Origin: Oscillospiraceae bacterium
GTDB taxonomy: Bacteria > Bacillota > Clostridia > Oscillospirales > Oscillospiraceae
DNA length: 38,530 nt
NCBI GenBank assembly: GCA_902790375.1
Contig: CADARY010000045.1
Span: forward strand, 1-38,530
Direction: 5' to 3'
In this document: positions 1 through 38,530 of the stretch, piece by piece
How positions within the stretch are numbered: position 1 is the first letter of the stretch
Layout of the letters: each line of letters opens with the position of its first letter
Notes under the pieces: generated by a model
What the model was told of the DNA's origin: nothing
Databases searched by the model: none
The model's input: only the letters and a program-made list of their open reading frames with translations
Translations under genes and position numbers: made by a program

Positions 1-311
1 CATTTTTTTTTCGAATGACGTCTACTTCATGCCGCCTGTGAGACCTCCCCGGGTACTCACACATTCTTTCACTCTTATACCCGCCATGTTTACCGCAAGC
101 GATTCCGTGCAGCTATTGGGCTTTGGCTTGTCTGGCAGTCTTGCCCTCGCTTACGGCCTGACATGATTCCTGTTCGTCGGGCCCGAGTTTTGCCTCCGCC
201 TTCCTTCAGATTCCGCCTCGCGACGGACACCCTTGGCTTTGGCTATGACCTTCCCACTGCCGGGCGGTCTCGGGACTTTCACCCTTTAGAACGTGCGCTC
301 GCCGGGCGCAC
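1..311 (-). mobile_element. Group II intron, 5' part (left copy)
   Basis: Read on the minus strand from 311 downward, this begins GTGCGCCCGGC and continues through the blocks GGGTGAAAGTCCCGAG, GCCAAGGGTGTCC and GACGAACAGGAAT, which I recognise as the domain I region of bacterial group II introns. The first 97 nt match the sequence starting at 38434 with two differences. The 5' end lies 4 nt past a 16-bp terminator stem (316-352), the placement typical of class C introns, which home to terminator hairpins. The reverse transcriptase/maturase gene would lie to the left, outside the window. The short ORF on the plus strand here is noncoding. The intron identity is secure; the class assignment is inferred from the target. 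Confidence 0.82.
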
Positions 312-315
312 CAGT

Positions 316-352
316 GCCGTAGGGGTCGATCTCCGGGATCGACCCCTACGGC
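316..352 (-). terminator. Intrinsic terminator hairpin of the rhomboid-like gene
   Basis: A perfect 16-bp stem (316-331 with 337-352) and a 5-nt loop sit 12 nt after the stop codon of the minus-strand gene at 365. The expected T-tract is missing because the group II intron begins 4 nt beyond the stem. The bases in between read ACTG on the minus strand. Confidence 0.75.
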
Positions 353-364
353 ATTCTGTATCTC

Positions 365-1195
365 TCACTCCGTAAAGTGGATGTGGTTGTTGATGTGGTC
401 GCTGCAGAAGCAGTGGTAGCCGGCGCAGCGGGAGCAGTAGCGAAACTCCAGATTCGGGTAGTCCGTATCCGTCCTGCCGCAGACGGCGCATTTGTGGGTG
501 TAGAGCCTGTCCTGCTGCTCGCGCCGGATGCGGGCGGCTTCGCGTTTGAAGTTGATGGTCCCCTTGCTCTGCCTGCGCGGCAGCATGGCCTTGAGATCCC
601 CGCTGCAGAAGATCAGGAAGTTCAGCACGGCCACCACCGGCAGCAGGTTCTCCGGGAAGGGCGTGGTGATAACGGAGATCAGGAAAAAGGCCGCGTCCAC
701 CAGCGCCAGGTATTTCATCTTCACGGGGATGATGAACAGGAACAGCACCTGCATGTCCGGGAAAAGGGCGGCAAAGGAGAAGAACATGCTGAGGTAAATG
801 TAGGTCGAGCTCAGGTTCACCGAACGGCCGGCAACGAAATAGATGAGAAAGCCGTAGAGGACCGTGAGAATCACGCCGGTGAAAAAGTAGATGGTGAACT
901 GACCCGTGCCCCACTGGTTTTCCAGGGTGTTGCCGATCCAGTAATAGAAGTAAAAGGCGATGAAGGCCAGCACGCCGGTGGAGGGCGGGATGAACACAAA
1001 GCTGATGATCCGCCAGATCTGGCCCCGCAGGATCAGCGCAGGGTTAAAATAGAGATAGCTCATCAGCGGCTGGTTGATCGCGCCGAGGATCCAGAACACC
1101 ACGTTTGCGATCACGATATAGCGCATCAGGTTGGGAATGCCGAAATTCGGGTGGCGGGCGCAAAATTCCTCAATTTTTCTTCTTGGATCAGTCAT
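365..1195 (-). CDS. Rhomboid-like membrane protein with C-terminal zinc ribbon (likely pseudoprotease)
   Basis: A 276-aa protein with about six hydrophobic segments in residues 25-205 in a rhomboid/Derlin-like layout (motifs such as YYWIGNTLENQWGTGQF). I see neither the GxSG serine motif nor the partner histidine in the expected helices, so it is probably not a peptidase. The C-terminal 45 residues carry two CxxC pairs (CAVC, CSRC) followed by Cys/His residues, consistent with a small zinc-binding module facing the cytoplasm. The start is an ATG with AGGAG 7-8 nt upstream. It is transcribed divergently from rlmB and ends at a terminator now abutted by an intron. Its role is unknown. Confidence 0.75.
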   Translation of the reverse strand: MTDPRRKIEEFCARHPNFGIPNLMRYIVIANVVFWILGAINQPLMSYLYFNPALILRGQIWRIISFVFIPPSTGVLAFIAFYFYYWIGNTLENQWGTGQFTIYFFTGVILTVLYGFLIYFVAGRSVNLSSTYIYLSMFFSFAALFPDMQVLFLFIIPVKMKYLALVDAAFFLISVITTPFPENLLPVVAVLNFLIFCSGDLKAMLPRRQSKGTINFKREAARIRREQQDRLYTHKCAVCGRTDTDYPNLEFRYCSRCAGYHCFCSDHINNHIHFTE

Positions 1196-1348
1196 TGCTA
1201 TACTCCTGCTTCCTATGATTGTTTAACCAATATACCCCCTTTGGGAAGGGATGTCTATAAAATTTTGTAAATTCATAAACAGGGGCTTTCAAAAAAAGCG
1301 CGGGTATGGTAATATGTAAACCAAGTTATGATTGGGAGAGAAGCGAAT

Positions 1349-2119
1349 ATGGACAGAGAAAACGAAACCGGCCGCGAGGCCGTTGAAAACGAAATCATAG
1401 AAGGCCGCAACGCGGTCATTGAGGCCCTGCGGGCCGGGCGCGCCATTGACAAGATCTTCATTGCCAAGGGCGGTGTGGACAAAACGCTGGGGCATATCGC
1501 CTCCCGGGCGCGCGAGCGGGGCGTGGTGGTGGTCGAGGCGGACCGCCGCAAGCTGGATTTTATGAGCCGCACCAAAGCCCACCAGGGCGTGGTTGCGCTT
1601 GCCGCAGTGCGCGACTACTGCGAGGTGGCGGATATTCTCGCCGTCGCCGAGGAGCGGGGCGAGCTGCCCTTCGTCATCGTCTGCGACGAGATCAGCGATC
1701 CCCATAACCTGGGCGCCATCATCCGCACTGCCGAGTGCGTGGGCGCGCACGGCGTCGTGATCCCGAAGCGCCGCAGCGCAGGGCTGACCGCCATCGTGGG
1801 TAAGGCCTCCGCGGGCGCCGCCGAATACATGGCCATCGCAAGGGTGGCAAATCTCTCCTCCGCCCTCAAGGAGCTGAAGGAGGCCGGCCTCTGGGTCTAC
1901 GGCACCGCAGCCGACGGGGCAAGCCCTCTGTGGAGCACCGACCTCACCGGACCCATCGCGCTTGTGATCGGTTCGGAGGGGGACGGCATGGGCCGCCTGG
2001 TGCGGGAGAGCTGCGATTTCGTGCTCAGCCTTCCCATGAAGGGGCAGCTCAATTCCCTCAACGCCTCCGCCGCGGCAGCCGTCACGATGTATGAGGTTCT
2101 GCGGCAGAGAAGCCGCTGA
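1349..2119 (+). CDS. rlmB: 23S rRNA (guanosine-2'-O-)-methyltransferase, TrmH/SpoU family (RlmB-like)
   Basis: A SPOUT-class methyltransferase that uses S-adenosylmethionine to methylate a ribose 2'-OH in RNA. All three SpoU motifs are visible: DPHNLGAIIRTAE, ALVIGSEGDGM and LPMKGQLNSLNASAAAAV, forming the trefoil-knot SAM site. An N-terminal substrate-binding domain begins with EGRNAVIEAL, typical of RlmB rather than TrmH of tRNA. I chose the ATG at 1349 (256 aa), preceded by GGGAGAG, over the in-frame ATG at 1328. The gene lies 42 bp upstream of the pseudo-P-type ATPase gene and probably shares its transcript. The exact target nucleotide (G2251) is inferred from the family. Confidence 0.88.
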   Translation: MDRENETGREAVENEIIEGRNAVIEALRAGRAIDKIFIAKGGVDKTLGHIASRARERGVVVVEADRRKLDFMSRTKAHQGVVALAAVRDYCEVADILAVAEERGELPFVIVCDEISDPHNLGAIIRTAECVGAHGVVIPKRRSAGLTAIVGKASAGAAEYMAIARVANLSSALKELKEAGLWVYGTAADGASPLWSTDLTGPIALVIGSEGDGMGRLVRESCDFVLSLPMKGQLNSLNASAAAAVTMYEVLRQRSR

Positions 2120-2161
2120 TTTGCGTTTGATCCGCACCCGGAGAGAAGGGCAGGTATTACA

Positions 2162-5100
2162 ATGGATGAGTTTAATCTGGAAAACACCGGGAAATACAAT
2201 CAGACAGGCGCCCGGAAAAACGACGTACAGTTTGAGATAGAGCCGCGCAAGTCCTCCCGCCGTGAGCCGGAGGAGAAGCCCGCCTTCCACTTTGGCTCCC
2301 GCACGGATGAAGACGCCGGGGACGAGCTGCCTGAGCTCCCCACCCGGTATGACCATGAGTTCTCCTTCCCGGAGGACGAGCCCGAGGCGGAGCCGTCTGC
2401 CGACGGGCAGGAGCCTGCGACGCCGGTCGGGCAGGAGGCGCAGAGCGTGGATGTGCCTGCCGATGAGTCTGTGTCAGTCGGGAGCGCCGACGACATTGTC
2501 CATCAGGTGCAGGCGTCGATCGAGACCTCCTATCCCGTTCCGGAGCCGTTCATCCCCGTGGACAGCGATGAAGACACGCCCGCGTCCCAGGTGCGGGAGG
2601 ACGCTCCGCTGCCCGCGCCGGAGGAGGGCGATTATCTCTCCCGGGACGAATATGAGCGGCAGGAGGAGGAAGAGGCCGGGCGCTATGTCAGCCGTGAGGA
2701 GCCGCCGAAAAAGCGGGGCGGCTTTTTCTCCTTCCTGAAAAAGCGCAGTGCCGCACGGCGGGACCCCGAAGTGAACGCCGCGCGGGAGCTCCCTCTCTCC
2801 CCTGCGCCCGGCCCGGATGACTATCCTGACAGCGATCCTGCTGCCGAGTTGCCGGAGGAGCCCCTTGAAACGCGGGATACCTTTGCCGACGAGGAGCCCG
2901 ATGTGGGCAGGATCTATGAGATCCACAGCGGCAGCCGCGGCAGGGCCGAGCAGGAAGCGCGGGAGCTGATCGCCAATATGCAGGCCCGAACCGGCTCTGC
3001 CGGACGGCGCAGCCGGAGAAGCAGCGCCGACTACCGCGTTGAGCTTGACGACATGCTCGGCATCGACAGCGGTGAGGACGCCTCCACCCCCTCCCCTGCG
3101 CCCGAAGCCGTGTCCGCGTCCGAAGGCGGGGAGCCCTACAGCTTCAGCCTCGACCAGGCCATGGACTACGACGCGGATGTCAAGGAGTACCACGCAAAGA
3201 GCGAGCGGCCCGTCTATCAGCCCGACGCAAAGGAGCCGGAGATCGACGAGCGCTTTCATCTCGGCGGGCAAAGTCCCCGCCAGACCATCTCCTATGCCAA
3301 CAACGAGGTGGATCTGAGCGCGGACGAGGACTATGTCCCCGCCCAGCAGACCGAATACAGCCCGACCCAGTGGACGCCCGATTATGACGATCCCCTGGCC
3401 GAGCGGCAGGATACGGCGGAGCCGCCGCGCAAAAAGCACCGCTCCCTGCTCGGGCGCTTCAAAAAGCCCGCAGCCGCCGTGGAAGAGCCGGTGCCGGAGG
3501 AAGAGCCCGCGAAAGAGCCGGTGCAGGAGCTCCGCGACACCGACGCCGCCCCGGCCGTCTACGCCGTGAGCCCTGATGCCCGGGATGACCCGGACTACCT
3601 CGCCGCGCCCGAGAGCATCGACGATACCGACGCCGAGGATGAGGATTTTGACGACGAGCTCGATGATGATGAGAGCAGCCGCCGCTACCGGGAGTCGGAC
3701 ATGTACGCTCCGCCCACCTTCCGGGAATACCTGCTGAGCATCCTGGCCTCCGTGTGGCTCCGGCTGCGCGGCACCGTGCGCGGGCGCACCGCCCAGACCA
3801 TGCGGGACAGCGAGGAGGATCTGGGGCAGGAGCTCACCCCGGCGGAGGCCTCCAAATATTACGGCTCCTTCCTGCGCTCGATGAAATACAGGCTGCGCAT
3901 CAGCGCGGTGGCGCTGGCCGTGCTGCTGTACATATCGCTGGAGATGCCCGTGCCCGGGATGATGAAGTCCCTGCCCACGGCGGCAGCCTTCTGCTTCGGC
4001 ATGCAGGCGGTGATCATGCTGCTGTCGCTGGACGTTGTGACGAATGCGCTCAGCAATATGCTGCACATGCGCTTCGGGGCGGACGGGCTTGTGCTGGTCT
4101 CCTGTCTTTTCAGCGGCATCGACGCCCTGATCGTCGCCCTGTCGAAAACCGCCGCGAGGCACATGCCGCTGTGCGCCATCTCCTCGGCCTGCGTGGTGGG
4201 GCTGCTGCTGGGCTCCTATCTCTCGGCCCGGGGCCTGCGCAAGGCCACGCGCGTGCCCGCCATCGGCAAGCATTTCTTCGCCGTTACGGGGGAGAACACG
4301 CTGGAAAAGGACCAGATCACCCTGCTCAAATCCCTGCGCCCGGTGCACGGCTTCGTGCGCCGCACCGAGGAGGCGGGCCCTGACGAGACGCTTTATAACC
4401 GCCTCGCTCCCATCCTCTTCGTTGTTTCGCTGCTTCTCACGATCATCGTCATGATCGCAAAGAAGAGCTATCCCGAGTTTATCTATATCCTCTCGGCCCA
4501 GCTCTCGCTGACCGTTCCCTTCGGCGCGCTGCTCTCCTTCTCCCTGCCCTTCTTCCTCGGCTCGAGCCGCATTTTCAAATTCGGCGCGGCCATTGCCGGC
4601 TGGTCCGGCCTCTGTGACATCGGCGCGAGCAAGAACCTCATCGTCACCGACCGGGACCTTTTCCCTGAGAGCGCCGTCAGCATTGAGAGCGTGCGCATCT
4701 TCGCCGATGAGGATGCGCAGAAGGTCATCTCCTACGCCGGGTCCATGATGCAGGCCTCCGGCTGCTGCGCCGCGGGCTGCTTCAGCGAGCTCATGCGGGA
4801 GACCGACTCCCCCGCCCGGCCCATCGACGGCTTTGAGGTCATGCCCGGCGGCGGTATGAAGGGCATCATCGAGGGGCACGTGGTTCTGTGCGGCAGCACG
4901 GATCTGATGCGCCTGATGAACGTGCGCATCCCCTTCCGCCTCACGGACAAGACCACGGTTCTGCTGGCCATCGACGGCATCCTCTACGGCATCTTCTCCC
5001 TCAAGTACGAGGGGCAGCCGCAGGTGCGCCGGGCCCTGGTGGATCTGGTGCGCACGGCGCGCCCGCCGGTGTTCGCGGTGCGCGACTTCAACGTCAATCC

Positions 5101-5458
5101 CGAGATGCTGCACAACACCTTCGACATTGCCACCGACGGCTACGACTTCCCGCCCTATGTCGAGCGCTTCCGCCTGTCCGAGCCCTCGGACGACGCCAAG
5201 GACGAGCGCATCGCCGCCATTCTCTGCAACGAGGGCCTGGCCCCTCTGACGAGCGTGGCGGACATCGGGCGCAGCATGTTCCTCGCCACGAACATCAACC
5301 TCATCCTGAACGTGATCGCCTCGATCCTGGGTGTGGCGCTGGTGTTCATCCGCTTCCTCACCGCAGGCGCAAATCCCCTGGCAAACCTTTTCCTCTACCT
5401 CGTGTTCTGGACGCTGCCTGTTCTGCTGGTGAGCTTCTTTGTGAGCGTGAAGCGGTAA
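2162..5458 (+). CDS. Degenerate P-type ATPase-like membrane protein with long acidic N-terminus
   Basis: A 1098-aa protein. Residues 1-545 are low-complexity, rich in Glu/Asp/Pro/Ser, with basic islands (KKRGGFFSFLKKR, KKHRSLLGRFKKP), and are probably disordered. From about residue 570 come membrane helices, and the rest follows the P1B-type ATPase order. A helix pair (residues near 785-815) precedes NLIVTDRDLFP at the position of the phosphorylation loop; Asp830 aligns with the catalytic Asp, but DKTGT is replaced by DRDLF. Then a nucleotide-domain-like stretch GGGMKGIIEGHVVLCGS (896 onward), a P-domain-like stretch lacking TGDN and GDGxND, and two final membrane helices. I infer a pseudoenzyme that cannot autophosphorylate. 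Function unknown; no metal-binding motif was noticed. The start is an ATG with a GCAGG-type site upstream. Confidence 0.7.
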   Translation: MDEFNLENTGKYNQTGARKNDVQFEIEPRKSSRREPEEKPAFHFGSRTDEDAGDELPELPTRYDHEFSFPEDEPEAEPSADGQEPATPVGQEAQSVDVPADESVSVGSADDIVHQVQASIETSYPVPEPFIPVDSDEDTPASQVREDAPLPAPEEGDYLSRDEYERQEEEEAGRYVSREEPPKKRGGFFSFLKKRSAARRDPEVNAARELPLSPAPGPDDYPDSDPAAELPEEPLETRDTFADEEPDVGRIYEIHSGSRGRAEQEARELIANMQARTGSAGRRSRRSSADYRVELDDMLGIDSGEDASTPSPAPEAVSASEGGEPYSFSLDQAMDYDADVKEYHAKSERPVYQPDAKEPEIDERFHLGGQSPRQTISYANNEVDLSADEDYVPAQQTEYSPTQWTPDYDDPLAERQDTAEPPRKKHRSLLGRFKKPAAAVEEPVPEEEPAKEPVQELRDTDAAPAVYAVSPDARDDPDYLAAPESIDDTDAEDEDFDDELDDDESSRRYRESDMYAPPTFREYLLSILASVWLRLRGTVRGRTAQTMRDSEEDLGQELTPAEASKYYGSFLRSMKYRLRISAVALAVLLYISLEMPVPGMMKSLPTAAAFCFGMQAVIMLLSLDVVTNALSNMLHMRFGADGLVLVSCLFSGIDALIVALSKTAARHMPLCAISSACVVGLLLGSYLSARGLRKATRVPAIGKHFFAVTGENTLEKDQITLLKSLRPVHGFVRRTEEAGPDETLYNRLAPILFVVSLLLTIIVMIAKKSYPEFIYILSAQLSLTVPFGALLSFSLPFFLGSSRIFKFGAAIAGWSGLCDIGASKNLIVTDRDLFPESAVSIESVRIFADEDAQKVISYAGSMMQASGCCAAGCFSELMRETDSPARPIDGFEVMPGGGMKGIIEGHVVLCGSTDLMRLMNVRIPFRLTDKTTVLLAIDGILYGIFSLKYEGQPQVRRALVDLVRTARPPVFAVRDFNVNPEMLHNTFDIATDGYDFPPYVERFRLSEPSDDAKDERIAAILCNEGLAPLTSVADIGRSMFLATNINLILNVIASILGVALVFIRFLTAGANPLANLFLYLVFWTLPVLLVSFFVSVKR

Positions 5459-5477
5459 AAAACAGCATACAGCTTTG

Positions 5478-5513
5478 CAGGAGCCGATCCGCGTGGTCGG
5501 CTCCTGTTTTTCT
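5478..5513 (+). terminator. Intrinsic terminator after the P-type ATPase-like gene
   Basis: A 10-bp perfect stem (5478-5487 with 5497-5506), a 9-nt loop and a TTTTTCT tail lie about 20 nt after the stop at 5458. Confidence 0.88.
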
Positions 5514-5535
5514 GATTTTCGCGCAAAATTTGCTC

Positions 5536-5564
5536 TTGCCAAGAAAAGCGGCATAGTATATAAT
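5536..5564 (+). promoter_or_regulatory. Sigma-A-type promoter of the EF-G-like gene
   Basis: TTGCCA (5536-5541), a 17-nt spacer and a perfect TATAAT (5559-5564). Predicted start of transcription is near 5571, giving a leader of about 68 nt before the ATG at 5639. Confidence 0.82.
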
Positions 5565-5638
5565 AAATTGATTGCAAATTGATCATTGATCGCAGATTCA
5601 CCCACTTTGCATAGAATTCAACAGAGAGGAAGCAACAC

Positions 5639-7543
5639 ATGAGCTACGAAACGAAAAACATTCGCAACATCTGCCTGATCGGCCACGGCAACAACGGCAA
5701 GACCAGCCTTGCCGAGAGCATGCTCTACTGCACCGGCGCCATCGACCGCATGGGCAAGGTTGCCGACGGCACCACCGTCTGCGACTACGATCCCGAGGAG
5801 ACCTCCCGCCAGATCACCATCGCGACCTCCATCGCCCCGGTGGACTACAGCGGCATGAAGATCAACGTCCTCGACTGCCCCGGCTACTTCGACTTTGTGG
5901 GCGACGTGCTGTGCGCTCTGCGCGCTGTCGAGTGCGGCGTGATTGTCACCTCCGCCAAGGATACGGCCGACAGCCTCCCCGTCGGCGGCCAGCGCAGCTG
6001 GAATTACCTGAAGAACGCAAAGCTGCCCGTCATGTTCTGCATCTCCAAGTGCAACGAGGAGCACGGCGATTACTTCAAGGCTCTCGAAACCCTCAAGGGC
6101 AAGTACGGCGGCATCATCTGCCCCGTCACCATCCCCACCTCCGACGGCAAGGGCGTCATCGACCTCGTGCACAACGTGGCCTACATCACCAAGGGAGCCA
6201 AGGTTGAGAAGACCGCCGTCCCCGCATCCGACGCGGGCCATGTGGAGGATCTGCGCGCAGAGCTGATGGAAGCTGCCGCAGGCGCCACCGAGGAGCTCAT
6301 GGAGAAGTTCTTCGAGACGATGGAGCTTGAAGAGGCCGACATCATCGAGGGTCTCAAGGTCGGCGTGAAGGAGCGCGCTGTCGTTCCCGTGTTCGCCACC
6401 GACGCCATGACCAACGTCGGCACCATCGCCATGCTCCAGGGCATCGCCGACTACTGCCCCGCCCCCGAGGCCAAGAATGACGGCACCCTCGGCTTTGTGT
6501 TCAAGACCGTGTCCGACAAGTTCGGCAAGTACAGCTTTGTCAAGATCCTCTCCGGCAAGATCACGGCCGGCATGTCTCTCCGGAACGTCCGCGCCTCCTC
6601 CACCGATAAGCTCGGCCGCCTGTACACCATGTGCGGCAAGAAGAGCACCGAGGTCAACGAGGCCTGCTGCGGCGACATCGTGGCCATCGGCAAGATGGAT
6701 TGGAAGACCGGCGACACCGTCACCGATTCCAAGGACGATATCGAGCTGCCCGCCATCGAGATCCCCGAGCCCTGCTACTCCATGTGCATCGCTCCCAAGA
6801 CCAAGGGCCAGGACGACAAGGTCGCAGGCGGTCTCAACAAGCTCGGTGAAGAGGATATCTCCTTCACCCTCGTCAACAACGCCGAAACCCATCAGATGGT
6901 CATCTCCGGCGCAGGCGACATCCAGATCGGCGTCCTCTGCTCCAAGCTCAAGAACCTCTACAACGTGGATACCGAGCTCAAGCCCGCCCGCGTTGCCTAC
7001 CGCGAAAAGATCAAGGGCCGCGTCGAGGCCCACGGCCGCCACAAGAAGCAGTCCGGCGGTTCCGGTCAGTTCGGTGACGTCTGGGTTCGCTTCGAGCCCC
7101 AGGACGAGCAGGACGACATGATCTTTGCTGAGGAAGTCTTCGGCGGCTCCGTCCCGAAGAACTTCTTCCCCTCCGTCGAAAAGGGCCTGCGCAACGCCGT
7201 GCAGAAGGGCGTGCTCGCCGGTTACCCGCTGGTCGGCCTCAAGGCCACCCTGTACGACGGCTCCTACCACCCCGTCGACTCCAACGATATGGCCTTCCAG
7301 ACCGCTGCCCGCCTGGCCTACCAGGACGGCATCCCCAAGGCCAAGCCCACCATCCTTGAACCGATCGGCCAGCTCTTCGTCACCGTGCCCGACGAGTTCC
7401 AGGGCGCCATCATCGGCGACATCAACTCCAAGCGCCGCGGCACCATGATGGGCTCCATGCCCGCCGAGGACGGCATGACCACCATCGAGGCCTCATCGAG
7501 GAAGCCAAGGCTCTGGCCGAGCAGGAGTAATCCGATTCTATAA
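5639..7543 (+). CDS. Elongation factor G-like translational GTPase, C-terminus disrupted
   Basis: A GTPase of the EF-G (FusA/FusA2-like) family, which moves tRNA-mRNA or plays a related ribosome role using GTP. G1 is GHGNNGKTS near residue 15 and G3 is DCPGYFDF. G4 reads SKCN instead of NKxD, which suggests a paralogue rather than the housekeeping EF-G. A strong RBS (AGAGAGGAAG) precedes the ATG. The frame is normal to GSMPAEDGMTTIEA and then ends in an unrelated tail. The authentic C-terminus, IEEAKALAEQE followed by TAA at 7528-7530, is present in another frame. About 40 residues of domain V between the two appear deleted; CATCGAGG occurs at 7483-7490 and 7494-7501 across the junction. It is either a real lesion or an assembly error. 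Confidence 0.85.
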   Translation: MSYETKNIRNICLIGHGNNGKTSLAESMLYCTGAIDRMGKVADGTTVCDYDPEETSRQITIATSIAPVDYSGMKINVLDCPGYFDFVGDVLCALRAVECGVIVTSAKDTADSLPVGGQRSWNYLKNAKLPVMFCISKCNEEHGDYFKALETLKGKYGGIICPVTIPTSDGKGVIDLVHNVAYITKGAKVEKTAVPASDAGHVEDLRAELMEAAAGATEELMEKFFETMELEEADIIEGLKVGVKERAVVPVFATDAMTNVGTIAMLQGIADYCPAPEAKNDGTLGFVFKTVSDKFGKYSFVKILSGKITAGMSLRNVRASSTDKLGRLYTMCGKKSTEVNEACCGDIVAIGKMDWKTGDTVTDSKDDIELPAIEIPEPCYSMCIAPKTKGQDDKVAGGLNKLGEEDISFTLVNNAETHQMVISGAGDIQIGVLCSKLKNLYNVDTELKPARVAYREKIKGRVEAHGRHKKQSGGSGQFGDVWVRFEPQDEQDDMIFAEEVFGGSVPKNFFPSVEKGLRNAVQKGVLAGYPLVGLKATLYDGSYHPVDSNDMAFQTAARLAYQDGIPKAKPTILEPIGQLFVTVPDEFQGAIIGDINSKRRGTMMGSMPAEDGMTTIEASSRKPRLWPSRSNPIL

Positions 7544-7550
7544 CCGTTCA

Positions 7551-7581
7551 GTTGGGCGGCCCTTGGGCCGCCCAACTTTAT
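7551..7581 (+). terminator. Intrinsic terminator after the EF-G-like gene
   Basis: An 11-bp perfect GC-rich stem (7551-7561 with 7566-7576), a 4-nt loop and the tail TTTAT. Confidence 0.83.
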
Positions 7582-7597
7582 AAAGCGAGGGTTTATC

Positions 7598-8428
7598 ATG
7601 AAAAGCAGGCTATCCAACGCGAAAAATCTGATCTGGGCAGCGGCGATTCTGATCTGCCTGCTGGCGCTGCTGCTGGGTCTGATCTTCTCCATGTCGCGCA
7701 AAAGCCAGGACAAACGGGAGGAGGGCACCATCGTGCTCGGCCAGATCGACAGGAACAGACAGGCGGCGGATACGTCCCTTGTCGGCCTTGACACGGCGAA
7801 CGCAAAGACGCTGATCCCCCTGCCGGAGAACAACAAGGGCAATCTGGAGAGCGTGTTCGGCATGACCTTCCTTTGCGACAAGACCATCCTGGGCCTGCGC
7901 AATTATGCCACCCAGTATGCCGACGGCCTCACCGCGCAGATCTGGACCGACAACGGCAGCGGCCTGCGGGCCAAGGACGCCGCAGAGTCCCCCATCGTGT
8001 TTGTGGACGGTTCGCTCATCCGCGCGGCCGACGGCGCCATGGTCACCCGGCCGAGAACGATGGTGCTCTATCTCGGCGGCGACGGGCTTGCCGAGACGAC
8101 GCAGCAGGAGTTCATCGACGGCTACACGCGCCTCATTGAAAGCATCCGCGAGGCCTCCCCCAACACGAAGGTCATTGTCTGCTCCATTGGCTCCATCAGC
8201 TCCAACTATCAGGGCGGGGACGGTCTGACCACCCAGCTCATCGCCAGCGCCAACGCCTGGATCCGGCAGGTCTGCGTCAACACCGGCGCCTACTATGCCG
8301 ATATCGCCTCCATCGTCAACGATGAATACGGCTATCTCTCCGACACCTTCCTCACCCCGGACGGGCGGAGCATCGCCGCGGCAGGCATCGCGCTGATCGT
8401 GGATTACTTCCGCTTCCATTATATTTAA
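7598..8428 (+). CDS. Membrane-anchored SGNH/GDSL-hydrolase-like protein
   Basis: A 276-aa protein with a single N-terminal membrane segment (residues 10-31, after basic residues), then an extracytoplasmic domain. The block FIDGYTRLIESIREASPNTKVIVCSIG resembles the strand-helix pattern of SGNH esterases acting on cell-surface carbohydrates, and the C-terminal LTPDGRSIAAAGI sits where the catalytic DxxH motif of that superfamily occurs. The His is replaced, and no clear GDS serine block is visible, so activity is doubtful. The start ATG follows GCGAGGG. The gene sits between the EF-G terminator and the metNIQ promoter and appears monocistronic. The family assignment is an inference from pattern only. 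Confidence 0.55.
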   Translation: MKSRLSNAKNLIWAAAILICLLALLLGLIFSMSRKSQDKREEGTIVLGQIDRNRQAADTSLVGLDTANAKTLIPLPENNKGNLESVFGMTFLCDKTILGLRNYATQYADGLTAQIWTDNGSGLRAKDAAESPIVFVDGSLIRAADGAMVTRPRTMVLYLGGDGLAETTQQEFIDGYTRLIESIREASPNTKVIVCSIGSISSNYQGGDGLTTQLIASANAWIRQVCVNTGAYYADIASIVNDEYGYLSDTFLTPDGRSIAAAGIALIVDYFRFHYI

Positions 8429-8526
8429 GGCAACACCTAATTTGCGCAGCCCGTGTTTTTCGGTTTTGTGCAATATCCTCAGCTTCGGAAAAACCTGCCG
8501 CGTCTGACATGGTAATGTTCACAATT

Positions 8527-8561
8527 CTGTCGCGCCCTGCTTGACAGTCGGGGCGCGACAG
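8527..8561. promoter_or_regulatory. 11-bp inverted repeat straddling the metNIQ -35 box (possible operator)
   Basis: Arms CTGTCGCGCCC (8527-8537) and GGGCGCGACAG (8551-8561) are perfect complements around a 13-nt centre that contains the -35 hexamer. The right arm lies in the spacer. A bound dimer here would block RNA polymerase. The regulator is unknown. Confidence 0.5.
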
Positions 8562-8570
8562 GTCTATAAT
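8541..8570 (+). promoter_or_regulatory. Sigma-A promoter of the metNIQ leader
   Basis: A perfect TTGACA (8541-8546), an 18-nt spacer and a perfect TATAAT (8565-8570), the strongest promoter match in the window. Transcription should start near 8577, about 26 nt before the leader peptide ATG. Confidence 0.9.
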
Positions 8571-8602
8571 GCACGCATACTCAAGGAAGGGGCACAGTCA
8601 CC

Positions 8603-8707
8603 ATGCGTCGTTTCGATACCGCCAACTGCATGATGATGGAGATGTACATGTGCGGCATGTGCAAGATGATGCGCGCTCAAAACTCTCCATGTTCTCTTTC
8701 TGTTTGA
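8603..8707 (+). CDS. Met/Cys-rich leader peptide (34 aa) upstream of metNIQ
   Basis: A small ORF with ATG at 8603 and TGA at 8705-8707, behind a good ribosome site (GGAAGGGG at 8586-8593, about 9 nt away) and a strong promoter. It contains 9 Met and 4 Cys in 34 residues; the core reads CMMMEMYMCGMCKMM at residues 9-23. It is followed by an intrinsic terminator at 8728-8763 and then the methionine importer. This order (promoter, regulatory-amino-acid-rich peptide, terminator, cognate genes) is that of ribosome-mediated attenuators such as trpL or hisL. Slow decoding of Met (or Cys) codons would alter RNA folding and let transcription reach metN. A protein function such as metal binding by the Met/Cys cluster is the alternative. 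Confidence 0.75.
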   Translation: MRRFDTANCMMMEMYMCGMCKMMRAQNSPCSLSV

Positions 8708-8727
8708 TTGCATACACGCGTTTCAAT

Positions 8728-8772
8728 CAGGTTCGGAAAACGATGGGAGTTTTTCCGGACCTGTTTTTGTTT
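8728..8772 (+). terminator. Attenuator terminator between the leader peptide and metN
   Basis: A 13-bp stem (8728-8740 with 8751-8763, one G-U pair), a 10-nt loop, then TTTTTGTTTC. It lies after the peptide stop and 54 nt before the metN start. A competing pairing is visible: 8679-8690 (AAAACTCTCCAT) with 8743-8753 (ATGGGAGTTTT), 11 bp with one bulged U. It takes the loop and the top of the terminator 3' arm. A weaker hairpin, 8705-8710 with 8724-8729, includes the peptide stop codon. Confidence 0.78.
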
Positions 8773-8816
8773 CACACCATCGCTTATTTGGAGATATGAG
8801 AGGATAGAATGAATAG

Positions 8817-9806
8817 ATGATTGAGATAAAGAATCTTTGCAAGACCTATTCTTCCGCCTCCGGAAATGTGGAAGCGCTGCGCGACATCAACCTCACGATC
8901 GAGGACGGGGAGATCTTCGGCATCATCGGCCTGTCCGGCGCCGGCAAGAGCACCCTGGTGCGCTGCATCAACCTTCTGGAGCGGCCGACCTCCGGCAGCG
9001 TCATCATCGACGGGCAGGATATCACCGTCCTCCCCCGGCCGGAGCTTTTGAAAATGCGCCGCAGCATTTCGATGATCTTTCAGGGCTTCAATCTGCTCGA
9101 GCAGCGCAGCGTCCTGCGCAATGTCACCTTCCCGCTGGAGATTTCCGGGGTGAAGGGACAGGCAGCAAAGCTGAAGGCCATGGAGCTCCTGAAGGTCGTC
9201 GGTCTCGAGGAGAAGGCGGCGGCCTATCCCGCTCAGCTCTCCGGCGGACAGAAGCAGCGCGTCGCCATTGCGCGCGCCCTCGCCTCCGATCCGCGCTACC
9301 TGCTGTGTGACGAGGCGACCTCGGCTCTCGACCCGAACACCACCCGTTCCATTCTGGAGCTGCTGCGCAGCATCAATGAGAAGATGGGCGTGACGATCAT
9401 CGTCATCACCCATGAGATGAAGGTCATCGACCAGATCTGTGACCGGGTGGCCGTCATCGACCAGAGCCGCATCGCGGAATCCGGCAGGGTGAGCGATGTG
9501 TTTGCCAATCCCCAGTCCCAGATTGCCCGCGAGCTGATCCTCCCGCAGGACCGCACCGCCATTGAGACCAGCGGCGGCAAGAAGATCCGCATCATCTTCG
9601 ACGGCATGCAGTCCAAGGAGCCGGTCATCTCCAACATGACGCTCGACTGCCAGGTGCCGGTCAACATCATGTTCGCCGACACAAAGGACTTTGACGGCAT
9701 CGTCTACGGCCATATGATCATCGAGCTGCCCACCGATGCGCACCAGGCCGAGAAGGTCATCGCCTGGCTTAAAAACAGCGACGTCAAGTGGAAGGAGGAA
9801 GACTGA
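8817..9806 (+). CDS. metN: Methionine ABC importer ATP-binding protein MetN
   Basis: The ATPase of the MetNIQ methionine importer. Walker A is GLSGAGKST (38-46), the signature is LSGGQKQR, and Walker B is LLCDEATSALD. The C-terminal 80 residues form the NIL (ACT-like) domain that binds intracellular methionine and inhibits transport in this family. Length 329 aa is normal. The start overlaps a minimal ORF, ATGAATAGATGA at 8809-8820; the GAGAGGA site at 8798-8804 is 4 nt from that ATG and 12 nt from the metN ATG, an unusual arrangement that might couple initiation. The stop overlaps the metI start by one base. Confidence 0.95.
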   Translation: MIEIKNLCKTYSSASGNVEALRDINLTIEDGEIFGIIGLSGAGKSTLVRCINLLERPTSGSVIIDGQDITVLPRPELLKMRRSISMIFQGFNLLEQRSVLRNVTFPLEISGVKGQAAKLKAMELLKVVGLEEKAAAYPAQLSGGQKQRVAIARALASDPRYLLCDEATSALDPNTTRSILELLRSINEKMGVTIIVITHEMKVIDQICDRVAVIDQSRIAESGRVSDVFANPQSQIARELILPQDRTAIETSGGKKIRIIFDGMQSKEPVISNMTLDCQVPVNIMFADTKDFDGIVYGHMIIELPTDAHQAEKVIAWLKNSDVKWKEED

Positions 9807-10486
9807 TGCTCTCCGAAACCTTTTACAAGCTCTGGAATGCCGGCATCCTGCAGCGCGGCGTCTGGGAGACGATCTACATGACCGTCATTTCCACGGCGAT
9901 CTCCTATGTGATCGGACTGCCGCTCGGCGTGGTGCTGAATATCACGGACCGGGAGGGCATTTATCCCATCCCCTGGTTCAACCGTCTGCTCGGCATGATC
10001 GTCAATTTTTTCCGTTCGATTCCCTTTATTATCCTGATGGTTGCCATGCTTCCCGTGGCAAACTTTATTGTAGGCACCTCGCTCGGCAACAAGGCCATGA
10101 TCGTCATGCTGGTCATCGCGGCCTCGCCCTACATTGCGCGCATGGTGGAATCCTCCCTCAAGGAGGTCAACGCCGGCGTCATTGAGGCGGCCCAGTCCAT
10201 GGGGGCCAACAATTTCCAGATCGTGACCAAGGTCCTGCTGCCGGAGGCCAAGCCCTCGCTCATCATGGGCGCCGTGATCTCCATGGTGACGATCCTCGGC
10301 TACTCGGCCATGTCCGCCACCATCGGCGGCACCGGCCTCGGTCAGATTGCCATCAGCTACGGCCACCAGCGCTTCAATCCCGATATCAAGTGGATCTGTG
10401 TATTTCTGACTGTAATAATCGTTCAGATTATTCAGGAGGTGGGGACTGCCGTTGCGCACCGCACCGATAAACGCATCACCAAGTAA
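9806..10486 (+). CDS. metI: Methionine ABC importer permease MetI
   Basis: A 226-aa integral membrane permease with five to six hydrophobic segments. The EAA loop that docks onto the ATPase is visible (EVNAGVIEAAQSMGANNFQI). I chose the ATG at 9806, which overlaps the metN TGA and follows AAGGAGGAA, over the upstream in-frame ATG at 9788. It forms the membrane channel of MetNIQ between metN and metQ, with metQ starting 25 bp after its stop. Confidence 0.94.
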   Translation: MLSETFYKLWNAGILQRGVWETIYMTVISTAISYVIGLPLGVVLNITDREGIYPIPWFNRLLGMIVNFFRSIPFIILMVAMLPVANFIVGTSLGNKAMIVMLVIAASPYIARMVESSLKEVNAGVIEAAQSMGANNFQIVTKVLLPEAKPSLIMGAVISMVTILGYSAMSATIGGTGLGQIAISYGHQRFNPDIKWICVFLTVIIVQIIQEVGTAVAHRTDKRITK

Positions 10487-10511
10487 ACCCAAATCTTCAA
10501 AAAAGGAGAAC

Positions 10512-11432
10512 ATGAACATGAAAAGAAATCTCGCTTTGATCCTTGTCCTGGCGCTTGTAGTCCTGAGCCTGAGCGCCTGCGGAGGCTCCTCCTCCGCGCC
10601 CGCCGCCACCGCAGCCCCCACGGAAGCGCCCGCCACCGAGGCTCCCGCTGCCACCGAGGCTCCCGCCGCCACCGAGGCTCCCGCCGCTTCCGAGCCCGTA
10701 AAGCTCGTTGTCGGCGCAAGCTCCACCCCCCACGGCGAGCTGCTTGAGATCGTCAAGCCCGTTCTCGCCCAGCAGAACATCGACCTCGAAATCGTCATTT
10801 ACGACGACTACGTGCTGCCCAACACCGCTCTGCAGGACGGCACCCTGGACGCCAACTACTTCCAGCATGCCCCCTATATGAACAGCTTCAACGCCTCCAA
10901 TGGCACGGATCTCGTCTCTGCCGGTCTTGTCCACTATGAGCCCATGGGCATCTACAGCTCCAGCCTCAAGGATCTCAAGGACCTGGCTGCCGGCGCCACC
11001 ATCCTCGTGCCCGATGACGAGTCCAACCAGACCCGCGCCCTGCTCCTGCTGCAGCAGGAGGGCCTGATCGTCCTGCCCGAGGGCGCCTCCGTTGACACCG
11101 CCCCCTCCGTGCTCGACATCAAGGACGCCAAGGGCTACAATGTCCAGGCCGCCCAGGCCGACGCTGTTCCCTCCCTGCTGGCCAACAGCGCTGAGGGCAC
11201 CATTGCCGTCATCAACTACAACTACGCTCTGAACGCCGGCTTCAAGACCACCGACGCTCTGGCCATCGAGGACGCCTCCGGCAACGCCGCCCAGACCTAC
11301 GCAAACCTCGTGGCCGTCCGCCGCGGTGACGAGTCCCGTCCCGAGATCGTCGCCCTGGTCAAGGCCCTGCAGGACGGCGCAGTCGATACCTTCAACGCCA
11401 ACACCGGCGCCGGCATCGTCTCCATCAAGTAA
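10512..11432 (+). CDS. metQ: Methionine-binding lipoprotein MetQ (NlpA family)
   Basis: A 306-aa substrate-binding lipoprotein. The start ATG (MNMKRN) follows AAAGGAG; an upstream in-frame ATG at 10452 overlaps metI and lacks this site. The signal peptide ends in the lipobox LSAC with Cys23 as the lipid-modified residue. A flexible Ala/Pro/Thr linker with repeated TEAPAA units (about residues 30-52) follows, then the NlpA fold (ASSTPHGELLEIVKPVL and NYFQHAPYMNSFN, typical of MetQ). It is the last gene of the operon and is closed by a terminator. The specificity (L- or D-Met) cannot be told from sequence. Confidence 0.94.
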   Translation: MNMKRNLALILVLALVVLSLSACGGSSSAPAATAAPTEAPATEAPAATEAPAATEAPAASEPVKLVVGASSTPHGELLEIVKPVLAQQNIDLEIVIYDDYVLPNTALQDGTLDANYFQHAPYMNSFNASNGTDLVSAGLVHYEPMGIYSSSLKDLKDLAAGATILVPDDESNQTRALLLLQQEGLIVLPEGASVDTAPSVLDIKDAKGYNVQAAQADAVPSLLANSAEGTIAVINYNYALNAGFKTTDALAIEDASGNAAQTYANLVAVRRGDESRPEIVALVKALQDGAVDTFNANTGAGIVSIK

Positions 11433-11458
11433 TCATTCCCAAAGCGCAAGGAACTTTT

Positions 11459-11500
11459 GCCCCTGTTGCAGCGTCTGTTGCAATAGGGGCTTTTCTTTTT
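11459..11500 (+). terminator. Intrinsic terminator of metNIQ
   Basis: A 12-bp stem with one G-U pair (11459-11470 with 11479-11490), a short loop and the tail TTTTCTTTTT. Confidence 0.85.
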
Positions 11501-11564
11501 CAGAAAAAGCGGTATAATAACAGTATTCCCCGGTTTTAACCGGAAGGAAAGGAAGGCGAACTTT

Positions 11565-12359
11565 TTGAAGAAACGTAATACCGTCAAGATTATTTTGATT
11601 GTGCTGTGCATCATCCTGCTGTGCGTTTTCGTCTACAGCGGTTATAAGATCATCACCACCATCCGAGGCTACAAGCAGGCGGAAAAGACCTATACCGAGG
11701 TGGCAAACCAGTTTGCCACGGTGGTGTCCTCTCCCACGCCCGTGCCGGTGGAGAGCGAGCAGCCCCAGGACGACGGCATCGACCCCGAGGTCAGCCCCCT
11801 GAACATCGACTTTGCCGGTCTTCGCGCCCAGAGCACCGATTACGTGGCCTGGATCTATGGTCCCAACACCGTCATCAACTACCCCATTGCCTACACCGAC
11901 GACAACTTCTATTACCTCGACCACATCCCCGGTGAGATCCAGAACGCCAACGGCACCATCTTCATCGACTGCCGCAACGCCTCGGACTTCTCCGACCAGA
12001 ACACCTGCGTCTACGGCCACAATATGAATGACGGCTCCATGTTTGCAAGCCTCCGTAACTACCGGGACGCAAACTACTACACCGAGCACCCGGTCATCTA
12101 TCTGAGCACCCCGGACTTTAACTACCGCCTTGATCTGATCGCGGGCTTCATTACCGAGCCGACGTCCTTCGCCTATGCGAGTACCTTCGACACGCCCGAG
12201 CAGTTCATGGGCCACATTGAGCTCATCAAGGATCTGTCCACCTTCAAGTCTGATGTGCAGGTCAACGAGACCGACAAGATCGTCACCCTCTCCACCTGCA
12301 CCTATGAGCGCGACGACGGCCGCTATGTCGTGGTCGGCAAGCTCACAAGGATTCACTGA
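11565..12359 (+). CDS. Class B sortase
   Basis: A 264-aa transpeptidase that would attach sorting-signal proteins to the cell envelope. Topology is type II: an N-terminal membrane segment (residues 8-30), a Pro-rich linker, then the sortase barrel. The catalytic His lies in VYGHNMNDGSMFASL and the Cys-Arg pair in LSTCTYERDDGRYVVVGKL, both in class B form. The start is TTG at 11565, with AAGGAAGG about 9 nt upstream. A TATAAT at 11513-11518 is a possible -10 with a poor -35. No sorting-signal substrate is encoded in the window. Confidence 0.9.
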   Translation: MKKRNTVKIILIVLCIILLCVFVYSGYKIITTIRGYKQAEKTYTEVANQFATVVSSPTPVPVESEQPQDDGIDPEVSPLNIDFAGLRAQSTDYVAWIYGPNTVINYPIAYTDDNFYYLDHIPGEIQNANGTIFIDCRNASDFSDQNTCVYGHNMNDGSMFASLRNYRDANYYTEHPVIYLSTPDFNYRLDLIAGFITEPTSFAYASTFDTPEQFMGHIELIKDLSTFKSDVQVNETDKIVTLSTCTYERDDGRYVVVGKLTRIH

Positions 12360-12406
12360 TTTTGAGACGAAAGATTTTCATGAGGCTTTAACATGGAGGT
12401 ACCGAA

Positions 12407-14293
12407 ATGCCCCGAAATATCCTTCTAATCACACTGGACACTCTTGAGGCGGACTGCGCCCTGCAGTATTATTCCGTGAAAAACGAATACGGCTTCGACT
12501 ACTGCGAGGCTATGCAGAGCATGGAAGCAAGCGCCAAGTATGTCCTGTCCCGCTATCCCATTGATGAGATTCTCGTCATCGGGGACGAGGTGAACCCCGA
12601 CGGGAGCGGCGAAAAATCATATCTTCTGAAGGACGCCGGCACGCTCCTTTCCGGAAATTCAGGAACGCTCTCTGCCTTCGATCTGTTTCGCTGCCGGATC
12701 GCGCAGTATATCGGCGAGCAGAGCCTGGAGCAGCAGGCTTATGAGTCGCTCCTGCCGGAGGCGGAACGCGCAAAGCTTGCAGACTTCACCCGGGACTTTC
12801 TGGAGAAGCACTCCGAGCAGGACACGAAGCGGCTCAACCGCTTTTTTAATGAGCTGGCGTGCAGCCGGGAGCTTTTTGAGCTGTTCCGGCAAGACCTTCT
12901 CAAGACCTTTCCGAATGCTCGAAAGAATCCGCAGCTTTATATGAGGTGGGCAAAAAACTACCTGTACATGCAGTTAAAGCCCTCTGCCAAGCTGGAAATC
13001 CTTCCGATCAATGAGAATATCCGCGCCCGTTATTTATACACAGACATGCTGGATAAGCCGGAGTACTGGCTCAACAGTGTTCTGAGCAAAGATCCGAACG
13101 CTCCCGAAGCCGACGACGAAATCAGGCTCTACGTCTCACTGAGCAATACCTCCTCGATTGATGCGCACCTTGTCCTGAATTTGCTGGATATTCTGACTTC
13201 CACACCGGGAAACAGGATCCATCTGAAGAAGAATTACAAGGTCACCGACCCTGCCCGGCATCTGGTCGGAGAGATTCAGGATAACACCGCTGTTTCCCTC
13301 AGTACGAATCTGGTGACTGCGGCGCACGCCTTCCTGAACTACGGCAAAACGGATATGCTCGTGTCTTTCTGTGAAAACAGCGGAGAGCAGGACGAACGGA
13401 TCAACCGCCTGATCTATGCCGCGCGGCATGTGGATGTGGGCATCTCCATGTGCAACATTTCAGAGATACAGTTGGGGATCCGGATGCTGCGCAGCCTGTT
13501 CATGGAGCAGCGATCCTGGACGGGAGAGAGCGAGTACGGGCTTCTGTTCGGTATGCTCGCCGGGTGCATTGAGTCCGATTACGCCCCGCTGCTGTCGGAG
13601 GACGGCACGATCTCGTTTATCAAGCTCATCAAATGGGCCTATCGGCACCAGCTGTATCAGCAGGTCCTGACTCTGATCGAATCCAATGCGCCTATGCATT
13701 TTGTAAAAGCCGGCATCTTCTATTACTGCGACAGCGAAGAGAGCAAGCCCGCGGTCACGAGGCTGTTCGCCCAGAAGATGTTGGAAATGAAGCCCTCTGA
13801 ATACGTTAAAATGAATGATTTGGATTATTACTTTGTCAAGTACTATGATCGCGAAAATGTCAGGTTCGACAGAAACCAGGACAGAAATCTCATGTACGCC
13901 ATCCTCCGTGCGCAGTCCCTCGAAAAACAGCCCACGGAAAAGATCAGTGGTCATACTGCGTGTGACAGCATAGAGACTGTGCAGAACGTCCTGTATGCCT
14001 ATTTTCACCTCTCTTTTATACGCAACAAAATCAGCCATGCCAACGCCGATGCCATGGTAGAGACACGCCTGATCGTATCCGATAAAGATATCAGCTCTTC
14101 CATGATCCTGATGAAGGAGAGTATTGAATACTTCATCATGTGCTATGAAAAGGCCCTGGGTGAAGCACAGGGCAAGGATCCGACCATCGTCTCCATTTCC
14201 CCTGAGAATATCCAGCGCGTCGCCACGAGCATGAGACGCGGGAAAAACCAGGAGCCTCAGCATAAATCTCCCGCAGGCAATTCTCCCGCATAA
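12407..14293 (+). CDS. Orphan CARF-HEPN protein (Csm6/Csx1-like, TM1812-type) without CRISPR
   Basis: A 628-aa protein. The N-terminus (NILLITLDTLEADCALQYY, then YPIDEILVIGDE near residues 50-62) has the strand-loop-helix-strand layout of CARF domains that bind cyclic oligoadenylate. Near residue 539 the C-terminal region has FIRNKISHA, a perfect R-x4-H motif (R539, H544) of HEPN ribonucleases. Together they suggest a ligand-activated RNase of the Csm6/Csx1 kind. No cas gene or CRISPR array is present. The RBS GGAGGT is 7 nt before the ATG, and the gene starts 47 bp after the sortase. Its codon use is less GC-rich than its neighbours, suggesting transfer. The HEPN motif is clear; the CARF call is an inference from fold pattern. 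Confidence 0.62.
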   Translation: MPRNILLITLDTLEADCALQYYSVKNEYGFDYCEAMQSMEASAKYVLSRYPIDEILVIGDEVNPDGSGEKSYLLKDAGTLLSGNSGTLSAFDLFRCRIAQYIGEQSLEQQAYESLLPEAERAKLADFTRDFLEKHSEQDTKRLNRFFNELACSRELFELFRQDLLKTFPNARKNPQLYMRWAKNYLYMQLKPSAKLEILPINENIRARYLYTDMLDKPEYWLNSVLSKDPNAPEADDEIRLYVSLSNTSSIDAHLVLNLLDILTSTPGNRIHLKKNYKVTDPARHLVGEIQDNTAVSLSTNLVTAAHAFLNYGKTDMLVSFCENSGEQDERINRLIYAARHVDVGISMCNISEIQLGIRMLRSLFMEQRSWTGESEYGLLFGMLAGCIESDYAPLLSEDGTISFIKLIKWAYRHQLYQQVLTLIESNAPMHFVKAGIFYYCDSEESKPAVTRLFAQKMLEMKPSEYVKMNDLDYYFVKYYDRENVRFDRNQDRNLMYAILRAQSLEKQPTEKISGHTACDSIETVQNVLYAYFHLSFIRNKISHANADAMVETRLIVSDKDISSSMILMKESIEYFIMCYEKALGEAQGKDPTIVSISPENIQRVATSMRRGKNQEPQHKSPAGNSPA

Positions 14294-14354
14294 GGCACTT
14301 CCGGGGGTGCAGCAATGCCCCCCCTTACGACGCCTGATATTTGTGCATAATGAA

Positions 14355-14396
14355 GCACCAGCCAAGTCCTTTTGGACCTGACTGGTGCATTTTTTC
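14355..14396 (+). terminator. Intrinsic terminator of the CARF-HEPN gene
   Basis: A stem of GCACCAG with CTGGTGC (14355-14361, 14382-14388), extended by an inner AAGTCC/GGACCT-type stem, followed by ATTTTTTC. The hairpin also lies downstream of rpsU on the other strand, but the T-tract favours the plus direction. Confidence 0.8.
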
Positions 14397-14428
14397 TGAC
14401 GCTGTTATGCAACGCCTTTTACATGTCA

Positions 14429-14614
14429 TTAATAGAAACGCTTATTCTTGTTCTTGCGAGCGGCCTCGGATTTCTTACGGCGCTTGACGCTGGGGCTCTG
14501 GTAGTACTCCTTCTTCCTGAGGTCGGCCAGAACGCCGGACTTCGCGCAGCTGCGCTTGAATCTCTTCAGAGCATTGTCCAGAGACTCATTCTCCTTGACG
14601 TAGATTTCAGACAT
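14429..14614 (-). CDS. rpsU: 30S ribosomal protein S21
   Basis: A 61-aa basic ribosomal protein of the small subunit. The sequence [19 protein letters not shown] and the Arg/Lys-rich C-terminus are diagnostic of S21. The start at 14614 follows GGAGGGAGGG; an upstream ATG would include the ribosome site itself and is rejected. It lies downstream of leuS on the same strand, 84 bp away. Confidence 0.96.
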
Positions 14615-14698
14615 GTATTTCCCTCCCTCCAAATACGCCTTGCGGCGCTTTAAGGGCCAATGAATTGGCTTTACGGGTTAAGCCTCAAATGTCAATGA

Positions 14699-17206
14699 TT
14701 ACTTTGCCGGCTTGAGGATCAAATTGATGATCTTGTTTTTCACGACAATGGTCTTGACGATCTGCATGCCCTGGAGCTGACGCTGGATCTTTTCGTCCTT
14801 GCAGGCGGTGTCGATAATGAACTGCTCGTCGGCGTCGGCGGGCACGATGATGGTGGAGCGGAGCTTGCCGTTGACCTGGACTGCCATCTCGCGCTCGGCA
14901 TCGACGGTCTTTGCCTCGTCATATTTAGGCCAGGGCATCTGCATGGCCATCTTGCCGTACTTTTCAGCAAAGCCGAGCTGCTCCCACATCTCCTCGGCGA
15001 TGTGCGGGGCGAAGGGAGAGAGCATCTCCGCGAGGTACATGAGATCGCCCTTCGTGCAGCCGTTGGTGTAGAACTCGTTGACCATGGTCATGAGCTGGGC
15101 GATGGCGGTGTTCATCTTGAGGGTGTCGATATCCTCGCTCACCTTCTTGATGCTCTTGTGGATGATGGGCTCGTTCTTCTTTGTGACGGCCTCGTCGTCC
15201 GAAGCCTGCTCCATCAGATTCCAGCAGCGGTCCAGGAAGCGCTTGGAGCCCTTCACAGCCTCGTCGGACCAGGTGGCGGTCTTCTCAAAGTCGCCGATGA
15301 ACATGATATACACGCGCATGGTGTCCGCGCCGTAGGCCTTGACGACATCGTCGGGGTTGACGACATTGCCGAGGGACTTGGACATCTTGACGCTGGGACG
15401 CAGGGCTTCATTGCCGTAACGCTCGATCAGGGCCTGCTTTTCCTCCTCGGTCTCGACGTTTCCGACATAGTGGGGGTTCCTGCCGAGGATCATGCCGTGG
15501 GAGGTGCGCTTCTGATACGGCTCCTTGGTGTGCACGACGCCGATGTCGTACAGGAACTTGTGCCAGAAGCGGCTGTAGAGGAGATGGAGCGTGGTGTGCT
15601 CCATGCCGCCGTTATACCAGTCGACAGGTCCCCAGTACTCCTCGGCCTCCCGGGAGAAGGGGGCATCGTCGTTGTGGGGGTCCATATAGCGCAGGAAGTA
15701 CCAGCAGGAGCCGGCCCAGTTCGGCATGGTGTCGGTCTCGCGTTTGGCGGGGCCGCCGCAGCAGGGGCAGGTGGTGTTGACCCAGTCGGTCATCTTGCTG
15801 AGGGGGGATTCGCCGTCGTCGGTGGGCTCATAGCTCTCCACCTGCGGGAGAACAAGCGGCAGCTCGCTCTCGGGAATGGGAACCCAGCCGCATTTCTCGC
15901 AGTTGACAAGGGGGATCGGCTCGCCCCAATAGCGCTGACGGGAGAAGACCCAGTCGCGCAGCTTGTAGTTGACCTTCTCCTTGCCCCAGCCCTGTTCCTC
16001 GGCATATTTCTTCATGGCGGGGATCGCTTCCTTGACGGTCATGCCGTTGAGGAAGCCGGAGTTTACCATGATGGCGTCCTCATCCTTGGAGACAAAGGCC
16101 TCCCTGGTGATGTCGCCGCCCTTGACGACCTCGACGATGGGCAGGCCGAACTTGGTGGCAAATTCCCAGTCTCGCTGGTCGTGGCCCGGCACGCCCATGA
16201 CGATGCCGGTGCCGTAGCCCATGAGGACATAGTCGGAGGTGAACATCGGCACCACCGCGCCGGTGGCGGGGTTGATGACCTCAATGCCCTCGAGGCGCAC
16301 GCCGGTCTTGTCCTTGTTGAGCTCGCCGCGCTCAAAATCGGACTTGCGGGAGGCGGCCTCCTGGTACGCCTTGACCTCGTCCCAGTTTTTGATAAGCTGC
16401 TTCCACTTCCCAAGCAGCGGATGCTCGGGAGAGATGACCACATAGCTCACGCCGAAGAGGGTGTCGGCGCGGGTGGTGTAGACGGTAATGTCGTCGGGAG
16501 TATTGGTTTTGAAGGTGACTTCGCAGCCGGTGGAGCGGCCGATCCAGTTCTTCTGCTGAACCTTGACGCGCTCGATGAAATCCAGATCATCCAGATCGTC
16601 GATCAGACGGTCGGCGTATTTTGTGATGCGCAGCATCCACTGGCTCTTCTCCTTGCGCACGACCGGGGAGCCGCAGCGCTCACACACGCCCTCCACGACC
16701 TCCTCATTGGCAAGGCCGCATTTGCAGCTCGTGCACCAGTTGATGGGCATGGTGGTCTTGTAGGCAAGGCCCTTCTTGAACATCTGCAGGAAGATCCACT
16801 GGGTCCACTTGTAGTACTTGGGGTCGGTGGTGTCCACGACGCGATCCCAGTCAAAGCCGTAGCCAAGCATCTTGAGCTGCCGGGTAAAGTTCTCGATGTT
16901 CTGCTTTGTGACGATGGCGGGGTGGATGTGGTTCTTGATGGCGAAGTTCTCCGTCGGCAGGCCGAACGCGTCAAAGCCGATGGGATAGAGGACGTTGTAG
17001 CCCTCCATACGCTTTTTCCTGGTGACGATGTCGATGGCGGTAAAGGGGCGCGGATGGCCCACGTGCAGGCCTGCAGCCGAGGGGTACGGGAATTCGATGA
17101 GGCCGTAGAACTTCGGCTTGTCACTCCCGGTGACGGCGGCGTAAGGCTTGCTGACTTCCCATCTGTCCTGCCATTTCTTTTCAATGGCCGCGAAATCATA
17201 TCTCAT
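14699..17206 (-). CDS. leuS: Leucyl-tRNA synthetase
   Basis: A class I aminoacyl-tRNA synthetase that charges tRNA-Leu. It is 835 aa, full length. The HIGH-type motif is HVGH (48-51) and KMSKS is at 607-611. A zinc-type Cys cluster (CTSC, CERCGS) and the CP1 editing domain ([14 protein letters not shown]) are present, and the C-terminal anticodon-binding and tail domains are intact. The start ATG follows GGGAGAGAAG. Only 66 bp separate it from rsfS, too short for a T-box leader, so it is probably cotranscribed with rsfS. Confidence 0.97.
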
Positions 17207-17272
17207 ATCGGATCTTCTCTCCCTAAAGTGTTTCGGGTCGGTCCGGGGAACGACCCTGCGGTGTATTGGAAC

Positions 17273-17635
17273 TTATTCGGCGCTTACAAGCGTTTTCGGG
17301 TCAACAACGGCGGCGTCGCTCCACAGGCGCTCGAGGTCATAGAACTTTCTGGCCTCGTCGGTGAAGACGTGCACGATCACGCAGCCGAAGTCCATCAGCA
17401 CCCAGATATCCGAGCGCAGACCCTCACGGCGCGTGGGGAGCTCCCCTGCTTCGGAGAGCTGCTTGTCCACCTCGTCTACCAGGGCCTTGATGTGGGTGGA
17501 GGAGGTACCGTTGCAGATAACAAAGTAGTCGGCGAGCACGGTATGCTCCGTGGTTCTGAGGACCTTGACGTCCGTTGCCTTTTTGTCCTCAAGGGCTTTT
17601 GCGGCGATCGAGGCGATCTGTTCGGCAGTAAGCAT
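17273..17635 (-). CDS. rsfS: Ribosomal silencing factor RsfS
   Basis: A 120-aa member of the RsfS/DUF143 family, which binds ribosomal protein L14 (uL14) and blocks subunit joining under starvation. Motifs ADYFVICNGTSSTHIKAL and DFGCVIVHVF are characteristic. A near-consensus RBS (TAGGAGG) precedes the ATG. It sits between nadD-yqeK and leuS, the usual nadD-yqeK-rsfS neighbourhood of Firmicutes. Confidence 0.95.
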   Translation of the reverse strand: MLTAEQIASIAAKALEDKKATDVKVLRTTEHTVLADYFVICNGTSSTHIKALVDEVDKQLSEAGELPTRREGLRSDIWVLMDFGCVIVHVFTDEARKFYDLERLWSDAAVVDPKTLVSAE

Positions 17636-17714
17636 GTTTTTTCCTCCTAACTTTATTTCTTATTTTAAGTATATCATCCTTTTCTTAAACACAGGTTCCC
17701 ATCTCATCTGAGCG

Positions 17715-18881
17715 TCACCTGGTCTGGTTTTTATACCAGTTAAAGGCGTCCATGGTGTCGTGGAAGATCGGCTTGCCTCGCTCGGTCAGATCCTCAATGC
17801 TCATCTCAAGGCCCAGGGCCATGGCCCTGTCCAGATCCTCAAAGCTGAGCGCGCGCAGCTCCTCCACGCCCTCGAAGTCCCGTGTAGGCTCCGTATAGTC
17901 GGCAAGGTAGATGATCTTCTCCAGCCTTGTCATATCGGGTCTGCCGGTGGTGTGCCAGCGGATGGCGCTGTAGATCTCATCGGAGATGCCGAAGAGGTCC
18001 CTTGACAGCGCGGCGCCCGTGCGGGCATGCAGCAGAGCGGGGTTGTCCCGCTCGGCCTGTTCCAGAATGATACCATATTTTTCGCACAGTTTCAACTGTT
18101 TCTCTTTGCCCTGGGCCTTGGTGATGTCGTGCAGGATGCCGGCCACGGCGGCCTTGTCGGGATCCTCCCCCCAGTGCATGGCGAGCATCACCGCCTGGCT
18201 CTCCACTCCGGTCACATGGGCGATGCGCTTTTCATCCAGATAGGGCATCACCATCTGGCGAAGCCACGGCAGGGCAGGCTTTGCGTCATAAAAGCCGTTT
18301 CGGATGATGCAGGCGTACACCGGCTGTGCAAGCTCCTCCGCCCCGAGGCCGAGGCGCAGCTTTGCGCGGATCTCGGTGGAGCTCATGGGCAGGGGCGTAT
18401 GGGGAATGACGATCACCTTCGCATCGTTTTCCCTCTCCAGCTCCTCCTTGAAGCGCTCGATCTCCCGGCGGTCAAAGTCCTCCCGGCTCAATACCGCGAG
18501 GGTGCAGCACTCCAGCATATACTGCCAGCGGTACCAGGTCTTAAAGGACAGGAACATGTCCGTCCCCATCACGATGCAGATCTCCGCCCCGGGATATTCC
18601 TTTCGCAGGGAGTCCACCGTATCGGCGGTATAGCTCTTCCCCTCGCGGCGAAGCTCCAGCTCCGAGACCTCCGCCCCCGGGATGTCCGCGAAGGCGAGGC
18701 GGCACAGCTCGAGCCGCTGCGCGGGCGTGGGGCTGTTTTCCTCCAGCTCCTTATGAGGCGGGGTGTTGGTGGGGATGATCAGAAATTTATCCGGCTTTAA
18801 CACCTCGCAGGCTGTGCGGGCGGCTTCGGCATGCCCGATATGCGGCGGGTTGAAGCTCCCGCCGTAGATGGCGATCTTCAT
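17715..18881 (-). CDS. nadD: NadD-YqeK fusion: nicotinate mononucleotide adenylyltransferase / HD-domain Ap4A hydrolase
   Basis: A 388-aa two-domain protein. Residues 1-195 are NadD, which makes nicotinate adenine dinucleotide from NaMN and ATP: GGSFNPPHIGH at the N-terminus and MSSTEIR near the C-terminal end of the domain. Residues from about 205 onward are the YqeK HD domain, a symmetrical diadenosine tetraphosphate hydrolase in this family: HVTGVESQAVMLA, then GILHDITK and HARTGAALSRD, with metal-binding His and Asp residues in place. In many Firmicutes the two are separate adjacent genes; here they are one polypeptide. The start overlaps the yhbY stop by 3 bp, implying coupling. Confidence 0.94.
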   Translation of the reverse strand: MKIAIYGGSFNPPHIGHAEAARTACEVLKPDKFLIIPTNTPPHKELEENSPTPAQRLELCRLAFADIPGAEVSELELRREGKSYTADTVDSLRKEYPGAEICIVMGTDMFLSFKTWYRWQYMLECCTLAVLSREDFDRREIERFKEELERENDAKVIVIPHTPLPMSSTEIRAKLRLGLGAEELAQPVYACIIRNGFYDAKPALPWLRQMVMPYLDEKRIAHVTGVESQAVMLAMHWGEDPDKAAVAGILHDITKAQGKEKQLKLCEKYGIILEQAERDNPALLHARTGAALSRDLFGISDEIYSAIRWHTTGRPDMTRLEKIIYLADYTEPTRDFEGVEELRALSFEDLDRAMALGLEMSIEDLTERGKPIFHDTMDAFNWYKNQTR

Positions 18882-19183
18882 TTTTTCCTATCCTTTACAA
18901 GCTCGATTTTCGGTTCCTTTTCATTGCGCTTATAGAGCACGAACTTGGTCCCGATCACCTGCACCTGCTCGGCCTTGCAGGCCTCCGAGAGCGCGTCGCA
19001 GGCCTCCCGCGCGCTGAGCATGGAATTTTCCAGCACCTTGCCCTTGACAAGCTCCCGCGCCTTCAATGCCGCGGAAACGGATGCGATGACGCTGTCGGTG
19101 ATGCCGCCCTTGCCGATCTGGATGATGGTATCCTCGGCCATGGCCAGCCCCCGGAGCTGCGCCCTTTGCTTACTCGTAATCAT
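18878..19183 (-). CDS. yhbY: CRM-domain RNA-binding protein YhbY
   Basis: A 101-aa CRM (KH-like) domain protein associated with the large ribosomal subunit precursor in other bacteria. MITSKQRAQLRGLA and the IGKGGITDSV loop (GxxG type) identify it. The start at 19183 follows AAAAGGAGAT with ideal spacing; the longer ORF start at 19201 would run over this site. It overlaps nadD-yqeK. Confidence 0.92.
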   Translation of the reverse strand: MITSKQRAQLRGLAMAEDTIIQIGKGGITDSVIASVSAALKARELVKGKVLENSMLSAREACDALSEACKAEQVQVIGTKFVLYKRNEKEPKIELVKDRKK

Positions 19184-19204
19184 TTTAATCTCCTTTTCCA
19201 TTCA

Positions 19205-19352
19205 GGCTCCCTCCTTGAGGGAGCTGTCCCGGTGCGTGCACCGGGGCTGAGGGAGTCGTCCTTCTGAGCACGCAAGAAACTGACGTTGACTCCTTCCGTC
19301 ATCCGGCTTGCGTGAGACGCCGGATGACACCTCCCTCAAAAGGGAGGCATCT
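19205..19352. repeat. Intergenic palindromic repeat (MITE-like) between yhbY and ftsY
   Basis: The segment is built of nested inverted repeats: an outer pair CTCCCTC...GAGGGAG at both ends, an inner CCGGTGCGTGCACCGG near 19230, and CATCCGG/CCGGATG near 19301-19326. I recognise this build as a repeat family common between genes of Oscillospirales; it has no ORF. It may form hairpins in the transcript between ftsY and yhbY. Confidence 0.6.
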
Positions 19353-19353
19353 C

Positions 19354-20259
19354 TCACTTAAACAGTGCCTCGATATAATCCTTGGGATTGAAGGGGATCA
19401 GATCGTCAATGCCCTCGCCGACGCCGACAAACTTGACTGGCAGCTTGAGGCGGTTCGCGATGGCGAAGACCACGCCGCCCTTGGCCGTACCGTCGAGCTT
19501 GGTGAGGACGATGCCGGTGAGGCCCGCGGTCTCCAGAAACTGCTCGGCCTGGATGAGGCCGTTCTGGCCGGTAGTGGCGTCGAGGACCATGAGGGTCTCC
19601 ACGTCCGCGCCGGGCAGCTCCCTGTCGATGATGCGGCGCATCTTGGACAGCTCGCTCATGAGGTTTGCCTTGTTGTGCAGTCTGCCTGCGGTGTCGATGA
19701 TGATGACATCATGGCCCCTGGCCTTGCCGGCGCAGATGCCGTCATACACCACGGCGGCGGGGTCGCTCCCCTCCTCGTGGCGGACGATATCGACCCCCGC
19801 CCGGTCGGCCCAGACCTGAAGCTGCTCGGCCGCCGCGGCGCGGAAGGTGTCGCCCGCGCAGAGCAGGACCTTCTTGCCCTGAGATTTGAGCAGGGCTGCG
19901 AGCTTGCCGATCGTGGTGGTCTTGCCGACGCCGTTGACGCCCACCATCAAAATCACGCTGGGAGTCGTATTGAGCTTGAGCTCGCTGTCACCGGCGTTGA
20001 GCTCCTTCTTGAGCTCCTCGATCAAAACCTCGCGGGCCTTGTCGCCGCGCTTGATGTTCTTGTCAAAGCAGAGGTAGTGCATGGAGGTGACCACCCGGTC
20101 CACCGTGTCCACGCCCATATCCGCCATGATCAGCAGCTCTTCCAGCTCGTCAAAAAAGTCGTCGTCATCCGGGCGGTAGTTGCGGAAGATCTCCTCAAGG
20201 TCCTCCATCTTCACCCTGGTCTTGGTCAGGCCGGAGAAAATCTTATCAAAAAATCCCAT
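19354..20259 (-). CDS. ftsY: Signal recognition particle receptor FtsY
   Basis: A 301-aa SRP-type GTPase that receives ribosome-SRP complexes at the membrane. G1 is GVNGVGKTTTIGKLA, followed by DTFRAAAAEQL, the DTAGRLH G3 motif and TKLDGTAKGG. It has a short N domain and lacks the long acidic A domain of E. coli FtsY, as is usual in Firmicutes. It lies 39 bp after smc in the conserved smc-ftsY order. Confidence 0.96.
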   Translation of the reverse strand: MGFFDKIFSGLTKTRVKMEDLEEIFRNYRPDDDDFFDELEELLIMADMGVDTVDRVVTSMHYLCFDKNIKRGDKAREVLIEELKKELNAGDSELKLNTTPSVILMVGVNGVGKTTTIGKLAALLKSQGKKVLLCAGDTFRAAAAEQLQVWADRAGVDIVRHEEGSDPAAVVYDGICAGKARGHDVIIIDTAGRLHNKANLMSELSKMRRIIDRELPGADVETLMVLDATTGQNGLIQAEQFLETAGLTGIVLTKLDGTAKGGVVFAIANRLKLPVKFVGVGEGIDDLIPFNPKDYIEALFK

Positions 20260-20298
20260 GTCTGTGTTTGCTCCTTACGTTTCTATTGTCTGAGAGCG

Positions 20299-23269
20299 TC
20301 AGCTCTCCACGCTTTTCTGTGCGCTTTCAAGGTCGAGCTCGATGACCGTGGAGACGCCCTTCTCCTGCATGGTCACACCGTAGAGCATATCCGCCTCCTC
20401 CATGGTGCCGCGGCGGTGGGTGATGACCAGAAACTGCGTCTTGTCGCTCATCTTGCGCATATAGGAGGCATAGCGGTTGACATTGGCATCGTCCAGGGCG
20501 GCCTCGATCTCGTCCATGACGCAGAAGGGCGTGGGCCGCACCTTGAGAATGGCAAAGTACAGGGCGATGGCGACAAAGGCCATCTCTCCGCCGGACATGA
20601 GGCTGATGTTGGAAAGAGCCTTGCCGGGAGGCTGCACCTTGATTTCGATGCCGCAGTTGAGCACGTCGTTCTCATCCTCCAGCCGCAGCGCCGCCTTGCC
20701 GCCGCCGAAGAGATCGAGGAAGGTCTCATGGAAGCACTCGTTGATCTGCTTGAAGCGCTCAACGAAGACCGTCTCCATCTGACCGGTGATGTCCTTGATG
20801 ATGTCCAGCAGCTCGCTCTTGGCCTTGTCCACGTCGGCCCGCTGCTCGGAGAGAAATTCATAGCGGGTGTTGACGCGCTCAAACTCCTCAATGGCGCCGA
20901 GGTTCGGCGTGCCGAGGGCGTTGATCTTCCCGCGCAGCTCCGAGACCGCCTTGCTCGCCTTCGGGATGCTCTCCACCGGCTGGCGCAGGGCCTGGGCTGC
21001 GGTATGGCTCAGCTCATAGTTTTCCCAGAGCTTGTCGAGCAGCTGCTTTTCCTCCAGATCGGCAGCAAGCTTCTTCTGCTCGATACGGGCGGAGCGCCGC
21101 TCCAGCTCCAGGATCTCGCCGTTTCGCGTCTGGGCCTCCTTGTCGGCCCGGGTGCGCTTGCCCTCCAGCTCCAGCTTGCTCCTGCTGATGTCGGCGATCT
21201 CCCCGCGTATGGCGTCCGCCTTCTTTCTGAGGGCTTCCAGCTCCTCTTCCCGTGCAAGGATGCGCGCATCGAAGTCCGCGATCCGGCTGCGAAAGGCGTC
21301 CACGGTTTTCTGCCGCTCGGCGCTGTCGCCGGTGAGACTCTCCAGCAGCAGCTTCATCTGGGCGCTGCCGCTTTGGGTGGCGCGCTTTTCCGCCTCGAGG
21401 GAGGATATCTTGCTTTTCAGCTCGCTCTGCTGCTCCAGGCACATGTCGAGCTGATAGCGCACGGACGCAAGCTCCGCCTTCCCCCGCTCCAGCTCCTGGG
21501 CGCTGCGCTTTTCCTTCTCGCGCATTTTCTCCCGCTGGCTCCGGAGCTTTTCGAGTTCATTTGCCCGGGAGAGAATGCCGCTGCCGCGCACGCTGCTGCC
21601 GCCCGTCATGGCGCCGCCGGGGCTGATGAGCTGCCCGTCCAGCGTCACGATGCGCAGGCGGTTCTGGTTGTTCTTCGACATGCGGATAGCGTCGGTGAGG
21701 CGCTCGGCCACCACCGTGCGGCCCAGCAGCTCATCAATGATGCCGCCGTACTGCGCCTCGCATTTTACAAGCTCGGACGCGATCCCCACAAAGCCGGGGT
21801 CCCGGTCCGGCGCGTTTTTCATGACCGTGCCGCGCACGGTATCCAGGGCCAGGAAGGTGGCCCTGCCGCCGTCGGTGCGCTTGAGATATTCGATGGCGCT
21901 GCGCCCGTCGGCCATGGTATCGGTGACGATGTTCTGCGCCGAGGCGCCGAGGGCGGTCTCCACGGCGAGGGCAAATTCGTCCTCCGTGCGGATGAGGTTT
22001 GCCACCGGGGCGTGGATCCCCTTGAGGTTGCCGCGGGCTGATTCCCGCATGACGCCCTTGACCGCCTTGGAAAAGCCCTCAAAGTCCCGCTGCATATCGT
22101 CCAGGAGCTTGATGCGGGAATCCATGGTGCGCGCGTCCACCGCGAGGCGGTTGACCTGTTCGGTGAGCTGCTCGAGGCTCTCCTCCCGGCTTCTCGTCTT
22201 CATGCGCGCCCCTTCGAGGGCGTTGTTGTTGCGCTTGTTCTCCTCGTTCAGCTCTTCGATTCCGTGGTCCAGGCTTTGCAGCTTTTCCTCCGCCTGCTCA
22301 ATGTTCTTTCTGACCTCACGCACACGGTTTTCCTGCTCGGCTATGTCGGCCAGCATACGCTCCAGGCTCTCCTGGGTGCTCTTTTTATCCGCGCGCAGCA
22401 CCGCTGCGAGAGATTCGCACTTCGCCGTCTCCCCTTCCGCGGCGGACAGCCGTTCGCGCGCCTGCTCGGTTTCGATGTCCTTGCGGTGCATGCGCTCGCC
22501 GATGCCCTCGGACGAGGCGTAGAGCGCTTCCAGATCGGCCCGCGCCTTCTCAAGCTCCCTGCCCACCTGGTCAAATTCCTGCTGCACGGCCTCGTTCTGC
22601 TGGCGCAGCCGGTCAAGGGAGGCAAGCCACAGGGAGATCTCCTGCACACGCAGCTCGTCACGCAAAAGGAGATACTGCTTTGCGACCTCGGCCTGTTTTT
22701 TCAGGGGGCCGACCTGCAGCTCCAGCTCCTCGATCTTGTCGTTGATGCGCACAAGGTTTTCCTCGGTGCGCTCGAGCTTGCGCTCGGCCTCCTCCTTGCG
22801 GTAGCGGAAGCGGGAGATGCCCGCTCTCGGCAATGCGGCCCTGGCCGATGATGGAGTAGCCATCCCGTCCGAGACCCGTGTCCATGAGAAGAGAGTTGAT
22901 GTCCTTGAGGCGCACGGCCTCCTTGTTGATATAATACTCGCTTTCACCGCTGCGGTAATAGCGGCGTGTGAGCATGATCTCCGAGCTGTCGGAATCAAAG
23001 ATGCGGGCGCTGTTGTCGATGATGAGCGACACCTGCGCATAGCCCATGGCGCTGCGCTTTTCGGTGCCGCCGAAAATCACGTCCTCCATCTTGCTGCCGC
23101 GCAGGGCCTTGGAGCGCTGCTCACCCATGACCCAGAGGATCGCGTCGGAGATGTTTGATTTGCCGGAGCCGTTGGGGCCCACGATGGCGGTGATGTTCTT
23201 TTCAAAGCTCAGGCGCGTCTTGTCCGGGAAGGACTTGAAGCCCTGAATCTCCAGTGCCTTTAAATACAT
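20299..23269 (-). pseudogene. smc: Chromosome segregation ATPase Smc, interrupted by a short deletion/frameshift
   Basis: The N-terminal head (from ATG 23269: MYLKALEIQGFKSF, Walker A GPNGSGKSN, Q-loop GQGR) runs in one frame to about 22826. The coiled coils, hinge (about 21770-22080), signature SLMSGGEMAFVAIAL and Walker B FCVMDEIEAALDD continue in another frame to 20299. At the junction the family's usual block between GQGRIAE and AGISRFRYRKEEAE (about 16-17 residues) is absent, so a roughly 50-nt deletion caused the shift. Even allowing for this, the protein would be about 1005 aa, against about 1190 for typical bacterial Smc. No good ribosome site is seen before the ATG, where the integrative element abuts. 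The sequence could be wrong here. Confidence 0.9.
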
Positions 23270-23550
23270 AAGTTCTTATATCTTCTTAAATGTTCTTAAA
23301 TCTTCACTTTTAGCTGTTTTATAGAACATTTTGCCTCTCAAATCTTCTTATAAGTTTTTATATTTTCTCGGTCAATTGGTGTAACATTTGGTGTAAAATC
23401 GTGCTCATCGCAGAAAATCGGTGATTTTGGTGTAAAACAAAAGGCGGTTTTTGAAAGAATCTTACACCACGAAGGTCTGGAAACCGTTGCGCTGCAATCA
23501 GTTTCGGATTTGCAGGGTCATGTATCTTTTCATAATTGGTGTAAGCAGTT
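23270..23550. other. Noncoding attachment-site region between smc and integrase
   Basis: About 280 bp without a gene. Its smc-proximal 75 bp are AT-rich with repeated CTTAAAT/TCTTATA units, and the rest holds the integrase-arm-type repeats listed separately. The crossover core cannot be fixed without the other end of the element. Confidence 0.55.
23376..23544. repeat. Five copies of TTGGTGTAA (likely integrase arm-binding sites)
   Basis: Direct copies at 23376-23384, 23388-23396, 23427-23435 and 23536-23544, plus an inverted TTACACCA at 23462-23469. They lie directly downstream of the integrase gene, where lambda- and Tn916-type integrases have arm or DR-2 sites bound by the N-terminal domain. 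The last copy is at the 3' edge of the integrase gene, just past its stop. Confidence 0.6.
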
Positions 23551-24819
23551 TTAGCCCAAATAAATAGCCCCCTCCGCTGCTTTGAAGCTTGCAATCTTCG
23601 CATCAGAGGTTGCTTCATTGTAGACATTCATCGTAGTACGGATATTTTTGTGTCCCATGACTTCCTGGATAATCTTGGTATTTGTCTCGATCTCACACAT
23701 CCGTGTGCAAAAGGTATGACGAAGAATGTGTGCGCTGATCTTCGGGATCAGGCATGGCTCTCGCTTTTCCTTCTCAGCGCGCATAGCCTCTTCCTTATTA
23801 TAATCAGCAACGATGATTTGGATTTTATCGAAGATCCCCGCCGGCGTGTACACCTTGCCGTTTGCATTCAGAAAGATGAATCCGGTATAACCGTCAACAA
23901 CAAAGGGTTCCCAATCAGGATTCTTTTTCTTGCGCTTCTCTTTCAGGAGTGCTTTTTTTACATCTTGAAACATTGGGATAATACGATTCCCCGAGATTGT
24001 CTTCGGTTTGCCGATTCGATAGGCATATCCGCCAGCTTCTGTATCCTTATAGATCAGAGTGTGATTCACAAGAATGATATCTTTCTTAAAATCCACATCA
24101 GACCATCGCAAGCCAAGACACTCTCCGATACGAAGGCCGGTTCCGAGCAGCACGGTAAACAAACTTGAGTATCGTTTATACTGGTTGCTGTTATTGATAT
24201 AATCAATAAACCGTCTTTGCTGTTCAAGCGTCAGAGCGTGACGTTGTTGGGGTTCTTCCCCGAGCTTCTTGCTGATAGTCTTCATAACGCCGTCTGCCGG
24301 ATTGCGCCGAATGATCTCATCAAGAACAGCATTTTGAAGTGATTGCCAAATAATGGAGTGTATGGCACGAAGCGTGCTGATTCTGAGGCCCTTATCCTTG
24401 TTCAACCCCAGATAAAACTTTTGGATGTCAGTGTACTTCAGTTTATCAAGGGTACACTTACCGATGCTCTCCCGCACATGCGTATTATATAAGCACAGGT
24501 AGTTGCAGCGCGTGGTCTCTTTCAGATCTGTACGGAGCTCCATAAGAGAGTCGAAGAGATCATTCAACTTATACTCTGAGGCCGAATTAGGTCTGATACC
24601 ATCCTTGAGGTCTTTTTCGATGGCAGCAATCATCGTCCGAAGCGCCGGGCCATTTTTAACACCTGATGGGATCTTATCCGTTTCTACGAGTTTCCAGCTA
24701 TATACCGTCTGGCGTTCGCCGTAGGCGTCCGTATAACGGTACATATACTTTCCGTCTGCTCTTTGCACCTCCCCATTGCGCAATATACGACCTTTTGTGT
24801 CTCTGCGTTTATCTGCCAT
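23551..24819 (-). CDS. int: Tn916-type tyrosine recombinase/integrase
   Basis: A 422-aa site-specific recombinase that integrates and, with Xis, excises the element. The N-terminal arm-binding domain starts RRDTKGRILRNGEVQRADG, very like Tn916 Int. A core-binding domain (residues 80-180) and a catalytic domain follow, with Arg in GTGLRIGECLGLRW, HILRHTFCTRM (HxxR), GHKNIRTTMNVY (His and the nucleophile Tyr). I chose ATG 24819, behind AAAGGAGAT, over 24864. It lies at the element end with xis 87 bp upstream. Confidence 0.95.
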   Translation of the reverse strand: MADKRRDTKGRILRNGEVQRADGKYMYRYTDAYGERQTVYSWKLVETDKIPSGVKNGPALRTMIAAIEKDLKDGIRPNSASEYKLNDLFDSLMELRTDLKETTRCNYLCLYNTHVRESIGKCTLDKLKYTDIQKFYLGLNKDKGLRISTLRAIHSIIWQSLQNAVLDEIIRRNPADGVMKTISKKLGEEPQQRHALTLEQQRRFIDYINNSNQYKRYSSLFTVLLGTGLRIGECLGLRWSDVDFKKDIILVNHTLIYKDTEAGGYAYRIGKPKTISGNRIIPMFQDVKKALLKEKRKKKNPDWEPFVVDGYTGFIFLNANGKVYTPAGIFDKIQIIVADYNKEEAMRAEKEKREPCLIPKISAHILRHTFCTRMCEIETNTKIIQEVMGHKNIRTTMNVYNEATSDAKIASFKAAEGAIYLG

Positions 24820-24906
24820 AAGAATCTCCTTTCCGTAACACCATAGCGGAAAGGAACCTGACAAGTGATTTTATCATATTCATGGTTCCTTTGCAAGCAA
24901 TAGCTT

Positions 24907-25110
24907 TCAAATTACTGAACATTGGTCCAAATAATCTTCAAATAAGTGGCGCTTGATGAGCTTACGATTCCCATTGATCAGGATATAAGCCTCGTCCGGA
25001 TTTTGCTCCATAAGCCGCCGAAGCTTTGTCTCACCAATCTGGAAATACTGTGCTGCCTCTTCAACGGTCAGAAGATACTTTTCCCAAACAGGTAATTCTT
25101 CTCTTCTCAT
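24907..25110 (-). CDS. xis: Excisionase (Xis), Tn916 type
   Basis: A 67-aa winged-helix protein (YLLTVEEAAQYFQIGETKLRRLM), typical of recombination directionality factors that bend att DNA and direct Int to excise. The ATG follows GAAAGGAAAA. It is transcribed with int from the promoter and attenuator at 25154-25234. Confidence 0.9.
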   Translation of the reverse strand: MRREELPVWEKYLLTVEEAAQYFQIGETKLRRLMEQNPDEAYILINGNRKLIKRHLFEDYLDQCSVI

Positions 25111-25153
25111 ATTGTTTTCCTTTCGCGCCGCTCACAAACAAGGCAATAAAAAT

Positions 25154-25182
25154 GCTCTCTGGCACACAACGTACCGGAGAGC
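25154..25182 (-). terminator. Terminator/attenuator hairpin upstream of xis
   Basis: A 9-bp stem with one G-U pair (25154-25162 with 25174-25182), an 11-nt loop and, on the minus strand, the tail ATTTTTATT. It lies only about 15 nt downstream of the predicted start site of the xis promoter, so it could attenuate xis-int as well as stop readthrough from the upstream operon. Confidence 0.7.
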
Positions 25183-25204
25183 TTCTATCAATTCTGGCAG
25201 TATA

Positions 25205-25234
25205 ATGATACCACCTGAAAACCTTTGAAGTCAA
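25205..25234 (-). promoter_or_regulatory. Promoter of xis-int
   Basis: On the minus strand TTGACT (25234-25229), an 18-nt spacer and TATCAT (25210-25205). The predicted start is near 25198, just before the hairpin. Confidence 0.7.
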
Positions 25235-25304
25235 TACACTCTTCCGTGCGTAATCGTGCGGTATTTGTGCTGTTTTTTGTTGTAGATTGTGTGAGTATTC
25301 ACTC

Positions 25305-25793
25305 CTAGTTCGGTTCATTTATGAAATCATACATTTCGACGAGCTTGTCAATTCCCTCATCGCGTAATTTGCGGATGCTCCAAACGGAGGAAGCCATTGC
25401 CTCTGCCGCTTCACTCAAAGATCTTTGTTTGAAGAACAACAGCCCTAAGACCGTCTTCTCGTTTTCCGATAAAAAAGACAGGTAATATTCAATTCTGGAT
25501 GCCTCCTGCTCCAGCGGAATGAGACGGCTTATGATTTCCCTTGACCTTTCACTGTTTGCAGTATCAGCCGCACATTGATAATTCATAGCTATATACAATG
25601 TCCGATTAGATACCGCGCCAGAGTTATGGCCTGTCCCGTCGCCTTTTGCAAAACACATAGCTTCCAGCATGTCCTCCGCTGAGACTGGTTTTTGGTTTTC
25701 AAGCTCAAATCGTAGAAGTTTTATCCTCTGCTTTATCTTGGGATATTCATACAGCTTTTGAATAACTCTCTCTTTAGCGTCTTCCATGCCCAT
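25305..25793 (-). CDS. Sigma-70 region 4-like regulator of the element
   Basis: A 162-aa protein. Residues about 105-155 (LSENEKTVLGLLFFKQRSLSEAAEAM, then SSVWSIRKLRDEGIDKL) form a helix-turn-helix of sigma region 4 type; the N-terminal part (IKQRIKLLRFELENQK) is helical. Small sigma-like or ArpU-like proteins of this size control transcription of late or transfer genes in elements of Firmicutes. The promoter targets are not known. The first ATG of two close ones is kept because it has GAAGGGG at about 10 nt. It is the last gene before the xis-int unit and reads in the same direction. Confidence 0.6.
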   Translation of the reverse strand: MGMEDAKERVIQKLYEYPKIKQRIKLLRFELENQKPVSAEDMLEAMCFAKGDGTGHNSGAVSNRTLYIAMNYQCAADTANSERSREIISRLIPLEQEASRIEYYLSFLSENEKTVLGLLFFKQRSLSEAAEAMASSVWSIRKLRDEGIDKLVEMYDFINEPN

Positions 25794-25866
25794 AAAATAT
25801 CGCCCCTTCTTTCTTTATATAGCAAAGGCTCTTGGCTGTCATAGACCGAGGTATTTCTTTGCTCGC

Positions 25867-25902
25867 CGACATATTACTGCAATCTAATTGCAAATAATGT
25901 CG
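25867..25902. promoter_or_regulatory. Imperfect 16-bp dyad (possible operator)
   Basis: The arms CGACAT...TGCAAT and ATTGCA...ATGTCG surround a CTA centre and have one small offset. It lies 74 bp upstream of the sigma-like gene in a 265-bp gap. It could be an operator for this gene or a weak hairpin in readthrough RNA. No T-tract follows. Confidence 0.35.
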
Positions 25903-26014
25903 AAATAGTTACAGCCTATTCTTCTTTTTTCTTCTTTTTTCGGGAAAATAGCCAGTATGGGCTGGGCAGCTGAAGAAACCATAGTAATCATTTCCATACG
26001 CTGTTTATATAGAG

Positions 26015-26050
26015 CGCCCCTGCCGCGCTCGTGAGAACGCAACAGGGGCG
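26015..26050 (-). terminator. Hairpin at the end of the long operon
   Basis: An 8-bp GC stem (26015-26022 with 26043-26050) lies 9 nt after the stop of the gene ending at 26059. The minus-strand tail is CTCTATATAAAC rather than a clean T-run, so it may only slow polymerase or protect the RNA end. Confidence 0.45.
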
Positions 26051-26058
26051 AAAATCAT

Positions 26059-27033
26059 TTATGCTGCTCTTTGAAAGCGGATGCCGCTTGCGCGGAGGGA
26101 CAGCTCCTGCGACAGGAGCTTGAGGGACTCAAATTCCTCATCCAGTCCGTCCAGCTCACGGCGGAGCACCTGCTCATAGTGGCGTTTCTTCCCCTCCAGG
26201 GCGCTGATCTTCATGACCCAGCGCTCCATGATGGCAGGGCTTTGGCTGCCGCTCTTGATGAGATAGTCCGCGCGCTCCTGGTATTCCGCGATCTCCTTCT
26301 TCACCGCGGCGTAGAATTCCTCGGTCATCTTATCCCGCTGCTTGGCATCATCTATTATATAGATGGAGTTTGCCATGAGGCGGGATTTTGTCTTGCTGAG
26401 GCTGCTCAGAGCCTCCATGAAGTCCTCGAAGATATCCACCTTCTCCATACTGTGCCGGGGGACGAAATAAAGATGTCCGTTGACACTCATTTTCGTTGCC
26501 TCCAGGCTGCGGACAAAATTGAGGCAGATGGTCTCGATCTGCTTGCGGTTTGCGCAGGTCTGATACAGTTCGAACAGCTCCTCGGCACGGCGGCAGTAGG
26601 CAGCCGCGTCCACATCGCTGTCATAGGCCAGATTGTCATAGCTGAACAGCCCGCTTTCCTTGTCGAAGCTGATGTTCGCCAACTTCTCATACTGGTTGGT
26701 CTCCCGGTTCAGCGTCTCCTTGACCAGCTCTCTGGACAGGACACGGGCGGTGTGCTCGTTGTCCCGGCAGTAGACCCGGTAGATCTGCTGCTGTCCGAAA
26801 TTCTTGACGACGATACGGTCCTTGATGTCCCCGGTGGCGCTTTTGAAGGCGTCGGAGACAGAAACACGGCGGTCTCCCGCGTAATAGATGCCCATTCCGG
26901 CGCACAGCTCCGCCAGCTTCTCTTTGTCGATCAGCAGATCGGACAGAGAAAAATACAGGAGCTTGCCCAGCATATTGTTCTTGTCGCCGGACGCCACGCC
27001 CAGCATATCGTTCATGGAAATAACGTCGCTCAT
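26059..27033 (-). CDS. Element protein of unknown function (DUF6744-like)
   Basis: A 324-aa soluble protein. I do not recognise a catalytic motif. The N-terminal third is alpha/beta, with a strand-rich stretch around KNFGQQQIYRVYCRD; the middle has NGHLYFVPRHSMEKVDIFEDFMEAL; the C-terminus (260-324) is a predicted coiled coil. It resembles proteins I associate with integrative elements of Clostridia annotated as DUF6744, but this cannot be confirmed here. ATG 27033, with GGAGG 8 nt upstream, is preferred to the TTG at 27039. It is the last gene of the main operon and ends in Ala-Ala. Confidence 0.5.
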   Translation of the reverse strand: MSDVISMNDMLGVASGDKNNMLGKLLYFSLSDLLIDKEKLAELCAGMGIYYAGDRRVSVSDAFKSATGDIKDRIVVKNFGQQQIYRVYCRDNEHTARVLSRELVKETLNRETNQYEKLANISFDKESGLFSYDNLAYDSDVDAAAYCRRAEELFELYQTCANRKQIETICLNFVRSLEATKMSVNGHLYFVPRHSMEKVDIFEDFMEALSSLSKTKSRLMANSIYIIDDAKQRDKMTEEFYAAVKKEIAEYQERADYLIKSGSQSPAIMERWVMKISALEGKKRHYEQVLRRELDGLDEEFESLKLLSQELSLRASGIRFQRAA

Positions 27034-27046
27034 GTTCAAAACCTCC

Positions 27047-27286
27047 TCACCAGTTTCTCAATACTTCATCCAGCTTGTCATAGCGCCCCTGGCTCAGCAG
27101 GCCGCACTCATAGTGAAAGTTGATGTCTGTCAGCCGGTATTCAATGGCTTCCATGGTATGGCGGTCGCCTCTTTTCCGCGCGGCCTCATGCCTGCGAAAC
27201 AGGCTCTGCATGAGGGTGGGGGTCAGGCAATACTCGTTTCTGCGGTTGATCGCCTGAATGCGTTCACATTCTCTTTCTGTAAGCAT
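27047..27286 (-). CDS. Small hypothetical element protein
   Basis: A 79-aa helical protein (MLTERECERIQAINRRNEY at the start). The start is the ATG behind AAAGGAG at the expected distance; the longer ORF in this frame overlaps the primase gene and is rejected. It lies between the primase and the DUF6744-like gene, with gaps of about 10 bp. No family was recognised; the helix-rich, charged sequence could be a DNA-binding accessory. Confidence 0.65.
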   Translation of the reverse strand: MLTERECERIQAINRRNEYCLTPTLMQSLFRRHEAARKRGDRHTMEAIEYRLTDINFHYECGLLSQGRYDKLDEVLRNW

Positions 27287-27296
27287 ACTTTCTCCT

Positions 27297-28358
27297 TTAC
27301 GCCGCGGCGCGGGCATGGTAATAATCGTCCACACCCTTGTACACCGGGCTCCATACGTATTTGGAATACTTGATGTTCGAAAGGTGTCCGACCTCTTTAT
27401 GGATCGCAAGGATCGCGTTTCGGACATGGGGATTTGTGGTCTGATCCATGTCCATGGCTTCCACCAGCTCTGTGACGCCGAGATCCAGCACAGTCTCTTT
27501 CAGGCCGTGGATGGCGTTGACGCCGCCAATGCAGACAAAGAGCGCATCATTGTCAAGAAAGCTGGCCACGTCGCCCTTGAGCGGTCCTTCCGTCAGATAT
27601 GCCCGTTTGTTTGCCGTGTTCCCGGTCACATGAATCCAGGAATAACTGCGTGTGCCATTGGGCATATCCCGGCTGGAGAGCCAGCGATACTTTCTCCCCG
27701 GATCAGCCTCATCGTCGAGGCGGATCTTCAAGCCCTGGATCAAACCTTCCTTATTCCGTACCGGGATCAGAAAACCACTCGGTCCGGCTATCGTCCACTC
27801 GCCATAGCGGGTACGAAATCCGGGAATGCCGCTCAGATCACAGCCGCAGCTTCTGAGCAGGTCTGCCAAAAGCCTGCGGCCTTTTTCCGTCTCCGGCATG
27901 GAACGGTACTGGTTTCGCTCGATCCGTTCCTCCGACAGTCCCCGTCCGATAAGATTTTCTTTGTGTCGGTCTGAGAGTGTCAACAAATCCAGCATAGTGG
28001 AATAAACTTCGCTGCGCTCCGAAAGCTTGCGGGGCGCTGCCTCTGTATATTGGGAGTCGGGTTTTTTCGGCATGGGATAGACATTGCCGCCCTCTTCCAG
28101 CTCCTGAAATGCCTCCCTGTTGCTCAGTCGCATCACGCGGGCATACAGTGTGACGCTGTTGCCCTGCGCGCCGCATAAGACGCAGCGGTACTGATCGGTA
28201 GAGGTGTTCAGGAAGAGATGATATTTTCCCGCACCGTGGTCACCGCAGAAGGGGCAGCTCGCCTCAACCTCGCCCCTGGTAAGAGTACGAGGATTGAGGA
28301 CAAGCCCGCACCTGTGAGCCGTGTCTACGATGGGGATTTTCTTGTAGTCACGGCCCAT
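27297..28358 (-). CDS. CHC2-type zinc finger primase with TOPRIM-like (DUF3854-like) domain
   Basis: A 353-aa DnaG-type primase-like protein. The zinc ribbon (CPFC...CVLC, residues 35-63) matches the CHC2 class that recognises template, and from about residue 175 there is a TOPRIM-like region (YLTEGPLKGDVASFL, a Glu-x-Gly motif with the following Asp). It would make RNA primers for element replication or lagging-strand synthesis. It is shorter than cellular DnaG and lacks a helicase-binding domain. It is followed by a small gene and preceded by the SbcC-like gene with a 12-bp gap. It ends in Ala-Ala-Ala. Confidence 0.8.
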   Translation of the reverse strand: MGRDYKKIPIVDTAHRCGLVLNPRTLTRGEVEASCPFCGDHGAGKYHLFLNTSTDQYRCVLCGAQGNSVTLYARVMRLSNREAFQELEEGGNVYPMPKKPDSQYTEAAPRKLSERSEVYSTMLDLLTLSDRHKENLIGRGLSEERIERNQYRSMPETEKGRRLLADLLRSCGCDLSGIPGFRTRYGEWTIAGPSGFLIPVRNKEGLIQGLKIRLDDEADPGRKYRWLSSRDMPNGTRSYSWIHVTGNTANKRAYLTEGPLKGDVASFLDNDALFVCIGGVNAIHGLKETVLDLGVTELVEAMDMDQTTNPHVRNAILAIHKEVGHLSNIKYSKYVWSPVYKGVDDYYHARAAA

Positions 28359-28370
28359 GGGCGCCGCACC

Positions 28371-30233
28371 TTACGCTGCGATCGGCATTTCTGTCACGAT
28401 GGGTTTGATGGGACGGACATTCAGCTCCGAGCGGCTGACACATTTGGCCATGAGCACCTGCCCCGTGGGACGGACGTTGTTCAGGTCGTCGACCGACTCC
28501 ATGTTATCCACGAAGACAGGGTAGTTGCGCCCGGTCAGACGCTTCATAAGCTCAGATACCTCCATGCCCGCCCGGATCTTCTCCGAGAGGGAGAGTCGGT
28601 CATAGCGCCTGCCGTTATACTCAAAGCGGAACACATCCTTCACCTCGCCCGTGCTTTTCACTACGTCATAGAGGGAGATGGACACCCTGTTCATCTTGAG
28701 TTCTGCAAGCGTGAGCTCCACGCGCTTAGCGATGAAAAGGAGCAGGCAGCTGACAGATCCTTTGAGTTCAGTGATCTTTTCCTGCGCTGCCTTGATCTTA
28801 GTCTCGATCTCAGCCTCATCGGGAAGCGCCGCGCTCTGTAAAGCGGAAAGCTCCGCTTCAAGCTGATGGATTTCCTCGCCGCAGGCTTTCAGGCGATCGT
28901 ATTCCTCCGAGCTAAGCTTTCCATACTCCAGATCGGAGGTGAGTGTCTGCATCCTGCAGCGAAGCTCTTCCAGCTGCGCTCTTTTCTGCGCGGAGGCGCC
29001 GCGGCTGCTGTCCAGGAGTCTTCCGCGCTTTTCTGTCAGTTCACGGACATCCAGCTGGAGCTTTGCCACGTCCTCCTCCTTGAATTTCTCGAATGTGGTC
29101 TGGGATTCCGCGTCCATCGCTTTCAGCTCCTCCAATTGGGCGCGCTGCTCCTTGCCCTCGGCAACGATGCCGCTGATGCTCTCCTGGAAAGCTTTGCGAA
29201 CGATGGGCACGTCAGTTTCGGTGACAGCGCGGCGGCAGGTGGGGCAGACAAAGCCGGGAACAATGGCCTTGCCCGCGCTGAGCTCCGCGTTGTATTTTGC
29301 CGCGAGTGCCTTTACTCGTCCGGACGCATTCGCGAGTGCCTGTGTAAATTTGGATTCATAGGCGCTTGCGGAACGCGCCGCCAGCTTCTGTGTCTGCTCA
29401 TAGAGCTGCTTGTCCAGCTCATCCAGTCCACTGTCGTCACTGTCGTCGTTGAACAGCTCGCTGTACTGCGCGCTCAGATGGGTGAGTTCGCTTTCCAGTT
29501 CCTCCTTGTCTATGCCCGCATAGCGCTTTGTTTCCAGCGCAGACTTTTCGTTCATCAGCGCTTCACGCTTTGCCTCAAGCTCCGCGCGTTTACTGTTGCC
29601 GTTGGTTTTCTGCGACTGGATCAGATCCTGTTGCCCCTGCAAATAGATCACGGTGCTTTCTAGCTCCCGGATGTCCTTGCGAAGCTGCTTGACGCGGCCT
29701 TCCGGGGATAAAAGCGTCTCTGCGGGCAGCTTTTCCCGGATGGGTTCTGCCAATTCCGCGAGGACTTTTTCCTGCGGGATCAACGGGAGATAACGCTGCA
29801 GGAGATTCTTCCCCTCATCGCCCAGCTCTTCAATAAAGTACAGGGGATTGAAGATGGAGAGAAACACGTCCTTTTCGCCGAACATCTCCGTCAGATCGAG
29901 CTGGCGAAGCTCCTGACCGTCGTAGACGATGCCGGTTCTGCTGCCCTTATGGCTGCGTGTCAGCTCATGGGCCGTGCCCTTGTCATCCACAAAACGCAGG
30001 GTGACAAAAAGCTCCGGATCGGTCTCGCTGTGCAGGCGGTCGATGTTGCGCTCGGCAAAGAACGGGAGTCCTGTAACGGCGTAGGCGATGGCGTCCGCGA
30101 TACTGGTTTTGCCGCGGCCGTTGCCGCCGGTGATGACCGTGGGATTGCCGAAGGTCAGCTCCGTGGGCTGCGCAAAAGACTTGAAGCCCGCAAGACGCAT
30201 GCCCGTGATCTGAAAACCGCTTATCTTTTCCAT
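28371..30233 (-). CDS. SbcC/SMC-like AAA ATPase with zinc hook
   Basis: A 620-aa protein. The head begins MRLAGFKSFAQPTELTFG, with Walker A GGNGRGKTS. Two coiled-coil arms flank a CPTC hook (CPTCRR, near residue 340), which dimerises through zinc in Rad50/SbcC. The C-terminal half-head has LSLSEKIRAGMEVSELM in the signature position and YPVFVDNMES as Walker B, where Asn replaces the usual catalytic Glu. It probably acts with the neighbouring Rad52-like gene in DNA recombination. No SbcD-type nuclease gene is adjacent. RBS AAAGGAGAT. It ends in Ala-Ala. Confidence 0.8.
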   Translation of the reverse strand: MEKISGFQITGMRLAGFKSFAQPTELTFGNPTVITGGNGRGKTSIADAIAYAVTGLPFFAERNIDRLHSETDPELFVTLRFVDDKGTAHELTRSHKGSRTGIVYDGQELRQLDLTEMFGEKDVFLSIFNPLYFIEELGDEGKNLLQRYLPLIPQEKVLAELAEPIREKLPAETLLSPEGRVKQLRKDIRELESTVIYLQGQQDLIQSQKTNGNSKRAELEAKREALMNEKSALETKRYAGIDKEELESELTHLSAQYSELFNDDSDDSGLDELDKQLYEQTQKLAARSASAYESKFTQALANASGRVKALAAKYNAELSAGKAIVPGFVCPTCRRAVTETDVPIVRKAFQESISGIVAEGKEQRAQLEELKAMDAESQTTFEKFKEEDVAKLQLDVRELTEKRGRLLDSSRGASAQKRAQLEELRCRMQTLTSDLEYGKLSSEEYDRLKACGEEIHQLEAELSALQSAALPDEAEIETKIKAAQEKITELKGSVSCLLLFIAKRVELTLAELKMNRVSISLYDVVKSTGEVKDVFRFEYNGRRYDRLSLSEKIRAGMEVSELMKRLTGRNYPVFVDNMESVDDLNNVRPTGQVLMAKCVSRSELNVRPIKPIVTEMPIAA

Positions 30234-30250
30234 TTGATCTCCTTTCCCGC

Positions 30251-31198
30251 TTACGCGGCCTCTTCCAGAATTTCAAAGCTCTCCAGATAGTAGAAGGTGA
30301 CGGAATCCTGCTGCTTCAAGGTCTTGCGGACATGGAAGAGCCTGGCGTCACGACAGAGCTCAGGATGCGTCCCTCGCATGAAAGCGAGGCACTTTTTCCC
30401 TTCAGGGTTCTGGAGCATAAGGTTGGTATACTCCCCGTTCATGCCCTTCTGCACCTTCACGTCGGTGACGATGTACTCCCAAGCTGGAGTCTCCGGTGCC
30501 TTTCGGTACTGCGCCAGATCCACGACCTTGCCGCCCGGTTCCCTGTCTTTCTCGGGTTCCTGCCGTTGCTGTGGTGGTTCTGACTGCCTGGGCTTTTCCG
30601 CAGGCTTCTCAGGCTGAGGCACGTCAGGCTTTTCGATGCTGCCCGGTGCCCTTTGTGGTGTGAGCAAAGACTGCACCCCACAGGGCGCCGCTGCCGTCAG
30701 CTTGAACTTTGTCAGCATGTTCAGATAGGCCTTGTCCAGCTTGGCACGCTCCGAGGGCTTGATGATGTAGCTCTTGCCCTTCTTCTCAATGTTCACATAG
30801 ACCGTATCCATGTTGTACAGGACGCGGCCGATGCCCCATTGGACCGCAGCGCGCTTCATGGAGTCGCTCAGACCGCCCTTGACCGGTTCAATATCCGAGT
30901 CCTCGGCTCCGTCCCATTTGGTGATGAATCCGCGGCCCTCGAAATAGATGGAGATGCCGCAGATCTGGGCCTCCCGCTTACCGGTGCCGTGCCAGGGCTT
31001 GTACTCGTTGTACCAGTTCTGCGGCCCCACCACTTCATCCAGACGGTTCTGGATGGCGCGGTTAGTCACATACGGCACCGCGATGCCCTGCATACTGCTC
31101 TCAAAAGCGGTTTGAAGTCTCCATTCCAGATCCTCCGCGGCAAAAGGCATGGCCAGCGCCGCCTGGATTTCATTCGTCGTCTTCATTGTCTGTTCCAT
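30251..31198 (-). CDS. Rad52/Rad22-like single-strand annealing protein
   Basis: A 315-aa protein. Residues 10-165 have the Rad52 core: RLDEVVGPQNWYNEY, then GISIYFEGRG and the KRAAVQWGIGRVLYN block. Proteins like this anneal complementary ssDNA in phage and element recombination. A Pro/Glu-rich linker (about 180-225) leads to a small C-terminal beta domain, which may bind ssDNA or a partner. It lies directly upstream of the SbcC-like ATPase, and its start overlaps the E2-like gene's stop by 29 bp. It ends in Glu-Glu-Ala-Ala. Confidence 0.82.
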   Translation of the reverse strand: MEQTMKTTNEIQAALAMPFAAEDLEWRLQTAFESSMQGIAVPYVTNRAIQNRLDEVVGPQNWYNEYKPWHGTGKREAQICGISIYFEGRGFITKWDGAEDSDIEPVKGGLSDSMKRAAVQWGIGRVLYNMDTVYVNIEKKGKSYIIKPSERAKLDKAYLNMLTKFKLTAAAPCGVQSLLTPQRAPGSIEKPDVPQPEKPAEKPRQSEPPQQRQEPEKDREPGGKVVDLAQYRKAPETPAWEYIVTDVKVQKGMNGEYTNLMLQNPEGKKCLAFMRGTHPELCRDARLFHVRKTLKQQDSVTFYYLESFEILEEAA

Positions 31199-31883
31199 TC
31201 AAGCCTCCAATAAAGTCTGCCAGCGTCTTTCCGTTCGGGATCAGGATATCCGTATAGTAATACGCCGGGTCCTTGTCCTTCAAATGCTCCATCAGTTCCT
31301 TATGCCCCAGCTTGAGCTTGTTGCGCTCGGCTGAGTACATATCGTCGTTATCCGGGATGCCCAGCAGATAGCGCGGAAAATTTACAAGCGCCGTCTGTTT
31401 TTTGTAACGCGGCAGCACATTGTTCCCCGTGCATACGCGGGAATCCTCATAGACGTTGGAGAAGGGATAGCGGTACATGACAGAGCTTGGCGACGGCTTT
31501 TCGTCGGCCATGACGCCGAGCGTGCAGCCGGCCACCCTGCCGGTATCCAGGACCCGAATGCCGAACACAAGACGCGGGATCGGGAAGTTGGGGTATTCCG
31601 TTTCTCTGTAGGTCATGTCTGCCTTGAGCTCCGGGTTCCAGAGGATAAAGGTTTTCTCCCCTTTGCCGATGGAGACAGACAGACAGTGCTCCGGCAGAAG
31701 ACCGGAATCCACAACTTCATTGCTTCTATAGCTCTCGTTCAACATAAAATACAGGTCGATGGGCGAAATCTCCTTGAAGGATATCGCGCCGTCGCGCTTG
31801 AGTTCCTCCACAATGATCTTTCCCGAATTGGGAGAGATACGGAGGCGAATGTCATTGCTGTAATCGGTGTTTTCCGCCGCCAT
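31170..31883 (-). CDS. E2-like protein of the Prok-E2_D / PRTRC-B type
   Basis: A 237-aa protein. The block PIPRLVFGIRVL ... YRYPFSNVYEDSRVCTGNN matches the PRTRC-B/Prok-E2_D signature: the stretch of Pro, Asn, Val, Tyr and the Cys (Cys151) that corresponds to the E2 active-site thiol. In ubiquitin-like pathways an E2 accepts a modifier from an E1. Here a ThiF/E1-like gene and a JAB peptidase lie four to six genes upstream in the same operon. The start codon overlaps the previous stop (TAATG), and the end overlaps the Rad52-like gene. Whether the Cys is active is untested; PRTRC systems remain uncharacterised biochemically. Confidence 0.72.
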   Translation of the reverse strand: MAAENTDYSNDIRLRISPNSGKIIVEELKRDGAISFKEISPIDLYFMLNESYRSNEVVDSGLLPEHCLSVSIGKGEKTFILWNPELKADMTYRETEYPNFPIPRLVFGIRVLDTGRVAGCTLGVMADEKPSPSSVMYRYPFSNVYEDSRVCTGNNVLPRYKKQTALVNFPRYLLGIPDNDDMYSAERNKLKLGHKELMEHLKDKDPAYYYTDILIPNGKTLADFIGGLNGTDNEDDE

Positions 31884-32446
31884 TACGCAGCCTCCTCCAT
31901 ATGTTTCTGCGGCAGAGAAACGATCTTGCCTGAGCGTTTCTCTATGATCTGGTTCATACGATCAACTTCCCGGTAAAGGTAGTGCATCAGATCTGTGAAT
32001 GCCATCACCACACCGGCGGGCTCATAGTATCCTTCCGCAAATTCTACCTGTATCTGCGGGCTGCTGTCGTTATAGTGGATTGTCACATCAAAGATGCCGC
32101 AATTGCGGTCGGCCAGGAAAAAGGTGACCACATCCTCAAATCTCCTTCTGGCAGCCTGTACGGAACAAAGATGCAAGTCGGAAAGCTTTACGCTGAGATC
32201 GAGATATTCATCAAAAACGCTGTCGTAAATATACAGGATCTCCGAACCGCTCATTTCATCATAGTCCGAGTAGCAGTCGTCAAAGATTTCTTCCATGGAA
32301 TAATAGAGAAACTCCAGAACCTCCTCAACGGAAAACGCAGTCTCTCCGGAGACAAGGTGCGCTGCCCGATGAGGCCTGTACATCTGCACAAAACGAAGCA
32401 GTCTCAGCACGCCGAGAACGTCATATTCATAATCGCTGTCGTACAT
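31883..32446 (-). CDS. Hypothetical acidic element protein
   Basis: A 187-aa protein rich in Asp, Glu and Tyr (MYDSDYEYDVLG at the start; YDEMSGSEILYIYDSVFDEYLD in the middle). It has a mixed alpha/beta pattern and no motif I recognise. Conserved position between the 99-aa gene and the E2-like gene, with end-to-start overlap, suggests a role in the same module. No good ribosome site is seen before the ATG; translation may be coupled to the gene ending at 32456. It ends in Glu-Glu-Ala-Ala. Confidence 0.65.
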   Translation of the reverse strand: MYDSDYEYDVLGVLRLLRFVQMYRPHRAAHLVSGETAFSVEEVLEFLYYSMEEIFDDCYSDYDEMSGSEILYIYDSVFDEYLDLSVKLSDLHLCSVQAARRRFEDVVTFFLADRNCGIFDVTIHYNDSSPQIQVEFAEGYYEPAGVVMAFTDLMHYLYREVDRMNQIIEKRSGKIVSLPQKHMEEAA

Positions 32447-32455
32447 AGGCCGTCC

Positions 32456-32755
32456 TCAGAAAAACGCGCGCTTTTCCCGCGCCGAAGCCTGGATGAGCTT
32501 GAGCATCTTGTTGAACCCCTTCTGCCAGCTCTGCTCCATACTCCGGTAGTGATCGCCGGACCACATCATAGCAGTATGACACAGATCAAAGGCGTTAAGA
32601 TCGAGCTTTGTAAGATCGATCGTTTCGCCTTTCCCCAGCTTGTCAAAGACCTCCTTCTGCAGGTATTCGCTGTGCTGCGGCTCTTCGCAATACGGGATCG
32701 CCTCCGGGATTGCATGGAGAAGCTCTGTGAATGTCTCAGGGCTGAATTCAAGCAT
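32456..32755 (-). CDS. Small hypothetical element protein (99 aa)
   Basis: A 99-aa helical protein (MLEFSPETFTELLHAIPEA at the start; CHTAMMWSGDHYRSMEQ later). I chose the ATG at 32755, which overlaps the stop of the preceding frame at 32748-32750 and follows GGAGGCGG; the longer ORF upstream is in the wrong frame for the neighbouring gene. No family was recognised. Confidence 0.65.
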   Translation of the reverse strand: MLEFSPETFTELLHAIPEAIPYCEEPQHSEYLQKEVFDKLGKGETIDLTKLDLNAFDLCHTAMMWSGDHYRSMEQSWQKGFNKMLKLIQASAREKRAFF

Positions 32756-32912
32756 GTTCCGCCTCCAGTTCCACAACGCGCACGACGCAGATGGCGTAAT
32801 CCGCCACATGGCTGATGATGTGCTGCTCCTCGGCGTCCGAAATGAACGCCTTTTTCTGCTGTGTGTAGTAGATGCCGTAGTCCGGCAGCACGATGCCGCC
32901 CTCTGCCAGCAC
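32748..32912 (-). pseudogene. C-terminal remainder of the gene at 32916-33287 beyond an in-frame TGA
   Basis: Immediately after the TGA at 32916-32918, the same frame stays open for 54 more codons (from GTG 32912: VLAEGGIVLPDYGIYYTQQK and onward) and ends in overlap with the next gene. The join reads ...VLFHLA-stop-KVLAEGG, a natural helix if the stop were CGA (Arg). It may be a nonsense mutation, an error, or a separately initiated small protein (GTG). Confidence 0.55.
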
Positions 32913-32915
32913 CTT

Positions 32916-33287
32916 TCACGCAAGATGGAACAGAACCTGCTCGTTTTCGCTGTTGATGAAAATGGGGATCACATGCTCACCGGTGTCTGCTTTCTCGATC
33001 TCCTTGAACAGAAAACCCATATGAAAAGCCATCGCGTTCTGCTGCTTCTGCTGGGCTTCGGCCAGGAGATTCAGAAAGTTCAAGGGGTCTTCGATTCCCA
33101 ATACCACGCCGTAAGCATTTTTGATCTCGCTGTCCCAGGCCTTCTGTACCGGGAAGAAGCTCCCGTAGTACTTGCCCAGATACTTTGTGAGAAGATCGGT
33201 CACGACTCCCCACACATGTGTTTTGAGGCTGTCCGCGTTTTGCGTCTGATCGACCGGAACGACCACAGCCAGATTGCCGGATCTCAT
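32916..33287 (-). CDS. Hypothetical element protein, apparently truncated by TGA
   Basis: A 123-aa protein (MRSGNLAVVVPVDQTQNAD at the start). It has alpha/beta character and no recognised family. RBS AGGAGG lies 8 nt before the ATG. The frame is probably longer in its ancestor: translation would continue past TGA for 55 codons, giving about 178 aa. It sits between the methyltransferase (13 bp upstream) and the 99-aa gene. Confidence 0.65.
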   Translation of the reverse strand: MRSGNLAVVVPVDQTQNADSLKTHVWGVVTDLLTKYLGKYYGSFFPVQKAWDSEIKNAYGVVLGIEDPLNFLNLLAEAQQKQQNAMAFHMGFLFKEIEKADTGEHVIPIFINSENEQVLFHLA

Positions 33288-33299
33288 GTTTTGTACCTC

Positions 33300-34694
33300 C
33301 TATGTCAAAGACTTAAAGCCCTGCGGCGTCAGAATGTTGAAAATCATCTTGTTGGTAACGACCTCCCGCACCTCCGTGCCCATGTGCTTACCCTCCGCGG
33401 TGAACTTTTCTTCGTTTTCCGTATGCACGACCTTGACGATCCTGCCCTTGATGATGTGCGGATGCTCGCATTCGATGAGGCCGTTGATCATCCCGGAGCC
33501 GCCGATGAGACCGATCTGCCCGATGGAGAGCGGCAGAAGTGGATGCTTCACGCCGCTGTCGAGCTCACTTCTTGTCATCATCTGCTCGAAGCTGTCTGAG
33601 CGCCGAAGCTGCTGCTCCAGCTCCCGCTCGTTGAAAATCTCCCCCTTGAAGGTGGCGACCTCCACCGCTCGTTCCGGGAGCGCGTAGCGTCCCTCCGGCA
33701 TTTCTGACAAGCTCGGAATCGTGTCTGGGCTGACCGCGTATCGTTCCAGCCGGAGCGTATCGCCCGGCTCTGTCGCCTTGCGCTTGCGTATGCCCATGAC
33801 GGCCACCTGCCGAAAGCGCTGAAACTCCGCGTCGGTAAAGCGCCAGACTGTGAGATCATCGAAATTATCTGTCAGCACCCGGCAAATATCCGGGGTGAGG
33901 CGGTAATACGGGATCGCATAGATCAGCAGGCCGCCGTGCATGAGACAGCGTATACTTTCGATCAGGAACCGCTTTTCATGGCGGGATTTGCCGCCGTTCT
34001 CGTTCAGTACGGACAGGTAGGGCGGATTCAGGAACAAGAGGTGAAATGCCTCGTGGCTGACGGTACTGTGAAAGAAGCTTCCGAAGCCGACACGGTGAAG
34101 CCGCGTCTGTGCTTCCTCGGCTCTGCTTTCGTCCAGCTCCACGCCGTAGGTGTAGCAATTGTTTCCCTGAGCGAGCTGCCGGAGCGCCTTGCCGCAGCCG
34201 CAGCAGGGATCCAGCAGATTGGTGGTCATGCCCTCGGGAAAGGTAATGCCCCTCAACATCAGGTCAATGTTGGCGGAATCGGTGGGATAGTAGCCCAGCT
34301 TGATCTGATTCAAGAGGCGTCCGACCACCTTTGCGTTTACGGTGTCCCCGGCGGGGATGCATAAGGCAAAGCTCTGCAGCACATCGTAGACGCTCTTGTA
34401 GCTGGTGCTCATGAGATCAAATCCTGTAAGACCCCGGCTGAGCTTCCCGGCGAGACCGGCAAGCTCATACTCCTCCACCTCCATCAGCAGCATTCTCGCG
34501 TCAAAAATCGCTTTCTCCAGCGCTGTCTTCGTTTTCTTGAGCTCCAGATAGCAGTCCTTGGCAGCAGCCATATCTGCCTCGCGGTATTTCTCTACCTTGG
34601 CACGATTCACGACCAACGCTTTGGACTGCCGCAGGATAGCGGCTTTCAGTTCCGCAAGACGCTCAACGGCATAATATTTTTCCTGCTCTGCCAT
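33300..34694 (-). CDS. N6-adenine DNA methyltransferase-like protein (DUF6094-like)
   Basis: A 464-aa protein. After a helical N-terminus (residues 1-75), the SAM-binding motif I is LLDPCCGCGKAL (about residue 160-171) and motif IV is NPPY (about 222-225), in the order of gamma-type adenine methyltransferases. No restriction endonuclease or target domain is adjacent, so it is an orphan, possibly protecting the element from host restriction or marking its DNA. The start lies 4 bp past the upstream stop. Similar proteins in integrative elements carry the DUF6094 label, recalled rather than searched. Confidence 0.75.
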   Translation of the reverse strand: MAEQEKYYAVERLAELKAAILRQSKALVVNRAKVEKYREADMAAAKDCYLELKKTKTALEKAIFDARMLLMEVEEYELAGLAGKLSRGLTGFDLMSTSYKSVYDVLQSFALCIPAGDTVNAKVVGRLLNQIKLGYYPTDSANIDLMLRGITFPEGMTTNLLDPCCGCGKALRQLAQGNNCYTYGVELDESRAEEAQTRLHRVGFGSFFHSTVSHEAFHLLFLNPPYLSVLNENGGKSRHEKRFLIESIRCLMHGGLLIYAIPYYRLTPDICRVLTDNFDDLTVWRFTDAEFQRFRQVAVMGIRKRKATEPGDTLRLERYAVSPDTIPSLSEMPEGRYALPERAVEVATFKGEIFNERELEQQLRRSDSFEQMMTRSELDSGVKHPLLPLSIGQIGLIGGSGMINGLIECEHPHIIKGRIVKVVHTENEEKFTAEGKHMGTEVREVVTNKMIFNILTPQGFKSLT

Positions 34695-34697
34695 AGC

Positions 34698-35381
34698 TTA
34701 CGCGGCTTTCTGGACGATGGTTTCCGCAACGAAGTCGAACATGGGCGCGTTTTCCTCCGGCGTACCAGGGATCAGACGCAGCGTGTAGCCCGCCTCGCGC
34801 GACAGCTTGAACAGCCCGACAATGCGGTTGAGTTCTTCGTCGGTTTCCTCCGTCTCGGGTTTCTCATCGGTTTCGGGTTTTCCCGTCACCGCTTGCTTGT
34901 AGAACGGCTCAAAGTCTGCGTCCAGTATCTCTCCTTTTGCGGGCTTGCCAAAGAAGCGTGCGCGGAGGGAGCGCAGAAATGAAGCAACGAGCATTGCCAG
35001 CAGGCTTTTGTGAATGCGGGGCAGATGGATGATCTCATCGGCCTTAGCCTCATCCACATCGCTCAGGGCAACAGTCAACTTTCCGGTCTCCACATAGGCG
35101 GCGGACAGGAAACAGCTCACGGCTAGCGACTCGGAAGCGTAGACCTCCGGGGCATCGATCCGCTTTGCGGCGGCGCGGACGCACACGACCGCGGCGGCCT
35201 CGATCTCCCCGATGCTGATGTCATCGGCATAGACGGTGCCGGCGCTGATTACGCCTTTGCCGCTGATGCTCTTGGCCTTGACGCCATAGACCACCTTCAG
35301 GCAGCCGTCCACCACCAGGTTCTCGGTCACAAGAGACTCGTATTTTACGGTTTCTCCCGCGGGGATATATACAGTTTTCAT
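34698..35381 (-). CDS. Beta-helix-like (bactofilin-type) element protein
   Basis: A 227-aa protein. Residues 1-100 show short beta repeats with alternating hydrophobic residues (ESLVTENLVVDGCLKVV, AKSISGKGVISAGTVY, DDISIGEIEA), as in bactofilin/polymer-forming right-handed beta-helices. A helical part (HKSLLAMLVASFLRSLRARFFG) and an acidic linker follow. I chose ATG 35381, with AAAGGAAAG upstream; an alternative ATG at 35402 overlaps the ThiF stop. It lies between the ThiF-like and methyltransferase genes. Function unknown. It ends in Lys-Ala-Ala. Confidence 0.6.
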   Translation of the reverse strand: MKTVYIPAGETVKYESLVTENLVVDGCLKVVYGVKAKSISGKGVISAGTVYADDISIGEIEAAAVVCVRAAAKRIDAPEVYASESLAVSCFLSAAYVETGKLTVALSDVDEAKADEIIHLPRIHKSLLAMLVASFLRSLRARFFGKPAKGEILDADFEPFYKQAVTGKPETDEKPETEETDEELNRIVGLFKLSREAGYTLRLIPGTPEENAPMFDFVAETIVQKAA

Positions 35382-35398
35382 GATCCATGTCTTTCCTT

Positions 35399-36166
35399 TC
35401 ATGCCGCTTTTTTCTTTACAGGTTGCTTTTGCAGAACGGTCTGCATCCGCACGGTATTAGTTGAAAAATCTGTCTGCCGGACAAGGCTCTCTCCGTGGGT
35501 CAGGATGTTGTAGACCATATCCACCACAGCTGTCGCCGCAGTGATGTTGGCCGCCATGCTCTGAGGGTCGGACTGTGCCGCTTCCGCGCAGGAGAGCTCT
35601 GTGGGAAACTTGTCTGTTGCCCGCAGGAGCTCCGGATGAACGCTGCCAATGGGTTTAAACAGCGTATGGCCGTTTCTGCGCACACCGCAGACCACCTGCC
35701 CGGAAAACTCGCCGTTGCCGCTGTCAATGTAGATGAGATCCTGCGTCTGGCAAAACGCCTTGTGGCAAAGCTGCCGGGACTTGTTGTTGTCTACGGCGCC
35801 AATCAGGATCACCATCTCCTTGACAAAGCGATAGATACGCGGGTCAAGCTGCCATTCCTTTGGTGTGATAAGCGCCTTGAGCGTTTCGATATTCTCCACG
35901 AAGCTTGGGACGTACTCAGCTTCCATACCGAAGACGGAGGCATAGCGCTCCGCAAGCACACGGGCCTTTTTCTCCCCCAGATCGGCGGGGGAAAAGTTCT
36001 GCCGGATCAGATTCTTCTGTTCTACAATGTCGCCATCACAGAGGATGAACCTCGCGGGACGGTTCAGCGCGTACAGCAGCCGGTACAGGTGCGGCGCGAT
36101 ATGTCCGCCCGTGCCGCCGGCGCCGAGCATCACGATCTTGACCGGTACATCAGTAGGATATTTCAT
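35399..36166 (-). CDS. ThiF/E1-like adenylyltransferase (PRTRC-type)
   Basis: A 255-aa E1-superfamily protein. The nucleotide loop is GAGGTGGH (residues 15-22), followed by DGDIVEQKNLIRQNF and VDNNKSRQ, all typical of ThiF/MoeB/E1 proteins that adenylate the C-terminus of a ubiquitin-like protein. A Cys in ELSCAEAAQSDPQS is a candidate catalytic thiol, in the position reported for PRTRC ThiF. No zinc CxxC pairs are visible. ATG 36166 overlaps the JAB gene by 17 bp; the longer start at 36241 lies deep in the JAB gene. It shares an operon with E2-like and JAB genes. It ends in Lys-Ala-Ala. Confidence 0.85.
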   Translation of the reverse strand: MKYPTDVPVKIVMLGAGGTGGHIAPHLYRLLYALNRPARFILCDGDIVEQKNLIRQNFSPADLGEKKARVLAERYASVFGMEAEYVPSFVENIETLKALITPKEWQLDPRIYRFVKEMVILIGAVDNNKSRQLCHKAFCQTQDLIYIDSGNGEFSGQVVCGVRRNGHTLFKPIGSVHPELLRATDKFPTELSCAEAAQSDPQSMAANITAATAVVDMVYNILTHGESLVRQTDFSTNTVRMQTVLQKQPVKKKAA

Positions 36167-37459
36167 CGTCCAGATCCTCAAACACAGCTTTCCGGCGGAC
36201 GGGCAGGCGCGGCTCCCGCTTTTTGCAGGTGACGTGCTCATGCCAGTCCTTCGGATATTCCCGCTCCAGTCCCTCGATCACCGTGGCCGGGTCAATGGGG
36301 ACGAAGCTGCCGCCGCAGAAAATGCGTGCCTTGATCTCCGGGAAGAAGTGGTCGAGCTCCCCGAGTACCAGATACAGGCCGGTTTCGCTCTCATCCCAGT
36401 CATCCTCCGCCGAGAAAAACGCCTCCATGCTGTTGTGGCTGTGGATATCCGCATAGCGGATGAAGCGGCTTTCGTCATCATAGGGGCAATCGCTGAGATC
36501 CGCGTCCAGATGGGATTTCTGCACCGTCTGCTTTGGAACATAGGCGAAATACTCCTGCTCCAGCTTGTCCCAATAGATCAGGGCCAGCGCCTCGTATTCC
36601 TCATGCTCCCGCATGAAGGAACGGAAAAAGGCGATTATCTGACCTATCAGGGACATGGGGATCAAGGGCAGAGCCGGGGTAAACCCGGCTCTGGCAGACT
36701 GAAACTCAGTCACTTTGTTTTTTGGGGCAATAAACTCACCCTGCTCTGTCTTCCTCATCTCGTAAAACTTGCCGTCGTTGGCGGGAAAAAGGCAGATCAC
36801 TTTGTCCGACTGCCGGGCTTCCTCCGCGCTGCCGAAAACGCCCTTGTAGGCGGCCATGCCTTTGGATTTCATGGTCACCCGGGGCTTTACAAGGCAGTCC
36901 GGATTCTTGTCCTTGGATTTGCGCAGCATCTCAAGAAACTCGCGGGAACGCTCGATGCTCTCCTTCATGGAGGCGATGGTCGTACCCTCCGGGTCCTTGA
37001 CATCCTTGCGGATGGTGCCGTACTCCACGCTCCAGGTAACATACTTGCCCGCCTCCAGATCCGTGAAGTCCTCGGACTTGCGGATACGGAGTTCCTCAAA
37101 GGTCATGGAGGTATCCTCGATGGTCTCCTTCGCGCCTTTGTGGTAGAAGATGGGCAGCTTGTCATAGAGGCCCTTCTGCGTGTTCTCCTGGGTCTTGTTC
37201 TCAAAAGCGGCAGAGATCGGGTCGGGAATATCCTTTTTCTCCGGTTTTGCTTTCTCCGTTTTCTTCTCCGGGGCAGGCGGGGGCGTTTCCTCGCTCTTCT
37301 GCTCCGTGGGGGGGTCCGCTTTTCTTCCGTGATTTCCTGCGTGGACTCCGGGGCCTCAAAAGGGTTCTCGCTTTCTGCGTTGCTGCTACCGAAGATGGCC
37401 TCGATATCCAGGCCGTCATCGTCAAGCTCCGTGAATACGCTGCTGTTGCTTTCGTTCAT
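36150..37459 (-). pseudogene. JAB/JAMM metallopeptidase-like gene, frameshifted in a G7/C7 tract
   Basis: The C-terminal part (from about 37106) is a Prok-JAB domain with the zinc-binding JAMM motif HSH-x7-S-x2-D (ADIHSHNSMEAFFSAED; His222, His224, Ser232, Asp235 counting from MTFEE). In ubiquitin-like pathways such enzymes remove or process a modifier. The N-terminal part starts at ATG 37459 behind GAGGAGCG in another frame (acidic, MNESNSSVFTELDDDGLDI). The frame changes at a run of seven C on the coding strand (37308-37314); one more C would join both parts into a protein of about 437 aa. A homopolymer error or slippage explains it. ThiF overlaps its end. Confidence 0.75.
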
Positions 37460-37850
37460 GGTCGCTCCTCTTTCCGGACAAAAAAAGACCGCAACCACCC
37501 AAAGGCAATTACGATCTTCCTTGTCCTGTATTATTTTTCAGTTCGTCCAGTTGAGCGGAGGCGCAGTACACCTCCTTACAGACAGTCTTATTTCCTAACC
37601 TGCTCCGCCCTAACCTGCATCTCCCTGAAATACGGGTTCATTGTAGCATGGGGCGGGGTGGCTGAACAGGTGTAACTGTTACACCCGAGTCAATCATGTT
37701 CGGTCAAATATCACTCTACTATTCCATAGAAAGTAGATAAAGATTTCCGAGGCAGAATTGTGTCAGGCGAGGCAGCGGTCTTGGAAATACTTTGTGTATT
37801 TCCAAGACCGATAACGATATCTGACACACGTTTTGTCAAGGTTTTTTTAG
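37460..37850. other. Noncoding upstream region of the operon
   Basis: About 390 bp with no supported gene. On the minus strand there are two copies of GCAGGTTAGG (near 37590-37616), an AAGGAGGT followed at once by GTG and a 20-codon frame (weak spacing), and a possible -10 TACAAT near 37644. Two nested hairpins lie at 37759-37828. I could not assign a strong promoter for the long operon. Confidence 0.5.
37759..37828. repeat. Nested perfect hairpins upstream of the transposase fragment
   Basis: An inner 15-bp perfect stem (37776-37790 with 37796-37810, 5-nt loop) sits inside an outer 8-bp stem (TGTGTCAG at 37759-37766 with CTGACACA at 37821-37828). The inner arms GGTCTTGGAAATAC resemble ISL3-family terminal repeats facing each other, so this may be a junction of IS ends. 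A run of T follows at 37842. Confidence 0.55.
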
Positions 37851-38381
37851 TCTATCTCGAGCTTTCCTAAGGCCATTATTGTGATCGACCGTTACCATGT
37901 TACCAGACAAGTCATCTGGGCACTTGAACGGGTTCGGAAAGAGGTGCAGAAACATCTCTCTGCTGAATGGAGGAGGTTCTGCAAGCACTCCAAGGCTCTA
38001 CTCAATAAGCCGCCCCAAAAGCTCACAGATGAAGAACGTGAAGAACTGCGAATCATCCTCGGCCTGTCTACCCGATTAGAGCAGGCATATTATTTGAAAA
38101 ATGACTTCCTTTTCCTCATGCACTCGCCTAACTCTGAGATCGCTGAAGAGTTGCTTGGCGACTGGATCTTGCGCGCGGAGAGTGCACATCTTCCCGAATT
38201 TTACGAATGTACTCGAGCCATTCACAACTGGAGCAAGTTTATTCTCAACGCTTTTGATGTGTCCTATACTAACGGCTACACCGAGGGCTGCAATAACAAA
38301 ACCAAGGTTCTTAAGCGTGTCTGTTACGGTGTCCGCAACTTCGCCCGTTTCCGCAACAGAATCTTACACTGTGCCACATAG
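37851..38381 (+). pseudogene. ISL3-family transposase, C-terminal fragment
   Basis: The readable frame runs from an upstream in-frame TAG to the stop at 38379-38381. The block FPKAIIVIDRYHVTRQVIWA is the DDE-domain second strand (Asp in VIDRYH) of ISL3 transposases, and NGYTEGCNNKTKVLKR contains the terminal Glu region. The N-terminal half, including the zinc finger, HTH and first catalytic Asp, is missing. Any ATG-initiated product (from 37881) would be nonfunctional. A perfect palindrome follows one base after the stop. Confidence 0.85.
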
Positions 38382-38382
38382 C

Positions 38383-38432
38383 ACCTAACAAGAAGGAGCA
38401 TGTGGCGCGCCACATGCTCCTTCTTGTTAGGT
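38383..38432 (+). terminator. 50-nt perfect palindrome used as intron target (terminator-like)
   Basis: Two 25-bp complementary arms (38383-38407 and 38408-38432) meet without a spacer just downstream of the transposase stop. The T-tract is cut short, because the group II intron starts two bases after the G of the stem (38434). The stem plus position fits a transcription terminator for the IS. Confidence 0.65.
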
Positions 38433-38433
38433 T

Positions 38434-38530
38434 GTGCGCCCGGCGAGCGCACGTTCTAAAGGGTGAAAGTCCCGAGACCGCCCGGCAGCGGGAAGGTCAT
38501 AGCCAAAGCCAAGGGTGTCCGTCGTGAGGC
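38434..38530 (+). mobile_element. Group II intron, 5' end (right copy)
   Basis: Begins GTGCGCCCGGCGAGCGCACG and continues with the same domain I sequence as the minus-strand copy at 1-311, with two mismatches in 97 nt. It follows a hairpin, in the class C manner. It runs off the window, and the maturase gene is not visible. Confidence 0.82.

Follow-up and report, generated by a model that had tools for sequence, protein, structure and literature searches.

The methionine genes of the Firmicutes are the territory of S-box and T-box RNAs. Transcription attenuators that respond to a stalled ribosome have a classical geometry, in which the antiterminator forms on the 5′ arm of the terminator.

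In Lactococcus lactis, a Met T-box lies before a methionine ABC transporter (PMC7058034). Attenuation by leader peptides has also been described in the Firmicutes, as for Rli60 of Listeria (PMC5864092) and for His leaders (PMC2965389, PMC9413887), the accounts in these sources dealing with His and Ile/Leu/Val cases. For the sulfur amino acids, uORFC-8-2 of Rhodobacterales is described as a cysteine leader upstream of cysS (PMC8632094), and MetL of Streptomyces lividans, a Met/Cys-containing leader (MSTTSDRTPATEATTTPGARCMCRRMCAF) before metNIQ, is proposed to be a methionine attenuator (PMC8079986).

Here, we analyse a leader upstream of metNIQ in the genome of an Oscillospiraceae bacterium; the whole stretch of DNA that was analysed, 38,530 nt in length, is referred to as the window. 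Judged from sequence comparison, this leader is very probably a ribosome-mediated transcription attenuator of metNIQ that reads the supply of charged Met-tRNA, and its antiterminator would act by capturing the apex of the terminator.

A Met-rich leader ORF and an intrinsic terminator upstream of metNIQ

The promoter, leader and operon are all on the plus strand, at the following positions of the window.

8541–8570, plus strand: sigma-70-type promoter, TTGACA-18 nt-TATAAT
near 8577, plus strand: presumed transcription start
8584–8593, plus strand: Shine-Dalgarno-like AAGGAAGGGG, a modest match read from the sequence
8603–8707, plus strand: leader ORF of 34 codons and a stop, translated as MRRFDTANCMMMEMYMCGMCKMMRAQNSPCSLSV
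8627–8671, plus strand: regulatory codon cluster CMMMEMYMCGMCKMM, holding the Met columns M11, M14, M16 and M19 of the genus alignment
8636–8645, plus strand: region 1, AUGGAGAUGU, within the Met cluster and able to pair with region 2 (8682–8690)
8679–8693, plus strand: region 2, AAAACUCUCCAUGUU, the proposed antiterminator strand, beginning 8 nt past the last Met codon
8728–8763, plus strand: intrinsic terminator hairpin
8739–8753, plus strand: terminator apex (the loop with the upper part of each arm), the target of region 2 in pairing tests
8764–8772, plus strand: U-rich tract TTTTTGTTT after the terminator hairpin
8817–9806, plus strand: metN, ATPase of a methionine ABC transporter (TIGR02314 as best NCBIfam match, at E 1.4e-109 and under the curated cut-off)
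9788–10486, plus strand: metI, permease (PRK10782 MetI as best NCBIfam match, its 210.9 bits falling short of the cut-off of 212)
10512–11432, plus strand: metQ, substrate-binding lipoprotein (best NCBIfam match MetQ, E 1.3e-35, below the cut-off)

Most of what the original prediction had described at this locus stood up to re-examination. The promoter, called perfect, matches the consensus at 12/12 positions, where shuffles of the 701-base region held a mean of 0.5 promoter-like sites (≥9/12); translation of the ORF returned the nine Met and four Cys codons; and the terminator lies 20 nt past the stop, with a hairpin of −18.0 kcal/mol and a U-rich tract. For the downstream genes, which had been assigned to metNIQ, the best NCBIfam matches are to MetN, MetI and MetQ, but all three scores fall below the curated cut-offs, and methionine is therefore the presumed substrate of the transporter. 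The start of metQ was chosen by eye as the ATG of MNMKRNLALILVLALVVLSLSACGG; the list of ORFs begins this frame at 10452.

The leader is present once in the host genome (a 3.1 Mb assembly), and an Rfam scan of the window found no T-box (RF00230), SAM riboswitch or known riboregulator at its position. A simple terminator scanner missed the 8728–8763 hairpin (0 found), and folding of the whole leader gave no gain over shuffles (z −1.04), so the case for an attenuator does not rest on bulk folding energy.

With a promoter and a terminator to itself, the ORF could be read as encoding an ordinary small protein in a separate transcription unit, metNIQ being regulated elsewhere. We consider this extremely improbable: the ORF matched no Pfam or NCBIfam family at E≤0.1, the terminator stands 53 nt before metN, a consensus scan of 8300–9000 listed no second promoter, and the locus-specific match between region 2 and the terminator apex described below would have no role.

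Elsewhere in the window, a match to group II intron D1-D4-3 lies at 58–227 on the minus strand (E 4.2e-29), and an ORF at 37881–38381 is transposase-like by eye. In the list of ORFs, an integrase-like frame (23551–24864, minus strand) is followed by many minus-strand frames up to 37600, again judged by eye, which suggests that 23551–37600 is an integrated mobile element.

Conservation of the leader within the genus

A census of the genus found metN at E≤1e-80 in 75/101 genomes, at 76 places, and the upstream DNA of 70 genus metN loci (30 from a first set and 40 fetched) was examined. A Met-rich short ORF followed by a terminator was present upstream of metN in 48 of the 70, as detected by a spaced-Met pattern that Met-poor versions would escape. 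That relatives should share the ORF with its Met codons had been proposed as a check when the locus was first annotated; this Met-pattern search found that they do, and it is mainly because 48 leaders occur in the same genus that a chance origin of the window leader is excluded.

In the peptide alignment of these leaders, four columns (M11, M14, M16 and M19) are Met in 48/48, given a search pattern that required spaced Met; a fifth Met column is occupied in 47/48 and four further ones in 79–94%. Each leader has 7–12 Met. The residues beside the Met columns vary (E/G/A, Y/C/R/H, C/F/M, G/R/S/C/N), and the differences in core length are whole codons. The Ala codon that follows the core is GCG in 22, GCC in 21, GCT in three and GCA in two of the 48 leaders; this use of all four GCN codons, together with the whole-codon length changes, is as expected for a translated ORF. 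Between close pairs of leaders there were 65 synonymous against 275 nonsynonymous substitutions, and because synonymous changes are not dominant, the peptide outside the Met positions appears to be under little protein constraint.

These observations bear on whether the peptide itself could be the sensor, with a Met/Cys-rich nascent chain arresting in the exit tunnel in response to free Met, SAM, a metal or thiol stress, independently of tRNA charging. Met/Cys-rich peptides can bind copper, and conservation extends in part to residues other than Met (RAQK behind the core, M-[YCR]-M and MC). Against nascent-peptide arrest, the spacing and neighbours of the Met residues differ between lineages, the tail after the core overlaps region 2 so that its conservation is expected from RNA pairing, the Ala codon within that tail is free to take any GCN form, and sister loci use a tRNA-reading T-box. 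We therefore regard arrest as very unlikely, and attenuation by codon reading as the preferred explanation.

A terminator-like hairpin was called downstream of the ORF in 48/48 genus leaders. In a coarser scan, the real genus sequences averaged −14.2 kcal/mol and 27/48 were at or below −12 kcal/mol, a value reached by 0/144 mononucleotide shuffles in the same scan. Across the 48 sequences, 91.3% of the cells of the terminator helix are paired, 12 of its 14 pairs change on both sides, and 0/500 shuffles equalled any covariation measure. Of the distinct leaders that precede a met gene, 60 in number, all but one were followed by a terminator-like hairpin (59/60), and that of the exception (L147) was found in another analysis.

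Complementarity between region 2 and the terminator apex

At the window, AAAACUC (8679–8685) can pair with GAGUUUU (8747–8753) and CCAU (8687–8690) with AUGG (8743–8746). The alternative pairing of 8679–8690 with 8743–8753 is therefore present where it was originally placed, and it extends by three more pairs, GUU (8691–8693) with AAC (8739–8741). The duplex has a predicted energy of −12.7 kcal/mol (p 0.02 against 100 shuffles). The earlier worry that it takes only three bases of the terminator can be set aside, as the match is locus-specific and covers the loop and the tops of both arms. Antiterminator and terminator share bases, from which we infer that the two are mutually exclusive.

Throughout the genus set, region 2 is a stretch of about 15 nt complementary to the apex, from the upper 5′ arm across the loop into the upper 3′ arm, and its pairing begins 12–17 nt past the Met cluster in 39/48 leaders. 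The sequences differ between loci while the match is kept, as in L198, L201 and L203 (GACUCGC-C-UUGUUU with AAACAA-A-GUGAGUU) and in L214, L215 and L217 (GGUUCG-C-CAUGUUU with AAGCAUG-CGAGCU). Against dinucleotide shuffles of region 2, the genus leaders gave a mean z of −2.22, with p≤0.05 in 28/48 and no individual significance in the other 20/48; among 53 other leaders, 17 reached p≤0.05.

Region 2 was also tested by partner swaps. For 35 distinct loops, a region 2 paired with its own apex at −12.50 kcal/mol and with swapped ones at −9.47 kcal/mol (0/5000 permutations), and for 44 others the values were −9.73 and −6.82 kcal/mol (0/5000). Swaps of the apex within the genus gave −12.12 against −9.44 kcal/mol (0/3000 permutations), and still 0/3000 for 16 representatives of less than 70% identity, the apex having been chosen as target after looking, by narrowing from the loop plus 3′ arm, and these later swap tests having used the same loci. 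The broader target, loop plus whole 3′ arm, had shown no enrichment (0/58 leaders at p<0.05). An early guess, a pairing of UUUCUG at the stop with CGGAAA, was dropped.

On the alignment, 80.4% of the cells of the region 2–apex helix are paired, compared with 74.6% in shuffles and at most 48.9% in slid versions, where the counted structure is drawn from one alignment row (L201) and related sequences are counted many times. Its covariation score was 0.286 against 0.203 in shuffles (0/500); two of the five measures, the counts of double-change pairs and of pair types, are no higher than in shuffles. Covariation in both hairpins had been named as a check on the attenuator, and correlated changes were found in the terminator helix and in the region 2–apex helix alike. 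The apex signal extends to 48 other leaders (z −9.6), which also have some 5′ arm signal (z −3.4), and L066 and L067 show loop complementarity of 9–11 consecutive pairs.

A 5′ arm antiterminator was the first geometry tried, and was weak in the lineage of the window. The possibility that region 2 pairs in the classical way with the 5′ arm, the apex match being secondary, draws on several results: the 5′ arm duplex beats shuffles (p<0.05) in 12/58 leaders; it is strong in the metY leaders of Kapaibacterium and Ignavibacteria (z −3.4 to −5.6) and in L131 and L144; metQ/metY-type leaders are 5′ arm-specific in swaps (z −3.4); and when the ribosome stands on the last Met, upstream sequence occupies the 5′ arm at 0.68 against 0.51 in shuffles (p≤0.05 in 18/59). 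In the genus set, however, the trp-type arrangement, in which the antiterminator takes the 5′ arm, was not found: basal arms do not pair better with their own partners than with swapped ones, the basal 5′ arm value being reached by 2981/3000 permutations. At the window the arrangement is weak, with p 0.865 for the 5′ arm duplex and p 0.18 for occupancy. The classical geometry thus seems quite improbable, and capture of the apex is the reading that we pursue here.

Modelled folding states and proposed mechanism

Folding was modelled with about 30 nt masked by the ribosome, at the stage at which five bases of the 3′ arm have been made. Across 48 leaders, modelled region 2–apex pairing averaged 0.45 with the ribosome on the last Met, 0.36 with it on the first Met, 0.32 without a ribosome and 0.04 with the ribosome at the stop; it was higher for the last-Met ribosome than for the stop ribosome in 43/48. 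At the window locus, the values were 0.29 on the last Met and 0.83 on the first. A ribosome at the end of the ORF would thus hide region 2 and allow termination, and one held on the Met codons would leave region 2 free. Once the hairpin is complete and at equilibrium, the terminator wins in every ribosome state (about 0.95), so the switch would have to be kinetic, acting through capture during transcription. A long pseudoknot containing both pairings is unlikely, because there is no linker between the apex duplex and the 3′ arm.

A further pairing is possible upstream, between the Met-codon stretch at 8636–8645 and 8682–8690 (−12.5 kcal/mol); in a broad test that included upstream sequence, own partners paired better than swapped ones (0/5000). 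It is plausible that this stretch serves as region 1 of the attenuator. The model gives a first-Met ribosome 0.36 against 0.32 for none (higher in 29/48), so that the stalled and the ribosome-free state are nearly alike and a protecting role of region 1 is at best tentative.

Our data are consistent with a model in which translation of the leader, stalling of the ribosome and kinetic capture would together set the polarity of the switch. When Met is plentiful, the ribosome would pass the Met cluster and cover region 2 over the last codons, and the terminator would form. When Met is scarce, the ribosome would stall on the cluster and leave region 2 free to pair with the loop and the tops of both arms before the 3′ arm of the terminator is complete; the apex duplex would then block zipping of the hairpin, and metNIQ would be transcribed.

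Replacement by Met T-boxes

The leader is lacking at 22 of the examined genus metN loci, and at 12 of these an Rfam T-box occupies the same place, with ten scores above the gathering score and two that miss it by 0.9 and 4.0 bits. The 12 alignments all have GAA-C-AUG-G, with the Met codon AUG at what we take to be the specifier column of the T-box. Leader and Met T-box, both predicted to read the charging of tRNA-Met, replace each other before metN.

One of the remaining ten loci (L213) is cut by a contig end. In five (L248–L252) a gene that is metQ-like by eye lies directly before metN, in L228 and L234 another reading frame is directly upstream, and L226 and L230 have neither of these. Among the nine of these ten that were read, a degenerate leader was seen in L230 only. 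This locus keeps the promoter, a short ORF starting MRNNRHSYMLM (MRNNRHSYMLMPG) and a terminator-like hairpin, its Met cluster seems to be mostly gone, and it would be a natural deletion of the sensor.

The host genome has one SAM riboswitch, upstream of a gene named metK by eye. It also has seven matches to the T-box at E≤0.001, of which three exceed the gathering score.

Distribution beyond the genus

A DNA motif, M-M-x-M-[YC]-M...M-C, was drawn from the first leaders found (five seed loci) and used to scan 84,980 species genomes. It matched at least 119 stretches, and the matches listed comprise 46 long ORFs and 73 short ones. The 46 long ORFs among the matches listed, from Paenibacillus and others, are not leaders; the Paenibacillus matches (L075, L079, L080 and others) are a conserved small protein of about 75–100 residues that is extremely Met-rich (MCMEEMMCKMKSMKMMM). 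Among the matches listed, 55/73 short ORFs lie no more than 700 nt before metN, metQ or metY (50/68 when the five seed loci are excluded), 15 are not before these genes and three are too near an edge. One of the 15, L069, precedes metA, a homoserine O-acetyltransferase by NCBIfam. These counts are partly dependent, as L168 and L119 are repeats of L232 and L129, respectively, and the five seed loci are among the 55.

By lineage, 47 of these 55 listed loci are in Bacillota, nearly all of them Clostridia, with one in the Erysipelotrichaceae (L173). The other eight listed are all before metY: Kapaibacterium (L076, L132 and L161), Ignavibacteria (L094 and L122), two further Bacteroidota, Christiangramia (L066) and Saprospiraceae (L067), and an Anaerolineaceae MAG (L131). 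At L131, MetY shares 82% identity with a clostridial MetY, and because this locus may reflect transfer or a binning error, occurrence in Chloroflexota is not counted as established. MetY scored above the NCBIfam cut-off at L064, L131 and L076.

In the Kapaibacterium and Ignavibacteria loci (L094, L132, L122, L076 and L161), peptides with MMQMCMMMCC precede metY, together with a strong classical 5′ arm antiterminator. A metX-like gene lies further downstream in four of the five, and L122 ends too early. This Met/Cys attenuator is apparently of independent origin.

Profile searches gave a patchy picture. Across the class, the leader was found in 4/391 sampled genomes, the three besides the host all having it before metY, and from this we take the element to be scattered. 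A search of the order returned 23/394 genomes at E≤0.1, six of which, the host included, have a leader and then a met gene, and one of the family returned 54/300 at E≤1, with leaders confirmed at L001–L005 and seven further loci inspected; the weak hits in both were mostly noise.

Some of these loci have additional features. On one contig, two metY genes each have their own Met leader (L181 and L184). A CGAATG element (mostly CGAATGTG) lies between the leader terminator and metQ or metY in 30/47 such loci, including L004, L041, L046, L112, L172 and L181; in several it encodes an Arg-Met close to the C-terminus of a further short ORF such as MENYFEKLVRANFRFGRM. The element was not seen in the metNIQ type of the window, with its terminator–metN gap of only about 53 nt. 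In a proteobacterial MAG, L136:874–906 encodes MITFNAISRPVSDAMPDMMSMCMCMCMCCHSETTRA and is followed by frames that by eye are JAMM-like, rhodanese-like, metY-like and metX-like; MITFNAISRPVSDAMPDMMSMCMCMCMCCHSETTRA could be a Cys/Met leader far upstream.

Methionine or cysteine as the signal

The original prediction left the signal as Met-tRNA or Cys-tRNA. MetY uses sulfide and stands near cysteine synthesis, and Cys codons are frequent in the leaders, with a mean of 3.0 per genus leader and 4.6 in metY-type leaders, and Cys in one core column in 43/48 genus leaders. These codons speak for a switch for sulfur amino acids in general, in which shortage of either charged tRNA would stall the ribosome and Cys would be at least as important as Met. 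Against it, 5/48 genus leaders, detected by a pattern without a Cys requirement, and one metQ-type leader have 0–1 Cys. Over 102 leaders, with at least one repeat, there are 7–12 Met and 0–7 Cys, six leaders having 0–1 Cys; the floor of seven Met is partly circular, because the leaders were found by Met patterns. Since low-Cys leaders exist and the T-boxes found in place of the leader are Met-specific, Met is favoured as the main signal. A general sulfur switch is, in our estimate, rather doubtful; Met is the likelier main signal, and Cys is possibly auxiliary.

Discussion

A conserved Met-rich ORF, two pairings with correlated changes, an association with met genes and replacement by Met T-boxes can all be read directly from the aligned loci. 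On balance, we think it somewhat probable that they mark a widespread class of Met attenuators, present in Bacillota before metNIQ, metQ, metY and perhaps metA and, apparently independently, before metY in Bacteroidota and their relatives, in which most Bacillota members and two from Bacteroidota would capture the loop and so prevent nucleation of the terminator, and which has been exchanged with Met T-boxes in one genus.

A recurrent Met-codon attenuator in the Firmicutes would provide a simple, testable case in which two sensors of tRNA-Met charging, unrelated to each other, swap before one gene. Because AUG is decoded by the initiator as well as the elongator tRNA, it also raises the question of how such a codon can act as a signal. 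The proposed apex-capture geometry would also be missed by searches built on 5′ arm pairing; we found no recognised report of an antiterminator that captures the terminator apex in the open PMC literature.

Ribosome-stalling Met peptides were originally described as a non-standard device in the Firmicutes. No report of a Met attenuator there was found in the open PMC literature, but the proposed metNIQ leader of S. lividans is a precedent elsewhere (PMC8079986). MetL and the window leader are both Met/Cys leaders before metNIQ. As presented in the part of that source concerned with it, MetL, from Actinobacteria, differs in having a leaderless start, three Met codons and no typical Rho-independent terminator; that part offers no comparative or structural support, and our comparison with MetL is by its published peptide (PMC8079986). 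The uORFC-8-2 of Rhodobacterales is likewise a uORF with codons for a sulfur amino acid and a terminator behind it, and differs, in the description available, in having a Cys pair only, a position before cysS and a host among the Alphaproteobacteria.

The SAM riboswitch (S-box), which controls methionine genes in Firmicutes, here precedes metK and not metNIQ. A Met T-box is closer in function: as portrayed for L. lactis, it senses tRNA-Met charging and acts by termination before the same kind of importer, with a polarity presumed equal, but it binds uncharged tRNA directly, without a translated leader.

With the trp/his/ilv-type attenuators, as outlined in the sources cited above, the window leader has in common regulatory codons, a terminator, an alternative pairing and a place before genes of the same pathway: its sequence holds clustered Met codons (9/34), an intrinsic terminator and a predicted antiterminator pairing beyond the codons. 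It differs from that type in its amino acid, Met, and in an antiterminator that would target the terminator apex instead of the 5′ arm.
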